A DNA stretch of 64,000 bases from Streptomyces daqingensis. GTDB lineage: Bacteria; Actinomycetota; Actinomycetes; Streptomycetales; Streptomycetaceae. Where the stretch lies: the NCBI RefSeq assembly GCF_014645895.1, contig NZ_BMMP01000005.1:124001-188000 (forward strand). The letters are read 5' to 3'. Numbering within the stretch: the first letter of the stretch is position 1; each line of letters opens with the position of its first letter. The notes under the pieces were generated by a model, which did no database searches, had not been told where the DNA came from, and saw nothing but the letters and a program-made list of their open reading frames with translations. The position numbers and the translations under genes were made by a program. This document shows positions 1 to 64,000 of the stretch, piece by piece.

Positions 1-150
1 CTGCGTTGTCGGACCGACCGAGTAGCCCACTACGAGGACGGACCTCCGCCTTGCATCCGCCCGCACCAGACGACGCGAGCCCCGCCCTCCGGGCGAACGG
101 CGCCATTTGTCAGACAGCCCCTAGAGCGTCAACTGCCGCCGCCCCGGCCG

Positions 151-2496
151 TCAGTGCCTGCTGGCGGGCCGCCGTCCCGGCGGCTGGGACGGCCCCGGAC
201 GGCGCGCCGGCCGCTCGACCTTCCGCCGGCGCGGTTCGTTGCAGATCACGGTGAAGCGCTCGCCGTAGTGGCACACCTCCATGGGCGAGCCCTGCACCAG
301 CGTGTAGACCGCGGCGGAGTCCTCGATCTCCACTCGCAGCCGCCGGCCCTTGACCTGCACCGAGAAGGCGAGCCGGGAGAGCCGCTCCGGCAGCTTCGGC
401 GCGAACTCGAGGAGGCCGTCGTAGTGGCGCATGCCTCCGAAGCCCTGGACCAGCGCGATCCACGTGCCCGCGAGCGAGGCGATGTGCAGTCCGTCGCGGG
501 TGTTGTTCTCCAGGTCGAAGAGGTCCATGAGCGCCGCTTCGCCCAAGTAGTCGTACGCCAGCCGCAGATGACCGACCTCGGCCGCCATCACCGCCTGCCA
601 GCACGCCGACAGGGAGGAGTCCCGGACGGTGAGCTGCTCGTAGTACTCGAAGTTGCGGGCCTTCTGGTCGGCGTCGAACATCTCGCCGTGCTTGCACATG
701 GCGAGGACGAGGTCGGCCTGCTTGACGACCTGCTTGCGGTACAGGTCGAAGTACGGGAAGTGCAGCATCAGCGGATACTCGTCCTCCGCCGTCCCCGCGA
801 AGTCCCACACCTGGTGCCCGGTGAAGCCCGCCGACTGCTCGTGCACGCCCAGGTCCTGGTTGAAAGGCAGCGCCACGGCGTCGGCGGCGTCGCGCCACGC
901 GGCCGCCTCCTCGTCGTCGACGCCGAACGCCGCGGCCTCCTCCGGATGCCGCTCGATGACGTTCGCGGCCTGCCGCAGGTTCTCCCGTGCCATCAGGTTC
1001 GTGTAGACGTTGTCGTCCGCGACGGCGCTGTACTCGTCCGGCCCGGTGACTCCGTCGAAGTGGAAGGCGCCCTGGTGGTCGTGGTGTCCGAGGGAGTGCC
1101 ACAGGCGTGCGGTCTCCACCAGGATGGGCACGCCCGTCTCCCGCTGGAAGTCCTCGTCGCCGGTCGCCTCGACGTACCGGACCACGGCGTCGGCGATGTC
1201 GGCGTTGACGTGGAACGCGGCCGTTCCGGCGGGCCAGTACGCCGAGCACTCCGAGCCGTCGATAGTCCGCCACGGGAACACGGCGCCGCGCAGGCCCAGT
1301 TGCTCCGCGCGGGCACGGGCGGCGGGCAGCGTGTCGTACCGCCACCGCAGCGCCTCGGCCACCGAATGGGGCGAGGTGTAGGTCAGCAGGGAGAGCACGA
1401 ACGTCTCGGTGTCCCAGAAGGAGTGGCCGTCGTAGCCGGACCCGGTCAGCCCCTTCGCCGGGATCGCCCGCTGCTCGGCACGGGCGCCGGCCTGGAGCAC
1501 GTGGAAGAGGCCGAAGCGCACCGCCTGCTGGATCTCCGCGTCGCCGTCCACCTCGACGTCCGAACGGGCCCAGAACTCGTCGAGGTACGCACGCTGCTGG
1601 TCGGCGAGGCCCTGCCAGCCCGTGCTGCGCGCACCCGCGAGGGCGGCGTCGACCTGGTCGCGGACCGCCGGAAGCGAGCGGACGCTGGACCAGCCGTAGG
1701 AGACCATCTTCTCCAGCCTCAGCGGTTCCCCCGGCCGCAGCACCGAAGTGACCGTCAGGCGGCTGACGTTCTCCCCGCTCTCGCTCGAAGCGCGCGTGGA
1801 TTCGGGCCCGTCGACGAAGTGGTCGGCCGCCGTCGCGACCCGCAGCCCGCTGCGTCGGGTGGAGTGCACGAGGCGCAGCCGGTGTCCCGACGCGAGGTTC
1901 TCCTCCGGCGCCAGCGGCGACTCCAGGGCGGCGGCGGTGCGGGGATCGCCGGGCGTGTGGGGGAGCTGCTCGTTGGTGACGAGCTCGGACTGGACGACGA
2001 CGCGCACCTCCTCGTCCAGCGGCTCCACCTCGTAGGCGACGGCGGCGATGGCGCGCTGCGTGAAGGAGACCAGGCGCGTGGAGTGCACCCGCACGGTCCT
2101 CCCCGCCGGGGAGGTCCATTCGCAGGTCCGGCTCAGCACTCCGTTGCGGAGGTCGAGGACGCGCTCGTGGGAGCGCAGCCGCCCGTAGCGGACGTCGAAA
2201 GGCTCGTCGTCGACGAGCAGGCGGATGATCTTGCCGTTGGTGACGTTGATGACGGTCTGGCCGGACTCGGGATAGCCGTAGCCCGCCTCGGCGTACGGCA
2301 GCGGGTGCAGCTCGTGCACGCCGTTGAGGTATGAGCCGGGCAGGCCGTGCGGCTCGCCTTCGTCGAGGTTCCCCCGCCAGCCGACGTGGCCGTTGGAGAG
2401 CGCGAACACGGACTCGCTCTGCGGCAGCACGTCCAGGTTGAGCCCCGTCTCGCGCAGCAGCCAGGGTTCGCAGGCGTACGCACGGTGCCTGATCAT
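151..2496 (-). CDS. Glycoside hydrolase family 65 disaccharide phosphorylase
   Basis: A cytoplasmic GH65 enzyme of 781 residues, the usual size for maltose, trehalose or kojibiose phosphorylase. These enzymes use phosphate to split an alpha-glucosyl disaccharide into beta-glucose 1-phosphate and glucose. The sequence shows the GH65 motif FWDTETFVLS in the middle and GPDEYS with the presumed catalytic acid at E488, followed by the conserved NVYTN. There is no signal peptide. The start overlaps the stop of the upstream HAD gene (ATGA), so the two are translationally coupled. That pairing explains the pathway: the HAD enzyme would turn beta-glucose 1-phosphate into glucose 6-phosphate. The exact disaccharide cannot be decided from sequence alone. 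Confidence 0.9.
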   Translation of the reverse strand: MIRHRAYACEPWLLRETGLNLDVLPQSESVFALSNGHVGWRGNLDEGEPHGLPGSYLNGVHELHPLPYAEAGYGYPESGQTVINVTNGKIIRLLVDDEPFDVRYGRLRSHERVLDLRNGVLSRTCEWTSPAGRTVRVHSTRLVSFTQRAIAAVAYEVEPLDEEVRVVVQSELVTNEQLPHTPGDPRTAAALESPLAPEENLASGHRLRLVHSTRRSGLRVATAADHFVDGPESTRASSESGENVSRLTVTSVLRPGEPLRLEKMVSYGWSSVRSLPAVRDQVDAALAGARSTGWQGLADQQRAYLDEFWARSDVEVDGDAEIQQAVRFGLFHVLQAGARAEQRAIPAKGLTGSGYDGHSFWDTETFVLSLLTYTSPHSVAEALRWRYDTLPAARARAEQLGLRGAVFPWRTIDGSECSAYWPAGTAAFHVNADIADAVVRYVEATGDEDFQRETGVPILVETARLWHSLGHHDHQGAFHFDGVTGPDEYSAVADDNVYTNLMARENLRQAANVIERHPEEAAAFGVDDEEAAAWRDAADAVALPFNQDLGVHEQSAGFTGHQVWDFAGTAEDEYPLMLHFPYFDLYRKQVVKQADLVLAMCKHGEMFDADQKARNFEYYEQLTVRDSSLSACWQAVMAAEVGHLRLAYDYLGEAALMDLFDLENNTRDGLHIASLAGTWIALVQGFGGMRHYDGLLEFAPKLPERLSRLAFSVQVKGRRLRVEIEDSAAVYTLVQGSPMEVCHYGERFTVICNEPRRRKVERPARRPGPSQPPGRRPASRH

Positions 2497-3230
2497 GAGC
2501 GTCCCTCCAGCTCGGCGAGGTCTTCGACGACCGTGTCGGCGCCGTGGGCCCGCAGGGCCTCGGCCTGCCCGACGCGGTCCACGCCGACGACGTAGCCGAA
2601 GCGGCCCGCGCGGCCCGCGTCCATCCCGGCCTGCGCGTCCTCGAAGACGGCGCAGGCGGCCGGGGCCTCACCGAGGTCGCGGGCGGCGGCGAGGAAGGTG
2701 TCGGGGGCGGGTTTGCCCGGCAGCCCGCGCTCGCGGGCGACCACACCGTCGATCCGTGCATCGAACATGTTCTCGATGCGGACGGCGGCGAGGATGTCGC
2801 GGCAGTTGGCGCTGGAGGAGACGACGGCGGTCTTCAGCCCGGCGTCTCGCACCGTGCCCAGGTACCGGAGGGAGCCGGGGTACGCGTCGACGCCGTCCTT
2901 GTGGATCCTGGCCAGCAGCAGTTCGTTCTTGCGGTTGCCCAGCCCGTTGACGGTCTCCTCGCCGGGGCCGTCGTCCGGCGAGCCCTCGGGCAGCTCGATG
3001 CCGCGGGAGGCGAGGAAGGTGCGGACGCCGTCGGCGCGGGGACGGCCGTCGACGTACCGGTCGTAGTCGTCGTCGGAGAAGGGGCGGAAGGCGTCGCCCT
3101 CGCGGTGCCCGAGGAAGTCGTCGAACATCTCCCGCCACGCGGCGGCGTGGACCACGGCCGTCCTGGTGATCACCCCGTCGAGGTCGAACAGGCAGGCGCG
3201 GATTGACTGAGGCAGGCCCGGCGTCGTCAT
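2493..3230 (-). CDS. HAD family beta-phosphoglucomutase-like phosphatase/mutase
   Basis: A 245-residue HAD-superfamily protein of the beta-phosphoglucomutase type. Motif I is FDLDGV, with catalytic aspartates D16 and D18. Motif II is the VVSSSANC region, the motif III lysine lies in GLPGKPAPD, and motif IV is FEDAQAGMDAG. The cap domain lies between motifs I and II. It is probably the partner of the GH65 phosphorylase: it precedes it with an ATGA overlap, a classic arrangement for converting beta-glucose 1-phosphate to glucose 6-phosphate. An in-frame extension reaches 3305, but the ATG at 3230 begins just before the conserved core and is preferred, although its ribosome site is weak. Confidence 0.87.
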   Translation of the reverse strand: MTTPGLPQSIRACLFDLDGVITRTAVVHAAAWREMFDDFLGHREGDAFRPFSDDDYDRYVDGRPRADGVRTFLASRGIELPEGSPDDGPGEETVNGLGNRKNELLLARIHKDGVDAYPGSLRYLGTVRDAGLKTAVVSSSANCRDILAAVRIENMFDARIDGVVARERGLPGKPAPDTFLAAARDLGEAPAACAVFEDAQAGMDAGRAGRFGYVVGVDRVGQAEALRAHGADTVVEDLAELEGRS

Positions 3231-3457
3231 GCGGGGCCGGGTCCCCGTCAGGCGGTGTTTGCATGCCTGCCCGGCCGCCGATTCCCGCGACCGCCGGACG
3301 GCCACCGCGCACCGCGGCCCCGCCGGTACACCCGCATGCTGGGCCGACCGGGGGAGCGGCGCGCCGGAGACGCAGCGATGAGGGGCTCAGTGGTGAGGGG
3401 CTCAGTGGTGAGAGGCGCAGCCACGGGTCCGCGCCGCAGCCCGCCGTCCGCCCCCGG

Positions 3458-4426
3458 TCAGAGCTGTGACGCCGAGTGCGCGATGAGGTCCAGGCCCAGG
3501 GGCGTGCACCAGTGCAGTACGGCCTTGCCGTCGCGGAGGCTGGTGACGAGCCCGGCTTCTCGGAGCGCTTTCGCGTGGGTCGAGACGGAGGCCGTGCTGA
3601 CCCCCAGTTCTCGGGCGGCCTCCGTGGTGGTGAACTGCCTGGTCAGCAGGCGGAGCACCGCTGCGCGGGTCGAGCCGAGCAGGGCCGCCAGGCGGTCGCG
3701 CTCCGTGGGGCCGTCCAGCAGGGGGACCGGCGTCAGCGCCGGATAGATGAGGACCGTCGGCTGCCCCTCGTGGCAGGCGACCAGCGGCCGGCCCGTCCAG
3801 TACAGGCTCGGCTGGAGGACGAGCCCCCTCCCTCCGAGATGGATCTCCACATCCCGCGGGTAGTCGGCCTCCAGCGTCGCGCCCCGCCAGCGCAGCCCGG
3901 GGGCCAGGCCCGTCAGGGTCTCCCGGAGGCCGCGGTGGACGAGCCGACGGCTGCGCCAGGCGATCTCCGTGCGGAACCCGGCCTCCAGCCGCGGCCAGGC
4001 AGGGGTGACCAGATGGTCGTGGGCGCCGCGCATGGCCTCGGCCAGCTCCTCCCACGCGGCCTGCTCCTTGTCGGCCAGCCGGCGCAGCCACGAGGTGACG
4101 GGACGGTCGACGGCGCACACGCGGCGCAGCTCGGAGCGGGCGATCTCCCGGGGAGTGGACATGATCCGCTCGACGCCGTCCTCGATGCCGAACCCCGGCG
4201 GATCGAGGAAATGCGGCCCGGCCCCGCTGTCGGAGAGCAGTTCACGCAGCGCACCCACGTGCCGGGGCAGTGACGCCCTGTGCCGCTGCTGCCAGCGTCC
4301 GAGACCGGCCCGGGGGTCGGCCCGCCGCAGCATCATGAAGGCAAGGCAGGTCTCGAGAAGGGGCGAGGGCTCCTCGGCCGTGGAGACCTGCAGCAGATCC
4401 TCGACCGTGAAGTGCAACCGCAGCAT
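3458..4426 (-). CDS. DUF5937-type transcriptional regulator with C-terminal ArsR-like winged helix
   Basis: A 322-residue regulator. The N-terminal two thirds resembles the actinobacterial DUF5937 region. The last 80 residues form an ArsR-type helix-turn-helix (RLLTRQFTTTEAARELGVST, then SVSTHAKALREAGLVTS). The ATG at 4426 is preceded by GGGAGG at a good distance. A longer frame to 4702 is open but lacks a ribosome site and conserved sequence. It stands alone on the minus strand between the GH92 mannosidase and the GH65 operon. Its ligand and targets cannot be read from the sequence, and no metal-binding Cys/His cluster typical of metal-sensing ArsR proteins is visible. Confidence 0.8.
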   Translation of the reverse strand: MLRLHFTVEDLLQVSTAEEPSPLLETCLAFMMLRRADPRAGLGRWQQRHRASLPRHVGALRELLSDSGAGPHFLDPPGFGIEDGVERIMSTPREIARSELRRVCAVDRPVTSWLRRLADKEQAAWEELAEAMRGAHDHLVTPAWPRLEAGFRTEIAWRSRRLVHRGLRETLTGLAPGLRWRGATLEADYPRDVEIHLGGRGLVLQPSLYWTGRPLVACHEGQPTVLIYPALTPVPLLDGPTERDRLAALLGSTRAAVLRLLTRQFTTTEAARELGVSTASVSTHAKALREAGLVTSLRDGKAVLHWCTPLGLDLIAHSASQL

Positions 4427-4715
4427 GCCGCCTCCCGGCCCTTCCGCCGGAGAGTCCGCCCGCGGTGGTGTCCACGGCAGCGGTACGGTCAACGGCGCAC
4501 GTTTCAGCCTCAGTTGAAAGCATCGCACTTCTCCGCCGCTGCGAAGACCATCAACGAAGCCGCGACCTCGGGCAGTTGCACGGCGGTGCACTGCCGTACC
4601 GGTACGTCCGGGGGGAGGCGGAAGCGCGTCCGCGGGTCTCCGACGAGCGGCCGGGAGCCGCACCAGGGCGCGCGAGCGAGGGGGGACGGCCCGGTCCCGC
4701 ATGCGTGGGGGTGCT

Positions 4716-4742
4716 GCGGGGCCGGCGCCGTGCCGGCCCCGC
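4716..4742 (-). terminator. Hairpin terminator after the GH92 gene
   Basis: Perfect 11-bp GC stem (4716-4726 with 4732-4742) and a 5-base loop, just past the GH92 stop codon on the minus strand. There is no T run, as is normal in Streptomyces. The 289 bases between it and the regulator start at 4426 show no further gene. Confidence 0.7.
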
Positions 4743-4748
4743 GCGCCC

Positions 4749-7700
4749 TCAGCGCAGCATCTCGACCTCGGAGAGCGTCACTTCGCCGGTCGGTACGAGC
4801 CTGTAGTGCCGGTACGTCCCCGGGGCGGCGATCGCGAACACCCGGGTCTGGCGGTCCCAGCGGAACGTCTCGTCCTTCCGGCGGTCGACCGTCTTCCACT
4901 CCTCGCCGTCGTGGGAGCCCTCCAGGACCCAGCCGCGTGGTGCGTCCTTCCTGTCGGTCCCCGAGGTGAGCGTGTACGAGGCGACCCGCTCGTCCCGCTT
5001 CCCGGGCCGGACCTCGAACTCTGCCTGGGAGAACGCCTTCTGGCTCTCCGACGTGTCGTCGAGGAGAGGGTCGTCCTTGCCCGGTACCGTCACGTCGCTT
5101 GGCGGCGAGGGGACCTTGCCGTCCTTCGTGATGGAGGACGGGGCGTTCTTCTCGCCGGTGCCCCACCTGGAGGGCTCGGGCCCCATGTCGAACTCCAGCG
5201 TCCCGCCGCGGGCCAGCAGCTTGTGCGGCAGCGAAGTGGAGTGCCAGGCCTTGCCGTTGACCCGCAGCCCCTGCACGTAGACGTTGCGGGCGCTGTTGCG
5301 CGGAGCCTTCACCACGAGGTCCCGGCCGTTCTCCAGGTGCACCGTGGCCTTGGTGAACAGCGGGGAGCCGACGGCGTATTCGGGGGAGCCCATCACGAGC
5401 GGGTAGAAGCCCAGCGCGCTGAAGACGTACCACGCCGACATCTCGCCGTTGTCCTCGTCGCCCGGGTAGCCCTGCCCGATCTCGCTGCCCAGGTAGAGGC
5501 GTGAGAGGACGTCCCGGACCTTCTGCTGCGTCTTCCAGGGCTGTCCCGCGGCGTCGTAGGTGTACGCGGCGTGGTGCGAGGGCTGGTTGCTGTGCCCGTA
5601 CATGCCCATGCGCACGTCACGGGCCTCCGTCATCTCGTGGATGACGTCGCCGTACGATCCGGCGAACTCCTTCGACGCGGTCTCGGGGGTGGAGAAGTAG
5701 GCGTCCAGCTTCTTCGCCAGTCCCTTCCTGCCGCCGTAGAGATTGGCGAGGCCCTTGGTGTCCTGGGGAGCCGTGAACGCGAAGCTCCACGCGTTGGTCT
5801 CGGTGTAGTCGTGGCCCCACACCCGCGGATCGAACTCGCCGGGCGGAAGGCGCCATTCGCCGTCCGCGTCCCTGCCCTGGAAGAAGCCGACATCGCCGTC
5901 GAAATGCTTCACGTAGTTGCGGGCCCGGCCGAGGAAGTACTCCGCTTCGGCCTTGTAGCGCGCTTTGCGGGTCTTCTCGTACAGGGTCTCCGCCATGCGG
6001 GCGATGCCGAAGTCGTTGAGATATCCCTCCAGCGCCCAGGACATGCCCTCCTTCGTCCCGGTGCTCGTGTAGCCGAGGAAAGGCGAGGTCGCCATGCCCT
6101 TGCGTCCCACTCCGGACTCCGGCGGGACGACGGTGGCGTTCTTCACGGCCGCCTCGTACGCCGCCTCGGCGTCGAACTCGACACCCTTGGCGTAGGCGTC
6201 GGCGAACGCCACGTCGGAGGAGGTTCCCGTCATCAGGTCCGCGTAGCCGGGCGAGGACCACCGGGAGATCCACCCGCCGTCCTTGTACTGCTGGACGAAG
6301 CCGTCGGCCATCCGTCCCGCACGGCGCGGTGTGAGCAGGGAGTACGCCGGCCACGTCGTGCGATACGTGTCCCAGAAACCGTTGTTGACGTACATCCCGC
6401 CGTCGACGACCTTCGAGCCGGTGTGCGTCGGGGTGTCCTCACCCGTGGGCTTCGAGAACGGACTTGCGTAGCGGAGCCGCGAACCGACCCGCTCCGAACC
6501 GGAGTTGGGGTAGAGGTAGAGGCGGTACAGGCTGGAGTAGAGCGTGGTGAGCTGGTCCGGGCCGGCGCCCTCGACCTCGATGCGCCCCAGCAGTTCGTCC
6601 CACTGGCGCTGCGCGCGGTCCCGCGTCCGGGAGAAGGAGTCGCCGGACGGTATCTCCCGCGTCAGGTTCGCCTTCGCCTGCTCGACGCCGATCAGCGACG
6701 TCGCGATGCGCATGGTGACGGTGCGGTCCGCGCCGGGATCGAAGCGCAGATAGCCCGTGACGTCCTTGCCGCCGCCGCCCTCCAGCCTGCCGCCGCCGGT
6801 GACGGCGGAGTCGAACTCGGCGTACACGAACATGCGGGTGGCGCCGGTCGACGACTTGCTCTTGACGTCGGAGAAGCCGCTGACGGTCCCGTTCTTCTCG
6901 TCGAGGGTCAGCCCGCCGCGGCCGTCGACGTTGTCGAAGACGAGGTTCGCGTCGTCACCGGGGAACTCGAACCGCATCATCGCGGCATGGTCGGTCGGCG
7001 TGACGTCCGTCCTGAGGCCGTTGTCGAAGGTGACGCCGTAATGGTGAGGCCGTGCCGTCTCGTTGTCGTGGCTGAAGGACAGCTCGCGTGCCTTCCGGGA
7101 CGCGTCCGGCTTGCCGGCGGCCGTGGAGGGCATGACCTGGAAGGTCTGCCGGTCGCCCATCCAGGGGCTCGGCTGGTGGCTGGCGCTGAACGCCTGCAGG
7201 GTCGGCCGGTTGTCCTCGTTGTTCTTGCGCGCGTACTCGTAGAGCCAGTCAGTGGACCCGGCGTCGGTCACCGGCGTCCAGAAGTTGAAGCCGCCGGGAA
7301 CGGCGGTGGCGGGGAAGGTGTTGCCGCGGGAGAAGTCGCCGCTGGAGAGGGTGCCGCGCGTGGTCCGCACGTAGTCGGACGGGTGGGTGAGCTTCTTGAC
7401 GGGTGCCTTCGCCGCGAGGGAGACGTCGTCGACCCAGCCCCTGAAGTCGGCCTCGCCCTTCGGGGAGTCGTACGCCACCAGGATCCGGTCGACCGTCTTG
7501 CCCGCGGCGACGGCGCCGATGTGCGACTCCCGGTTGTTCCACTGGTTCGCGTACAGCGTCCTGGCCGCCGCCTGGCCCTGCGGCGTCAGCTTCGCGCCGT
7601 GCTGGTCCTTGGCGCCGAGGTCGCTGAGGTAGGTGCCGTCGGTGAAGGCGAGGTCGAGGGCGGCATGGGTGGCCGGATAGTCCAGATCGGTCGCGGGCAG

Positions 7701-8162
7701 CTCCGGGAAGAGCTTGTACGAGAGCGTGGTGCGCGGTGTGACGCGGACGTCCACGTCGAAGACGCGGTTGTAGGAGTAGCCGGGGCCTTTCGCGGTGTGT
7801 TTGCCCGCGTAGCGCAGAGCGTGCAGGCCGGTGAATCCCGCGTCCTTCTTCGCGGTGGGGGACTCGGCGGGGCCGGTGCCGGTGCGGCTGCTCATCCCCT
7901 CCGTGCCCGGTTCGGACTCCCGCTCGACGCCGTTGGTCTTCTTCTCGCCGCCGGGGGTGGTCTCGACGCTGTCGCGCCAGTCGGGACGCGGATCGTCCGG
8001 CTCGAAGGAGGAGTGGAAGCTGTCGGACGCGCCCGGCTCCGGAGGTGCGGCGGCAGCGGGGCCCTGAGCGCCCATCGCGAGCGCGGTGAACACGAGGACT
8101 GCCGCTGCGAGAAGGGCCGTGGGCCTCACCGGACCCCTGAGTCTTCGGCTGCGCTGCCGCAC
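4749..8162 (-). CDS. Secreted GH92 alpha-1,2-mannosidase with C-terminal carbohydrate-binding domain
   Basis: An exported, probably calcium-dependent exo-alpha-mannosidase (GH92) of about 1137 residues. Family members trim alpha-1,2-linked (sometimes 1,3 or 1,6) mannose from mannans and N-glycans. A signal peptide is clear: Arg-rich start, hydrophobic ALLAAAVLVFTALAMG, then an AAA cleavage region. The order is an N-terminal jelly-roll segment, the GH92 catalytic domain (GGMYVNNGFWDTYRT, and later GYPGDEDNGEMSAWYVFSAL), and a final discoidin/F5-8C-like domain ending YRHYRLVPTGEVTLSEVEML. The GTG at 8162 has GGGAGAGGG upstream. An in-frame ATG at 8186 has no ribosome site. Confidence 0.9.
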   Translation of the reverse strand: MRQRSRRLRGPVRPTALLAAAVLVFTALAMGAQGPAAAAPPEPGASDSFHSSFEPDDPRPDWRDSVETTPGGEKKTNGVERESEPGTEGMSSRTGTGPAESPTAKKDAGFTGLHALRYAGKHTAKGPGYSYNRVFDVDVRVTPRTTLSYKLFPELPATDLDYPATHAALDLAFTDGTYLSDLGAKDQHGAKLTPQGQAAARTLYANQWNNRESHIGAVAAGKTVDRILVAYDSPKGEADFRGWVDDVSLAAKAPVKKLTHPSDYVRTTRGTLSSGDFSRGNTFPATAVPGGFNFWTPVTDAGSTDWLYEYARKNNEDNRPTLQAFSASHQPSPWMGDRQTFQVMPSTAAGKPDASRKARELSFSHDNETARPHHYGVTFDNGLRTDVTPTDHAAMMRFEFPGDDANLVFDNVDGRGGLTLDEKNGTVSGFSDVKSKSSTGATRMFVYAEFDSAVTGGGRLEGGGGKDVTGYLRFDPGADRTVTMRIATSLIGVEQAKANLTREIPSGDSFSRTRDRAQRQWDELLGRIEVEGAGPDQLTTLYSSLYRLYLYPNSGSERVGSRLRYASPFSKPTGEDTPTHTGSKVVDGGMYVNNGFWDTYRTTWPAYSLLTPRRAGRMADGFVQQYKDGGWISRWSSPGYADLMTGTSSDVAFADAYAKGVEFDAEAAYEAAVKNATVVPPESGVGRKGMATSPFLGYTSTGTKEGMSWALEGYLNDFGIARMAETLYEKTRKARYKAEAEYFLGRARNYVKHFDGDVGFFQGRDADGEWRLPPGEFDPRVWGHDYTETNAWSFAFTAPQDTKGLANLYGGRKGLAKKLDAYFSTPETASKEFAGSYGDVIHEMTEARDVRMGMYGHSNQPSHHAAYTYDAAGQPWKTQQKVRDVLSRLYLGSEIGQGYPGDEDNGEMSAWYVFSALGFYPLVMGSPEYAVGSPLFTKATVHLENGRDLVVKAPRNSARNVYVQGLRVNGKAWHSTSLPHKLLARGGTLEFDMGPEPSRWGTGEKNAPSSITKDGKVPSPPSDVTVPGKDDPLLDDTSESQKAFSQAEFEVRPGKRDERVASYTLTSGTDRKDAPRGWVLEGSHDGEEWKTVDRRKDETFRWDRQTRVFAIAAPGTYRHYRLVPTGEVTLSEVEMLR

Positions 8163-8270
8163 GTGACCCTCTCCCGAGTTTGACATCGTTGTCCGACAGT
8201 GGTGCAGAGGAACAGTAATGTCGGCGTGACGCGGGATGTCAAGAGCGTCCGAAGTATCCGCAGTTGGAAT

Positions 8271-8312
8271 CCGGGTGGCCCGGCCGGGAAGCGGCACGGC
8301 CGGGCCACCCGG
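8271..8312. terminator. Strong hairpin terminator downstream of the LuxR-type gene
   Basis: A perfect 16-bp inverted repeat (8271-8286 with 8297-8312) around a 10-base loop. It lies five bases past the LuxR-type gene's stop on the minus strand and upstream of the GH92 start. Confidence 0.8.
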
Positions 8313-8316
8313 AAGT

Positions 8317-8922
8317 TCAGAGCCAGCCGCGTTTGCTCGCGATGCAGGCGGCGTCGAAACGGTTGCGGCCGCCCAGCTTCTTGATCGCACTGGAGGTCAG
8401 ATTGCGGACGGTGCCGGGGGAGAGGAAAAGCTCCGCGGCGATCTCCCTGACGGGTGCTCCGTCCGCTGTCAGCCGCAGTACCTCGCGCTCCCTGTCGCTG
8501 AGGGACTGCCGCGCGGGTGAGGGCTGCCGTATGACGGTCTGGTCGATGCTGGTGCAGTCGGCGACGAGGCCCTTTATCGCACGTACCAGATGGGTCAGTC
8601 CCGCATTGTCCGGAACGACGCTGAAAAAGCCGTTCGACGGGACTTTCTCCATCGTGCCCCTGCCCGGATCGGTGCCTATGACGGCGATGCCGCACTGGGG
8701 GGCCACGGCCCGCAGTTCGTCCGCGAGGGAGAGTTCGTCGCTGCTGGAGGAGACCGAGCCGAGAACGGTGACCGCGGGGAGTAAACGCACGACGGCGGGG
8801 ACTATTTCCCGGCTGTCATTGACGATCTCCACGACGTCGAAGTCATGGACGTGCCGGAGTGTTTCAGCGATAGCTTCCGAAAACAGACGTCTCTCATCGC
8901 CGATAACAATACGAGTACTCAT
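8317..8922 (-). CDS. Orphan NarL/LuxR-type regulator with degenerate receiver domain
   Basis: A 201-residue response-regulator-like protein. It has a receiver-like N-terminal domain (about 1-120) and a C-terminal LuxR helix-turn-helix (LSDREREVLRLTADGAPVRE, then IAAELFLSPGTVRNLTSSAI). The receiver looks atypical: where NarL proteins carry the phosphorylated Asp, this one reads PAVTVLGSVSS, with Gly near residue 55. The acidic pocket (GDE, residues 8-10) is present. No sensor kinase gene is adjacent. Phosphorylation-independent control, as in other atypical actinomycete receivers, is therefore likely but inferred. The start at 8922 has GGGGGA upstream. Confidence 0.85.
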   Translation of the reverse strand: MSTRIVIGDERRLFSEAIAETLRHVHDFDVVEIVNDSREIVPAVVRLLPAVTVLGSVSSSSDELSLADELRAVAPQCGIAVIGTDPGRGTMEKVPSNGFFSVVPDNAGLTHLVRAIKGLVADCTSIDQTVIRQPSPARQSLSDREREVLRLTADGAPVREIAAELFLSPGTVRNLTSSAIKKLGGRNRFDAACIASKRGWL

Positions 8923-9220
8923 TTGTAAAGTCCCCCGTCGAGGCCCACAGGTCAGTAGCCCAGCGTCCCTGTACGTTTTCATATTCTGAATGAAGCGGTC
9001 AATGCCTGTGCTGACCCCGGTGCTGCCCGACTGAAGGCGGATCCAGCCTTATGTCCGTTTTAGAAGTGACGACTTCCGGCCGCTTCCGTGCTTTCAGTTG
9101 TCAATACCAATCGAAACACGTATGTGAAGATCGAGAATGCCGGAAACGATAAGCGGGCTTCGCGTTTGCGAGTAGCAATGCTTAAGACTGCAAAGCGGAA
9201 CGTGATCCGCCGTCGGCCGG

Positions 9221-11461
9221 TCACGCGAGCGGCAGCTCCATGAGGTCCTCGACGGTGACCGGCATCTTGCGGACGCGCCTGCCCGTAGCGTGGTGGACGG
9301 CGTTGGCGATGGCCGCGTTGGCCCCCACCTGCCCGATCTCGCCGACGCCCTTGACGCCCAGCGGATTGACCTCCCGGTCCTCGACCTCGACGAGTTCCAC
9401 CGCGACGTCCGGCGCGTCCGCGTTCACCGCCACCAGGTAGTCGGCCAGGCTCGCGTTGACCCAGCGGCCCGTCCCGTGCTCCATGTGGTTGGCCTCCAGG
9501 AGGGCCTGGCCGAGGCCCCAGAGCATCCCGCCCATGAGCTGGCTGCGCGCCGTCCTGGCGTTGAGGACGCGCCCCGGTGCGAAGGCGCCGGTCATACGGC
9601 GCACCCGTACCAGTCCGAGCTCCGGGTCCACCGCGACCTCCGCGAACTGGGCGCCGAAGGTGGTCGTCGCGTACGGCGCGTCCATGCCCGGCGGATGCCA
9701 CGTCCCCGAGGCCTCGGCGTCCGGACGGTGGTTGCGGCGCAGCAGGTCCGTGTAGGGCTCGGTGGCGGGGCCGGCCGTCATCCGGCCGTCGTGGACGGCC
9801 ACTTGGGAGGGGTCCGCTCCGTGCAGGGGTGACCCCGGGTCCGCGACGGCCTCGCCGACGAGCTGCTCGCGAAGGGCCGTCGCCGCCGTGTGGACGGCGG
9901 CGCTGATCATGCCCGCGCCCGCGGAGCCCACGGCGGCGGCGATGCCGGGGAAGTCGGTGTCGCCCTTCTCGAAGCGGCAGCGTGAGACGGGCACCCCCAG
10001 GGCGTCGGCGGCGACCTGCGCCATCGCGGTAGCCACGCCGGTGCCGAACTCGGGGGTCGCGGCCTGTACGACGACGCTGCCGTCCGCGTAGATCCGTGCC
10101 CGCGCGCGCTGCGGCGTGCCGGGCGCCGGTGCCGGGTAGCCGGCGGCGGCCATGCCCGTACCGATGAGCCAGGCGCCCTCCCGACGGACCCGCGGCTCGG
10201 GGTCCCGGTCGTACCAGCCGAAGCGGGCGGCCCCGCGCTCGAAGCACTCCTCGAGGCCGTTGCTCGACCAGGGACGTCCCGAGGCGGGGTCGGCGGACGC
10301 GAGGTTGCGCAGCCGCAGCTCCACCGGGTCGATTCCGAGCCGGCAGGCGAGCTCGTCCATGGCGCACTCCAGGGCGAACATGCCGGAGGAGTCGCCGGGG
10401 CCGCGCATGAACGTGGGCGTCATGGTGTTCGCGCGGAAGAGCCGGTAGGAGCCCTCGTAGTTCGGGCAGGCGTACATCTGCGCCGCCGTCTGCAGCGAAG
10501 GCTCCGCCCAGTCGTCGAAGGGCGAGGTGGGGGAGAGCTTGTGGTGGCTGAGTGCCGTGAGCTTCCCGTCGTGCGTCGCGCCGAGCGCGATGTGCTGCTC
10601 CTGCTCCTCGCGGTGGCCGCAGGAGGTGAACATCTGCTCGCGGGTGAGGGCGAGTTTGACGGGTCGTCCGACGGCGCGGGCGGCCATGGCGGCGAGCGCC
10701 GGGTGGTGCCAGACCATCGCCTTGCAGCCGAAGCTGCCGCCCACGTACGGGCTCACGACGCGGACCTTCGACAGCGGGACGCCGAGGAGGGCCGCCACGG
10801 TCAGCTGGGTGGCGGTGACGCCCTGGGTGCCGTCGTGGAGGAGCAGCTCGTCGCCGTCCCACACCGCGGTGGTGCCCGAAGTCTCCAGTGGATTGTGGTG
10901 GTTGGCGGCGAACCGGTACGTCCCCTCCACGCGCACGGATGCCTGTGCGAGGCCCGCGGCGACGTCTCCGCGCGAGTTGCGGGCGGGAAGGAAGCCGCCG
11001 AAGATCGCCTCGGGCTCGTACGCCTGGTCGCGCCCCTGCTCGATGCCGGTGAGCGGTTCCGACTCCTCGTACTCGATCCGCAGCAGCGAGGCCGCGTGCT
11101 GTGCGCGTTCGTGGGTGTCGGCGACGACGAGGGCGACGTGCTGGCCCGCGTAGTGCACGGCGTCGTCCTGCATCGGGAAGAACGTCTCCCCGGGGGCGGG
11201 ACCCCCGAAGAGGGAGGGCACGAGGGGCGGCTGTCCGGCGATCCGCGGCAGGTTCTCGTGTGTGAGGACGGCCAGCACGCCTGGCTCCTCCCAGGCGGCC
11301 GAGGCGTCGACGGACAGGACGCGGCCGCCGGCGACACGTGCGCCCACGAGGCACGCGTGGGCCATGCCGGGCGCGGGGAACTCGGTGGGGTAGCGCGCCG
11401 CTCCGGTGACCTTGGGGCGTCCGTCGACGCGGGTGAGGGGCTGTCCGATCGCCGTCGTCAT
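9221..11461 (-). CDS. Molybdenum-cofactor subunit of a PaoABC-like aldehyde oxidase/dehydrogenase
   Basis: The 746-residue catalytic subunit of a three-part xanthine-oxidase-family enzyme. It starts with the family sequence GQPLTRVDGRPKVTGAARY and ends with KGVGEIG, whose Glu (E708) matches the general base of this family. It binds molybdopterin and would oxidise an aldehyde or N-heterocycle. With the two preceding genes it matches the PaoC/YagR architecture. The start overlaps the FAD-subunit stop by four bases (ATGA). No Tat signal is present, so a cytoplasmic location is likely. The 298 bases downstream are relatively AT-rich and hold no gene that I recognise. Confidence 0.88.
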   Translation of the reverse strand: MTTAIGQPLTRVDGRPKVTGAARYPTEFPAPGMAHACLVGARVAGGRVLSVDASAAWEEPGVLAVLTHENLPRIAGQPPLVPSLFGGPAPGETFFPMQDDAVHYAGQHVALVVADTHERAQHAASLLRIEYEESEPLTGIEQGRDQAYEPEAIFGGFLPARNSRGDVAAGLAQASVRVEGTYRFAANHHNPLETSGTTAVWDGDELLLHDGTQGVTATQLTVAALLGVPLSKVRVVSPYVGGSFGCKAMVWHHPALAAMAARAVGRPVKLALTREQMFTSCGHREEQEQHIALGATHDGKLTALSHHKLSPTSPFDDWAEPSLQTAAQMYACPNYEGSYRLFRANTMTPTFMRGPGDSSGMFALECAMDELACRLGIDPVELRLRNLASADPASGRPWSSNGLEECFERGAARFGWYDRDPEPRVRREGAWLIGTGMAAAGYPAPAPGTPQRARARIYADGSVVVQAATPEFGTGVATAMAQVAADALGVPVSRCRFEKGDTDFPGIAAAVGSAGAGMISAAVHTAATALREQLVGEAVADPGSPLHGADPSQVAVHDGRMTAGPATEPYTDLLRRNHRPDAEASGTWHPPGMDAPYATTTFGAQFAEVAVDPELGLVRVRRMTGAFAPGRVLNARTARSQLMGGMLWGLGQALLEANHMEHGTGRWVNASLADYLVAVNADAPDVAVELVEVEDREVNPLGVKGVGEIGQVGANAAIANAVHHATGRRVRKMPVTVEDLMELPLA

Positions 11462-12453
11462 GACGTTCTCCCGTTCGCCGTGAGGGTCTCCAGGACGCGG
11501 ACGGCCACGCGCTGCGCGAGGTCGACCTTGAAGGCGTTGTCGCGGGTCGGATGCGCGTCCGCCAGTTCCACGCGCGCGGCCTCGGCGAACGCGTCGCGGG
11601 TCGCGGGGGCTCCGAGCAGCACGCCCTCCGCGCGGTGTGCGCGCCAGGGCTTGGTGGCGACGCCCCCGAGCGCGAGCCGCACGTCCGCGATCGTGCCGTC
11701 CACCAGTGAGAGGGCGCCCGCGGCGGAGGCGAGCGCGAACTCGTAGCTGGCCCGGTCGCGGACCTTGAGGTAGACGGAGCGGCGGGCGACGGGGGCGGAG
11801 GGCAGTTCGATCGCGGTGATCAGTTCGCCGTGCTCCAGCGGATGCTCGCGGTGGGGCGTGTGCGCGGGCGTCAGGAAGAAGTCGTCGATGCCGTAGACCT
11901 GTTCGCCGCTCCGGCCGAGGGTGTGGACGCGCGCGTCGAGAGCCGCGAGGGCGACTGCCACGTCGGAGGGGTGGGCGGCGATGCAGTGCGCGCTGGTGCC
12001 GAGTACGGCGTGGCCCCTGCTGAAGCCTTCCAAAGCGGAGCAGCCCGACCCGGGGTCCCTCTTGTTGCAGGGGGAGACGGCGTCCCGGTAGTACGTGCAG
12101 CGCACCCGCTGCAGCAGGTTGCCGCCCATGGTCGCCATGTGGCGCAGCTGCGGCGAGGCTCCGGCTTCGAGGGCCTCGGCGACGGCGGGGAAGCGCTCCC
12201 GTACGAGGGGGGAGGCGGCCACCTCGCTCATGCGGGCCAGCGCGCCGATGCGCAGGCCGCCGTCCGGTGCCTCCTCGACGCCCGTGAGGGGCAGGCCGGT
12301 GATGTCGACGAGGCGGCGGGGGGTGAGGACGTTCCTGCGCAGGAGGTCGATCTCGGTGGTGCCGCCGGCGAGGTAGTCGCTCGTCGGGTCGGCGCTGACG
12401 GTCGTGACCGCGCCGGCGGTGTCGTCGGCGCGGGAGTAGGTGATGGGCCGCAC
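11458..12453 (-). CDS. FAD subunit with extra [4Fe-4S] motif, PaoB-like
   Basis: The 331-residue FAD-binding subunit of the molybdenum enzyme. YLAGGTTEID near residues 27-36 is the FAD phosphate loop. Four cysteines in an insertion (C119 in RCTYYRD, C129 and C138 in PCNKRDPGSGC, C157 in SAHC) reproduce the pattern that binds an additional [4Fe-4S] cluster in E. coli PaoB and in 4-hydroxybenzoyl-CoA reductase-type subunits. Plain xanthine dehydrogenase FAD subunits lack it. The start is the GTG at 12453, with GGGAG eight bases upstream; the frame remains open further upstream without conserved sequence. Confidence 0.87.
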   Translation of the reverse strand: MRPITYSRADDTAGAVTTVSADPTSDYLAGGTTEIDLLRRNVLTPRRLVDITGLPLTGVEEAPDGGLRIGALARMSEVAASPLVRERFPAVAEALEAGASPQLRHMATMGGNLLQRVRCTYYRDAVSPCNKRDPGSGCSALEGFSRGHAVLGTSAHCIAAHPSDVAVALAALDARVHTLGRSGEQVYGIDDFFLTPAHTPHREHPLEHGELITAIELPSAPVARRSVYLKVRDRASYEFALASAAGALSLVDGTIADVRLALGGVATKPWRAHRAEGVLLGAPATRDAFAEAARVELADAHPTRDNAFKVDLAQRVAVRVLETLTANGRTS

Positions 12454-12560
12454 GGGACGTACTCCCTTTCTGAGGCGTCTTGTCGAGGAGCCGTCGGCCG
12501 GGGTCTTCCGGGAGGACCCGTACGGCCCGGCGGCCGGGTTCGGCGGTCGGGGCCGTCCGG

Positions 12561-13082
12561 TCAGGACCCGTCGCGGACGGCGCGGACGGCGGCGCGGATG
12601 TTGGGGTAGGCGGCGCAGCGGCACAGATTGCCGCTCATCCACTCGCCGATCTCGCCGTCGGCGGTGTGGCCTTCCGCCAGCAGCGCGACGGCGGCCATGA
12701 TCTGGCCCGGGGTGCAGTAGCCGCACTGCAGGGCGTCCTCGGCGATGAACGCCTTCTGCATGGCGTGCAGTTCGCCGTCGGCGGAGAGCCCCTCGACGGT
12801 CGTGACCTCGTGGCCTTCGCAGGCCATGGCGAGCGTGAGGCAGGCCAGCACCCGCCGGCCGTCGATCCATACGGTGCAGGCGCCGCAGGCGCCCTGGTCG
12901 CAGCCCTTCTTGGAGCCGGTCAGCTCCAGGTGCTCGCGCAGGGCGTCGAGCAGGCTGACGCGCGGTTCGATGTGCAGGTGCCGCTCGGTTCCGTTGACCG
13001 ACAGGGTGACGTTCACCGGCCCGGGGCCGCGCTCCTCGAGACCGGGGCCGTGTTCGGTGAGCTCCGGGCCGCGTACGGACAT
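12561..13082 (-). CDS. [2Fe-2S] subunit of the PaoABC-like molybdenum enzyme
   Basis: A 173-residue iron-sulfur subunit and the first gene of the operon. The plant-ferredoxin-type cluster is bound by C61, C66, C69 and C81 (CDQGACGACT region). The second cluster is bound by C120, C123, C154 and C156 (QCGYC and LCRC). Electrons would pass from the molybdenum subunit through these clusters to FAD. Unlike E. coli PaoA it has no Tat signal. The first 20 residues are poorly conserved, but GGAGG lies eight bases before the ATG at 13082. A 107-base gap separates it from the FAD gene. Confidence 0.9.
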   Translation of the reverse strand: MSVRGPELTEHGPGLEERGPGPVNVTLSVNGTERHLHIEPRVSLLDALREHLELTGSKKGCDQGACGACTVWIDGRRVLACLTLAMACEGHEVTTVEGLSADGELHAMQKAFIAEDALQCGYCTPGQIMAAVALLAEGHTADGEIGEWMSGNLCRCAAYPNIRAAVRAVRDGS

Positions 13083-13409
13083 CTGCACAACCTCCGAATA
13101 TCGGTGAATTCTTCGCATACTAGGACAATCGCCGGGCGATCCCTCGGACCGCGACGGGCCCCGACGGGACGCGAGATGCGGGGGCGGCCCGGGGCGTGAC
13201 GCCGCCGGACCTTCAGGACGAGAGGGCCCCGCCCGCGCGGCGTACGCGTGCGGTCGGGGCGCACCGGAGGGCGAGCCGGGCGCCGCCCGGAGAACCCGGC
13301 CGCCTCTTCCCCGCTCAACTGTCCCTGCGCAGGCGGTGTGTGACGGCGCGGCGCAGGAAAGACATCGGGGTGCGGAAGCCCCGCGGCTGGGCGGCAGGAG
13401 GGCCGGCAC
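13083..13409. other. Divergent intergenic region
   Basis: 327 bases between the divergent molybdenum-enzyme operon and the methyltransferase gene. It should hold both promoters. The AT-rich part next to the ferredoxin gene (about 13085-13130) is the likeliest place. I see no gene, no clear operator repeat and no hairpin. Confidence 0.5.
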
Positions 13410-14258
13410 ATGACGGACGGGAGCGGCGAGGACCCCGACGGGCTGCTCGACCTGCGGGTCGATCAGCCGCACACGGCGCGCGTCTACGACTACTACCTCG
13501 GCGGGAAGTCGAACTACGAGGCGGACCGCGAGGCAGGCGACAGGGTCATCGCCGTGTGGCCGGGCGCACCGGTCGCGGCACGGACGAACAGGGCCTTCAT
13601 GCACCGCGCGGGCAGGGTGCTGGCGGCCGAGTACGGCATCGACCAGTTCCTGGACATCGGCACGGGCATACCGACCGAGCCGAACCTCCACCAGGTCGTG
13701 CAGGACGAGAACCCGCACGCCCGCGTCGTGTACGTCGACAACGACCCCATCGTCCTCGCGCACGCCCGCGCCCTGATGGACAGTTCGCCCGAGGGCCGCA
13801 CGGCCTACGTGCACGCCAGCGTCACCCGGCCGTATACCGTCCTCCGGGCGCCGGAGCTGACGCGCACGCTCGACCTGTCCCGGCCCGTCGCCCTGAGCGC
13901 GCTGGCGCTGCTGCACTTCGTGCCGGACGAGTCGGGCGCCCACGACGTCGTCGCGCGCCTCGTCGGCGCGCTGGCCCCGGGGTCGGCGCTCGTGCTCTCC
14001 CACGGGACCGGCGACTTCGACCGCGAGGCGATGGAGAAGGTGGCCCAGGTCTACAAGAGCAGCGGCACCACGGCTCAGGCGCGCAGCAAGGAGGAGTTCG
14101 CCCGCTTCTTCGAGGGGCTCGACCTGGTCGCGCCGGGCATCGAGGTCCCGCACCGGTGGCGCCCGGACGCTCCCGGCGCCGCCCGCATCGGCACCGAGCA
14201 GGACGCCGTCGACGACGCGACCGTGGGGCTCTGGGCGGGAGTGGCGATCAAACCCTGA
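13410..14258 (+). CDS. SAM-dependent methyltransferase, SAV2177/DUF574 family
   Basis: A 282-residue member of the actinobacterial SAV2177-like methyltransferase family (Pfam Methyltransf_19). The family signature is at the start (ARVYDYYLGGKSNYEADREA). A SAM-binding glycine motif follows (FLDIGTGIPTEPNLHQ), then VVYVDNDPIVLAHARAL. Streptomyces genomes carry many paralogues, and their substrates are mostly unknown. AGGAGG precedes the ATG. The gene is followed by glutamate decarboxylase after about 190 bases. Nothing links the two beyond orientation. Confidence 0.85.
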   Translation: MTDGSGEDPDGLLDLRVDQPHTARVYDYYLGGKSNYEADREAGDRVIAVWPGAPVAARTNRAFMHRAGRVLAAEYGIDQFLDIGTGIPTEPNLHQVVQDENPHARVVYVDNDPIVLAHARALMDSSPEGRTAYVHASVTRPYTVLRAPELTRTLDLSRPVALSALALLHFVPDESGAHDVVARLVGALAPGSALVLSHGTGDFDREAMEKVAQVYKSSGTTAQARSKEEFARFFEGLDLVAPGIEVPHRWRPDAPGAARIGTEQDAVDDATVGLWAGVAIKP

Positions 14259-14452
14259 CGGACGGGGCGCCGGCCGCCCGCGGCGGCGGTGCACCCGCCG
14301 GTCGCCGCCCGGGACGACTCGGCCGTCCCGGGCACCCCCATACGCAGCAGCAGCGCGGGCCCCGCGCGCGGGGCAGCCGTAGGTTCGCGGCAGCAGCCTC
14401 TCGACGCCGGAGACTCCGCACGCGGGCTGCAGCATGGGAGGCGCTGACCACG

Positions 14453-15877
14453 ATGCCGCTGCACCCGGGCCCGGCCGGCCGCGACGAGGGACCCGCGCGA
14501 CGGGACGCCTCGGCGGTGAACCCCCTCTACGGCGCGGCCGACCCCGTCGCCGGGATGAAGACGGAGCCGCCGCGCCACCGGCTCCCCGACGATCCGATGA
14601 CGTCGCGCGCGGCGAGCCGCCTCGTCCTCGACGAGCTCATGCTGGACGGCAACGCCCGCCTGAACCTGGCGACGTTCGTGACGACCTGGATGGAGCCCGA
14701 GGCGGACGGGATCATGGCCGCGTGCCGTGACAAGAACATCGTCGACAAGGACGAGTACCCGCGCACCGCCGAACTGGAGCGCCGCTGCGTGGCGATGCTC
14801 GCCGACCTGTGGAACGCGCCGGACCCGGCGTCCGCCGTCGGCTGCTCCACCACCGGCTCCAGCGAGGCGTGCATGCTCGCCGGCATGGCGCTGAAGCGCC
14901 GGTGGGCGCGGCGCGCGGGCGGCCGCTACCCGGCGACCGCCCGGCCCAATCTGGTGATGGGCGCCAACGTGCAGGTGTGCTGGGAGAAGTTCTGCAACTT
15001 CTGGGAGGTCGAGGCCCGCCAGGTGCCCCTGGAGGGCGAGCGTCTGCACATCGATCCGTCGGCTGCCGCGGAGCTGTGCGACGAGAACACCATCGGCGTG
15101 GTCGCGGTGCTCGGTTCGACGTTCGACGGGTCGTACGAGCCGGTCGCCGAGGTGTGCCGGGCGCTGGACGACCTGCGGGAGCGGACGGGCGTCGACGTGC
15201 CGGTTCACGTGGACGCCGCCTCCGGCGGCATGGTCGCCCCCTTCCTCGACGCGGACCTGGTGTGGGACTTCCGGCTGCCGCGCGTGGCGTCGGTCAACAC
15301 GTCCGGCCACAAGTACGGGCTGGTCTATCCGGGTGTGGGGTGGGCGCTGTGGCGGGACGCGGACGCCCTGCCGGAGGAGCTGGTCTTCCGCGTCAACTAC
15401 CTCGGCGGGGAGATGCCGACCTTCGCGCTGAACTTCTCCCGGCCCGGCGCACAGGTCGCCGCGCAGTACTACACCTTCCTGCGGCTGGGGCGCAGCGGCT
15501 ACCGCGCCGTCCAGCAGAGCGCCCGCGACGTCGCCGGGAGGCTCGCCGGACGGATCGAGGCGACGGGCGACTTCAGGATGCTGACGCGCGGCGAGCAGCT
15601 TCCCGTCTTCGCCTTCACCACCGCCCCCCACGTCACGGCCTTCGACGTGTTCGACGTCTCGCGCCGCATGCGGGAGCGCGGCTGGCTCGTCCCCGCGTAC
15701 ACCCTTCCGCCGCACCGCGAGGACCTGGCCGTGCTGCGCGTGGTGTGCCGCAACGGATTCACCGCGGACCTCGGCGAACTGTTCGAGGAGGATCTGCGGG
15801 CGCTGCTGCCCGAACTGCGCGCCCAGCAGGCTCCCCTCGGACGCCCGGCCTCGGTCGCGACGGCGTTCCACCACTGA
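14453..15877 (+). CDS. gad: Glutamate decarboxylase
   Basis: A 474-residue PLP-dependent decarboxylase that converts glutamate to GABA and CO2. The length matches the GadA/GadB group. The PLP lysine is K287 in NTSGHKYGLVYPG. PVHVDAASGGMVAPFLDADL upstream contains the Asp that contacts the PLP ring nitrogen. The C-terminal region resembles the acid-sensing tail of bacterial Gad but ends differently. The ATG at 14453 has GGGAGG 11 bases upstream; a longer frame to 13196 merely overlaps the methyltransferase. No GABA antiporter is adjacent, so an acid-resistance role is not supported by context. GABA-shunt use is equally possible. Confidence 0.9.
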   Translation: MPLHPGPAGRDEGPARRDASAVNPLYGAADPVAGMKTEPPRHRLPDDPMTSRAASRLVLDELMLDGNARLNLATFVTTWMEPEADGIMAACRDKNIVDKDEYPRTAELERRCVAMLADLWNAPDPASAVGCSTTGSSEACMLAGMALKRRWARRAGGRYPATARPNLVMGANVQVCWEKFCNFWEVEARQVPLEGERLHIDPSAAAELCDENTIGVVAVLGSTFDGSYEPVAEVCRALDDLRERTGVDVPVHVDAASGGMVAPFLDADLVWDFRLPRVASVNTSGHKYGLVYPGVGWALWRDADALPEELVFRVNYLGGEMPTFALNFSRPGAQVAAQYYTFLRLGRSGYRAVQQSARDVAGRLAGRIEATGDFRMLTRGEQLPVFAFTTAPHVTAFDVFDVSRRMRERGWLVPAYTLPPHREDLAVLRVVCRNGFTADLGELFEEDLRALLPELRAQQAPLGRPASVATAFHH

Positions 15878-16097
15878 CGCGCTCCGCAGCTGAGGCGGCC
15901 ACCGGCGCAGAGCGGCTTCCACCCAAGAGGCGCCGTCCACGGCGGCACCGTCCACCGCAGGGGCGCCGGGCGCGCGTCCCGTCCCCGACGCGATGCGTGG
16001 TGCGGCGCGATGCGGGGGTACCCGGGGCGCAGCCGGGGACCCGGCGGACTGCCGCAGCGCCACGGCGGCACTCAGACGGCCGTAAGGAGACGACGCG

Positions 16098-17225
16098 ATG
16101 GCACGCCCGATCTGGAGCGGAGTGATCACTTTCGGTCTGGTGACCGTCCCCGTGCAGCTGTTCGCCGCCGTCCGGGACCACACGATCCACTTCCACCAGC
16201 TCCAGCGCGGCACGAGCGACCGCGTACGCAACCGGCGCGTGAACGAGCGCACCGGAAAGCAGGTCGACTACCAGGACATCGTCAAGGGCTACGACCTCGG
16301 GGACGGGGAGTACGTCGTCGTCGAACCCGAGGAGCTGGACGAGATCGCTCCCGGAAAGTCGCAGGTAATCGAGGTCAGCGGCTTCGTCGACCTGGAAGAG
16401 GTGGAGCCCGCCTACTTCGACCGCACGTACTACCTGGCGCCGCGCGGCGAGGAGTACGGCAAGGTCTACCGGCTGCTGCGCAGCGCGCTCGCCGAGACGG
16501 GCAAGGCCGGCGTCGCGACCTTCGTGATGCACGCGAAGGAGTACCTGGTGGCGCTGCGCGCCCAGGGCGAGGTGCTGGAGCTGCACACGCTGCACTGGGC
16601 GGACGAGGTGCGCGACCCCCTGGAGGAACTGCCGAGGCTCCCGGAGCGCGAGCGGACCCGCGGCAACGAGCTGCGGAGCGCGAAGCAGCTCATCGACGCC
16701 ATGGCGATCGACTGGCGGCCCGAGGACTACGAGGACACCTACGAGAAGAAGGTGCGCGAACTCGTCGAGGCCAAGCACCAGGGCCGGGAGGTCGTGTCGG
16801 AGGAGGCGCCGCCCGAGGCGACCAACGTGGTGGACCTGGAGGAGGCGCTCAGGCGGAGCGTCGACCAGGCGGGCACCGGACGGGGCTCCCGGGGCGGCAA
16901 GCGCGCGTCCAAGGGATCGGGCGCCTCCCGCCGGGGGGCCGGAGCGGCCGGGCGCGGGTCCGGCGGGGGCAGGGCCGGAAGCGGCAGGACGGGCGGCTCG
17001 AAGGCAGGCGGCACAGGGGGGAAGGGCCGCGGCGGCGCGTCTCGCGGTTCGAAGGCGGGATCCGGGAAGGGGCCGGCCCGCGGTGAGCTGGAGGGTCTGA
17101 GCAAGCAGGAGCTGTACGAACGCGCCGGCGAGCTGGAGATCCCCGGGCGCTCGAAGATGAACCGCTCCGAGCTGGCCGAGGCCGTGGCCGGCTCGCAGCG
17201 GTCCGCCGCGAAGGCGGCCTCGTGA
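16098..17225 (+). CDS. ku: Ku DNA end-binding protein with basic low-complexity tail
   Basis: Bacterial Ku, the homodimeric ring that binds DNA double-strand ends and recruits ligase in non-homologous end joining. The Ku core spans about residues 1-255 (start MARPIWSGVITFGLVTVPVQ). It is followed by a Gly/Arg/Lys/Ser-rich linker of about 70 residues, then a short helical motif (LSKQELYERAGELEIPGRSK, then MNRSELAEAV) like the Rho-N/SAP fold. Such basic extensions occur in Streptomyces Ku paralogues and are thought to add DNA binding. AAGGAG precedes the ATG at 16098. No ligD is visible nearby. Confidence 0.93.
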   Translation: MARPIWSGVITFGLVTVPVQLFAAVRDHTIHFHQLQRGTSDRVRNRRVNERTGKQVDYQDIVKGYDLGDGEYVVVEPEELDEIAPGKSQVIEVSGFVDLEEVEPAYFDRTYYLAPRGEEYGKVYRLLRSALAETGKAGVATFVMHAKEYLVALRAQGEVLELHTLHWADEVRDPLEELPRLPERERTRGNELRSAKQLIDAMAIDWRPEDYEDTYEKKVRELVEAKHQGREVVSEEAPPEATNVVDLEEALRRSVDQAGTGRGSRGGKRASKGSGASRRGAGAAGRGSGGGRAGSGRTGGSKAGGTGGKGRGGASRGSKAGSGKGPARGELEGLSKQELYERAGELEIPGRSKMNRSELAEAVAGSQRSAAKAAS

Positions 17226-17380
17226 CGGGAAGCGCAGGTGCCTCCTGAGGGGTGGCGCCGGGGCCGGATCATACCCGCACGCCGGAGATGCGACCTTCGT
17301 CACGCGATGCGAAGCTCTGGGGAGCCCCGCTGCGACTCCGCGGCGGGGCACCGGACGCGCAGCACGCGAGGTGGTCGTAG

Positions 17381-17995
17381 ATGAACACGCCCAACGCCTA
17401 CTTCGAGCAGTTGTACACCGACTCGCACGATCCGTGGAGCGTCACGGAGCAGTGGTACGCGCAGCGCAAGTACGACCACACTCTCGCCGCCCTGCCGCAG
17501 CGCCGGTACCGGACCGCGTTCGAGCCCGGCTGCTCGGTGGGCGTCCTCACCGGGCGGCTGGCCGAGCGCTGCGACAGCCTCCTGGCCACGGACCGGGTCG
17601 CGGCGGCCGCCGAGCTGACCGCCGCCCGCACCAGGCACCTGCCGCACGTGAGGGTCTCCCAGCTCACCGTCCCGGAGGAGTGGCCCGACGGGCGCTTCGA
17701 GCTGATAGTGCTCTCCGAACTCCTCTACTACTTCGACGACTTGACGCTGCGGGAGGTGCTGACCCGCACCGTCGCCTCGCTGGAGCCGGGCGGCACGCTC
17801 GTCTCCGTGCACTGGAACCATCCGGCGCCCGAGCACCACCGCACCGGCCGCACCCTCGCACCCGTGCTCAGCGCGATCCCCGGTCTGACCCTGCTGACCG
17901 ACTGCCGCGACCCCGACTTCACGCTGCACGTCCTCGGCCGTCCCGACGGAGGAGGCCGCATGCTCTCGACCGCGGCACGCGAGGGGCTGCTGTGA
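17381..17995 (+). CDS. NodS-like SAM-dependent methyltransferase
   Basis: A 204-residue small-molecule methyltransferase of the NodS type. The start region (AYFEQLYTDSHDPWSVTEQW) and motif I (FEPGCSVGVLTGRLAERCDS) are family-typical. DRFELIVLSE-type motif II is present as GRFELIVLSELLYYF. Relatives often sit beside acetyltransferases and GlcNAc-PI de-N-acetylase-like genes, but here the next gene is a convergent SDR only 30 bases away. The substrate is unknown. GAGGTGG lies upstream of the ATG. Confidence 0.8.
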   Translation: MNTPNAYFEQLYTDSHDPWSVTEQWYAQRKYDHTLAALPQRRYRTAFEPGCSVGVLTGRLAERCDSLLATDRVAAAAELTAARTRHLPHVRVSQLTVPEEWPDGRFELIVLSELLYYFDDLTLREVLTRTVASLEPGGTLVSVHWNHPAPEHHRTGRTLAPVLSAIPGLTLLTDCRDPDFTLHVLGRPDGGGRMLSTAAREGLL

Positions 17996-18025
17996 TCCCG
18001 GCGCGGCCAGCGGTCCCGGCGGCCC

Positions 18026-18910
18026 CTACGGGAGCGGCGTGCCGCCGGTCGCGTTGACGATCTCAGCGGTGATGTAGCCGGCCTCCTGCGACGCCAGGAA
18101 CACGAACGCGGGCGCCATCTCGGCGGGCTGCGCGGCGCGTCCCAGGGGGCTCTGCTTGCCGAACTCCTCGGTGTCGGGGAGCGTCGCCGGAATGAGCGGC
18201 GTCCAGACGGGGCCGGGCGCGACGGCGTTGACGCGGACGCCGCGCTCGGCGAGGTTGCCGGCGAGGCCCTGGGTGAAGGTGACGATCGCGCCCTTCGTCA
18301 TCGCGTAGTCCAGCAGGTGCGGGCTCGGCTTGTACGCCTGGACGGAGGTCGTGTTGATGATGCTCCCGCCCTCCGGGATGTGCGGAAGCGCCATCTTGCA
18401 CAGCCAGAACATGCCGTAGAGGTTCGTTCGGACGACCCTGTCGAACTGCTCGGTGGGGATCGCGTCCAGGCCGTCGGGCCGTGACATCTGGTAGGCGGCG
18501 TTGTTGACGAGCACGTCGATGCGCCCGAACTCGTCGACGGCCTTGTCGACGATCCGCCGGCACTCCGACTCCTCCCTGATGTCGGTCGGCACCGGTACGG
18601 CCTTGCGTCCAGCCTCCTCCACGAGGCGCACCGTCTCCCGCGCCTCGCCCTCCTCCTCCGGCAGGTACGTCAGCAGTACGTCGGCGCCCTCGCGTGCGAA
18701 GGCGAGGGCCACCGCGCGGCCGATGCCGGAGTCCCCGCCGGTGATGACGGTCTTGCGGTCCTGCAGGCGGCCGCTGCCGCGGTAGCTGTCCTCGCCGTGG
18801 TCCGGACGGGGCTCCATGCGGTCGGTGTAGCCGGGGTGCTCGTCGTCCTGCGAGGGGAAGGGGGGCTCGGGCTGCTGGTGCTTGGGGTGCTCCGTACCGG
18901 ACTCGGACAT
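18026..18910 (-). CDS. SDR family oxidoreductase (YghA/YhdF type)
   Basis: A 294-residue NAD(P)-dependent short-chain dehydrogenase. It has TGGDSGIGRAVA for the nucleotide, VNNAAYQ, and the catalytic YAMTK, with a preceding TTS serine. The unusual hydrophilic N-terminus (PFPSQDDEHPGYTDRMEPRP) is characteristic of the stress-associated YghA/YhdF/general-stress SDR group. The substrate is unknown; relatives are annotated glucose 1-dehydrogenase or aldehyde reductase. GGAGG precedes the ATG. It is divergent from the GH15-like gene, sharing a 170-base promoter region that includes a LacI-type operator nearer the GH15 side. Confidence 0.88.
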   Translation of the reverse strand: MSESGTEHPKHQQPEPPFPSQDDEHPGYTDRMEPRPDHGEDSYRGSGRLQDRKTVITGGDSGIGRAVALAFAREGADVLLTYLPEEEGEARETVRLVEEAGRKAVPVPTDIREESECRRIVDKAVDEFGRIDVLVNNAAYQMSRPDGLDAIPTEQFDRVVRTNLYGMFWLCKMALPHIPEGGSIINTTSVQAYKPSPHLLDYAMTKGAIVTFTQGLAGNLAERGVRVNAVAPGPVWTPLIPATLPDTEEFGKQSPLGRAAQPAEMAPAFVFLASQEAGYITAEIVNATGGTPLP

Positions 18911-19061
18911 GCGTGCCTCCTGGATCTGGCGGAACGATCGCGTCGCCCCTGGTACCCGCACGGGGCGGACGCTAACGGCGCCGGGGAAGCCCGGTCCGCG
19001 GCCGTCGCAGGCTGCGCCCTTCCTGGTCCGCCCGTCCTTCGGTAGGGTCGCGGCTGCACGA

Positions 19062-19075
19062 TGTAAGCGCATACA
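19062..19075. promoter_or_regulatory. LacI-family operator, GH15-like gene
   Basis: TGTAAGCGCATACA, identical to the site at 32297-32310 upstream of the sugar-binding protein gene. It ends just before the AGGAG ribosome site of the GH15-like gene, so a bound repressor would block the transcription start or elongation. Assignment to the LacI protein encoded at 32353-33453 is inferred from shared sites. Confidence 0.82.
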
Positions 19076-19087
19076 CAGGAGATGACG

Positions 19088-20230
19088 ATGGCTGCCGACC
19101 CGCCCACCACAGAGGCCGCCCCCGGCACCCGCCGCGCCGCGGTGGACGTGATCCTGCGCCACCAGCACCCCGGCGGCGGCTATCCGGCCTGCCCTGCCTT
19201 CGAGGTCTACGGGTACTCCTGGTTCCGTGACGGCGCGTTCATCGCCGAGGGAGCCGACCGTGCCGGGGCGCCGGACAGCGCCCGTGCGTTCCACCAGTGG
19301 TGCGCCCGCGTCCTGACCTCGCGCACCGGGCGTATCGAGGCCCTCGTCGGCACGTTGCGTTCCGGTGGCACACCCGCCTCCGGCGACTGGCTGCCCGCCC
19401 GGTACACGCTGGAGGGGGACGACGAGGGCGACACCGGCTGGTGGAACTTCCAGCTCGACGGGTACGGCACCTGGCTGCACCTCCTCGCCGCACATCTGCG
19501 GCGCCGCTCGGCCGACCCCGCGCCGTACCGGGAGGCCGCACGCCTGGCCTGCGACTATCTGGGCGCTTCCTGGAACACGCCGTGCTTCGACTGGTGGGAG
19601 GAGGACAGCCACCGCAGGCACGGCGCGACGCTGGCGTCCATCGAAGCGGGGCTGCGCGCCGCACCGGCGGCGGGACTCGTCGAGGGCGGGACGGCGGAGC
19701 GAGCGCTCGCGGCGGCGGACGACGTCGCGGCGACGGTACGGCGGGAGGGCGTACGCGACGGGCATCTCGTCAAGTGGATGGGGGAAGGCGGCGCGGTGGA
19801 CGCCAGCCTGCTCAGCGCCCTCACCCCCTTCGGCCTGGCCGAGGGCGAGCTGGCGGAGAGGACGCTGGCCGCGGTCGAACGCGACCTGCTGCACGAGGGC
19901 GGCGTGTACCGCTACCTGGACGACACCTTCTACGGCGGCGGCCGCTGGCCGGTGCTCTCCGCGCTGCTCGGCTGGCACTACGCGAGGACCGGTCGCACCG
20001 AGGAAGCACGGGCGCTGCTGCACTGGATCGACGGGCAGTTCACGCGGGACGGGCTGCTGCCCGAACAGGCCCCCGAAGGCCAGCGGCTGGCGCCCGGGCG
20101 CGAAGCCGAGTGGCTGGACCGCTGGGGCCCGAACGCCACTCCGCTGCTCTGGTCGCACGCGATGTACCTGATCCTCGCCGACGAGCTGGGCGAGCTCGAC
20201 TCGGCGCCCACGCGGGGCCCGCAGGCGTAG
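19088..20230 (+). CDS. GH15-like cytoplasmic alpha-glucosidase/glucohydrolase
   Basis: A 380-residue (alpha/alpha)6-barrel protein. YGYSWFRDGAFIAEG and DEGDTGWWNFQLDGYGTWLH resemble the substrate-binding segments of GH15 glucoamylase and isomaltose glucohydrolase. The C-terminal WSHAMYLIL matches the place of the family's second catalytic region. There is no signal peptide, so it would act on imported oligosaccharides. The ATG at 19088 has AGGAG six bases upstream; an ATG at 19082 is too close. A perfect operator copy at 19062-19075 places it in the LacI regulon. The family call is moderate; a different (alpha/alpha)6 hydrolase, such as an unsaturated glucuronyl hydrolase relative, cannot be excluded. 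Confidence 0.65.
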   Translation: MAADPPTTEAAPGTRRAAVDVILRHQHPGGGYPACPAFEVYGYSWFRDGAFIAEGADRAGAPDSARAFHQWCARVLTSRTGRIEALVGTLRSGGTPASGDWLPARYTLEGDDEGDTGWWNFQLDGYGTWLHLLAAHLRRRSADPAPYREAARLACDYLGASWNTPCFDWWEEDSHRRHGATLASIEAGLRAAPAAGLVEGGTAERALAAADDVAATVRREGVRDGHLVKWMGEGGAVDASLLSALTPFGLAEGELAERTLAAVERDLLHEGGVYRYLDDTFYGGGRWPVLSALLGWHYARTGRTEEARALLHWIDGQFTRDGLLPEQAPEGQRLAPGREAEWLDRWGPNATPLLWSHAMYLILADELGELDSAPTRGPQA

Positions 20231-20246
20231 GGAGCCGCAGTACGCG

Positions 20247-20292
20247 CCGGGCCCTCGGCGTACGGCCTCACCGCCGTACGCCGAGGGCCCGG
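20247..20292. terminator. Bidirectional terminator between convergent GH15-like and GH35 genes
   Basis: A perfect 20-bp stem (20247-20266 with 20273-20292) and a 6-base loop. It fills the gap between the converging stop codons at 20230 and 20300 and can serve both strands. Confidence 0.85.
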
Positions 20293-20299
20293 GCCGCGT

Positions 20300-22840
20300 C
20301 TATCCCAGCCGGACGGTGAACTCGGGGCGGCGCACGCGCAGCACCGTACGGCCGCCCTCCCGCGAGGACTTGGCGCCCTCGCACCGGGCGCCGCCCTCCA
20401 CGGCCACGACGGACTCGCCGCCGCCCACCGCGCGGAACGTGACCTCGCCCTTGCGGATGCCGGTGATCTCGGCGGTGGCGTACGCGATCCGCCCGCCGCC
20501 GGCCTCGAGGTCCAGCGGGAGCATCGCCCCGCTGCGGCCGGGGATCCGCAGCTTCTCGCCGCCGAAGAGCGCCCTGCCCTTCTCGGAGACGGTGAAGACC
20601 TGGTCCAGGCCCGAGGTGACGTTCAGGGCGTGCAGCAGGCGCCCTCCGTCGGCGTCGCGCGTCGTCAGAAGGAAGAGCCCCGGGTCGGTGGGGCTGTGGG
20701 TCAGCGTGGGAGAGGCGCCCAGTGCCTTCAGCGCGCTCATCCAGAAGTCCAGGTCGCAGCGGTAGTCGGTGGTGACGACCACGGCGCGGCCCTTGCCCAC
20801 CGGGATGTCGAATCCGCAGCCCTTGCCGGTGCTCAGCTCCTTCAGCACCGTCTCGCCCCTGGACGGCGTGCACAACTGGGCCTTGGCGATGCGGACTTCG
20901 GCACGCGGGGCGGCCCAGCCGTGCGAGGTCGCCGACAGCCAGAAGCGGTCGGCGTCGGTCATCGTCTTCCCGGCCTTCAGCCCGAGCGCGTCCGCGAGCT
21001 CCGTGCTCTTGCGGCCCGCCATGTCGGCGACGGGGAGCTTGCCGGACAGCAGCAGCTTGCCGCCGGCCTTCAGGTACCGGACGAGCTTGCGCTGCACGCC
21101 TGTCGCGAGGTTCTCACCGGTGGCCAGTGCGAGTACGGGCGTACGGTCCGGGTCCAGCTCCGCCGACTGGACGTCGAGGGCGCGGTAGCGGAACCCGCCC
21201 AGCAGCATCGCCCGGGAGAGCGCGCCGCGCGGGCCGAAGCCCCTGATCTCCTCGATGTCGGCGAGGATCGCGTCGGCGCTCTCGCGCTCCGGCGGGTGGT
21301 ACTCGGTCAGGTAGTGGTCGGGGACGAAGCCGAGCGCGACGTCGTCGTACGTCGGGACCATCCCCGCCAGGGCGCCGGCCAGGCCGTTCACGGCGTGGAC
21401 GGTCTCCTTCAGCGGCTCGTAGCTGAGGTTCTTCCTGCCCTCGGGGTCGACCGGCGCGGAGAAGCCGTGGCGCTCACCCGTGATGCCGATGCGGTCGTTG
21501 CCGTCGCCGGCGGGCTTGTCGAGCTTCGGGTTGAACCCCCCTGAGAAGAGGTAGTAGTTGATCATCTTGACGCCCTGGGCGAGGCAGAGCCGCGTCTTGA
21601 GGTCCCCGCTCTCCGCGTCCTCCTGGTTGTCCAGGTTGTCGCCGTAGTCGGCGTGCCCGGCGTCGAACTCCAGGGCGCTCAGCGGCTGGTCGCCGTCCTG
21701 CACGGACTCCGTGAAGGCGTTGATGAGGTAGAGGTCGGTGACGTTCTTGACGGTGAGCCCGCCGAGGTAGAAGTCCGAGCCGGAGAAGACGCCCGGCTCT
21801 CCCGACCACGTCTCCATCAACTGGCTGATGCCGATGGGGAACTTCCTCGCGCCGCCGTCGCTCGTGCCGTGGATGTTGATCAGGAACGGCACGCCCGTGA
21901 GCCCGTTGCCCTCGGCCGACTTGCGCAGTGCCCTCACGTACCGGGCGAAGCGGCCCCGCATGAACTTGCCCAGGTCGTGCATGAGGGCGGGGGAGTAGGC
22001 GTCCTTGGGAGCACGGATCGCCTTGTCGCGTTCGCCGGCGGGGGCGTCCGCGAACGGGTAGCGGTCGGAGAGCTTGCCGCCGTACGTCTCGTCGAGCCAG
22101 GCGTTGAAGTCCTTCAGGGCGCCGTCGGAGAGGGAGGGGTGGTTGCTGACCCAGTTGAGCATGCCGATCTCGTTGTCGAGCTGGCAGGCGATGACTCCGG
22201 GGCGTCCCTTGCGGTGCTTGCGCTTCGCGATCACCGGGATCACCGCGTCGTACCAGCGCCGCACCTCCTTGAGGTAGGCGGGCGCGAGGTAGTCGACGGT
22301 CTGGGCGGTGTCCTTCTGCCCGTCCCAGCCCTTCGCGACGATCTCCGGGTGCTCCTCGCGCACGCGGGCCGGGATCCCCTCGCCCTTCAGCTCCGCCATG
22401 GTGAACGGGCCGGGGCGGGCGATGACGTGGAAGCCGTTGTCGAGGCACAGGTCCAGGAAGGCGCCGAGGTCGCGCTCCTCGCGGGTGCGGCCGGTGACGT
22501 CGATGGACCCGCCGGACGTCTCGTGCCACATCCACGGGATGTAGGTGGCGATCGTGTTGAGTCCCGCCTCCTTCGCCAGGTCGAGGCGCGACTGCCAGTC
22601 GGAGCGCTTCAGCCGGAAGTAGTGGATCTCGCCTGCGAGGACCAGGACGGGTTCGCCGTCGATCAGCAGCCGCTTCCTGCGGTACGTGACGGACGGCGTC
22701 CCCTTGTCGCCGAGGACACCGCCGGCGGCGGGGGCGGCAGCGGCGGCCGGGGCGGTGTTCATGCCGGTCGCGACGGCGGCGACTGCCCCCGCGCCGCCGA
22801 GTACGGTGCGGCGGCGCGGAGTTGAGGGCTGGGACGTCAT
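20300..22840 (-). CDS. Tat-exported GH35-type beta-galactosidase
   Basis: An 846-residue exported glycosidase. It begins with a Tat signal (PRRRTVLGGAGAVAAVATGM). The catalytic barrel starts VTYRRKRLLIDGEPVLVLAG and contains EIHYFR, DLAKEAGLNTIATYIPWMWH and QLDNEIGML, whose Glu (E224) is the expected acid/base. This is the GH35 beta-galactosidase pattern. About 400 C-terminal residues form beta-rich accessory domains. Two overlapping LacI-type operators at 22911-22937 lie 70 bases upstream, and GGAG precedes the ATG. It would remove terminal beta-galactose, or a related sugar, from the locus's target glycan outside the cell. Confidence 0.85.
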   Translation of the reverse strand: MTSQPSTPRRRTVLGGAGAVAAVATGMNTAPAAAAAPAAGGVLGDKGTPSVTYRRKRLLIDGEPVLVLAGEIHYFRLKRSDWQSRLDLAKEAGLNTIATYIPWMWHETSGGSIDVTGRTREERDLGAFLDLCLDNGFHVIARPGPFTMAELKGEGIPARVREEHPEIVAKGWDGQKDTAQTVDYLAPAYLKEVRRWYDAVIPVIAKRKHRKGRPGVIACQLDNEIGMLNWVSNHPSLSDGALKDFNAWLDETYGGKLSDRYPFADAPAGERDKAIRAPKDAYSPALMHDLGKFMRGRFARYVRALRKSAEGNGLTGVPFLINIHGTSDGGARKFPIGISQLMETWSGEPGVFSGSDFYLGGLTVKNVTDLYLINAFTESVQDGDQPLSALEFDAGHADYGDNLDNQEDAESGDLKTRLCLAQGVKMINYYLFSGGFNPKLDKPAGDGNDRIGITGERHGFSAPVDPEGRKNLSYEPLKETVHAVNGLAGALAGMVPTYDDVALGFVPDHYLTEYHPPERESADAILADIEEIRGFGPRGALSRAMLLGGFRYRALDVQSAELDPDRTPVLALATGENLATGVQRKLVRYLKAGGKLLLSGKLPVADMAGRKSTELADALGLKAGKTMTDADRFWLSATSHGWAAPRAEVRIAKAQLCTPSRGETVLKELSTGKGCGFDIPVGKGRAVVVTTDYRCDLDFWMSALKALGASPTLTHSPTDPGLFLLTTRDADGGRLLHALNVTSGLDQVFTVSEKGRALFGGEKLRIPGRSGAMLPLDLEAGGGRIAYATAEITGIRKGEVTFRAVGGGESVVAVEGGARCEGAKSSREGGRTVLRVRRPEFTVRLG

Positions 22841-22910
22841 GTCTGGTTTCTCCGTGGGGTCGTGGGGTCGGGACGGGTCCCTGTACTGGCCGACGACGGT
22901 GCGCCGTGAC

Positions 22911-22937
22911 CGTATGCGCTTACAGGAAGCGCATACA
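22911..22937. promoter_or_regulatory. Tandem LacI-family operators, GH35 gene
   Basis: Site one, 22911-22924, is CGTATGCGCTTACA, the reverse complement of the consensus with one change. Site two, 22924-22937, is AGGAAGCGCATACA and matches the consensus at 12 of 14 positions. The two share one base, and their 13-bp offset is a little over one helical turn. Confidence 0.8.
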
Positions 22938-22977
22938 AGAGGTCTGGGGGAAACCTGTGACGTCCGGGCATGAGAGG

Positions 22978-23973
22978 TCAGCGGGCCACCCTGAACCCGG
23001 TGTTGCCGGAGGTGCTGTCAGGGGTGTTGGCCATCCGGGCGGAGGTCCGGTAGCGCACGCAGTACGACTCGTGGCACAGGTGCGAACCTCCGCGCAGCAC
23101 GCGGGTGCCGCCCTCCGGGGGCCCCGCGGGGTCCGTTCGCGGGCCGTCGACGTGGTAATCCGTGCTGAAGCGGTCCGCGCACCACTCCCACACGTTGCCC
23201 GTCATGTTGAACAGGCCGTAGCCGTTCGCCGGGAAGGCGTCGACGGGGCAGGTTCCGGCGTAGCCGTCGGCCGCGGTGTTGGTCTCGGGGAACGTGCCCC
23301 GCCAGATGTTCATCCGGTACGTGCCGCCCGGGTCGCGCCGTTCGCCCCACGGGAAGGGCATGCCGGCGAGGCCGCCGCGTGCCCCGTACTCCCACTCGGC
23401 TTCGGTGGGCAGCCGCACTCCCGCCCAGTCGCAGTACGCCAGGGCGTCGCCGTGCGAGACGTGCACCACCGGATGGTCCTGGCGGCTGTCCACGTCCGAG
23501 GCGGGGCCCTCCGGGTGGCGCCAGTCGGCGCCGAACACCTGCCGCCACCAGGGGGCGGACGCGGCCGCGCGGGTGGGCGGGAAGTCCCGCGGCAGGAAGC
23601 CGCCGAAGACGAAGGACCAGCCGAAGCGTTCGGCGTCGGTGCGGTAGCCCGTGGCGTGGGCGAACGCGGCGAACTCCGCGTTGCTCACGGTCGTCGCGGC
23701 GAGGGAGAACGGGGAGAGCGTCACCTCGCGCACGGGCCCTTCGCCGTCGGCCGGGTACGGCCCGTCCTCGCAGCCCATGCGGAAGCGGCCCCCGTTCAGC
23801 CGCCGCCAGCCGCCATGCGGCTCGTGGCCCTCCGGAGCGTCCGGGCCCCGCCGCCCCGGCCCGCGGTCCGCGCCGCGGCCTCTCGGCGACGGCGAGGGCG
23901 CGGCCGGCGCGGGCGGCCGGGACGGAGCGCAGCACGCGGGCCGCGGACCGGTGTCGCCGGGAGGAGAGGACAT
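22978..23973 (-). CDS. Formylglycine-generating enzyme (sulfatase maturase)
   Basis: A 331-residue FGE/SUMF1-family protein. It oxidises the active-site cysteine of sulfatases to C-alpha-formylglycine using oxygen and copper. The SUMF1 fold is evident from GRFRMGCEDG, VSNAEFAAF, RLPTEAEWEYGARGG, GNVWEWCADRF and RVLRGGSHLC. The copper-binding, redox-active pair is C300 and C305 (SHLCHESYC), as in the characterised Streptomyces coelicolor enzyme. It directly follows a sulfatase gene with the CxPxR target motif, only seven bases away, so the pair is a self-contained aerobic sulfatase module. The N-terminal 45 residues are Pro/Arg-rich linker, with no export signal. Confidence 0.93.
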   Translation of the reverse strand: MSSPPGDTGPRPACCAPSRPPAPAAPSPSPRGRGADRGPGRRGPDAPEGHEPHGGWRRLNGGRFRMGCEDGPYPADGEGPVREVTLSPFSLAATTVSNAEFAAFAHATGYRTDAERFGWSFVFGGFLPRDFPPTRAAASAPWWRQVFGADWRHPEGPASDVDSRQDHPVVHVSHGDALAYCDWAGVRLPTEAEWEYGARGGLAGMPFPWGERRDPGGTYRMNIWRGTFPETNTAADGYAGTCPVDAFPANGYGLFNMTGNVWEWCADRFSTDYHVDGPRTDPAGPPEGGTRVLRGGSHLCHESYCVRYRTSARMANTPDSTSGNTGFRVAR

Positions 23974-23980
23974 GGGCGGC

Positions 23981-25438
23981 TCACCCCCGGCCGCGTTCCG
24001 GCGGCAGCACGCCCTCCGGCGTGTCCCCGTACTGCTGCTGCAGGCCTGCCAGCTGCTCCTTCAACTCCGCGACGACGGAGGCGTATTCGGGGTCGTCGTA
24101 GCGGTTGTGAAGTTCCTCGGGGTCGGCTGCGAGGTCGAACAGCTCCCACTCCGGCTCCCTGCGCTCGTCGCTCGCACCGGAGGCGCCGGAGCCGTGACCC
24201 GGGTAGTGGATGAGCTTGTGGGTGCGCGTCCGGATGCCGTAGCTGGCCTGGACGTGGTGGTCGCCGTCCAGATGCATGTAGTAGCGGTAGTACACGCCCG
24301 TCCGCCAGTCCTCCGGCGTGGAGCCGCGCAGCAGCGGCAGCAGGCTGCGGCCCTGCATCCGCGCGGGCGGCTCCACGCCCGCGAGGTCGAGCAGCGTGGG
24401 GGCGAAGTCGACGTTAGCCACGAGGTCCTCGTTGACGGATCCCGGCGCGACGACCCCCGGCCAGCGCATGACGAGCGGGATGCGCATGGCCGGGTCGTAC
24501 ATGAACCGCTTGTCGAACCAGCCGTGTTCACCGAGGAAGAAGCCGTGGTCGGAGGTGTAGGCGACGGCGGTCCCCTCCGACAGCCCGGCCGTCTCCAGCC
24601 AGTGCAGAACCCTCCCGACGTTCTCGTCGAGGGAGGCGACCACACGCAGGTAGTCCTTGATGTAGCGCTGGTACCGCCACTCGCGCTCCTCACGCTCCGA
24701 AAGCCCCTCCGGCACGGGCTCCTTGAGGTCGTGCGCCTCCAGGTCGGACATGGCGAGCCGCGCCTCCGACGCGGCGGACGCGCGGCCCCGCAGGTCGTCG
24801 TGGAGCGTCGGGGGCGCCGGGATCTCCTCGCCCGCGTACAGGTTGCGGTGACGGTCTGCGGGTTCGAACGAGCGGTGCGGCGCCTTGTGCTGGATCAGCA
24901 GGGCGAACGGACGGCCGGGGTCGCGCTTGTCGAGCCAGCCCAGTGCCAGATCGGTGATGATGTCGGTGACGTAGCCCTGGTACCGGCGTTCGCCCTCGGC
25001 GGTCAGGAACGTCGGATCGTGGTAGACGCCGTGCTCGGGCAGGATCTCCCAGTGGTCGAAACCGCGGGGGTCGCTGTCGCCGCCGTGCCCGAGGTGCCAC
25101 TTGCCGATGATCGCTGTCTGGTAGCCGGCCGCCTGCAGCATCTCCGGGAAGCTCGGCTGCGTGGCGTCGAAGGTGTGGTCCGGGCCCTGGAGCGAGGTCA
25201 TGCCGTTGACGTGGCTGTAGGCGCCGGTCAGCAGAGTGGCCCGGGCGGGCGAGCAGATCGCGTTCGTGCAGAAGGTGTTGTCGAACCGCATGCCCCCGGC
25301 GGCCAACTCGTCGACGGCCGGAGTCCGGTTGATGACGCTGCCGTACGCGCCGATGGCCGGGACGGCGTGGTCGTCCGTCATGAACAGCACGATGTTGGGG
25401 CGCTCGTCGGCCGGGCGCTCGTCGCTCGTCGGAGTCAT
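23981..25438 (-). CDS. S1-type formylglycine sulfatase
   Basis: A 485-residue alkaline-phosphatase-fold sulfatase of the S1 (type I) class. PNIVLFMTDDH binds calcium with D22/D23. The sulfatase signature ICSPARATLLTG carries the formylglycine precursor C62 and R66. YTSDHGFFLGEHGW supplies the second metal-binding Asp/His. It hydrolyses a sulfate ester on a carbohydrate or aryl substrate. No signal peptide is seen, so it would act in the cytoplasm on imported saccharides. The adjacent FGE matures it. Closest named types from memory are GlcNAc-6-sulfatase and iduronate-sulfatase-like S1 groups, but the exact specificity is not assignable. AGGAAGGA precedes the ATG. Confidence 0.92.
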   Translation of the reverse strand: MTPTSDERPADERPNIVLFMTDDHAVPAIGAYGSVINRTPAVDELAAGGMRFDNTFCTNAICSPARATLLTGAYSHVNGMTSLQGPDHTFDATQPSFPEMLQAAGYQTAIIGKWHLGHGGDSDPRGFDHWEILPEHGVYHDPTFLTAEGERRYQGYVTDIITDLALGWLDKRDPGRPFALLIQHKAPHRSFEPADRHRNLYAGEEIPAPPTLHDDLRGRASAASEARLAMSDLEAHDLKEPVPEGLSEREEREWRYQRYIKDYLRVVASLDENVGRVLHWLETAGLSEGTAVAYTSDHGFFLGEHGWFDKRFMYDPAMRIPLVMRWPGVVAPGSVNEDLVANVDFAPTLLDLAGVEPPARMQGRSLLPLLRGSTPEDWRTGVYYRYYMHLDGDHHVQASYGIRTRTHKLIHYPGHGSGASGASDERREPEWELFDLAADPEELHNRYDDPEYASVVAELKEQLAGLQQQYGDTPEGVLPPERGRG

Positions 25439-25530
25439 GACGTCCTTCCTGCGGGACCGGCGGGGGCACGGTGCGGTGCGGGGGACCGCACCGGGCGCCC
25501 GCCGGCCGTCGATGGGGTGACCGGCGACGG

Positions 25531-26961
25531 TCAGGCTATGCCGAAGTCCTCCTTCGCCAGCAGCGGCCTGACCCGGCGGTCGAACCCGCCCGTGCGGAAC
25601 GGACGTTGCAGCAGTCCGGGGCGGAGCACCTGCGCCAGTCCGGCGGCGACCATGCCCTGGTCCAGGGCGAGCATGTAGTCGCTGACGGTCCCCTTCCGCA
25701 CGTCCACGGAGTCCCGGAAGCCGAGCCCCTTGTGGTACGCCCCGAAGTCCTCAGCGATCTTCAGCAGGTTGGAGACGGACTCGGCGGGCTCGTACTGCAT
25801 CGCGAGGAAGGAGGCGTGCGGTGTGACGACGCCCTTGGACTCGTAGCCGTCGACGGTCATGCCGATCGCGTCCACGCCGTACTCGCTGTAGCCGCCCGCG
25901 GGGATGTTCGCGGGGGAGAAGCCCCAGTAGCCGTACTTCTCCTCCTCCAGGCCGTGCTCGATGTGGCTGCGGATGTAGCGCTTGTGCGTGAGGCCCCACG
26001 CCTTCGGCGACCACTCGGCCTCCGGCACGAACAGCGGGACCATCAGCGCCTCGAACATCGAACCGCCCCAGCTGGGGACGAGCTTCCGTCCGCGGTAGGT
26101 GTAGTGGCCGCGGAAGAGGCGCACGCCGTCGACCGTCACGTACTCGCCCTCGGGCTTCTGCTCCTGCTCGTTCTCCGGCACCATCGTGCGGAACGTGTGC
26201 CAGTAGTGCTCGCCGGGCAGGCTGCCGTCCCCGATGCCGAGGTAACTGGCCATGCGAGGCTCGGTGTTGAGCGACCCGTACCAGTGGCTGGTGAAGGTGT
26301 CGTCGTCCGTCCAGTAGCCGCCGTGCAGCTGGCCGGGGTTCTGCGCCGGGTCGTCCTCGTCGAAGGGCGTGTAGAAGAAGGACCAGTCGGCGTCCGCCAG
26401 CAGCTTCTTGACGCGGGGACGCAGCGAGGGGTCCGCGTCGGCGGCGATGCGAAGCCCCGTCACGAGCCAGGCGTTGTCCACGGACGACAGGAACGGCCGT
26501 ACCTCGTCGCCTGTTTCGGGCCATTCGGTGAGCACGTCGCCGGTGGAGGCGTCGTACCAGTTGAGCCAGAAGCCGTGCGCCCGGTGCAGCTTCTCCACGG
26601 CGGAGACGGCACCCGCGAGCCGGTTGTGCATCGTGCGGCGGCTGATCACCCCGAGGCCGGCGGCGGCCACGGTGGACCACATGCCGCAGCCGATGTTGGT
26701 GGGGGAGGTCTGCACGCTCCGCTCGGGCTTCGAGCCGCTGACGTCGACCTTGTCGGTCGCGAGACCGAAGTCGGTGTGCATGGCCTCGATGGAGCGGTAG
26801 GTGTCGGCGAACCAGCGGTGCAGCAGCGCAGCCGTCCTGGTACCGCCGGCGGCCTTGCCGCTTCCGGTGCGGCCGAGAGCCGAGGCGGGGGCCGCTCCGG
26901 CGCCGAGGGCGAGAGCGGCCGTTGCGCCGGCGCCCGCCGTGAGGATTGTCCGTCGGTTCAT
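25531..26961 (-). CDS. Tat-exported glucoamylase-like/GH144-type glycosidase
   Basis: A 476-residue exported protein. The Tat signal is MNRRTILTAGAGATAALALG. The mature part has the conserved blocks TSPTNIGCGMWSTVAAAGLG, VDNAWLVTGL, SWGGSMFEALMVPLF, YGYWGFSP and GYSEYGVDAIGM, then GVVTPHASFLAM. These belong to the Pfam glucoamylase-like domain (PF10091) that includes GH144 endo-beta-1,2-glucanases. A retained substrate specificity for beta-1,2-glucan is not proven. It lies in the glycan locus between GH39 and the sulfatase and is transcribed the same way, but a terminator at 27019-27048 separates it from GH39. No LacI operator is found in its own 90-base leader. Confidence 0.75.
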   Translation of the reverse strand: MNRRTILTAGAGATAALALGAGAAPASALGRTGSGKAAGGTRTAALLHRWFADTYRSIEAMHTDFGLATDKVDVSGSKPERSVQTSPTNIGCGMWSTVAAAGLGVISRRTMHNRLAGAVSAVEKLHRAHGFWLNWYDASTGDVLTEWPETGDEVRPFLSSVDNAWLVTGLRIAADADPSLRPRVKKLLADADWSFFYTPFDEDDPAQNPGQLHGGYWTDDDTFTSHWYGSLNTEPRMASYLGIGDGSLPGEHYWHTFRTMVPENEQEQKPEGEYVTVDGVRLFRGHYTYRGRKLVPSWGGSMFEALMVPLFVPEAEWSPKAWGLTHKRYIRSHIEHGLEEEKYGYWGFSPANIPAGGYSEYGVDAIGMTVDGYESKGVVTPHASFLAMQYEPAESVSNLLKIAEDFGAYHKGLGFRDSVDVRKGTVSDYMLALDQGMVAAGLAQVLRPGLLQRPFRTGGFDRRVRPLLAKEDFGIA

Positions 26962-27018
26962 GGTGGTTGCGACTCCTTCGTTCGTTCGGTTCGGAAGACA
27001 GGAAGCCGGAGACGGAAG

Positions 27019-27048
27019 CGGCGGGGCCCCGAGCCGGGGGCCCCGCCG
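27019..27048 (-). terminator. Hairpin terminator after the GH39 gene
   Basis: A perfect 12-bp GC stem (27019-27030 with 27037-27048) and a 6-base loop, ending four bases from the GH39 stop. It would reduce read-through into the GH144-type gene. Confidence 0.75.
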
Positions 27049-27052
27049 GTGG

Positions 27053-28903
27053 TCAGACCCTGGTGAGCCGCAGCGCGCGGATGCCGGGCATCGGCAGGTC
27101 GACCGTGAGGGAGACGGAACCGCAGGGGCCCGTGGTCACCGTCTCCAGTTCCTCCTCGAACAGCCGGTCCGCGTCGCGGAGCCGGGCCCACTGCTGCTCG
27201 TCGGGCCAGTCACCGCCGCCCAACTCGTCCCAGACCGACTGAATGTTGGAGTGCTCCTCGTCGACGCTGCGCAGCGTCACGGCGTAACGGGCGTCCGCCG
27301 GGAGGCCGTTCACGACGACGGTCGCCCCGCGGTTCAGCGCGGGAGCGCCGTCGATCTTCGTCTGGTCGAGCGTGCCGTTCCAGCACAGGACGTCGACGGT
27401 CGAGAAGTCGTCGCCGCGTGTGGCGAGCGACTCGACCAGCGCCTCCGCGCCGTCACCGGACACCGAGGCCGGGACGCGTCCGCCCTCCAGCTGTGAGAGC
27501 ATCCGCAGCGCCCAGAAGCGCGGCTTGCGCAGGTTGCCGACCGTCAGCAGCCCGAAACCGCCGTGGAAGAGCTTCGGCGGCCTGCCGAGCTCCTCGAAGT
27601 GGTCGGTGGCGACCCAGTACGCGAGGCAGTCGGTGGACTCCAGCGCGCTCTTCATGCCGCGCAGCACGAACGGTGCGGAGAAGACGGAGTCGCTGACTCG
27701 GTGGAAGTGCGTGGGCGTCACGCCCCACTCGGTCCACAGGATCTCCGGCTCCGGCTTGCCCGTCGCCTCCGCGAACGAGCGGGTCTGGGGGCGGAAGTCG
27801 AGCGGCGCGTTGCCGTAGGTGTGGGTGGAGATGAAGTCGATGGGGACGTCGTTCTCGCGGCAGTGCTCCAGCAGCGGGCCGACCCACTTGGCCGCCGCGG
27901 AGCCGGGGCCGCCGACGGGGATGCGGGGGTCGACGTCCTTGATCGCGCGGACGGCCGTCTCGTACAGCAGGTGGTACTGGGCCTGGGTGCCGTTCCAGAA
28001 CACCTCCAGGTTGGCCTCGTTCCAGATCTCGAACTCCCAGCCGGCCACCTCGTCCGCGCCGTAGCGCTCCCGCAGGTGCTCGGTCGCCGCGCGGCACAGC
28101 TCGCCCCACCGCTCCCAGCTGCGGGGGACGGACGCGATCCCCTTGTAGTCGAAGATCGTGTACTCGGGGTCCAGCGCCAACTCCGCCGGCATGAAGGAGA
28201 GTTCGACGACGGGCTTGAGACCCAGCGCCAGGAAGCGGTCGTAGACCTCGTCCATGCCGGAGAAGTCGAAGGACCCGTCCGGACGCACGCTCACCATCTC
28301 GGGCAGGAAGGTGCCGTGCGCGCGCACGGTGCGTACGCCGAGTTCGTCGCGGACGATGCCCAGCGCGTCGGCGTACTCCCTGGCGACGTCGGCGCCGCCG
28401 GGACCCGGCTCGTCCCAGATCAGCATCGACAGGTGCTCGGCGCCGATCATCCGGTTCCACACGGGCGGCATCTGTACCGGCGCGGCGGAGGCGTCGACGG
28501 AGACGGTCACCCCGGCGGGCTGCGAGCCGGGCGCCTTCGGGCAGCCGCGCACGGCTTCGCCGGAGAGCGGGCCGGGACCCGCGTCCGTCCAGGAGGCCAC
28601 CTTGTACCAGTAGCCGCGGCCCGCCTCGACGAGCGAGTCGGCGTACGGAGGCGCGGGCACTGCCAGCACGTCGCCGCCGCGGTGGTCCAGCGGTTCGTAC
28701 GGCCCGTCGACGGTGTCCGCGCGGTGGACCAGATACCCCAGGGCGCCCTCGACCGGCTGCCAGTCGAGGAGCACGTGACCGGTCCCGTCCTCCGAGCGGA
28801 GCCCGGCCGGCGGGGGAAGGTCGGCGGTGCCGGTGAGCGGCTGGTCGCTGGGGAGGCCGATGCGCTGCTCCCAGTCGAGGCGAGCGGCGTTCTTCTCGGT
28901 CAT
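27053..28903 (-). CDS. GH39 glycosidase with N-terminal FN3-like domain
   Basis: A 616-residue cytoplasmic glycosidase. Residues about 30-115 form a fibronectin-III-like domain (VLLDWQPVEGALGYLVHRAD). The following (beta/alpha)8 barrel has the clan GH-A acid/base in EIWNEANLEVFW (E296) and the nucleophile in ILWTEWGVTP (E392), fitting GH39. That family holds beta-xylosidases and alpha-L-iduronidases. There is no signal peptide. The ATG at 28903 has GAAAGGTG upstream; the GTG at 28915 is also possible. A LacI-type operator lies at 28922-28935. With a sulfatase in the same regulon, an uronic-acid- or xylose-containing sulfated substrate is plausible but unproven. Confidence 0.83.
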   Translation of the reverse strand: MTEKNAARLDWEQRIGLPSDQPLTGTADLPPPAGLRSEDGTGHVLLDWQPVEGALGYLVHRADTVDGPYEPLDHRGGDVLAVPAPPYADSLVEAGRGYWYKVASWTDAGPGPLSGEAVRGCPKAPGSQPAGVTVSVDASAAPVQMPPVWNRMIGAEHLSMLIWDEPGPGGADVAREYADALGIVRDELGVRTVRAHGTFLPEMVSVRPDGSFDFSGMDEVYDRFLALGLKPVVELSFMPAELALDPEYTIFDYKGIASVPRSWERWGELCRAATEHLRERYGADEVAGWEFEIWNEANLEVFWNGTQAQYHLLYETAVRAIKDVDPRIPVGGPGSAAAKWVGPLLEHCRENDVPIDFISTHTYGNAPLDFRPQTRSFAEATGKPEPEILWTEWGVTPTHFHRVSDSVFSAPFVLRGMKSALESTDCLAYWVATDHFEELGRPPKLFHGGFGLLTVGNLRKPRFWALRMLSQLEGGRVPASVSGDGAEALVESLATRGDDFSTVDVLCWNGTLDQTKIDGAPALNRGATVVVNGLPADARYAVTLRSVDEEHSNIQSVWDELGGGDWPDEQQWARLRDADRLFEEELETVTTGPCGSVSLTVDLPMPGIRALRLTRV

Positions 28904-28921
28904 CGTGTGGTTCACCTTTCA

Positions 28922-28935
28922 TGGATGCGCATACA
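28922..28935. promoter_or_regulatory. LacI-family operator, GH39 gene
   Basis: TGGATGCGCATACA matches the consensus TGTAAGCGCATACA at 12 of 14 positions. It sits about 19 bases upstream of the GH39 ATG and downstream of the permease operon, so GH39 probably has its own regulated promoter. Confidence 0.72.
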
Positions 28936-29094
28936 CTGCGGGCCGCCGGAGGCGGGGGCCGGGCCTGCCCGGCGGGCGGGAGGACCGCGGTGAGTGCGGA
29001 GTCCGGCGTGGTGCGGCTTGCGAACGGAGCGCGGGGGCACCGGAGTCGGGCGGGGACGTCGGTGGCGGTCGGTGGGCGGCGGGGCCGGGCCTGC

Positions 29095-29964
29095 TTACTT
29101 GAGCCCGGCGGTGGCGATGCCCTGCGTGAAGTAGCGCTGCAGGACGATGAAGACCAGCAGCACCGGCAGCACGACGAGGAAGGCGCCCGCCATCAGCACG
29201 CCGTTGGAGCCGTTGGTCTTCGTGGGGTCGATGGCGAAGGTGGCCAGCGCGACCGGAAGGGTGTACTTGTCGGGGTCGTTGGTGGCCACCAGGGGCCAGA
29301 GGAAGTTGTTCCAGGACTGCAGGAACGTGAAGATCGCCAGCGTGGCCAGGGCCGGTTTGACCAGCGGCATCGCGATCCGCCAGAAGATGAACCACTCGCC
29401 CGCTCCGTCGATGCGGGCCGCCTCCAGGAGCTCGTCCGGGATGGCCGACATGAACTGCCGCATCAGGAAGACGCCGAAGGCACCGGCCGCGAACGGCAGG
29501 ATGAGCGCCGCGTAGGAGTCGATCAGGCCCATCTTGCTGACCATCACGAACATCGGCATCAGCATCAGGTTGTGCGGCACCATCAGGGCGCCCAGCACGA
29601 GCCCGAACACCGGGCGCTTGCCGGCGAAGTTCAGCTTCGCCAGGGCGTAGCCCAGCATGGAGCAGAAGACGAGGTTGCAGCCGGTGACGGCAACGGCGAC
29701 CAGCGTCGAGTTGAAGAAGTGCGACCCCATGTCGAGCAGGTCGAGCAGCTTGTCGAAGTGGACGAGCGTCCACTCGTCCGGGATCCACACCGTGGGCGTG
29801 GCGCCCAGGTCGCGCTCCGACTTGAAGGAGGAGAGCACCATCCACAGGAACGGCGTCGTCATCACCAGGACGCCTGCCCACAGGGTGGCCACCCTCAGCC
29901 TTCTGCCGGTCCGCTCGCCCTTGTGCAGCGGACGACTGGCCGTATCGCTCACCTGGGCGGTCAT
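29095..29964 (-). CDS. Carbohydrate ABC transporter permease (MalG type)
   Basis: A 289-residue inner-membrane permease, the second of two in the importer. Six hydrophobic helices are visible. The cytoplasmic EAA loop reads ELLEAARIDGAGEWFIFWRI and would contact an ATPase. The start ATG overlaps the stop of the first permease (ATGA). No ATPase gene is in the operon, so the shared Streptomyces sugar ATPase MsiK, encoded elsewhere, is the likely partner. Confidence 0.9.
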   Translation of the reverse strand: MTAQVSDTASRPLHKGERTGRRLRVATLWAGVLVMTTPFLWMVLSSFKSERDLGATPTVWIPDEWTLVHFDKLLDLLDMGSHFFNSTLVAVAVTGCNLVFCSMLGYALAKLNFAGKRPVFGLVLGALMVPHNLMLMPMFVMVSKMGLIDSYAALILPFAAGAFGVFLMRQFMSAIPDELLEAARIDGAGEWFIFWRIAMPLVKPALATLAIFTFLQSWNNFLWPLVATNDPDKYTLPVALATFAIDPTKTNGSNGVLMAGAFLVVLPVLLVFIVLQRYFTQGIATAGLK

Positions 29965-30944
29965 CGGGTCTTGTCCTTCAGCAGACGGAGCTGGAGCAGG
30001 GTGATCGCGAGGATGACGGTGAAGAGCACGTAGGCCATCGCGCTGGCGTAGCCCATGTGGAAGAAGTCGAAGCCCTCGCGGTACATGTCGAGCGAGACGG
30101 TCAGGGTGCTGTTGTCCGGACCGCCCTCCGTCATCACGAACGGCTCCTCGAAGACGTTGAGGAAGCCGATGGTCGTCATCACGCTGACGTAGAGCATCGT
30201 CGGACGCAGCAGGGGCACGGTGACGCTGCGGAACTCCTGCCACATGCTCGCGCCGTCGAGCCGCGCGGCCTCCCGCACCTCGGTGGGGATGCCCTGCAGC
30301 CCGGCGAGGAAGAGGACCATCGCCGTGCCCATGTTCCGCCACACCGCCATCACGATCAGCGAGGGCATCGCCAGGGCCTTGGAGCCGAGGAAGTCCGGGG
30401 ACGTCAGGCCGACTTCGGCCGCCAGTCCGGAGATGAGGCCGTCGGCCGGGTCGAGCACGAAGCGCCACACCACGGCCACCGCGACGATGCTGGTGACGAC
30501 GGGCGCGTAGAAGCCGACCCGGAAGAAGGTCCGCAGCCTGCCGACGCCGGAGTTGAGCAGCACAGCCGCGACGAGTCCGGCGCCGACGGTCAGCGGCACG
30601 CCCAGGACCACGAAGTAGCCGGTGTTGAACAGGGCCGTCAGGAAGCGTTCGTCCTCGAAGAGGCGGGTGTAGTTCTCGAGGCCGGTGAACTCCGTGGAGA
30701 ACGGGTCGCGGACGTTCGCCAGCCCGAAGTCGGTGAAGCTCATGACCAGCGTGGCGACGATGGGCACGGCCATGAACGTCAGGAACAGCACCAGGAACGG
30801 GGAGGAGAACATCCACCCCGGGAGGTTCTGCACGCTGAGCCGGTCCCGGCGGCGCGGCCCCGCGCCCTTGCCCGTCCCGGCCCCGGGCCGCACCTTGCCG
30901 GTGCTGCCCGGGGCTCCCCTCCGGGAGTCGGTGGTCGTGGTCAT
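29961..30944 (-). CDS. Carbohydrate ABC transporter permease (MalF type)
   Basis: A 327-residue permease with a basic Gly/Arg-rich N-terminal tail of about 40 residues, then six membrane helices (first near LPGWMFSSPFLVLFLTFMAV). The EAA loop is TEVREAARLDGASMWQEFRS. It lies four bases after the binding-protein stop and overlaps the next permease. It forms the channel with that second permease for the sugar delivered by the lipoprotein encoded upstream. Confidence 0.9.
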   Translation of the reverse strand: MTTTTDSRRGAPGSTGKVRPGAGTGKGAGPRRRDRLSVQNLPGWMFSSPFLVLFLTFMAVPIVATLVMSFTDFGLANVRDPFSTEFTGLENYTRLFEDERFLTALFNTGYFVVLGVPLTVGAGLVAAVLLNSGVGRLRTFFRVGFYAPVVTSIVAVAVVWRFVLDPADGLISGLAAEVGLTSPDFLGSKALAMPSLIVMAVWRNMGTAMVLFLAGLQGIPTEVREAARLDGASMWQEFRSVTVPLLRPTMLYVSVMTTIGFLNVFEEPFVMTEGGPDNSTLTVSLDMYREGFDFFHMGYASAMAYVLFTVILAITLLQLRLLKDKTR

Positions 30945-30948
30945 CCGG

Positions 30949-32199
30949 TCAGTCCACCAGGCCCTGGGTCGCCTTCTGCATCCAGGCGGCGGCCTTCTCC
31001 GGGGACTCGCCCTTCTGCGAGATGCGCGCGACGCCCTCGTCGATCTTGGAGGCGAACTCCTCCCACTTGGCGAGCGGCGGAACGGTCTTGGCCGTCTTGA
31101 GCTGCTCCTCGAACGCGTCGAGCTGCTCCGGGGCGTTCTTCAGCGCCGGCTCGTCCCACGCCGCCTTCTTGGCGGGCAGCGATTTGGCCATCTCGTACCA
31201 GCGGCCCTGCTGCTCGGTCTCGGTGAGGAACTTCTGGAACTCCTTCGCCGCGGCCTTGTGCTCGCTGTCCTCGAAGGTGACGAGGCTGGCGCCGCCCACC
31301 CACGAGGTGCTGGACTCGTCCGCCGGGAGCGGGGCGGTGGCGTACTTGCCCTTGAGCTGCGGCTGCTGGTCCTTGATGTTGTTCACGATCCAGGGGCCGG
31401 AGATGAACATCGGGGCGTCGCCGGAGCCGAAGTCCTTGACCACGTCGTAGTCCGGCGGCGAGCTCTTCCTGGAGAGGCCCTTGTCGAAGTAGTGCGCGTA
31501 CTCCTCCAGCGCCTTGACGGACTCCGGCGAGTCCAGAGCGGGCTTGCCCGACTTGTCGAGGAGCTGGCCGCCGGCCGAGTAGAGGAAGGGCAGCCACGTC
31601 TGCCAGGTGCCGACGTTGGCGGGCTGGTGGTAGGTGCCCCACTCCGCCTTCGCCTCGTCCTTGTAGGCCTTCGCGAGCTTGCGCTGGTCGTCCCAGGTGG
31701 CCGGGGGCTCGTCCACTCCGGCCTTCTCGGCGAGGTCGGTGCGGTAGTAGAGCGCGCGGGTGTCGACGTACCAGGGGACGCCGTACGCCTTGCCGTCCTT
31801 CACGCCGCTGTTCCAGGCCGCGGGGAAGTAGTCGCCCTTGTCGAAGGTCTTCTCGTCGACGGGCTCGAGGGCCTGTAGCTCGATGAACTCGCCCATCATG
31901 GTGCTGCCCATCTGGGCCATGTCGGGGAGCTCTCCGGCGGCCACGGCGGAGGTCAGCTTCTGGTGGACGACGTCCCAGCCGACCGGAGTGACCTTCACGG
32001 TGATGTTCGAGTGCTTCTCGTTGAACTCCTTGCCGAGCTTCGCCAGGTGCTTGCCCTCCTCTCCCATGCCCCAGACGGTGAGGGTCTGCTTGTCCTTGGC
32101 GGAGGCCTGTTCGCTCCCCCCGCTGCCGCAGCCGGTGAGCAGCAGCGCGAGAGCGGTCGTGGCCGCTGTGGCGGCGGCGATGCGGGGTATGGGCTGCAT
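30949..32199 (-). CDS. Sugar-binding lipoprotein of ABC importer
   Basis: A 416-residue extracellular solute-binding protein (family 1). The lipoprotein signal ends LLLTGCGSGG, where the cysteine would be lipidated. The mature part begins QTLTVWGMGEEGKHLAKLGK, typical of oligosaccharide binders. GAGGAGGAG precedes the ATG. It is the first gene of the importer operon and carries a perfect operator copy about 100 bases upstream, the strongest tie between the import system and the LacI regulator encoded next to it. Confidence 0.92.
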   Translation of the reverse strand: MQPIPRIAAATAATTALALLLTGCGSGGSEQASAKDKQTLTVWGMGEEGKHLAKLGKEFNEKHSNITVKVTPVGWDVVHQKLTSAVAAGELPDMAQMGSTMMGEFIELQALEPVDEKTFDKGDYFPAAWNSGVKDGKAYGVPWYVDTRALYYRTDLAEKAGVDEPPATWDDQRKLAKAYKDEAKAEWGTYHQPANVGTWQTWLPFLYSAGGQLLDKSGKPALDSPESVKALEEYAHYFDKGLSRKSSPPDYDVVKDFGSGDAPMFISGPWIVNNIKDQQPQLKGKYATAPLPADESSTSWVGGASLVTFEDSEHKAAAKEFQKFLTETEQQGRWYEMAKSLPAKKAAWDEPALKNAPEQLDAFEEQLKTAKTVPPLAKWEEFASKIDEGVARISQKGESPEKAAAWMQKATQGLVD

Positions 32200-32296
32200 G
32201 GAGGGGCTCCTCCTCGTTAGCGGAGCGTGATGGGGCGCCGGACGTTCGTAGGCCGAGGCCGGGTGACTCGGGCGGCCGCGTGGCCGTAAGAGAGTC

Positions 32297-32310
32297 TGTA
32301 AGCGCATACA
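32297..32310. promoter_or_regulatory. LacI-family operator, importer operon
   Basis: TGTAAGCGCATACA, identical to the site at 19062-19075. It lies 97 bases upstream of the binding-protein start, in the gap between that gene and the regulator gene. Confidence 0.85.
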
Positions 32311-32352
32311 TACTCTGGAAGCGACCGCCCGGGCGTGCAAGGCCCGGGGGTA

Positions 32353-33453
32353 TTACGACTGTGTAACGGAAGCCGCGTCGGGCACCGCGTCGTGGCCGTT
32401 CGCGCATCCGCAGCTGGAACGCCGGATCACGGAGACCGGCAGCACCCGCGACTCGGGCTCGCGGTCGCGGTCCTCCAGCCGTGAGACCAGCAGGTCCACC
32501 GCCTCCTCGCCGAGCCGGCGCATCGGCTGCCGCACGGTCGTCAGCGCGGGGGTGACCAGGCGTCCGAGCGGGATGCCGTCGAACCCCGCCACGGCGAGGT
32601 CCTCGGGCACCCGCACGCCGCGCCGGTTCAGTTCGGAGAGCGCCCCGACCGCCATCTGGTCGTTGGCGAACACGACTCCGCCCGGGAGCTCCGCCCCGCC
32701 GTCGAGCAGCTCAGCGACGGCCTGGCGCCCCTCGGCCTGCGTCAGCCTCGTCCGTACGTCAGGGCGCTCGGGCACCGGCAGCCCGGCCTCCAGATGGGCG
32801 GCCTGGAAGCCGCGGAAGCGGGCCTCGCCGTCGGGGGAGTCCTCCGCGCTCCCGACGAAGGCCAGCCGAGTGATGCCGTGATCGGCGATGAGGTGCCTCG
32901 TCAGGGCCAGTTCGCCGTCGAAGTTCGCCACTTCCACGTGGTCGAGGTGGTCGAGCGGCGCGTCCTCGCGCGGACCGGCCAGCATCACCACGGGCAGCCG
33001 CCGCGAGATCACTTCGAGTTCCTCGGTGGGGACCGTGCGGGCCAGTACGGCGAAGCCGTCGACCCGTCCGGCCACGTCGGCCACGAGGCTCTTGGGGCCC
33101 TCCGAGAGAGACGCGGCGATGAGCAGCGCGTAGCCGTGGCGGCGGGCCGCCCGCTCCATGCCGCGGATTATCTCGTCGGAGTAGAGCATCAACTCGGCGT
33201 CGCCGTAGTCCCCGTCGGGGTCCTCCGCGTCCGGGTCCGCGTAGTCGGGGAAGCACAGGCCGAGGACGCGCGTGTTGCGGCTGGCGAGGCCCCGGGCGTT
33301 GCCGCTCGGTACGTAGCCGAGTTCGCGTGCCGCCTCCAGCACGCGCTCCCGCGTACCCGCTCGGACGGAGTCCGGTGCGCGATAGACTCGCGAGACCGTC
33401 GCGATCGAGACGCCCGCCTGTCCGGCGACGTCGTACACGGTGGGAGCACTCAC
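32353..33453 (-). CDS. LacI-family repressor of the glycan locus
   Basis: A 366-residue LacI/GalR regulator. The N-terminal helix-turn-helix and hinge read VYDVAGQAGVSIATVSRVYR and YVPSGNARGLAS. The rest is a periplasmic-binding-protein-like ligand domain (VVFANDQMAVGAL, AVAGFDGIPL). The GTG at 33453 has AGGAGAG upstream; frames further upstream are open but unrelated. A variant operator (33501-33514) lies in its own leader, which suggests autoregulation. The other operators precede the importer, GH39, GH35 and GH15-like genes. It probably represses them until a saccharide from the target glycan binds. The extreme C-terminus (SSCGCANGHD) is Cys-rich, which is unusual. Confidence 0.92.
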   Translation of the reverse strand: MSAPTVYDVAGQAGVSIATVSRVYRAPDSVRAGTRERVLEAARELGYVPSGNARGLASRNTRVLGLCFPDYADPDAEDPDGDYGDAELMLYSDEIIRGMERAARRHGYALLIAASLSEGPKSLVADVAGRVDGFAVLARTVPTEELEVISRRLPVVMLAGPREDAPLDHLDHVEVANFDGELALTRHLIADHGITRLAFVGSAEDSPDGEARFRGFQAAHLEAGLPVPERPDVRTRLTQAEGRQAVAELLDGGAELPGGVVFANDQMAVGALSELNRRGVRVPEDLAVAGFDGIPLGRLVTPALTTVRQPMRRLGEEAVDLLVSRLEDRDREPESRVLPVSVIRRSSCGCANGHDAVPDAASVTQS

Positions 33454-33500
33454 GCGACCGATGCTCTCCTGCCTTGCTGCGGCCGTGCCGGCCGATGGAT

Positions 33501-33514
33501 TGAAAGCGCATTCA
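33501..33514. promoter_or_regulatory. LacI-family operator in the regulator's own leader
   Basis: TGAAAGCGCATTCA, a near-perfect palindrome that matches the consensus at 12 of 14 positions. It sits 48 bases upstream of the regulator's GTG. Its extra symmetry fits an autoregulatory site. Confidence 0.75.
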
Positions 33515-34100
33515 TCGTACGCCGCCCCCGAAGGCGTCGGCAAGAAGGCGACGAGGAGCACGCGGCCCGGCGGTAGCCGATTCCCCAGCGGCGTCCGGCG
33601 TCCGAGCCGCCCGCCGCGGAGGGCGATCCGCAATCGCTTGCCCCGTCCGCGGCACCGATCCTCGCGGCTTCCCGCTCCCGCCGGTGCCTCGGCGCACTCC
33701 TGGCCCGCAGCCGATGCACTGCTTTCGGCCACTGATCCAACCGTCTGAGCGCCCGCCATGCTCCCGCTCGGCGGCCCCCGGTGGGCCCGAACTCGCGCCG
33801 ACCGCCTGCTACTTCAGGTAACTCCAGCTCGGTACGTACCTGGTGGGCGCGGGGGAGGGTCGGATGGCGGGCTTCAACTGGCCGCCGGGCGCCATGCGTT
33901 CACATTCATGGCCAGAGCTTCGGCGGAAAGTCGACTGCGAGAAACCTTGCCGGGAATCGCCGGTGTCCATAACCTGACTCGCCAGTAACTCTTCCGCACA
34001 GCAGGGTCGCCTTCTGTGCGTTCCCCCCTGGTACCTCGCACGTGCTCCACATCCCCCACACCACGGTCACGATCGTCAACTGCACTCAAGGGGACACACC
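33515..34100. other. Divergent intergenic region without recognised gene
   Basis: 586 bases between the LacI operator and the DUF6230 gene. Short open frames occur in all phases, but none has a ribosome site plus recognisable sequence. The stretch near 33890-34060 is less GC-rich and is the likely promoter zone for the rightward operon. Confidence 0.5.
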
Positions 34101-34711
34101 ATGAAGGATGCGCACGGCAGACCGCTGACAGGACGCACGAGTTGGCGGAAGTTCGCCGTCCTGTGCGTGCCGGGCTTCGCGGCGACGGCGGCCCTCGCCA
34201 TCGCACTGGCCAACGGAGCGCTCGCCGCGTCGTTCGCCGTGTCGGGACAGCAGTTCAAAGTGTCCGCGAAGAGCCTGGACGGCGACGGTTTCGTCCAGTA
34301 CGGCAGCATCGACAAGAACGCCAGGGGCGAGCTGATCCCCGTGGCGGTCACCGGGATCAAGTCCGCCGAGATGCGCGACCTCTGCCAGTCCGTCGTCACC
34401 AAGCTGCCCATGATCGGCAGCATCTCGCTGAACCTGACCGCGGGTACCGGCAGCAAGCCGGTGGAGGCCACCGACCTCTTCGTCGACGCGACGCAGCTCT
34501 CCGGCGACGCCGGCTTCAACAAGATCGAGATCGGCCGGGACGCCTCGACCCTCGACAAGGGCCCCAAGGGCGGCCAGGGCCTCCAGGACCTCTTCGGCCA
34601 GCAGGCGGACGACGTCCACATCTCCAGCCTCAAGCAGACCGCTTGGGCCACGAACGCGGGCAAGTTCAAGCTGTCCGGCCTGCACATGAAAGTGAACAAG
34701 GGCACGAAGGA

Positions 34712-34721
<10 letters not shown>
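34101..34721 (+). CDS. DUF6230 family membrane-anchored/exported protein
   Basis: A 206-residue protein of the actinobacterial DUF6230 family, sometimes mis-annotated as cholesterol esterase. After a basic start (TGRTSWRKFAVLCVPGFAAT) comes one hydrophobic segment, AALAIALANGALAASFAVSG, then an extracellular domain with two cysteines (DLCQS and the C-terminal KECF). Function is unknown. AAGGGGA lies upstream of the ATG. Its stop overlaps the next gene by 10 bases, the usual arrangement with DUF6114, so the two very likely work together. Confidence 0.85.
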
Positions 34722-36020
<1,299 letters not shown>

Positions 36021-36094
36021 TCCACGCCCGCCGCCGCGCACGCCCGCCACCGCGCCGCGGCACGCGTGGAGACGGTCACCCGACCCGGCAGCCG

Positions 36095-36128
36095 GTCCTC
36101 TCCGCTTCCTCGTCAGAGCGGAGAGGAC
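36095..36128. terminator. Bidirectional hairpin terminator
   Basis: A perfect 12-bp stem (36095-36106 with 36117-36128) and a 10-base loop between the converging secreted-protein and SRPBCC genes. Confidence 0.8.
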
Positions 36129-36188
36129 CCAGGTGTTCCCGGTGCCGGGCCCGTTCGCCGACGCTGAACGGCTCGGCCGCCCCGCGCG

Positions 36189-37199
36189 TCACCGGGTCTC
36201 GTACTCGCGTTCGTCCTCGTCTTCGAAGTCCTCGTCTTCCTCGTCTTCCTCGTCTTCCTCGTCTTCCTCGTCTTCGAAGTCCTCGCCGTTCTCGTCTTCT
36301 TCGTCCTCGTCCTCTTCGTCCTCGCCGTTCCCGTCTTCCTCCGCGCCGTCCCCGCCGTCTCCTCCGTCTTCCTCGTCCTCGGCGAGCACGTCCTCGTGGC
36401 TGCGCACGACCTCGCCCTCCCGGATCTCTCCCCGCCAGCCCTCCGGGACCTCCTGGGCGCCGAGCGAGACGTAGCGGAGGAAATGCTTGAGGTCGAGGCG
36501 GAGCCGGCGCCCCTGCGCGCGCCAGATGTTGGCCGTCTTCTCGAGGAACCCGCCGGGGGTGTACTCGACGACGACCACGATCCGCGTCAGGTTCGGCGCC
36601 AGCTCGTGGAACGAGATGCTGCCGTGCGTAGTGGCCTCGCCCGACGACTTCCACACGATGCGGTTGTCGGGTACCTGCTCCAGGACTTCGGCCTTCCAAG
36701 TGCGCTTCGAGGGGCCGACCTTGCCCGTCCAATCGGAGGTGATCTCGTCGTCGCCCCGTGACGCCTCGACGACGCCCTTCATGAAGCCGCTGAACTCCTC
36801 GAACTCCGTCCAGTGGTCGTAGACCCTGCGCAGAGGGAGACCGATGTCGAGCACCTCGACGATGTTCGTCACCTTCTTGTCGCCAGCCTCGCCCCCGCCG
36901 CCGAAGAGTTCCTTCACCTTGCCGACGGTCTTGTCCTTCACCTTCTTCGCCACCTGGCCGCCGACGGCCTTCGCCGGCGACTCGCCCTTCAGCAGCTTCG
37001 CCCCCATCTCCGGCAGGTCGCCGCCGCCCGGAGCGCCGCCCTCGGCGACCTTCTGAGCCAGCCCCGAGACCTTGCCGCCTGCCGAACTGACGAGTTTGCT
37101 TGTCTTCGCGGTCAGGTAGTTGGAGAATTCCTCGCGTACTCGGTCCAGGCCCGAACCGCCGTTGTTCGCGGCGTCCTTGCCTGACTCGTTCTGCGGCAT
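36189..37199 (-). CDS. SRPBCC (cyclase/dehydrase-type) protein with acidic repeat tail
   Basis: A 336-residue protein in three parts. Residues 1-110 form a helical linker (LDRVREEFSNYLTAKTSKLV). Residues about 110-250 form an SRPBCC/polyketide-cyclase-like lipid- or ligand-binding fold (VLDIGLPLRRVYDHWTEFEE). The C-terminal tail of about 70 residues is almost only Asp and Glu (EDEEDEED repeats). Similar SRPBCC proteins accompany actinomycete gas-vesicle genes, but no gvp structural gene is in this window, so that link is weak. GGAGGTAGGAG precedes the ATG. It follows the next gene (37205-37909) by five bases and is surely cotranscribed with it. Confidence 0.75.
   Translation of the reverse strand: MPQNESGKDAANNGGSGLDRVREEFSNYLTAKTSKLVSSAGGKVSGLAQKVAEGGAPGGGDLPEMGAKLLKGESPAKAVGGQVAKKVKDKTVGKVKELFGGGGEAGDKKVTNIVEVLDIGLPLRRVYDHWTEFEEFSGFMKGVVEASRGDDEITSDWTGKVGPSKRTWKAEVLEQVPDNRIVWKSSGEATTHGSISFHELAPNLTRIVVVVEYTPGGFLEKTANIWRAQGRRLRLDLKHFLRYVSLGAQEVPEGWRGEIREGEVVRSHEDVLAEDEEDGGDGGDGAEEDGNGEDEEDEDEEDENGEDFEDEEDEEDEEDEEDEDFEDEDEREYETR
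36232..36285. repeat. 9-bp tandem repeat coding for an acidic tail
   Basis: About six consecutive copies of TCGTCTTCC (plus strand), which read GluAsp-rich on the minus strand. It continues into degenerate copies up to about 36330. Such repeats can change length by slippage in multiples of three residues without breaking the frame. Confidence 0.85.
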
Positions 37200-37204
37200 G
37201 GCTC

Positions 37205-37909
37205 CTACCTCCGGCGGCGCTGCTCGGCGGGTGAATTGCTGGCGGTCTTCCGTCCGCCTGACTTCTTGGCGGCCTTCTTCGGCGGCGCCTTCTTGGCGGG
37301 GGTCTTCTTCGCGGCGGGCCTGCCCGCCGCCTTCTTCGCGGGCTTCCGCGGTGCCGCGGCCTGCTCGTCCCGGCTCTCACGCGGGGGCCTCTCCGGCCTG
37401 CGGCGGCCTTCCTCGCTGCGCCCCCTCCCTTCCTCTGCTTCCTCTTCCTGCTCGTCGCCGGGTTCCTCACGCTCGTCCGAGGCCTGGTCTTCGCCGGACT
37501 CCTCGTCTTCGCCGGACTCCTGGTCCTCGCCGGACTCCTGGTCCTCGCCGGACTCCTGGTCCTCGCCGTTCTCCGCGCCGCCGTTTCCACGACCAATACC
37601 GTTGAGAGACGTCGTGCGCTCGGCCAGCGAGTCCGCAAACGTGCCGAGACGGTGGTCGACGGCCGCCTTGAGCGCCTCGCGTCCCACCGTCAGCAGTTCG
37701 TCACGCACCTGGTCGGCGAGCTGGGCGAACTGCGGGGAGTCGCCGAGCTTGCCCAACCCCGAAGCGAGCAGCTCCTGCGGTTTGGACTGCAGCTTCCCGC
37801 TGGCCACGAAGGTGGCGACGGCGATGGCGAGCTTTCCCTTGCGACTCCGTCCGAGGAGGTATCCAGCGACGACGCTCGCCGCCAGTGCGGCCTTCGGGCT
37901 GTCACTCAT
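37205..37909 (-). CDS. Protein with hydrophobic N-terminus, acidic repeats and lysine-rich tail
   Basis: A 234-residue protein of unknown function. Residues 5-40 are Ala/Val-rich and may form a membrane hairpin (AALAASVVAGYLLGRSRKGK). The middle is helical. Four tandem ESGEDQ-type hexapeptides follow, then an Arg/Glu stretch, then a histone-H1-like PAKKAAGRPAAKKTPAKKAP tail. The alternating acidic and basic low-complexity ends suggest interaction with nucleic acid or another protein rather than catalysis. It lies five bases before the SRPBCC gene. The start may be the ATG at 37909 or the in-frame GTG six bases upstream. Confidence 0.65.
   Translation of the reverse strand: MSDSPKAALAASVVAGYLLGRSRKGKLAIAVATFVASGKLQSKPQELLASGLGKLGDSPQFAQLADQVRDELLTVGREALKAAVDHRLGTFADSLAERTTSLNGIGRGNGGAENGEDQESGEDQESGEDQESGEDEESGEDQASDEREEPGDEQEEEAEEGRGRSEEGRRRPERPPRESRDEQAAAPRKPAKKAAGRPAAKKTPAKKAPPKKAAKKSGGRKTASNSPAEQRRRR
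37493..37564. repeat. 18-bp tandem repeat, four copies
   Basis: Four head-to-tail copies of an 18-bp unit starting GCCGGACTCC at 37493, 37511, 37529 and 37547. The first copy differs at two bases. On the minus strand each codes for a six-residue SGEDQE-like unit. Confidence 0.9.
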
Positions 37910-38447
37910 GCGCACATCCCATCCTTCTCCTCGATCCGGCGGCTTCCGCACTGCCCGCCTGGTCGTCTGCTGACAGCGGGACGCCTCGCGGTCCGCCATG
38001 CGGTTTCCGGCACCTGGCGCACGGCGGTGCCGGCCAGGGCGGACGGACAGGTTCGTGAGACGACATGGCTCCATCGTGGTCACGGCGACGGGCGGACCGC
38101 GCCATCTGCTCCGCCGTACGGGTTCGGGCGCCACGCTGGGAGGACATCCGGCCCGGAAGCGGGGGCTCCGCGCGGCCGGGCAGCGCGAGGACCGGCTCTC
38201 TCGCGGAAGCGGTCTTTCTCACGACCAGTCGTGCATATCGCCTGGAACCGTCAAGATCGGCACGTCCTGTGAATCCGTCCCGCGAACGTGAAGGCCGTGC
38301 GAAGATGTCCGGCGCCAACACGCGGCGGATTCAGAGATCCTCTCCGCCGCCTTCACTCATCCCACCGCAGCAGCGTCGGCCTCGGGGAGGTCGCTCCCGG
38401 GCCAAGCGCGCTCAGTTGCCGGTCTACGCAAGGGGGAACGGGGTCGA
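37910..38447. other. Intergenic region with a short palindrome
   Basis: 538 bases between two divergent transcription units. Frames are open but carry no recognisable protein or ribosome site. One perfect inverted repeat, CACGACCAGTCGTG at 38220-38233, could be an operator for the ABC exporter, which starts 214 bases downstream. Nothing else stands out. Confidence 0.45.
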
Positions 38448-39362
38448 ATGATCGAGGTTCAGAAACTGACCAAACGTTACGGGGAGACGCTCGCCGTCGA
38501 CGGGCTCTCCTTCCAGGTGAGGCCCGGCCGGGTCACGGGCTTCCTCGGGCCCAACGGCGCCGGCAAGTCCACGACGATGCGGGCGATGATCGGCCTGGAC
38601 CGGCCCTCGTCCGGCCAGGTGCTCATCGACGGCAAGCGCTACGAGCAGATCGCTCAGCCCCTGCGGAAGGTGGGCGCGCTGCTGGAGGCCAAGGCCCTGC
38701 ACGGCGGACGTACCGCGTACGGGCACCTGCTCGGCCTCGCCCGCAGCAACCGCATCCCCCCGTCGCGGGTGGGTGAGGTGCTGGAGACGGTCGGGCTGTC
38801 CGCCACCGCGAAGAAGCGGGCCGGCGGGTTCTCCCTGGGCATGGCGCAGCGGCTCGGCGTCGCGGCCGCGCTGCTGGGCGATCCGGAGGTGCTGCTGTTC
38901 GACGAGCCCGTCAACGGTCTCGATCCCGAAGGCATCCTGTGGATCCGGGAGTTGATGAAGAAGCTGGCGGGCGAGGGACGTACGGTCTTCGTCTCCAGCC
39001 ACCTGATGAGCGAGATGGCCCTGACCGCCGAGCACCTGATCGTCATCGGGCAGGGGCGCCTCCTGGCCGACACCACGGTCGAGGACTTCATCGCCCGCAA
39101 CTCGCGCTCCTACATCCACATCCGCACGCCCGAACCCGAGCGCATGCGCGATGTCCTGGCCGGCGACGGCATCCGGACGGAGAAGGGGCCCGAAGGCGTG
39201 CTCGAAGCACTCGGCACCACCTTGGAGACGGTGGGCAAGCTGGCCTCGAAGCACCAGGTGACGGTCTACGAGATCAGCCCCCGTACGGCCTCGCTCGAAG
39301 AGGCGTTCATGCAGCTCACCGCGGACGCGGTGGACTTCCGCGCGGACCTGGAGGTGCGGTGA
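38448..39362 (+). CDS. ABC exporter ATPase, possible lantibiotic immunity LanF
   Basis: A 304-residue ATPase of the CcmA/BcrA type. Walker A is GPNGAGKSTT (K40), the signature is FSLGMAQR, and Walker B is VLLFDEPVNGLDP. The Q-loop position holds Glu instead of Gln (VGALLEAKAL, E80). LanF immunity ATPases have such an E-loop, but so do other drug-export ATPases in Streptomyces. AGGGGG precedes the ATG. The permease follows after two bases. The pair lies directly upstream of the lantibiotic precursor genes on the same strand but ends in its own terminator, so a role in self-protection is possible but not shown. Confidence 0.85.
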   Translation: MIEVQKLTKRYGETLAVDGLSFQVRPGRVTGFLGPNGAGKSTTMRAMIGLDRPSSGQVLIDGKRYEQIAQPLRKVGALLEAKALHGGRTAYGHLLGLARSNRIPPSRVGEVLETVGLSATAKKRAGGFSLGMAQRLGVAAALLGDPEVLLFDEPVNGLDPEGILWIRELMKKLAGEGRTVFVSSHLMSEMALTAEHLIVIGQGRLLADTTVEDFIARNSRSYIHIRTPEPERMRDVLAGDGIRTEKGPEGVLEALGTTLETVGKLASKHQVTVYEISPRTASLEEAFMQLTADAVDFRADLEVR

Positions 39363-39364
39363 CG

Positions 39365-40138
39365 ATGTCGGACACCGGCGCGGCAGTCGCGTTCGAATGG
39401 ACGAAGATCCGCACACTGCGGTCCACGGTCTGGAGCCTCGCTCTCTTCTCCGCCGCGAGCGTGGTCGTGGCTCTCCTCTTCGGTTACGTCATGCGCGGTA
39501 CCTACGCGGACCTGGACGCGGCGGCCCAGGCCCGGTTCGACCCGGTCGCCTCCGGCTTCAGCGGGATGAAACTCGGGATGATCGCACTGGTCGTCTTCGG
39601 CGTGCTGACCGTGAGCAGTGAGTACTCGACGGGGTCCATCCGCAGCTCACTGGCGGCGGTACCGCGCCGGGGCGTCTTCTACGCGGCGAAGCTGCTCACC
39701 GGCACGGCGACGGCGCTGGTCGTCTCGGCCGTCGTGGTGACGCTCAGCTTCTTCGCCGCGCAGACGATGCTGGGCTCTCCGGCGAGCGTCTCCCTCTCCG
39801 ACGACGGCGTGCTGCGCGCCCTCATCGGGGGAGTGCTCTACATGACGCTGATCTGCGCCTTCTCCATGGGCCTCGCGAGCGTGCTGCGCAGTTCGGCGCT
39901 GACCATGGGCATCCTCGTGCCGCTCTTCTTCATGATCTCGACGATCCTCAACAGCATCCCGGGAGTCCAGAAGGTCGCGCAGTTCCTGCCCGACCTGGCC
40001 GGCAGCCTCATCCTGCGCAGCAAGGAGCCGCACGGCGACGGGGTGCTGACCGCCTGGACGGGCATGGCCGTACTGGCGGCCTGGGCCGTGCTGGCAGTGG
40101 CAGCGGGGTACTTCGCGATGCGTCGGCGGGACGCCTGA
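39365..40138 (+). CDS. ABC-2 type permease, possible lantibiotic immunity LanE
   Basis: A 257-residue membrane partner of the preceding ATPase, with six predicted helices. It starts with the common amphipathic segment FEWTKIRTLRSTVWSLALFS. SEYSTGSIRSSLAAVPRRGV in the first loop is typical of ABC-2 permeases in Streptomyces. Only one permease gene is present, whereas many LanFEG systems have two. As a homodimer it could export a peptide, drug or lipid. Its position 644 bases upstream of the alpha-peptide gene is the only hint to lantibiotic immunity. Confidence 0.83.
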   Translation: MSDTGAAVAFEWTKIRTLRSTVWSLALFSAASVVVALLFGYVMRGTYADLDAAAQARFDPVASGFSGMKLGMIALVVFGVLTVSSEYSTGSIRSSLAAVPRRGVFYAAKLLTGTATALVVSAVVVTLSFFAAQTMLGSPASVSLSDDGVLRALIGGVLYMTLICAFSMGLASVLRSSALTMGILVPLFFMISTILNSIPGVQKVAQFLPDLAGSLILRSKEPHGDGVLTAWTGMAVLAAWAVLAVAAGYFAMRRRDA

Positions 40139-40199
40139 CCAGCCGTCAGAGCGCCTTGTCCGACGGAGAATCGCGACATTCCGGCGCGGCCGCCGGGCA

Positions 40200-40227
40200 G
40201 GCTCCTCCGGTCTTTTCCGGAGGAGCC
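40200..40227 (+). terminator. Hairpin terminator after the ABC exporter
   Basis: A perfect 11-bp stem (40200-40210 with 40217-40227) and a TCTTTT loop, 60 bases past the permease stop. It separates the exporter transcript from the lantibiotic genes. Confidence 0.8.
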
Positions 40228-40415
40228 GCCGGTGGCCGCCCGTCATTTCGGGCACAACGCCTTCTAGTCGGAGTAAGCCCCGGACCGCAATGAATCCCCA
40301 CAGGGGGCGGGGAAAAGTCCGGGAATTCCGAACACATTCGGAGCGGAGGATTCCGTTCATGTCGGGGGAGAGGACCCGCGGGGTGGGCGGAGTCCGTCGA
40401 CGAGGTCCTCGCTCA

Positions 40416-40562
40416 TAACATCCGGAATCGCGAGCTCCGTGATTTCAGCCCCCTGTTCTGCGACGTCCGGAACCCTTTTCCAGGGGCCTTGAGCTGCCAT
40501 TTTCCGTGCCGCCCCGGAGTCCGGAGCAGGGCTGCGGGGTGTGGTCCGTAACATCCGGAATT
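40416..40562. repeat. TAACATCCGGAAT direct repeats upstream of the lantibiotic genes
   Basis: The 13-bp string TAACATCCGGAAT occurs at 40416-40428 and 40549-40561. The TCCGGAA core occurs again near 40466 (CGTCCGGAAC), and a related GTCCGGGAATTCCGAAC lies near 40316. This 644-base gap carries no convincing gene. The boxes are candidate regulator sites for the lantibiotic promoter. Confidence 0.55.
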
Positions 40563-40634
40563 CTTCATTCCGCCCCGTGGTGACGCCAGTCAACTGACAC
40601 ATGTCATGTGATGTGGATCACGTGTGGAAAATTG

Positions 40635-40663
40635 TTGTGGCGAAACCATGAAGCAAATACTGT
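40635..40663 (+). promoter_or_regulatory. Candidate promoter of the lantibiotic precursor genes
   Basis: TTGTGG (40635-40640), a 17-base spacer and TACTGT (40658-40663) fit a primary-sigma promoter, with a start near 40670 and a leader of about 110 bases. Just upstream, TGACACATGTCA and CACATGTCATGTG near 40595-40612 are palindromic, and GTGAT-4-ATCAC follows at 40608-40621. These could be activator or repressor sites. Confidence 0.4.
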
Positions 40664-40782
40664 CTAGCCCGCACCGCTGGGGGGCGCGGATCGTAAAGAA
40701 ATTCAGAAGTACGCGGTCGGAGCGCCATCGGTGCGCAAGAGCAATTCATGTCTGTACTCGCAGAACAGAATGGAGTTCCATC

Positions 40783-40947
40783 GTGTACAAGGGCGACGTT
40801 TCGCTGGTTGAAGAGATCGCGGAGCAGGACTTCGACGGTGTTGCCTACGGTGCTTGCACCACCAACACCTTCTCCCTCTCCGACGTGCTGGGCAACACCG
40901 GCGGCTGGTGCACCCTGACCGTCGAGTGCCAGCCGAACTGCAACTGA
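40783..40947 (+). CDS. lanA1: Two-component lantibiotic alpha-peptide precursor (LtnA1-like)
   Basis: A 54-residue class II lanthipeptide precursor. The leader is 24 residues (VSLVEEIAEQDFDGVAYGA at its end) and finishes in a Gly-Ala cleavage site for a C39 peptidase. The 30-residue core starts CTTNTFSLSD, continues through LGNTGG to WCTLTVEC, and ends CN. From memory this aligns without gaps to lacticin 3147 A1, with about 20 of 30 positions identical. It includes the CTLTxEC lipid II-binding motif of mersacidin-like peptides and Ser7, which is D-Ala in lacticin. Four Cys and many Thr/Ser allow four rings. The start is the GTG at 40783, with TGGAG seven bases upstream; the frame is open further upstream but has no similarity. 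Confidence 0.93.
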   Translation: MYKGDVSLVEEIAEQDFDGVAYGACTTNTFSLSDVLGNTGGWCTLTVECQPNCN

Positions 40948-40978
40948 CCAGAAAAACAGAAAAGAGAAGAGAGAGATC

Positions 40979-41131
40979 ATGAGCGAGGACATTCTGGGTG
41001 GTTACGACGAGGCCGAGCTCGTCGAGCTGAGCGACGCCGACGCCTACGGCGGCACGGCGTGGGTCTGCGCCACCGTCACGCTGGCCACCGCGGCCATCTG
41101 CCCCACCACGAAGTGCACCAGCCAGTGCTGA
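40979..41131 (+). CDS. lanA2: Two-component lantibiotic beta-peptide precursor (haloduracin-beta-like)
   Basis: A 50-residue precursor. The leader of 25 residues (EAELVELSDADAYGG) ends in a true double glycine. The 25-residue core begins TAWVCATVTLATAAIC and ends PTTKCTSQC. The terminal CPTTKCTxxC is the hallmark of beta peptides of two-component lantibiotics, and the WxCATV start closely matches haloduracin beta as I remember it. Four Cys pair with Thr/Ser for up to four rings. Beta peptides bind the alpha-lipid II complex and form pores. It lies 31 bases after the alpha gene, with a GAAGAGAGAG ribosome site. Both precursors are too short for routine gene calling. Confidence 0.93.
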   Translation: MSEDILGGYDEAELVELSDADAYGGTAWVCATVTLATAAICPTTKCTSQC

Positions 41132-41172
41132 ATGTGACTTCACCTCTCTCGGTGGTCATGTAGCAGTGCGAA

Positions 41173-41206
41173 GCGGAATGGAGGCCCATTCGGGCCTCCA
41201 TTCCGC
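41173..41206 (+). terminator. Attenuator hairpin between the precursor and synthetase genes
   Basis: A perfect 15-bp stem (41173-41187 with 41192-41206) with loop ATTC, no following T run. It sits 41 bases past the beta-peptide stop and before lanM1. Partial termination here would give much more precursor than enzyme message, as is known for other lantibiotic operons. It may also protect the short precursor mRNA. Confidence 0.85.
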
Positions 41207-41260
41207 GGCCTCGACTTCGGCCGTCTTACGACATCTCGCGAAAACGGGAGCAGCAACACC

Positions 41261-44200
41261 GTGATATCTCCAGCCAAGTACTACCCGGAGTTCGACAGCG
41301 CCGAAGTCGAAGAAACAATCGTTCCGCTGTCGCAGTTCGACGACCAGTTCACCGGCGTGCTCCGGGCAGGCGGTGAGAGCGCGGACGAGCCTCCCTCGCC
41401 GGGCGAGAAGACGCGCGCGACGGTACGGGAGTGGCTCGGCCGGCCTGAGCAGTACCCGTTCCAGAGCGTCATCAGGGGTATCGCCGCCGGTGTCGCCGGC
41501 ACCGACCCCGTCGCCCCGTTCGGGAAGCTCTTCAGCGACCCGGACGCCATGCTGGTGCAGCTGCTCGAACGTACTGAGAGCAGGGTGCGCGAGGTCTACA
41601 GCCGTCCGCTGGTCGCCGCGATCAACCACGCGCGCGAGGAGGGACGGCTCGTCGGGGAGACCCCCGAGGAGCGCTACCGGTACTTCGTCGACCAGGCGAG
41701 GCTCACGTCCTTCGAGGAGGTGAGCGGACTGTCCTTCCCCGTGCTGCGCGACATCACCCGGATCCTGCTCGCCAACGGTGCGGAGAGCGTCACCGAACTC
41801 TGCCGCCGGCTCGTCGCGGACCGCGAGGCCATCGCCGGGACGTTCGGCATCGAGGTCACGGACCGGATCGTCTCCTGCGGTTTCTCCGAGGGAGACGCCC
41901 ACAACCACGGACGCAGCGTCTCCGTGCTCGAATTCGAGTCCGGCAAGAAGCTCGTCTACAAGCCCCGCGACGTCTCCTGTGAAGCCGCGTACGAGCACAT
42001 CGCCGCGGAACTCAACAAGGAGATCGGGACCTCACTGGCCGCGGCCCAGGTCCTCGAGCGGAACCACTACGGATACGTCGAGTTCATCGAGACCGAGGAC
42101 GTCTCGGACATGTCCGGGGAGTTCATGCGCGCCAGCGGCGAACTCGCCGCGGTGCTCTACCTCCTCAACGCGCGGGACATGCACTTCGAGAACATCCTGC
42201 CGACCCGTCGCGGCCCCGTGCCCATCGACCTCGAGACGATTCTGCACCCGGCCCGCATCCACGAAGGCCCCACGCCGGAAGCCGTGGGGAACGCCTACGA
42301 GACGATCGGGCAGTCCATCTACGGCATCGGCATCCTGCCGCTCGTGATGGTCGGGAAGGGCGAGGACGCGGGCCACGTCGACCTCGGATTCCTCGGCGAC
42401 CAGGGGCGGGGCTCCTCGCCGTTCAAGTCGATCTTCTTCGAGAACCCCTACACGGACCGCATCAGCCTGGTGATCCGCGCCCAGGAGGCGCAGGGCCGCC
42501 GTACCGTCGTCAACTCCCTGGGCGAGGACGAGGTCCGCGTCCTGGGCGACCGGATGGCCGAGGGTTTCTCCCGCGTCTTCCGCACGATGATGTCTTCCCA
42601 GGAGCGCTGGGCGGAGCTGCTGCGGAAAGCGGCGTCGGGCATGCGCGTGCGCTACGTGCACAACCCGACCGCGCTGTACGCGCAGACGCTGCGGATGACG
42701 TCCAGCGCCGGCGCCCTCGACGACGTCTCGCCCTACATCGCGCTGCTGAAGCGCATCGCGATCGCCAGCAAGACCTCGTCCCGGCAGATCGTCCGCTCCG
42801 AGATCCGTCAGCTGGCCGAGCGCGACATCCCCTACTTCACGGTCTCCGCGACGGGCGTCGCCCTGGAGGACGGGGACGGCCGCGAGGTCGGAGCCTTCTT
42901 CGACGAGACCCCGGTCGACCGCGCCCTCGCGAAGACGGCGCACATGACGGAGACCGACCTGCGCGAGCAGCTCCGGCTCGTCTACTCGGCCTTCTCCTCG
43001 CGCTTCCCCGACAACCACCTCGCCGCCTCCGGCACCGCGGACGGCGGAGCGTTCCACGCGCCGTCGGACCACGAGACGGGCGGTGACTCCCACGGCGAGC
43101 TCGTCGGACTCGTCGAGCGCCTCGCCGGCAACCTGGTAGAGACGTCGCTGCCCGACAAGTTCGCGCACCTGCCGCGCACCTGGATCGGCCCCCTCGCCTC
43201 GGCCGCGGCCAACAGGCCCTGGCCGCCGGGAGTGCTCGGATACGACCTCTACACCGGCAGGGTCGGCCCCGCACTGGCCCTGGCCGCCGCCGGCCGGTTC
43301 CTGGACCGCGGCGACTACCGGGACCTGGCCGGGCAGATCTTCTCCACGATGGCGGACATCCTCGCCGAGCACCGGTACGAGAGGCGCAGCGTCCAGCAGG
43401 CCGGCTTCGGCGGCTACACCGGCATGGCCGGCATCCTGTTCGCGCTGGCCACCACGGGCCGGCTCCTGGAGAACGACGAGTGGGTCGAAGCCGCGCAGGG
43501 CGCGCTTCCGCTGGTCCTCGACCAGATACGCGACATCGATCCGCGGGTGCTCCCCATCGACGTGGTCAACGGCGTGGCCGGTGTCATGGGCTGCGTCACC
43601 GCGATCGGCGGCCCGCACGCCGACGGTGCCCTGGCGACACTGACGGGGATGCTGACCGACGCCGTCCGGGACGGGGGGCACGGCAGCGTCTTCGCCCAGT
43701 CCGGCTTCGCACACGGCGTCAGCGGGCTCCTGCACGCGCTGAGCGGCGCTCTGCCGCGGGTGCCGTCCGGGCAGCAGGACGTCGTGCGGGACACCCTGAA
43801 GGACCTCGTCGGCCGGCTGCAGAAGTTCTACGACAGTGAGCAGGGCAACTGGTTCTCCAACGTGGCCACGCCTCAGTCGTTCTCGACCGGCTGGTGCCAC
43901 GGTGCGACCGGCATCGCCCTCGCACTGTCCTCGTACGGGAACGTCGCGGAGGACGACGTCGTGAACTGCATGCGCGACGTCGCGATCGGCAACCTCGTAC
44001 GCCACGGCTTCGGGCGGAACCTGACGTGGTGCCACGGAGACCTGGGCAACCACGACGTGCTCACCGGGCTCGCGGCGGACGACGAGAGCCTGCGCGAGGA
44101 GGTCGCCAGGATCGAGCAGCGGTGGCTCCAGCCGGACGTCCTCACACGGAAGATCAACGACAACCAGAGCCGGTACGCGCACACGAACAGCCTCATGGTG

Positions 44201-44290
44201 GGCACCGCCGGCATCGTCCTGCACCTCGTCAACCGTCTCGATCCGAGCGTTCACATCTCACCGGTCACCCTTACCTTTGAGAGCCGATGA
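41261..44290 (+). CDS. lanM1: LanM1 class II lanthipeptide synthetase
   Basis: A complete 1009-residue bifunctional LanM. The N-terminal dehydratase (about 100-560) phosphorylates and eliminates Ser/Thr of the core. It shows KKLVYKPRDV and the kinase-like catalytic loop ARDMHFENIL (D306, H308, N311), followed by PIDLETI. The C-terminal cyclase (about 640-1009) binds zinc through C879, C924 and H925 (GWCHGATG and WCHGDLG) and joins Cys to dehydro residues. By position next to the precursors, and by analogy with HalM1/LtnM1, it probably processes the alpha peptide; this is inference. The GTG at 41261 has GGGAG 10 bases upstream. LanT starts one base after its stop. Confidence 0.95.
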   Translation: MISPAKYYPEFDSAEVEETIVPLSQFDDQFTGVLRAGGESADEPPSPGEKTRATVREWLGRPEQYPFQSVIRGIAAGVAGTDPVAPFGKLFSDPDAMLVQLLERTESRVREVYSRPLVAAINHAREEGRLVGETPEERYRYFVDQARLTSFEEVSGLSFPVLRDITRILLANGAESVTELCRRLVADREAIAGTFGIEVTDRIVSCGFSEGDAHNHGRSVSVLEFESGKKLVYKPRDVSCEAAYEHIAAELNKEIGTSLAAAQVLERNHYGYVEFIETEDVSDMSGEFMRASGELAAVLYLLNARDMHFENILPTRRGPVPIDLETILHPARIHEGPTPEAVGNAYETIGQSIYGIGILPLVMVGKGEDAGHVDLGFLGDQGRGSSPFKSIFFENPYTDRISLVIRAQEAQGRRTVVNSLGEDEVRVLGDRMAEGFSRVFRTMMSSQERWAELLRKAASGMRVRYVHNPTALYAQTLRMTSSAGALDDVSPYIALLKRIAIASKTSSRQIVRSEIRQLAERDIPYFTVSATGVALEDGDGREVGAFFDETPVDRALAKTAHMTETDLREQLRLVYSAFSSRFPDNHLAASGTADGGAFHAPSDHETGGDSHGELVGLVERLAGNLVETSLPDKFAHLPRTWIGPLASAAANRPWPPGVLGYDLYTGRVGPALALAAAGRFLDRGDYRDLAGQIFSTMADILAEHRYERRSVQQAGFGGYTGMAGILFALATTGRLLENDEWVEAAQGALPLVLDQIRDIDPRVLPIDVVNGVAGVMGCVTAIGGPHADGALATLTGMLTDAVRDGGHGSVFAQSGFAHGVSGLLHALSGALPRVPSGQQDVVRDTLKDLVGRLQKFYDSEQGNWFSNVATPQSFSTGWCHGATGIALALSSYGNVAEDDVVNCMRDVAIGNLVRHGFGRNLTWCHGDLGNHDVLTGLAADDESLREEVARIEQRWLQPDVLTRKINDNQSRYAHTNSLMVGTAGIVLHLVNRLDPSVHISPVTLTFESR

Positions 44291-44291
44291 C

Positions 44292-46478
44292 ATGAGCCTC
44301 ACACTCCGCAGCCGCAAGCACGCCCGCCGCGTGCCCACGCTCACGCAGGTGACGCAGACAGAGTGCGGACTGTGCTGCACCGTCGCACTGCTGCGCTACT
44401 ACGGGCGTGCGGAGGACCTCTCCAGCGCACGCGCCGTGATGGACGCCGGCCGCGACGGCCTGAGCGCCGGTCAGCTCGCCCGCTACCTGCGCACGCGCGG
44501 GATGGACGCGAAGCTCTTCCGCGCCAAGAGCGTCACCGCGCTGGAGAAGTTCACCTCGCCGGTGATCCTCTACTGGGAGGAGTACCACTTCGTCGTCCTC
44601 GAGAAGTTCGACGGTCAGAAGGCGATCGTCATGGACCCGGCCATGGGGCGCCGTCGGCTGAGCCGCGAGGAGCTGGAAGAGGGCTTCAGCGGCATCGTCG
44701 TCTCCGCGGACGTCGGCCCGGACTTCGAGAAGACGCGCCAGAAGCCGATGACGGAGTGGCGCAACATCCCGCTCTTCGCCGAGGGTTCGCGCAAGCGGAT
44801 CGCCCTCGTCGGCCTGCTCTCCTTCAGCGGCTACGGCGCGGTGCTGGGCATCCCCATGCTGACGGAATGGGCCGTCGACCAGCAGGCGAGGTGGAAAGGG
44901 CTCGACGACCTGGGCACCGTCATCGCCGTCGTGCTGGGCGTGGCGGCCGCCTACCTGGCCCTGCACGTGGTCAGAGTCATGGTCCTCTCGACCGTCGTGG
45001 CGATGCTGGGCAAGCATCTGATGACCCATACGTTCAGCAAGATGCTGTCCCTGCCGTACAGGTTCTTTACCGTGCGGCAACCCGGTGAGCTGCTGTTCCG
45101 GCTGAACAGCGTCAACATGATCAGGGATCTGCTGTCGTCGAGAGTGGCGCAGGGAATCCTCGACGTGGGGACGCTGCTGTGCGTCACCGGCTACCTGTTC
45201 TACGTCGAGTGGCGCCTGGGCCTGATGGCCGTCGTGCTGTTCCTGCTCAACGCGTTCTACCTGGCCCGTACGCGGCCGAAGCTGATGGAGTTCGTCGACT
45301 CGGAGATCAGCCAGCTGAGCAAGAGCCAGTCCACACAGCTGGACGCGATCGTGTCGATCCCCACGATCAAGATGGGCGGCTACGCGGACGAGTTCCTCGA
45401 GAGCTGGGGCAAGGTCTACGGCTCCTCGCTGGAGGCGATGAAGGACCGGATGCGCATGCAGCAGGGCCGCATCTCGGGTGTCACGACGACGACCCAGATG
45501 TTCGGTCCGATGATCCTGCTGCTCTCCAGCCTCTACTTCGTCAGCCACGGCTACATATCGCTGGGCGCGGCCATCGCCGTGCAGGCGGTCTCGGCCACCT
45601 ACTTCTCCCTGTCGACGTCGGTGTTCTCGACCTACACCGAGTTCACCGAGGCGTCCCGCTACATGGCCAGGCTGAGCGACATCGTCAAGTCGGAGCCGGA
45701 GGACCCGGGCGGCACCCTCACCGGCCTGCTCTCGACGTCCATCCAGCTGGAGGACGTCAGCTTCCAGTACACGAAACACAGCGACCTGGTGATCCGGAAC
45801 GTGTCCCTGGACATCCCGGCCGGCTCCAGGGTCGCCCTCGTAGGCGCCTCGGGTTCGGGCAAGAGCACCCTGGGCCGCATCATCTGCGGGCTGTACGAGC
45901 CGACAAGAGGCCACGTCAGGTTCGGCGACGTCGACACGCGGCACTACGACAAGAACGCCCTGCGGCGGCAGATCGGCTACATCCCGCAGGAGATCCATCT
46001 CCACAACCGCACCATCCTGGAGAACCTGACGCTCGGCCAGGACATCCCCGCGGACAAGGTGCGCGAGTACTGCGCCGGCGTCGGCATCCTCGACTTCCTC
46101 GAGGACCTGCCCATGGGCCTCAAGACCCTCGTCTCGGAGATGGGCGCGAACTTCTCCGGCGGTCAGCGCCAGCGCCTCGCCATCGTGCGGGCGCTGCTGC
46201 AGAACCCGCCCATCCTCGTGCTCGACGAGGCGACGTCGGCCCTGGACACCGTCAACGAGCGCCGTGTCGGCGAGATCATCGAGCACATCGGCGCCACCCA
46301 GGTGATCATCGCCCACCGTCTGGCGACCATCAAAGCCGCCGACCACATCTACGTGCTCGACAACGGCCGCGTGGTCGAACAGGGAAGCCACACGCAGCTG
46401 CTGCACGGAGGCGCGGTCTACACGGACCTGTACGCGGACAGGTCCCCGGACCTCGACGTCGTGGTCGGAGGCGAGTGA
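44292..46478 (+). CDS. lanT: LanT bifunctional C39 peptidase/ABC transporter
   Basis: A 728-residue membrane exporter that removes the leader at Gly-Gly or Gly-Ala while pumping the peptide out. The N-terminal C39 peptidase has C25 (TQTECGLCC), H99 (WEEYHFVVLE) and D115 (VMDPAMG). Six membrane helices follow from about 170. The ATPase has GASGSGKSTL, FSGGQRQRLA and VLVLDEATSALD, all intact. One transporter serves both precursors, whose cleavage sites (GA and GG) it must both accept, as LtnT does in lacticin 3147. The stop is followed immediately by lanM2. Confidence 0.95.
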   Translation: MSLTLRSRKHARRVPTLTQVTQTECGLCCTVALLRYYGRAEDLSSARAVMDAGRDGLSAGQLARYLRTRGMDAKLFRAKSVTALEKFTSPVILYWEEYHFVVLEKFDGQKAIVMDPAMGRRRLSREELEEGFSGIVVSADVGPDFEKTRQKPMTEWRNIPLFAEGSRKRIALVGLLSFSGYGAVLGIPMLTEWAVDQQARWKGLDDLGTVIAVVLGVAAAYLALHVVRVMVLSTVVAMLGKHLMTHTFSKMLSLPYRFFTVRQPGELLFRLNSVNMIRDLLSSRVAQGILDVGTLLCVTGYLFYVEWRLGLMAVVLFLLNAFYLARTRPKLMEFVDSEISQLSKSQSTQLDAIVSIPTIKMGGYADEFLESWGKVYGSSLEAMKDRMRMQQGRISGVTTTTQMFGPMILLLSSLYFVSHGYISLGAAIAVQAVSATYFSLSTSVFSTYTEFTEASRYMARLSDIVKSEPEDPGGTLTGLLSTSIQLEDVSFQYTKHSDLVIRNVSLDIPAGSRVALVGASGSGKSTLGRIICGLYEPTRGHVRFGDVDTRHYDKNALRRQIGYIPQEIHLHNRTILENLTLGQDIPADKVREYCAGVGILDFLEDLPMGLKTLVSEMGANFSGGQRQRLAIVRALLQNPPILVLDEATSALDTVNERRVGEIIEHIGATQVIIAHRLATIKAADHIYVLDNGRVVEQGSHTQLLHGGAVYTDLYADRSPDLDVVVGGE

Positions 46479-46480
46479 AC

Positions 46481-49330
46481 GTGGCTGAACCGGACGTCTC
46501 CATACCGGCGTTCCTCCCCTTCTACGCGCACCTGGCTCCCAGAAGCGCGGTCGAGGACGCGCTGCGCGACCTCGCCGCACCGGTCACCGCGCCCGAACGC
46601 CTCGAAGAGGTGCTGGACCAGGTGTGGAGCGGAATGCTCACCGCCGTCGAGGGGCAGTCCTTCCGGGCACTGATCGGGGAGTTCCACGCCTTTCGGGAGT
46701 ACCACGGACTCCCCATGGACGCCGAGGGCGACGAGGCGCTGCGGAAGTTCCGCGCCCACCTGGGCACCGACGGCAACTGCCGCGAGCTGATCGGCAGATA
46801 CCCGGTGCTCCGGCAGCGGCTCGCCACGATCCGGCGGAACCTGCTCGACGCGTACACGGACCTCTTCGCGGCCTACACCGCGGACCGTGCGGAGCTGAAG
46901 GCCGCCGGGCTGCTCCCGGCGGGGGACTCCGAAGCGCTGATCGAGAAGATCTTCCTCACCGGCTCCGACCCGCACAACGACAACCGCCAGGTGATCCAGC
47001 TCCGGCTGACGGGCGGGACACGGCTGGTCTTCAAGCCGCGCGCCCTGGTCTCCGACCGCTTCGTGAAGGACCTCTACGACGCGGCGGACCCTTACCTCAA
47101 GCACTCGCTGCGCGACTGCATACCGCTCTCCGTCTCCACGGGCACGCACGGGTGGCAGCAGTACGTCGCCTCCGCACCGATGGACTCGCCGGACCAGCCG
47201 GCGCGCTACTTCTACCGGTTCGGCGCCCTCTGCGCGGTCTTCGGCACCCTCGGCGCCTCGGACATGCACGACGAGAACCTGCTGGCGTGCGGCGAGACCC
47301 CGAGCGTCATCGACACCGAGACGATGCTCCGTGCCGATGCCGGCGTCGACAACGACTCCCTTCCGCACGTGCTCGTGAACCACATGAAGCTCTCGGTGGT
47401 CTCCACGATGCTCGTCCCCGTGGTGAACCCGACGTCGCCCATCGACGTCGTCATGGCGGGCGTGGGAGTCGCCGGCGACCAGAAGTCGAAGCTGAAGCGC
47501 GCGGCGGTCCGCGACGGAACCACGGACAGGATCTCCGTCACCTGGGAACCCGTCACGTACAAGCACCACGGGAACGTGCCCCGCCTCGGGGACGAACGGC
47601 TGTCGGCCCCCGACTACTTCAGCGACATCCTCGCCGGGTACTCCGACGGCCTCGCCTTCGTGCGCGACGGCGGGATCTCGAAGGTCGTCGACGCCTATCC
47701 CGGCATGCCGGTCCGCAGCCTGATGCGCTCGACCATGGTCTACGGCCGGTTCCTGGACGCCTCCACGCACCCCGACTACCTGCGCGACCCCGCCGAGGCG
47801 GCACGGCTGTTCGGGCTGCTCGCCCGCATGCCGGACTACCTCTCGCCCGAGGCGGCCGACTACGTGGCGGAGGAGGAACGCGCGTCGCTGTCGACGGGGA
47901 ACGTCCCGTACTTCATGACGCGGGCGGACTCGAAGGAGCTGTCCACGCTCAAGACCGCCTATCCGGGGGTGTACAAGGCCTCTCCGCTCGACATGGCGCA
48001 CCGCGGGATCGCCATGAACTCCGAACGCAGCGACCTCTACCACCATTTCCTGCTGGAGGAGTGTTTCAGCGAGGTCGTCGGCGAGGAGCGGCCGGAAGGA
48101 CTCTCCTCGGAGAGCCTGTTCGGGAGACCGGTCCTCGACAGCGCACGCCCCGGCGCCTGGTGGCCCGAGATCGCGCGCCGGATCGACGAAATCGGCGTGC
48201 GCTTCGAAGGGCCGGAAGGAACCGAAACCGGCTGGGTCTGCGGCATTGGCCCGGAGCGGAACGTCTCGACCATCACGCCCGGCAACTTCGTCTCGTTCCA
48301 TGACTCCGGCGGGATAGTCACCTTTCTCGAGAGGGCGTCGCGCCACGACAGCGCACTGCGTTCCGTCCACGCCGGAGCCGACCGGGGTCTGAGAAGTCTG
48401 CTCGCGAAGTACGGCGACCTGCTGATGCAGACACCGGAATCCGTCTTCACCGGCGCCGCCTCGATGCTGCTGACGAGACCCGCGGACGTCGACCGTGAAT
48501 GGTTGGCGAAGGTTTTCGAGAGAATCGAAGAGCGGGCGATCTCGAACGAACTCGAAAAAGACCTGGCGAATGGCCCGGCCGGTCTGCTGATGGTTCTGCT
48601 GTCACGCGCCGGGGAAAGCGGAGCGAGCGGAGAAAGCGTTCTCTGCGACGAGAAACAGCTCGGGAAGCTGCGCGATCTCACCCTCGAGCACCTCTCGGCG
48701 GACAGAACGGCGAAGTGGTTCGACGTCGCGCACGGCGAACTGGGGCTGCGCTGGGCTTGTTCGCGTATGGGAAAAATGCTCGAGGATCCGGCCCTGGTGG
48801 AACAGTCGGCCGACTGGCTCGTCGCACGGTCCTCCTCGGACGAACAGACCCCCTACGCGGGCTGGTGCAACGGCGCCGCGGGTCAGCTCCTGACCTCGGC
48901 GGAGATCCTCGGCGCCGCAGGCCGCACAGACTGGCTCACGGGTGCGCGACTGCAAAGCCTGGTCGACAAGGCGACGGCCCTTCCGGAGGACAGGGCGTTC
49001 GACCTCTCCGTCTGCCACGGCAGCAGCGGCGTCGTCCAGTCGCTCGTCGCCGCCGGACGCCTTCTCGGAGAGGAATCCCTCTTTACCAGAGCCCATGAGT
49101 ATCAGGAACTCGTTCTTGACAGAATCCGGAGGACCGGATTTTATACAGGTGCTGGAGGCCGGACATCCCTGTTGGGATACATGTTCGGGTGGTCCGGTAT
49201 CGGTGACACCGACGTCATTCTCCAGTCTGCCGGAAAGAGTCCTGGAAAAGGCGTCGGCGATTGTCACCTTCCGGTCGCGCTTTCCAGTGGTGTTCTCGAC
49301 CGACGGACAGCAGCAGGAGGTTCACAATGA
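46481..49330 (+). CDS. lanM2: LanM2 class II lanthipeptide synthetase
   Basis: A second complete LanM, about 949 residues and clearly diverged from LanM1. The dehydratase has TRLVFKPRAL and SDMHDENLL (D261, H263), then VIDTETML. The cyclase zinc ligands are C796 (GWCNGAAG) and C845/H846 (SVCHGSSG). By analogy with HalM2/LtnM2 it should modify the beta peptide. The GTG at 46481 has GGAGG nine bases upstream; the GTG at 46475, which would overlap the lanT stop, has it too close. The last 25 residues are unusual for LanM and run into the next gene, sharing ATGA. Having two synthetases supports a two-component product. Confidence 0.94.
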   Translation: MAEPDVSIPAFLPFYAHLAPRSAVEDALRDLAAPVTAPERLEEVLDQVWSGMLTAVEGQSFRALIGEFHAFREYHGLPMDAEGDEALRKFRAHLGTDGNCRELIGRYPVLRQRLATIRRNLLDAYTDLFAAYTADRAELKAAGLLPAGDSEALIEKIFLTGSDPHNDNRQVIQLRLTGGTRLVFKPRALVSDRFVKDLYDAADPYLKHSLRDCIPLSVSTGTHGWQQYVASAPMDSPDQPARYFYRFGALCAVFGTLGASDMHDENLLACGETPSVIDTETMLRADAGVDNDSLPHVLVNHMKLSVVSTMLVPVVNPTSPIDVVMAGVGVAGDQKSKLKRAAVRDGTTDRISVTWEPVTYKHHGNVPRLGDERLSAPDYFSDILAGYSDGLAFVRDGGISKVVDAYPGMPVRSLMRSTMVYGRFLDASTHPDYLRDPAEAARLFGLLARMPDYLSPEAADYVAEEERASLSTGNVPYFMTRADSKELSTLKTAYPGVYKASPLDMAHRGIAMNSERSDLYHHFLLEECFSEVVGEERPEGLSSESLFGRPVLDSARPGAWWPEIARRIDEIGVRFEGPEGTETGWVCGIGPERNVSTITPGNFVSFHDSGGIVTFLERASRHDSALRSVHAGADRGLRSLLAKYGDLLMQTPESVFTGAASMLLTRPADVDREWLAKVFERIEERAISNELEKDLANGPAGLLMVLLSRAGESGASGESVLCDEKQLGKLRDLTLEHLSADRTAKWFDVAHGELGLRWACSRMGKMLEDPALVEQSADWLVARSSSDEQTPYAGWCNGAAGQLLTSAEILGAAGRTDWLTGARLQSLVDKATALPEDRAFDLSVCHGSSGVVQSLVAAGRLLGEESLFTRAHEYQELVLDRIRRTGFYTGAGGRTSLLGYMFGWSGIGDTDVILQSAGKSPGKGVGDCHLPVALSSGVLDRRTAAGGSQ

Positions 49331-49491
49331 AGAAGAGCCGCGGCACTTGGGGTGTCGTCGTCGCTATCGGCGGCGCCATCGCGATCACGAGCGCGTACAG
49401 CGGAAACACCGTGCTCGCCGGAGTGGTCGGAGTGCTGACCGTCGTCGTCGCAGTGGCCACGTTCATGAAATTCGACCGCAAGCAGTCCTGA
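49327..49491 (+). CDS. Small two-helix membrane protein, immunity candidate
   Basis: A 54-residue protein translated from an ATG that overlaps the lanM2 stop (ATGA), with AGGAGG nearby. The basic start (MKKSRG) is followed by helix 1 (about 8-24, WGVVVAIGGAIAITSAY), a short SGNT turn, helix 2 (about 28-47, VLAGVVGVLTVVVAVATFMK) and a charged end. It is not a lanthipeptide precursor: it has no Cys. Small membrane proteins inside lantibiotic operons often confer immunity (LanI, LtnI-type), and that is the best guess. No direct similarity is recognised. Confidence 0.75.
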   Translation: MKKSRGTWGVVVAIGGAIAITSAYSGNTVLAGVVGVLTVVVAVATFMKFDRKQS

Positions 49492-49561
49492 AGAATCGGG
49501 ACCAGGGGAGCGCATCGCGCACACCTCGATGCGGAAAAGCCCGTAGAAAGGAATTCCCGGG

Positions 49562-50521
49562 GTGCGGCTCTCGATACTCCTCCCCTTCGGTCCTGTCCGT
49601 CCGGAGCAGGTCGTCCCTTTTGCGAACCTGGTGCACTGGACGTGTGCGCACAGGTTGTGGCAGGGCCACGGAATGCTCCTGGACAGTCATCATCTGATCA
49701 ATTGGCTCGCCGGAATCGGCATCAGGGTCCCTTCCGGGTTCGGTGTCTCCCTGATGCCGCTCCGCTCTCCGTACCAGGCCGCGCTGGAAGCGCGTTCCGT
49801 GGCTCTCAACACGGGGCATTCCGTCGTGGCCGGGTTCGGCCCCGGGGGAGTCGCGGCCCAGCGCAGCTTCATGGGCAAGCCGTACGCCAGCCCGCTCGCG
49901 GCGAGCCGCGAGTACGTCAGCACGGTGCGGGGCCTGCTGTCCGGCGAGGTCACGGAGGTCCACGGGGACCACTACTCGTCCGTCTCGCGCCTGGTGGAGT
50001 TCAAGCCGGCGCCCGTCTCCGTCGGCCTGGGCGTCCTGCGGGAGAAGATGGCCGCCCTGGCCGGTGAGATCGCCGACGTGGCCATCACCTGGCTCGGCTC
50101 CGCGCACTACCTCCACGAGACGCTGATGCCGGCGATGGAGGAGGGTGCGCGGGAGCGCCGGTCCGGCGACCCGGCCAAGGTGACGGCCATCGTGCCCGTC
50201 GCCCTCTCCGGTCCCGACCGCAAGGTCGCCGATCTGGCCGCCGCGGCCTGCGGGCAGCACATCCAGGCGCCGCACTACAAGGACGCCCTGCGCAAGGCCG
50301 GTGTCGATATCTCCGGAGACGGAAGCCCCGGGGACGCCGTGAAGCTCGTCGACGGCGGGGTCTTCCTGTACGGCACGGCCGAGGAGATCCACAAGCGGCT
50401 GGACGAGTACCGGAAGATCGGCGTCGACGAGGTCGTCCTGAACGCCACCGGCGTCGGCAACATCGCGGGCCCCCGCGCGGCCGCCACCGACCTCCTGGAG
50501 ATCCTCGACGCGGCGTCCTGA
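49562..50521 (+). CDS. Luciferase-like (LLM) F420-type oxidoreductase of the lantibiotic cluster
   Basis: A 319-residue TIM-barrel protein of the bacterial luciferase-like family, whose actinomycete members mostly use F420. Typical segments are MRLSILLPFG, ARSVALNTGHSVVAGFGPGG, EVHGDHYSS and FLYGTAEEIHKRLDEYRKIG. It is the last gene of the cluster, 70 bases after the small membrane gene, with AAAGGA nine bases before the GTG. F420-dependent LLM enzymes (LanJC type, such as LxmJ of lexapeptide) reduce dehydroalanine or dehydrobutyrine to D-amino acids. That role would match Ser7 of the alpha core, which is D-Ala in lacticin 3147. The assignment is inference; an oxidative tailoring step is the alternative. 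Confidence 0.82.
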   Translation: MRLSILLPFGPVRPEQVVPFANLVHWTCAHRLWQGHGMLLDSHHLINWLAGIGIRVPSGFGVSLMPLRSPYQAALEARSVALNTGHSVVAGFGPGGVAAQRSFMGKPYASPLAASREYVSTVRGLLSGEVTEVHGDHYSSVSRLVEFKPAPVSVGLGVLREKMAALAGEIADVAITWLGSAHYLHETLMPAMEEGARERRSGDPAKVTAIVPVALSGPDRKVADLAAAACGQHIQAPHYKDALRKAGVDISGDGSPGDAVKLVDGGVFLYGTAEEIHKRLDEYRKIGVDEVVLNATGVGNIAGPRAAATDLLEILDAAS

Positions 50522-50561
50522 CGCCGGCGCCGCCAGGAGCCCTACCCCGCTCCACCCCGCC

Positions 50562-50594
50562 GCCCCGGTCAGCAACCCCCCTGCTGGCCGGGGC
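50562..50594 (+). terminator. Terminator at the end of the lantibiotic cluster
   Basis: A 13-bp stem with one G-T pair (50562-50574 with 50582-50594), followed by TTTCCT. It lies 40 bases past the LLM gene stop. Confidence 0.85.
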
Positions 50595-50682
50595 TTTCCT
50601 CTCGCCGCGTGCGCGGGCCGCGGCAGGACGCGGCTGGAGAAGGACATCCCGCGCGCCGCGCGCACGTACCTCCAAAACCGGA

Positions 50683-50716
50683 AACGCCGCGCTCTACGCA
50701 TGTAGAACGCGGCGTT
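50683..50716 (-). terminator. Terminator downstream of tRNA-Arg
   Basis: A 15-bp stem with a single C-A mismatch (50683-50697 with 50702-50716) and a 4-base loop, seven bases past the 3' end of the minus-strand tRNA gene. It is followed on that strand by a GGTTTTGG stretch. Confidence 0.8.
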
Positions 50717-50722
50717 CGCGCG

Positions 50723-50795
50723 CGCCCCCGGCAGGACTCGAACCTGCGGCCAAGCGCTTAGAAGGCGCCTGCTCTATCCACTGAGCTACGGGGGC
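50723..50795 (-). tRNA. tRNA-Arg (anticodon TCT)
   Basis: A complete 73-base cloverleaf on the minus strand without encoded CCA. The acceptor stem is GCCCCCG/CGGGGGC. The D arm is GCTC-8-GAGC. The anticodon loop CTTCTAA sits on the stem GGCGC/GCGCT. The T arm is GCAGG-TTCGAGT-CCTGC. Anticodon TCT reads AGA and AGG, rare arginine codons in this GC-rich genome. Confidence 0.95.
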
Positions 50796-51133
50796 CGGTC
50801 TCGGTCGCGGAGTGCGGGCGTGCCTCCGGGTGACCGTGGCGAGGTCAAGGATAGGGGGCCCCGTGGCTGGCGCTGTTTGCTTCACGTCCGCGACACCATG
50901 TGGAGGTTCGGTGAAGCGCTCCCGATAATCGCAGGCCGGTGCGATTCGTGCAGCGGTTTTCGCCGTGTGCCGTACGGGTGTTGCGCAGTCGTTATGGGTG
51001 CGTCGGCAGTGGTGGCGACGAGTGGCGGGTCACATGGGGCGAATGGCCCATTCGCATCCGAAACCGATTGTTTTCCCTGCGCAGTGCCGTGGATAGGCTT
51101 CAAAAAGGCAGCAAATTTGGGCATTCTGCGCAT

Positions 51134-52894
51134 GTGGCGATCTTGAACGTACGGCCAGAACTGATCGATGCACTTACCGCGCTGCGCGAAGGCGTCGCCG
51201 CTGCACGCTTTCCGCTGCCCCTTCCGGGCGCCGAGCGCGCCCGGCGTTCGCGCGACGAACTGCTCGCCCAGCTCGACGACTACCTCATGCCGCGGCTGCG
51301 CGTTCCGGACGCGCCGCTGCTCGCCGTGGTCGGGGGTTCGACGGGAGCGGGCAAGTCGACACTCGTCAACTCGCTCGTGGGGCGCAGAGTCAGCGAGGCG
51401 GGGGTGCTTCGTCCGACGACGCGTACGCCTGTGCTCGTGTGCCATCCCGACGACCGCGAGTGGTTTGCCGGACGGCGCATCCTGCCGCGGCTGGAGCGGG
51501 TGTGGGTTCCCCGCCAGGACGCCGCCCAGGGCCAGTTCGGCTCCGGCGCACGCGGGGACACGGCCGGCGACGAGCTCCTCGGCGCCGAGGAGACGGACAC
51601 CGAGGACGACGGCAGCCGCCCTCTGCGGATCGAGACCGACTCCGCGCTGCCCGCCGGTCTGGCCCTGCTCGACGCACCCGACATCGACTCCCTGGTCGCC
51701 CGCAACCGCGACCTCGCCGCGGAACTCCTGTGCGCCGCGGACATCTGGGTACTCGTCACGACCGCCGCGCGCTACGCGGACGCAGTGCCGTGGAACCTGC
51801 TGCGCACCGCCAAGGAGTACGACGTCACGCTCGTCACCGTCCTCGACAGGGTGCCGCACCAGATCGCCCCGGACGTGGCGAGGCAGTACGGCGCCCTGAT
51901 GATCCGTGAAGGGCTGGCCGACGTGCCGCGCTTCACCGTCCCCGAACTGCCGGAGTCCGCCGGGGGATCGGGGCTGCTGCCCGCAACAGCCGTCGCGGGC
52001 CTGCGCAATTGGCTCGCGCAGCGGGCCTTGGATCCCGCGGCGCGGGCGGTGGCAGGCCGCCGTACCGCCGTCGGGGCCCTCGCGTCGCTCCGCCCGCGCG
52101 TCGCCTCGCTCGCCAACGCCTCGGCCGCACAGCACGCCGCGGCGACGCGGCTGACGGGCCACGTCGAGGACGCCTTCGAGGAGGCCCGCGTACGCGTACG
52201 GCGGCACATCGCCGTCGGCGAACTCCTCGCGGGCGACGCCGACGCGCTGTGGCGCGGCTTCCCCGTCGACAGCCGGGGCGAGGAGGTGCTGGACGCCTTC
52301 GAGGAGGGGCTGACCACGCTGCTCGCCTCCGCCGTCGCCGCAGCCGACGAGCGCATCGCGGAGTCCTGGCGCCGCGAACCGGCCGTGCCCGGCGGGGAGT
52401 CGGCGGACGCGACCGGGGAGCGGCGCGGCCGCGGCCTGCCGGAAGGTGTCCGCGGATCCGACGGGCGGGGGCGCATGAACCTGCTCGTGCGCCGCTGGCG
52501 GCGGTGCATGGAGGAGCTCGCCGACGAGGAGGCGCGCGCGGTCGACCACGGCTTCGGCCGGGACGCCGAGGAGGCGGCGGCGCTGCTTGCGACGGCACTC
52601 GTGGGCGGTGGCCACGCGGCGGGCGCCTACCGGTCGCTGGCGGCGGCGTTCGGCGAGGTGAGCGCGCGGAAGCTGAGGGAGTGCGGAGTGCGGCTGCTCG
52701 CGACGTACGTGGAGAGAGCGCTGTACGGGGAGCGGGACCGCCGCCTGGCCCCGCTGGAGGCCCTGGAGACGGCGCCCGGCCCGCAGGTCGACCTGATCGC
52801 GGCGCTGTCGGTGCTGCGCAAGGCGGAGTCGGCGGCTCTCCCGGGGCCGGGAGCCCGGAAGTTGACGGAGTCGCAGTCCCAGACGGAGAGGTGA
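51134..52894 (+). CDS. dynA: Dynamin-like GTPase DynA
   Basis: A 586-residue GTPase without membrane helices. The P-loop is [13 protein letters not shown] near residues 66-78. The switch region is [15 protein letters not shown], and [12 protein letters not shown] is the G3 motif. Long helical segments make up the rest. With the next gene it matches the Streptomyces DynA/DynB pair, bacterial dynamins that stabilise FtsZ rings in sporulation septa. The start is uncertain: GTG at 51134 or TTG at 51143 both precede the conserved [10 protein letters not shown], and the frame stays open upstream without similarity. The stop overlaps a possible upstream start of dynB. Confidence 0.8.
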
Positions 52895-52899
52895 CGGCA

Positions 52900-55209
52900 G
52901 TGTCCACAACGGATGTTCGTATCGACGGCTCGTCCGACGAGAAGCAGGCCGCGCCGGACGCCGCCGCGGGCAGCGGCGGTCCTCCTGCCGTGAGCGGCGG
53001 GAACCGGGAGCGGCAGGCAGCCGCGACGGAAGGCGGTGCCGCCGCCGAGCAGGGCGAAGGGACCGCCGCTGACGGCGAAGCGGGAGCGTGGGACGACGGG
53101 CTGATCGCGAGGCGCGCGCACGCCGCGTCGGCGCCGGGCGAGCGCCCTGCCTGGTCGAGGGCCGCCGCGCTGTGGGGCACGGACCCCGACCCGGAACCGC
53201 CGGACTCCGGAGGTCCCGGCGTCGCGGCGGCGCCCGGAAGGCAGATGCCCGGCTGGTCGTCCGACGAGGCGTCCCCCGTACAGCCGTACGAGGACTTCGA
53301 CGGCCACGAGGAGTACGCGCAGCGTGCGCACGGGGCCGGCCCGCGCGGCGCGGAGACCTCGCTGTCCCAGCGGCTCGCCGCGCTGAGCAGGCTCCTCGAC
53401 CTTTCCCGCTCCCGGATCCCCTCGGGCGTCCTCGCGGAGGCCCAGCGCGTCCTGGACGCCGCGGGCGCCCGCAAGCAGCTCCCGAGCGCCTACACGACCG
53501 TGGCGATCGCCGGAGCGACGGGCAGCGGCAAGTCGTCCCTCTTCAACGCCCTTGCGGGGACGCGGCTTTCGCAGGCAGGCATGCGCCGCCCCACCACCGC
53601 CACGCCCGTCGCCTGCTCGTGGGAGGTGCCGGGCGCGGGTCCGGCCGACGGGCTCCTCGACCGGCTCGCGATCCCGCAGTCGACGCGCAGGCTCATGCGT
53701 CCCGAGTCGGACTGGCGGGGACGCATCGACGACTCGGCCCGCCACGAACTGGAGGGGCTCGTCCTCATCGACCTCCCGGACCACGACTCCGCCGCGGACG
53801 GCCACCGCGCACAGGTGGACCGGCTGCTGCGGCTCGTGGACGCGGTGGTGTGGGTCGTCGACCCCGAGAAGTACGCCGACGCCGTGCTCCACGAGCGGTA
53901 TCTGCGTCCGCTGGCCGGGTACGCCGAGGTGACCTTCATCGTGCTCAACCAGACCGACCGCCTCCCCGGCGAGGCGAAGGACGCCGTGCTCAACGATCTG
54001 CGGCGGCTGCTCGACGAGGACGGCATGGCGCTGGGCGATCACGGAGAGCCCGGCGCGCGGGTGCTGGCCACCTCCGCGCTCGGGGGTGAGGGCGTGGACG
54101 AACTCCGCACGGACCTCGCGCAGTTCGTCGCCCTGCGCCGTGCTGCGGGGTTGCGGCTCAACGCCGACCTGGACGGCGTCGTGGGCCGGCTGCGCGCGGT
54201 GTACGTGCCTCCCGGCCACGTCCCGGCGGCGGCCTCGGCGGACGCGCTGTCCGGCCTGACGGAGGAGGTCCGCGACGACTTCGCCGACAGGCTGGCCCGC
54301 GCGGCGGGCGCCGTCTCCGCGGGGCAGGCAGCCGAGCGCGCCTGGCTGCGGCTGGCCGACCGCGCGTGCGGGACGCCGTGGGCCCGCCTCCAGCACTGGT
54401 ACGACGACCGTCGTTCCGCGAAGGAGGAGCCCGCCGCCGCGGAACTCGGCGACGCGGAAGCCGCCTCGGCCGAGGCCGAGGCGTACGCCTTCTCCGAGGA
54501 GGGCGGGCAGGCCGGTGCGGGCGAAGGAGGCGCCGGAGGCGAGCTGCCCGACGTGCCGGCCGCCTCCGCTGCGGCACGTCCGGCCGGCGACAGGCTGCCC
54601 AGAGTGTCGCGGCCGGCTGTCGCCCACGCCGTTCGCACAGTGGTCGAGCAGGCGGGCGCCGGGCTGCCCGAGGCGTGGCACCGCTCCGTACGGGACGCGG
54701 CCTGGCGCGGCGCAGCGGGGCTGCCGGAGGCCCTGGACAGGGCGCTGCGGGAGGACGACGCCCCCGAGGGCGCCGCGGACGGCGCGGAAAGGGACGGGCA
54801 GTCCGACGGCGGGACCACGCGCGGCGGACGTACCCGGGCGGCGGCGCCGCGGCGTCCGGCATGGTGGGCGCTGGCCTTCACGGGGCAGCTGGTGCTGCTG
54901 CTCCTCCAGCTCGTCGGTGCCGGATGGGTGGCCGCGACAGCGCTGGGTGCGGGTGTCGGCGAGGAGTGGATGGGGGTCGCCCTGCTGCTCGGGGGCGTTC
55001 TCGGCGGTTCGCTGCTCTCGTGGGGCTGCCGCTTCGCGGCGCGCGGGCCCGCGGCGGTGTACGGGCAGCGCGAGGAGTGGCGGCTGCGCCGCCTCGTGGC
55101 GTCGTGCGGGCAGGTCAGGGTGCTGGAGCCGGTGGCCGCGGAGCTGCTGCGCTACCGGGAGGTGCGCGAGCAGTACGTGATCGTGTCGGGCGAGGCGGGA
55201 CAGCTGTAA
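52900..55209 (+). CDS. dynB: Dynamin-like GTPase DynB, membrane-bound
   Basis: A 769-residue GTPase. About 160 N-terminal residues are low-complexity and probably disordered. The P-loop (GATGSGKSSLFNALAG) is near residue 205, with LVLIDLPDHDS as G3 and LNQTDRLP as G4. Two C-terminal transmembrane helices follow (LAFTGQLVLLLLQLVGAGWV and VALLLGGVLGGSLLSWGCRF), then a 60-residue helical end. This is the membrane-anchored partner of DynA in sporulation-septum formation. The GTG at 52900 has GGAGAGG eight bases upstream; GTG 52891 overlaps the dynA stop (GTGA). A strong terminator follows. Confidence 0.8.
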   Translation: MSTTDVRIDGSSDEKQAAPDAAAGSGGPPAVSGGNRERQAAATEGGAAAEQGEGTAADGEAGAWDDGLIARRAHAASAPGERPAWSRAAALWGTDPDPEPPDSGGPGVAAAPGRQMPGWSSDEASPVQPYEDFDGHEEYAQRAHGAGPRGAETSLSQRLAALSRLLDLSRSRIPSGVLAEAQRVLDAAGARKQLPSAYTTVAIAGATGSGKSSLFNALAGTRLSQAGMRRPTTATPVACSWEVPGAGPADGLLDRLAIPQSTRRLMRPESDWRGRIDDSARHELEGLVLIDLPDHDSAADGHRAQVDRLLRLVDAVVWVVDPEKYADAVLHERYLRPLAGYAEVTFIVLNQTDRLPGEAKDAVLNDLRRLLDEDGMALGDHGEPGARVLATSALGGEGVDELRTDLAQFVALRRAAGLRLNADLDGVVGRLRAVYVPPGHVPAAASADALSGLTEEVRDDFADRLARAAGAVSAGQAAERAWLRLADRACGTPWARLQHWYDDRRSAKEEPAAAELGDAEAASAEAEAYAFSEEGGQAGAGEGGAGGELPDVPAASAAARPAGDRLPRVSRPAVAHAVRTVVEQAGAGLPEAWHRSVRDAAWRGAAGLPEALDRALREDDAPEGAADGAERDGQSDGGTTRGGRTRAAAPRRPAWWALAFTGQLVLLLLQLVGAGWVAATALGAGVGEEWMGVALLLGGVLGGSLLSWGCRFAARGPAAVYGQREEWRLRRLVASCGQVRVLEPVAAELLRYREVREQYVIVSGEAGQL

Positions 55210-55220
55210 CCGTCTGCCCC

Positions 55221-55260
55221 GAGGGGGCCGGAGCGCGTCGAATCGCGCTCCGGCCCCCTC
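55221..55260 (+). terminator. Hairpin terminator after dynB
   Basis: A perfect 17-bp stem (55221-55237 with 55244-55260) and a 6-base loop, 11 bases past the dynB stop. Confidence 0.88.
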
Positions 55261-55385
55261 AGGTGTGAGCTGGTTGTCCACAGGTGTTCGGTTATCCCCA
55301 GCTCTGAGCGGGATTCCTGAAACGGAGGCATTCTGAGGGCCGTGAGCGGCGCGGGGTGGTGCTGCCGGGGTGTCAGGGGGTGCGT

Positions 55386-55862
55386 ATGAACGAGTCGCAG
55401 GTGACTGTCGTGGGCAACGTCGCGACGGCGGTCGAGTTCCGGAGGTCGGCCGCGGGCCTGCCGACAGCGCGGTTCCGCCTGGCCAGTACGGTGCGGCGCT
55501 ACGACCAGAGGTCGGGAGGCTGGGCGGACGCGTTCACGAACTTCTACACCGTCTGGGCCTGGAGATCGCTGGCCGCCAACCTCGCTTCGTCGGTGACGGT
55601 GGGGGAGCCGCTCGTCGTGACGGGGCACTTGCGGATCCGTCAGGCGGAACGGGACGGACGGCAGTTCGCCTCTGCGGATCTGACGGCCACGGCGGTGGGC
55701 CACGATCTCTCCCGGGGTACGTCGGCGTTCGTCCGTACTCCCTCGCGGACCGGCCCGCGTGCTGATCCGGGCCGCAACGCGCAGGCGCCCGGCGGGACTT
55801 CCGAGGCCGTGACCGGCGGCGACGTGGAGGCTGTCATTCCGCGTCAGGGTGCCGCGCCGTGA
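55386..55862 (+). CDS. ssbB: Single-stranded DNA-binding protein SsbB
   Basis: A 158-residue OB-fold SSB. VTVVGNVATAVEFRRSAAGL and WADAFTNFYTVWAWRSLAAN are typical of the OB core. The C-terminus ends VIPRQGAAP and lacks the acidic DDDIPF-like tip that recruits partner proteins. This matches Streptomyces SsbB (about 156 residues in S. coelicolor), which acts in chromosome segregation during sporulation, rather than the essential SsbA. Its position after dynA/dynB groups three sporulation-division genes. The ATG at 55386 lies downstream of GTCAGGGGGT. Confidence 0.87.
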   Translation: MNESQVTVVGNVATAVEFRRSAAGLPTARFRLASTVRRYDQRSGGWADAFTNFYTVWAWRSLAANLASSVTVGEPLVVTGHLRIRQAERDGRQFASADLTATAVGHDLSRGTSAFVRTPSRTGPRADPGRNAQAPGGTSEAVTGGDVEAVIPRQGAAP

Positions 55863-56070
55863 TCGTCCCGGTCCGCCGGATTCGCTGATAACGATTGTGG
55901 ATCAGAACGCTTGCTCGACCCGTTCGAGGGGAAGCGGGTCGCGCCCGCTCCTTACGATCCTCCGCATGGCTGACGGGGGTTCAGTGCTGTGCGGCGAGAC
56001 AAGACCGTCCCGACCACCGGTCACCGAGTGACCGCCGATGTCGTGTCCGTCTCGCCCGGAGGGGAAATCC

Positions 56071-57570
56071 ATGAGCTTTGTCCGCACCGCTGTGACTGTC
56101 GTGGGCGGATGCGCGACCGCACGGAGGCGGCGGCTGCTGGCCGCGGCGCTGTTCGTGCCGGCACTGCTGGCGGGCGGTCTGACGGCCGCCGCCACCCCCG
56201 CGGCCGCAGAGCAGGCGGCACCCGGGGAGCAGCCCACCTGGCAGGGCGGTGCCCTGGCCACGCTGGAAGGGCTGGAGACGCACGATGAGGCGGTCGTCCG
56301 CGAGGACGGCGAGGAACTGACCACGAGCGCCGGCCTGTTCGAGATGGCCGTCGACGGCGGCGGGACCCTGCAGACGTACGGCACGGACGTCGACAGTGCC
56401 ACGCAGGACCAGGCGCGGTACGGCGAGACCGACTGGGACCAGACCTCGCTGCACGGCAACCGGAACGCGGGGAAGATCCTCTGGATACTCCGGCACTCGT
56501 ACCCGCAGGTCAACGATCTGCAGGCACTGGCGAAATCGTCAGGGGCGGGCAAGCTCACCCCTGAGACGGCGGCCGCGGGCACCCAGGTGGCCATCTGGAG
56601 GTACTCGGACGCCGGGGGAGACGTCGAGGTCGAGGCGGTCGACCGCGCCGCGGAGAAGCTCGCCGACCACCTGCACCGCCAGGCCCGCACGCTGGCCGAG
56701 CCCAGGGCCTCGATCTCCCTCGACTCCGCCGGGGTCGCCGAGAAGGCGGAGGGCCGGTTCGGTCCGCTGAAGGTGCGTACCGGCGCACCGAGCGCGGCGA
56801 TCGCCCCGGCTTCCCGCTCCGCGCTCCGCGACGTACGGGTCGTGGGAGACGGCGGCAGGAACGCGGCCTCCGTCCGGGACGGCGGGCGGCTGTACCTCGA
56901 CGTGCCGTCGAAGCGCCGGACGGGGACGGCCTCGCTGACCGTGCAGGCCGCAACGAAGGTCCCGGTCGGCCGGGCCTTCGCAGCAGTGGGAGGACAGGCC
57001 GGCAGTCAGACGCAGATACTCGCGGGCTCCAGCCGGTCCACGGTCTCGGCGGCGGCCGACGTCAGCTGGGACGAGCATGGCGTGATACCCGGCGTCGGCG
57101 CGGTGAAGGACTGCCGGGAGGGCGGCGTGCGCCTCACCGTGGTCAACTCCGGTGACCGGCCGTTCCGCTTCCGTGCCGCGGGCGAGACCCACGCCGTACC
57201 GGCGAAGCGCAACAAGAAGATCACGGTGCCCGTGGGCGAGGACCAGGCGTACCGCATCCCCGTCAGCGCGCCGGGCGTGCGGAAGGCATTCACCGGCGTA
57301 CTGGACTGCGTCACCAGGAGCGAGGCCGCCAGGCCCGACATGAGCGGGATGACGACGCAGTCCCAGCCGGCCACCGTCGGCGGGAGCGATTCGGGCGGCT
57401 CCGCTCAGGAGGGCGGGGACCTGGCGGAGACGGGTGCGAGCAACACCCCGGTCCTCGTCGGCGTCGCGGTGGGACTCGTCGTCGTGGGTGCCGTCGCGGT
57501 CCTCGCGGTGCGCCGCCGCGGGCCGGAAGAGGACGGAGAGCCGGAGGAAGCCGAGCAGCACACTTCGTAG
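56071..57570 (+). CDS. Thioester (TQXA)-domain cell-wall protein with LAETG sorting signal, cysteine lost
   Basis: A 499-residue surface protein. The signal peptide is RRRRLLAAALFVPALLAGGL. A TQXA thioester-type domain spans about 60-220, shown by GNRNAGKILWILRHSYPQVN and GTQVAIWRYSD. Normally a Cys in a YCID motif forms a thioester with the Gln of TQxA. Here the matching place reads TYGTDVD, with Gly at 104, so the bond cannot form unless another Cys substitutes. The C-terminus has the sortase E-type signal LAETG (451-455), a membrane helix and RRR. It is therefore anchored to peptidoglycan. GGAGGGG precedes the ATG. Confidence 0.85.
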   Translation: MSFVRTAVTVVGGCATARRRRLLAAALFVPALLAGGLTAAATPAAAEQAAPGEQPTWQGGALATLEGLETHDEAVVREDGEELTTSAGLFEMAVDGGGTLQTYGTDVDSATQDQARYGETDWDQTSLHGNRNAGKILWILRHSYPQVNDLQALAKSSGAGKLTPETAAAGTQVAIWRYSDAGGDVEVEAVDRAAEKLADHLHRQARTLAEPRASISLDSAGVAEKAEGRFGPLKVRTGAPSAAIAPASRSALRDVRVVGDGGRNAASVRDGGRLYLDVPSKRRTGTASLTVQAATKVPVGRAFAAVGGQAGSQTQILAGSSRSTVSAAADVSWDEHGVIPGVGAVKDCREGGVRLTVVNSGDRPFRFRAAGETHAVPAKRNKKITVPVGEDQAYRIPVSAPGVRKAFTGVLDCVTRSEAARPDMSGMTTQSQPATVGGSDSGGSAQEGGDLAETGASNTPVLVGVAVGLVVVGAVAVLAVRRRGPEEDGEPEEAEQHTS

Positions 57571-57707
57571 CGAGCAGTTCACACCGCGACGTGAAGGGCC
57601 GCGACCGCCCCGTTTCGGGCTGAGCGGTGACGTGCGGCAAGATGGGTGCTGTCTGCCCATGCGGCGCGGCCGCACTTCGACACCTACTGATTGCCGGACG
57701 GTTCCTC

Positions 57708-59372
57708 TTGGCTGAGTACATCTACACCCTTCGCAAGGCGCGCAAGGCGCATGGCGACAAGGTGATCCTCGACGACGTCACCTTGAGCTTCCTGCCGGGC
57801 GCGAAGATCGGTGTCGTGGGACCGAACGGCGCCGGTAAGTCCACGGTGCTGCGCATCATGGCCGGGCTCGACCAGCCCTCCAACGGAGACGCCCAGCTCT
57901 CCCCGGGCTACAGCGTCGGCATCCTGCTGCAGGAGCCGCCGCTGGACGAGTCGAAGACGGTCCTGGAGAACGTCGAGGCCGGCGTCGCGGAGACCAAGGG
58001 CAAGCTGGACCGGTTCAACGAGATCGCCGAGCAGATGGCGACCGAGTACACCGACGAGCTGATGGAGGAGATGGGTAAGCTGCAGGAGCAGCTGGACCAC
58101 TCCAACGCCTGGGACCTGGAGTCGCAGCTCGAGCAGGCCATGGACGCGCTGGGCTGCCCGCCCGGGGACTGGCCGGTCACGAACCTGTCCGGCGGTGAGA
58201 AGCGCCGCGTCGCCCTCTGCAAGCTCCTGCTGGAGCAGCCCGACCTGCTCCTCCTCGACGAGCCGACCAACCACCTGGACGCCGAGTCCGTCCAGTGGCT
58301 GGAGCAGCACCTGGCGCAGTACCCCGGCACCGTCGTCGCGATCACTCACGACAGGTACTTCCTGGACAACGTCGCCGGCTGGATCATGGAGCTGGACCGC
58401 GGCCGTGCCATCGGCTACGAGGGCAACTACTCCACGTACCTGGAGAAGAAGCAGTCGCGTCTGAAGGTCGAGGGCCAGAAGGACGCCAAGCGCCAGAAGC
58501 GGCTCAAGGACGAGCTGGACTGGGTGCGCTCCAACGCCAAGGGCCGTCAGGCCAAGTCCCGGGCGCGGCTGACGCGTTACGAGGAGATGGCAGCCGAGGC
58601 GGAGAAGACCCGGAAGCTGGACTTCGAGGAGATCCAGATCCCGCCGGGCCCGCGACTGGGCAACATCGTCGTGGAGGTGGAGAACCTCAGCAAGGCGTTC
58701 GGCGACAAGGTCCTCATCGACGACCTCTCCTTCACCCTGCCGCGCAACGGCATCGTCGGCGTGATCGGCCCCAACGGCGCGGGCAAGACCACGCTGTTCA
58801 AGATGATCCAGGGGATCGAGGAGCCCGACGCGGGCAGCATCAAGGTCGGCGACACGGTCAAGATCTCCTACGTCGACCAGAGCCGCGAGAACATCGACTC
58901 CAAGAAGACCCTGTGGGCCGTGGTCTCCGACGAACTCGACTACATCAACGTCGGCCAGGTCGAGATGCCCTCCCGGGCCTACGTGTCCGCGTTCGGTTTC
59001 AAGGGGCCGGACCAGCAGAAGCCGGCCGGTGTGCTCTCCGGCGGTGAGCGCAACAGGCTCAACCTGGCACTCACCCTGAAGCAGGGCGGCAACCTGCTGC
59101 TGCTCGACGAACCGACCAACGACCTCGACGTCGAGACGCTCTCGTCGTTGGAGAACGCGCTGCTGGACTTCCCGGGCTGCGCCGTGGTCGTCTCCCACGA
59201 CCGCTGGTTCCTCGACCGCGTGGCCACGCACATCCTGGCCTACGAGGGCGAGTCCAAGTGGTTCTGGTTCGAGGGGAACTTCGAGTCGTACGAGAAGAAC
59301 AAGATCGAGAGGCTGGGTCCGGACGCGGCTCGTCCGCACCGCGCGACCTACAAGAAGCTCACCAGGGGCTGA
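57708..59372 (+). CDS. ettA: ABC-F translation factor EttA
   Basis: A 554-residue energy-dependent translational throttle protein, the standard length for EttA. Two ABC domains (GPNGAGKSTVLRIM with LSGGEKRRVAL, and GPNGAGKTTLFKMI with LSGGERNRLNL) flank a charged linker (LEKKQSRLKVEGQKDAKRQK) and an arm. Both Walker B motifs are intact (LLLLDEPTNHLD, LLLLDEPTNDLD). It binds the ribosomal E site and links translation to ATP level. The start is the TTG at 57708 that begins MAEYIYTLRK, as in Streptomyces relatives; the frame is open upstream without conservation. Confidence 0.95.
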   Translation: MAEYIYTLRKARKAHGDKVILDDVTLSFLPGAKIGVVGPNGAGKSTVLRIMAGLDQPSNGDAQLSPGYSVGILLQEPPLDESKTVLENVEAGVAETKGKLDRFNEIAEQMATEYTDELMEEMGKLQEQLDHSNAWDLESQLEQAMDALGCPPGDWPVTNLSGGEKRRVALCKLLLEQPDLLLLDEPTNHLDAESVQWLEQHLAQYPGTVVAITHDRYFLDNVAGWIMELDRGRAIGYEGNYSTYLEKKQSRLKVEGQKDAKRQKRLKDELDWVRSNAKGRQAKSRARLTRYEEMAAEAEKTRKLDFEEIQIPPGPRLGNIVVEVENLSKAFGDKVLIDDLSFTLPRNGIVGVIGPNGAGKTTLFKMIQGIEEPDAGSIKVGDTVKISYVDQSRENIDSKKTLWAVVSDELDYINVGQVEMPSRAYVSAFGFKGPDQQKPAGVLSGGERNRLNLALTLKQGGNLLLLDEPTNDLDVETLSSLENALLDFPGCAVVVSHDRWFLDRVATHILAYEGESKWFWFEGNFESYEKNKIERLGPDAARPHRATYKKLTRG

Positions 59373-59389
59373 GGCAGGCGGTCTGACAC

Positions 59390-59839
59390 GTGCGGCATAC
59401 ATATCAGTGCCCTCTGCGCTGGTCGGACATGGACGCCTACGGGCACGTCAACAACGTCGTCTACCTCCGCTACCTGGAGGAGGCGCGGATCGACTTCATG
59501 TTCCGGGTGGCGGAGGAGTCGGTGCGCGACGCGGACGCGGCAGCGGACGTGCCGTTCCGCGGCGGCTGTGTGGTGGCCAGGCACGAGATCGACTACCTGC
59601 GTCCGCTCTTCCACCGGCATGAGCCGGTGACGGTCGAGACCTGGGTGACGAAGCTCAACGCGGCCTCCGCCACTCTCGCGTACGAGATAAGCGACGCGGG
59701 CACGGTGCACGCGCGGGCGACGACCGTCATCGTTCCCTACGACCTGAAGGAGGAGCGCCCGCGGCGGATGACCGCCGGTGAACGGGCGTTCCTGGAAGGC
59801 TATTTGGATGACAGTGCGTCAGCGTCTCGTCTTCGCTGA
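59390..59839 (+). CDS. Hotdog-fold acyl-CoA thioesterase
   Basis: A 149-residue 4HBT-type thioesterase. The start CPLRWSDMDAYGHVNNVVYL contains the active-site Asp and the conserved GHVNN. ARIDFMFR and GGCVVARHEIDYLRPL follow, as in family members. It hydrolyses an acyl-CoA of unknown chain type. It begins 18 bases after the ettA stop with a GTG and overlaps the next gene by 32 bases, so the three are probably one transcript, an arrangement common in Streptomyces. Confidence 0.9.
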   Translation: MRHTYQCPLRWSDMDAYGHVNNVVYLRYLEEARIDFMFRVAEESVRDADAAADVPFRGGCVVARHEIDYLRPLFHRHEPVTVETWVTKLNAASATLAYEISDAGTVHARATTVIVPYDLKEERPRRMTAGERAFLEGYLDDSASASRLR

Positions 59840-60470
59840 CCCCGGTGAGGCAGCGGGGCTCGAAGCGTTTCTCGGGCGTCTGCTGCGCTGGGAGAAGAAC
59901 GCCGCCGTCCGTATCCAGGCGGGCGGCGGCGTCGTCGGGATCTTCGCGAAACCCGCCCGGTTCGAGGTGGTGGCCGTGCGCACGGCCCGGTTGCTGGAGT
60001 CCGCGGAGACGGACGCCACCGTCTCCGCCGGTGAGCTCCTCGAGGGGCTGGACGAACAGGCGGAGGCCTTCACCGTCCCCGCTCCGGTCACCGGCCCGCC
60101 GTGGACGGGCGTCCTGCCGCCGCGTGGCGGCTGGGAGGCCCTCGGCGAGGTGCCGGCGGACGCCGTGCGCGCGGTGGCCGGGGCCGCTGTGGCCGAATTC
60201 CGGGAGCGGGCCGAGCAGTTGCAGCAGCGGGACCGTACCCGCGCGAAGCTGGACGCGCTGGCCGAGGAGATCTGGTCCCGGCCGCTGGGCCGCACCCCTC
60301 TGCCTCTGCGTGCCGCGCACGCCGCCTACGCCCTCGGTTTCCTCGCGGGCGAGGAGCCTCTGGGCCTGCTGAGGACCGGTTCCTGGCTGCGCCTGCGCAC
60401 ACCGGCCGGTTCGGTCGTGGTGCGGAACGGAGGCGGGAAGGGGCGGGGGCTGAGCGTCACGCCCGTGTGA
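59808..60470 (+). CDS. Conserved actinobacterial hypothetical protein
   Basis: A 220-residue protein of unknown function, found after the thioesterase gene in Streptomyces. It has no signal peptide, membrane helix or cofactor motif. Visible features are an N-terminal RLVFADPGEAAGLEAFLGRL block and a helical REQAEQLQQRDRTRAKLD-like segment. A C-terminal ALGFLAGEEPLGLLRTGSWL precedes a Gly/Lys-rich end. It starts within the thioesterase gene (32-base overlap), with GGAAGG upstream, so it is translationally coupled. No function is proposed. Confidence 0.75.
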   Translation: MTVRQRLVFADPGEAAGLEAFLGRLLRWEKNAAVRIQAGGGVVGIFAKPARFEVVAVRTARLLESAETDATVSAGELLEGLDEQAEAFTVPAPVTGPPWTGVLPPRGGWEALGEVPADAVRAVAGAAVAEFRERAEQLQQRDRTRAKLDALAEEIWSRPLGRTPLPLRAAHAAYALGFLAGEEPLGLLRTGSWLRLRTPAGSVVVRNGGGKGRGLSVTPV

Positions 60471-60740
60471 CGCCGGACGGAAGCGCCTCTGCCGCCGCCG
60501 TTTCGTGCTTCTCCGCCAGGGCGTGCGCACGCTCTGCCGTCCGGGGGCTTTCGCGCCAAGCCTCGAAGCGTTCGTGTCGAGCAGGACGGCGGGACCGGCG
60601 GCCGGACGCGCGGCGGCCGGCCGTCCCTGTGAACCACGACCTCGGGACGCCGCCCGCGCGCGTCACGCCCCGACTCCGCCGCACCGCGTGGTGTCCGGTG
60701 AGCCTGCCCTGCCGTCGCTGTCCGGGACGCGCTCGCCGCG

Positions 60741-61142
60741 CTATTCCGCCGTGTTGATCATGGAGTTGGCGGCGTACACGAGGTAGTCCCACAGCTGGCG
60801 CTCGTGCTCGGGAGCGAGCTCCAGGCTGTCGACGGCGTCCCGCATGTGCTTGAGCCACGCGTCGTGGGCCGCCCTGTCGACCTTGAAGGGCATGTGGCGC
60901 ATGCGCAGCCGCGGATGGCCGCGCGAATCGCTGTACGTGCGGGGTCCGCCCCAGTACTGGATCAGGAAGAGCGTGAGCCTCTCCTCGGCCGGGCCGAGGT
61001 CCTCCTCCGGGTACATGGGGCGAAGCACCGGGTCCTCGGCGACACCCTCGTAGAAGCGGTGCACGAGGCGCCGGAACGTCTCCTCGCCGCCGACCTGCTC
61101 GTAAAAGGTCTCCGTCTGCAAGCTGCCGCGCCGAATCTCCAT
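60741..61142 (-). CDS. glbO: Group II truncated haemoglobin (GlbO)
   Basis: A 133-residue 2-over-2 globin of the trHbO group. FYEQVGGEETFRRLVHRFYE, then PMYPEEDLGPAEERLTLFLI and QYWGGPRTYSDSRGHPRLRM carry the TyrB10/CD1, the WG8-region tryptophan and proximal-His signals of this group; RMRHMPFKV holds the proximal His. It binds oxygen or NO, and in Mycobacterium GlbO aids respiration and detoxification. GGAGG lies close to a GTG-ATG pair; the ATG at 61142 is chosen. It is monocistronic. The 270-base gap to the convergent hypothetical gene shows no gene. Confidence 0.93.
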   Translation of the reverse strand: MEIRRGSLQTETFYEQVGGEETFRRLVHRFYEGVAEDPVLRPMYPEEDLGPAEERLTLFLIQYWGGPRTYSDSRGHPRLRMRHMPFKVDRAAHDAWLKHMRDAVDSLELAPEHERQLWDYLVYAANSMINTAE

Positions 61143-61246
61143 CACGCCTCCATGGTGTCAGATGCTCCGGCCGAGGCCGCTGGTCCTACGTCCCCGCAGT
61201 CCCACCGGCGGGGGAACGCAGGCGCGGGTGCCCGCGTGCGGCGCCC

Positions 61247-61278
61247 GCGCGGCGGCAGGGGCTCCCCTGCCGCCGCGC
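61247..61278 (-). terminator. Hairpin terminator after the ABC-2 exporter
   Basis: A perfect 14-bp stem (61247-61260 with 61265-61278) and loop GCTC, 30 bases past the permease stop on the minus strand. Confidence 0.82.
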
Positions 61279-61308
61279 TGTCTCACGCGCTCCCGTTCCC
61301 GGGCCTGC

Positions 61309-62388
61309 TCAGGCGTCGTCCCAGCGGAAGAAGCGGGAGGCGATCAGCGTGACCACGGCCGCGAACAGCAGCAGTCCGCCCATCACCGGCAGTGCCGCAC
61401 CCCAGCTCTCCCCCCTTGTCATCACGGACTGCATGGCCTCCGCGAGGTGCGTCAGCGGGAGGAAGTCGGAGACGGTGCGCACCCACGCCGGCGCGATCTC
61501 CAGCGGGAAGAACGAGCCGGAGAGGAAGGCCATGGGCAGGACGATCAGCTGCGCCAGCCCGTTCGCCGCCTCCTCGGTCTTCGCCCAGGAGCCGATGAGC
61601 AGCCCCATCGACATGAACGCGAGCGTCCCGCAGGCGACCAGCGGCAGGCTGAGCCACCAGTGGCCCGTCAGCCGCAGTCCGTACATGGGCAGCGTCGCCA
61701 GTCCGATGAAGATCGCTGTCTGCGCGAACGCCAGAGCGAGGTTCACCCCGACTCTCGCCCCGACGACCGACCCCGCGGTCACGGGCGAGAGCCACAGCCG
61801 CCTCAGGATGCGCTTCTTCCGCCAGCTCACCAGGTTCAGGGCCGAACCGAAGACGCCACCCATGGCGACTGCCCAGCTCAGCAGCCCCGGCGTGAGGAAC
61901 TGGATGGGTTTGACCGACTCGTCCTCGACCTGCTTCGTGGCCAGCCGGTAGGCGGGAGGCTGCCCCGTGGCTGCCTGGTTTGCCTGCTGCAGCACCGAGT
62001 TCACCACGGCGCGCACGTTGCCGGCGCTTGCCGAGTCGGCGGCGGAGTAGCGCAGTTCGACTGCCTTCCCGTCGCCCTGGAAGACGGCGGCGTCGACGTC
62101 TCCCTTCCGCACCTGTGCCAGGGCGTCACGGCGGGCAGCCGCGGAGCCGCCGGTCTTCTCGATCTTCAACACGCCGCGCAGGGCGGAGCGCTGGCTGTCC
62201 GGCATGGCGTCGAACACCTTGACGTTCCCGATCTGGACCACCTCCGCCCGGGGCGTCGAGTCGCTGTCGAACAGCGCCCCGAACATGGCCAGGAACATCA
62301 GCGGGAAGATCAGCATGAAGAAGACCGCCGCACGGTCGCGCAGCAGTCCGAGCGCCATCGCCCGGGAGAGGCTGAGGAAACTCTTCAC
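61309..62388 (-). CDS. ABC-2 exporter permease (DrrB/YhgE-like with extracellular loop)
   Basis: A 359-residue permease with one N-terminal helix (DRAAVFFMLIFPLMFLAMFG), a soluble outer domain of about 150 residues, and five C-terminal helices ending LFAAVVTLIASRFFRWDD. This is the ABC2_membrane_3 layout seen in drug and lipid exporters. The GTG start at 62388 overlaps the ATPase stop (GTGA) and has GGGAG eight bases upstream. The substrate is unknown. Confidence 0.87.
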   Translation of the reverse strand: MKSFLSLSRAMALGLLRDRAAVFFMLIFPLMFLAMFGALFDSDSTPRAEVVQIGNVKVFDAMPDSQRSALRGVLKIEKTGGSAAARRDALAQVRKGDVDAAVFQGDGKAVELRYSAADSASAGNVRAVVNSVLQQANQAATGQPPAYRLATKQVEDESVKPIQFLTPGLLSWAVAMGGVFGSALNLVSWRKKRILRRLWLSPVTAGSVVGARVGVNLALAFAQTAIFIGLATLPMYGLRLTGHWWLSLPLVACGTLAFMSMGLLIGSWAKTEEAANGLAQLIVLPMAFLSGSFFPLEIAPAWVRTVSDFLPLTHLAEAMQSVMTRGESWGAALPVMGGLLLFAAVVTLIASRFFRWDDA

Positions 62389-63113
62389 TCGCGGTACTCC
62401 CTCCCCGTCAGCTGGAGGAAGACGTCCTCCAGCGACCGCACCCCCAACTCCTCGATCAGCTGCGCGGGAGCGCCCACGCGCAGGACCCGGCCCTCGTCCA
62501 TGATCGCGACGCGGTCGCACAGCACCTCGGCCTCGTCCATGTAGTGCGTGGTCAGTACGACCGTGCGGCCTTCGGAGTTGATCGTGCGCAGCAGGTCCCA
62601 CAGGTTCCGCCGCGCCTGCGGGTCGAGGCCGGTCGTGGGCTCGTCGAGGAAGACGAGCTCCGGGTCGTGGACGAGGGCGCAGGCGATGGAGAGCCGCTGT
62701 GCCTGACCCCCTGAGAGCTTGTTCTCCCGCGTGCGGCTCTTCTCCGCCAGACCCACCGTCTCGAGCATCTCGTCCGCCCGGGCGGTGGGGACGCCGTAGA
62801 TGGAGGCGAACGTGTGTATCTGCTCGCGTGCGCTGAGCCGTTCGAAGAAGGCGGACGCCTGCAACTGCACGCCTATTCGCCGCAGCAGCGTCTTGTTGCG
62901 AGGCCAGGACGGCTCGCCCAGCAGCGTCGCCGTGCCCTCGTCGGGCTCACGCAGCCCTTCGACGATCTCCAGAGTCGTCGTCTTTCCTGCCCCGTTGGGC
63001 CCGAGGATCCCGTAGAACTCCCCGTGCCTCACCTCGAAGGTCGCGCCGTCGACGGCTTGAGTCTCGCCGTAGCGCTTGCGCAGCCCTTCCGCGGTGATCG
63101 CGTTTCCTGTCAT
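62385..63113 (-). CDS. ABC exporter ATPase
   Basis: A 242-residue ATPase of the multidrug (DrrA/CcmA) subgroup. Walker A is GPNGAGKTTTLE, the Q-loop is VQLQASAFF, the signature LSGGQAQRLSIA, Walker B LVFLDEPTTGLD, and the switch His is in LTTHYMDEAE. All motifs are intact. It pairs with the overlapping permease gene. No regulator is beside it, and the start is 71 bases from the divergent methyltransferase gene. Confidence 0.92.
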   Translation of the reverse strand: MTGNAITAEGLRKRYGETQAVDGATFEVRHGEFYGILGPNGAGKTTTLEIVEGLREPDEGTATLLGEPSWPRNKTLLRRIGVQLQASAFFERLSAREQIHTFASIYGVPTARADEMLETVGLAEKSRTRENKLSGGQAQRLSIACALVHDPELVFLDEPTTGLDPQARRNLWDLLRTINSEGRTVVLTTHYMDEAEVLCDRVAIMDEGRVLRVGAPAQLIEELGVRSLEDVFLQLTGREYRE

Positions 63114-63184
63114 GTGCGGAGGCTAGGCGCTGAACATCACCTTCCGGCCTCGCGTGAGGCGCGAGCGCGCAGCACAGTGGAGAC

Positions 63185-64000
63185 ATGCCTGGTGCTCCGG
63201 AGCTTCTGAGGCAGATCGAGGCGAGCGGCGCTCTGACCGACCCGGAGTGGAAGGCCGCCTTCGCCGCAGTACGGCGCGAGCTGTTCGTGCCGTACTACTA
63301 CGTGACCGGCCCGGACGGCGCCCCGCAGCGGCTGTGGCGTGACGATCCCGATCCCGAGCTCCGCTCCCGCTGGCTGGCGGGTGTGTACGACGACGTTCCA
63401 CTGGCCACGCGAGTCCGCGACGGTGAACTGGTCTCCTCCAGCAGCCAGCCGTCGCTCATGGCGCGCATGCTGGAGGCGCTGCAGGTGCACGACGGCATGA
63501 ACGTGCTGGAGATCGGCGCCGGCTCCGGCTACAACGCGGCGCTCCTCGCGCACCGCCTGGGCGACGCCCTCGTGACCACCGTCGACGTCGACCCCGCCAT
63601 CACCAGCGCCGCCCGCGAGCACCTCGCCGCGGCGGGCCACCGGCCGCGCGTCGTCACCGGCGACGGCACACGGGGTGCTCCCGCCCACGGCCCGTACGAC
63701 CGGATCATCGCCACGTGCGAGCTGTCCTTTGTGCCCAGCGTCTGGCTGAGCCAGTGCACGACCGGGGCTCTCGTCCTGGCACCGCTCGGCACGGGGCTCG
63801 TCAGCCTCCGCGTGACGGACGAGCAGCACGCCAGCGGACGCTTCCACGAGCTCCCCGTCTTCTTCGTACCGCTGCGCGGCGCCGAGCCGGCGCAGCGGAG
63901 AACGCAGGCGAGGCGGGACATCCCACGGCACGCGCAGCGGCACGACTCCTTCCAGTTCCTGTTCGGCCTGACGGCGGGCTCGATGGAACCGCACGAGGTG
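63185..64000 (+). CDS. Protein-L-isoaspartate O-methyltransferase-like protein (partial, cut at window end)
   Basis: At least 272 codons, open at the window edge. Residues about 1-90 include SSSSQPSLMARMLEALQVHD, then the PCMT SAM motif VLEIGAGSGYNAALLAHRLG and VDVDPAITSAAREHL. A further YDRIIATCEL motif II is present. PCMT repairs isoaspartyl residues. Actinomycetes have many paralogues, some with other roles in peptide modification. The region after residue 230 leaves the core fold, so the full protein probably has a C-terminal extension. The ATG at 63185 is divergent from the ABC exporter, 71 bases away. Confidence 0.83.
   Translation, partial: MPGAPELLRQIEASGALTDPEWKAAFAAVRRELFVPYYYVTGPDGAPQRLWRDDPDPELRSRWLAGVYDDVPLATRVRDGELVSSSSQPSLMARMLEALQVHDGMNVLEIGAGSGYNAALLAHRLGDALVTTVDVDPAITSAAREHLAAAGHRPRVVTGDGTRGAPAHGPYDRIIATCELSFVPSVWLSQCTTGALVLAPLGTGLVSLRVTDEQHASGRFHELPVFFVPLRGAEPAQRRTQARRDIPRHAQRHDSFQFLFGLTAGSMEPHEV

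Follow-up and report, generated by a model that had tools for sequence, protein, structure and literature searches.

Gene content of the locus

The window, meaning the whole stretch of 64,000 nucleotides from Streptomyces daqingensis that was analysed, carries a class II two-component lantibiotic gene cluster on its forward strand. The genes encode an alpha and a beta precursor, two complete LanM enzymes and a C39-type LanT, and their reading frames are open on translation (Table 1). The stretch 40783..50521 ends exactly at the stop codon of a sixth gene, encoding a PF00296 oxidoreductase, and the cluster probably starts further upstream, at an ABC transporter pair (38448-40138).

Table 1. Genes and hairpins of the cluster, in positions of the window.
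Feature	Position	Strand	Evidence
ABC transporter ATPase, candidate self-protection LanF	38448..39362	+	PF00005 95.5 bits; role from position
ABC transporter permease, candidate self-protection LanE	39365..40138	+	start ATG 39365; putative role
Alpha precursor (LanA1)	40783..40947	+	NF000539 49.5 bits (cut-off 29); PF14867 38.2 bits (cut-off 27); 58% to LtnA1 over 48 residues
Beta precursor (LanA2)	40979..41131	+	NF038161 67.6 bits (cut-off 26); 40% to LtnA2
Perfect 15-bp hairpin, 4-nt loop, between beta precursor and lanM1	41173..41206	+	hairpin scan and shuffles
LanM1, predicted alpha synthetase	41261..44290	+	TIGR03897 522 bits (cut-off 304); LtnM1 372 bits vs LtnM2 107
LanT, C39 peptidase / ABC exporter	44292..46478	+	PF03412, PF00664, PF00005; 38% to LtnT
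LanM2, predicted beta synthetase	46481..49330	+	TIGR03897 341 bits (cut-off 304); LtnM2 265 bits vs LtnM1 83
LLM-class oxidoreductase, candidate LanJC (dehydroalanine to D-Ala)	49562..50521	+	PF00296 89.9 bits
Terminator-like hairpin 3' of LLM gene	50562..50594	+	13 pairs, T-rich tail

The alpha precursor starts at GTG, with GGAG upstream, and belongs to the plantaricin C family lantibiotics of NCBIfam (NF000539) and to Lantibiotic_a of Pfam (PF14867). The beta precursor is placed by NCBIfam in the 'class II lanthipeptide, LchA2/BrtA2 family' (NF038161), and a Pfam search with it returned no family. These assignments and the similarity to LtnA1 and LtnA2 describe a lipid-II-type alpha precursor adjoining a distinct beta precursor, as in clusters of the lacticin 3147 type. 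The alpha core is predicted to start at the Cys after ...YGA and the beta core at the Thr after ...YGG; FSLSD and CTLTxEC are kept in the alpha core.

Both LanMs combine the Pfam domains DUF4135 and LANC_like, the dehydratase and LanC-like parts of a class II lanthipeptide synthetase, and carry the dehydratase motifs DxHN, KPR, DxHxEN and IDxET and the cyclase motifs WCxG and CHG, whose residues, including the Cys and Cys-His of the cyclase motifs, we take to be catalytic. The 6.5-Mb genome has two LANC_like matches, both in these LanM genes, and LicM2 is the best solved-structure match for both enzymes. The family scores of the precursors and LanMs exclude a chance resemblance. The LanT reading frame opens at TTG 44277, the start being likely ATG 44292, and the Cys, His and Asp motifs are present. 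The preliminary description had reported two class II precursors with GA and GG sites, two full LanMs and one C39-type LanT on a single strand in an intact cluster, all of which holds, intactness being upheld as to open frames, kept motifs and gene order, but its inventory does not include the LanJC candidate, nor the ABC pair or the hairpin before lanM1. A promoter scan was uninformative (one site, against 0.6 by chance), and the literature search gave no report recognised as being on this locus.

Directly 3' of the cluster lie two dynamin-like/GTPase frames (50939-52894 and 52009-55209, forward strand, the start of the second being provisional). An anti-phage role for these dynamin-like genes was considered and dropped, since PADLOC, run on three proteins, gave no family. 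Further along the same strand are a protein with a thioester (TED) domain (56038-57570) and one with two ABC ATPase stretches joined by an ABC_tran_Xtn linker (57627-59372), perhaps of the ABC-F kind.

Relatives, the ABC pair and the hairpin before lanM1

One public-genome scan with LanM1 returned 25 loci, among which the label S. rimosus was absent; with one further locus, L033, they make up the 26 relatives. L033 (NZ_CP109497.1, 339367-362294) lies on a linear Streptomyces plasmid of 737 kb and is a complete cluster that includes the ABC pair. Of 392 genomes of the genus, 14 gave NF038161 matches, the present genome among them, and NCBI uses the name of that family for beta precursors from several Streptomyces as well as from an Actinoplanes and a Plantactinospora. 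Two of the loci, L009 (9335-9871) and L012 (8623-9884), have tandem beta precursor genes and one alpha, and two from Nocardioides have an extra LanM-like stretch upstream on the opposite strand (L024, 4163-5548; L025, 4279-5985; both reverse). The apparent second LanM1 of L007 and L024 proved to be the LanM2 gene, matched weakly by LanM1.

In the Streptomyces sp. NBC_01431 cluster an ABC pair sits directly 3' of the LLM gene, and the ATPase and permease upstream of the precursors in the window share 61% and 48% identity with it, respectively. Among the 26 relatives, 21 have the ATPase and 19 the permease, with NBC_01431, the source of the queries, counted in both; at least two of the five loci missing the ATPase, L008 and L020, are incomplete. 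In seven relatives the pair lies upstream as in the window, and the ATPases of L024 and L025 show only about 40% identity. The pair is likely to serve in producer self-protection, a role suggested by position, since the genome itself encodes three further ATPase paralogues of 56-59% identity.

A single hairpin would mean little in this DNA, because three other perfect hairpins of at least 15 pairs occur in the window at 8270, 20247 and 61247 (among 25 listed of 30). The stem between the precursors and lanM1 nevertheless recurs, and in 24 of the 26 regions shuffled, the window among them, it beats each of its 20 dinucleotide shuffles; the stem of L010 ties with the best shuffle, that of L024 is weak and fails, and L007, with a gap longer than those shuffled, was left out. 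Its pairing is preserved although the arms vary from lineage to lineage, an argument that the hairpin is functional, likely as an attenuator or RNA-processing element. The literature search yielded no paper describing an attenuator in clusters of this type. In eight clusters in which the alpha and beta genes are separated, the stem 3' of the beta gene beats its shuffles in none and ties in one (the start of the second LanT being approximate), and the hairpin therefore belongs to the block before lanM1. It may hold the precursors in excess of the enzymes, and its retention 3' of the precursor genes suggests that the relatives have a common means of balancing peptide against enzyme. The terminator-like hairpin behind the LLM gene is weak evidence by itself, as the scan found four such sites in all against a shuffle mean of 4.1.

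Predicted biosynthesis and candidate targets of the reductase

LanM1 and LanM2 are dissimilar enzymes that pair with LtnM1 and LtnM2, respectively, and the split clusters agree with this pairing. In eight of the 25 loci (L014-L018, L021, L022 and L027) the order is alpha-M1-T-F-E-beta-T-M2-J, each half having its own LanT, which is evidence at the sequence level for one LanM per peptide. Because of these best matches and the separation of the alpha-M1 and beta-M2 blocks, the earlier proposal of one dedicated LanM for each peptide is supported, with substrate use as a prediction. A less strict division, with one or both LanMs modifying both precursors, would fit the similar ...AYG stretch at the end of both leaders, and LanMs can be promiscuous. 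Such sharing is nevertheless improbable, given the separate blocks in the split clusters and the low similarity of the two enzymes, which are 24% identical over 384 residues. That value also compares with about 50% reported, in the available text of PMC10027976, for a duplicated LanM pair of the roseocin family. The same text describes two-LanM clusters of that family in Micromonosporaceae, and the window might by analogy hold unrelated peptides served by a duplicated LanM. This reading has next to no probability and is refuted by the precursor families: both precursors of the window are assigned elsewhere, and the GCC motif of roseocin-family cores is absent from both cores.

With a dedicated LanM for each peptide, dehydration and cyclisation of the alpha peptide would fall to LanM1 and those of the beta peptide to LanM2. 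Dehydroalanine arising from Ser7 of the alpha core would be reduced by LanJC, and both peptides would be cut behind GA or GG and exported by LanT. For these predicted cleavage sites the calculated neutral monoisotopic mass of the alpha peptide is near 3053.29 (7 water losses, +2 H), and that of the beta peptide 2453.14, 2435.13, 2417.12 or 2399.11 for 5 to 8 water losses, to which a reduction would add 2.016. By analogy with described two-component lantibiotics, the alpha peptide may bind lipid II through its conserved CTLTxEC region, after which the beta peptide may form pores, and the upstream ABC pair would protect the producer. Many actinomycete clusters are silent in culture, and there is a small though appreciable chance that this one is silent or non-functional in the strain; against this, all frames are open and both motifs and gene order are preserved.

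The predicted structure of the LLM-class protein (mean pLDDT 89.4) is closest in fold to the F420-dependent methylene-tetrahydromethanopterin reductases (Mer; 1z69, TM 0.79 by query length), and FMN monooxygenases with the same fold appear lower in the list of structure matches. The F420 subfamilies of NCBIfam match the protein only below cut-off; use of F420 is considered likely from the modelled fold. A LanJA of the LtnJ kind was ruled out, as BLAST gave no match to LtnJ at E values up to 10. The closest named protein, from Streptomyces ovatisporus, is 94% identical. Two LanJ-like LLM genes flank the cluster of Streptomyces viridochromogenes (L019; 8166-9107, reverse, and 18176-19120, forward), with 55% and 65% identity to that of the window.

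Of the 26 relatives, 25 have LanJ together with the alpha motif FS[LF]S, and the remaining one, the variant cluster of Streptomyces fumigatiscleroticus (L007), lacks both, although its beta peptide retains the CPT region; this concordance is weak, since it rests on one loss event. In the beta core of the window there is no Ser before the CPT(T) region, and one Ser in the last ring, which is a possible LanJC target. The same lack of Ser before CPT was seen in six of the 29 beta cores identified at the DNA level in 27 clusters (the window, the 25 loci and L033, two clusters having two betas), namely those of the window, L003, L004, L005, L019 and L023, whereas the other 23 have one to four; the Actinoplanes core (L023) is entirely without Ser and its cluster keeps LanJ.

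As the alpha Ser is kept and the beta peptide has none before CPTT, D-Ala in the beta peptide of the window is unlikely, and LanJC would be limited to the alpha peptide or to Thr-derived residues. It is conceivable, if doubtful, that LanJC has in this branch lost its beta Ser target and either serves the alpha peptide alone or reduces Thr-derived dehydrobutyrine in the beta peptide to D-aminobutyrate. Reduction of dehydrobutyrine to D-aminobutyrate has been reported, in the literature as available, for LanJB and one LanJA; RodJA, a zinc-type LanJA, is described as reducing dehydrobutyrine too in the accessible text of PMC11519912. No report of D-aminobutyrate formation by a LanJC was found in the available parts of the literature covered. 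The natural Ser-poor beta peptides allow a test of dehydrobutyrine reduction by LanJC, and L023 makes it directly testable.

Comparison with known systems

From alpha on, the order alpha-beta-M1-T-M2-J is the same as in lacticin 3147 of Lactococcus lactis, where pMRC01 is annotated with a plantaricin C family lantibiotic, ltnA2, lanM, a peptidase-domain ABC transporter, a DUF4135 protein and a medium-chain dehydrogenase. In BLAST every gene of the window except J pairs best with its lacticin 3147 counterpart, although the LanMs share only 25-29% with those of lacticin 3147. The medium-chain dehydrogenase is unrelated to the LLM-class protein of the window, so the position of LanJ in an otherwise identical gene order is taken by a different kind of reductase. 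Lichenicidin resembles the window in the name of the beta family, LchA2/BrtA2, and in LicM2, the structure match noted above, but its producer is a Bacillus and the window has an alpha precursor of the type found in lacticin 3147; the comparison with the lichenicidin precursors is by family name. Roseocin, from Streptomyces roseosporus, is also a two-component class II lanthipeptide of Streptomyces; it differs in having a single LanM and precursors unrelated to those of the window, as far as the text of PMC10027976 extends.

The nearest described system, dating from 2020, is birimositide (brt), from Streptomyces rimosus subsp. rimosus WC3908, for which the available text of PMC7268733 reports a lacticin-like alpha peptide, a beta peptide of another family, synergy of the purified peptides and an LLM reductase proposed as LanJC. 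The window shares with it the genus, a lacticin-alpha-like alpha precursor, a beta precursor of the LchA2/BrtA2 family (NF038161) and a PF00296 LanJC candidate within the cluster, a comparison that rests on the text of the paper and the NCBIfam family. The birimositide beta peptide is described there as having one D-Ala and conserved serines, whereas that of the window has no Ser before CPTT. In the accessible text of PMC11705897 another Streptomyces is listed with a birimositide cluster of 100% similarity, and birimositide is also named in PMC10676316, PMC9231227, PMC11732287 and PMC8358304, as far as their available text goes.

Because birimositide already combines a lacticin-like alpha, a beta, a LanJC and shown synergy, and the NCBIfam beta family is named after it, the earlier suggestion of a probably undescribed actinomycete system, which named roseocin as its only actinobacterial precedent, is not supported as to kind, in so far as PMC7268733 is available. 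Judged from gene content, the window very probably holds a birimositide-type relative of lacticin 3147, likely a two-peptide lantibiotic, in which each precursor is predicted to have its own LanM and D-alanine is predicted to be formed by a luciferase-like reductase. The locus is a new relative in a described family, not a new kind, and extends the actinomycete lacticin-type lantibiotics by one complete member. Its new features are modest: a beta core without Ser before CPTT beside a kept LanJC, and a hairpin 3' of the precursors that is kept across the relatives.
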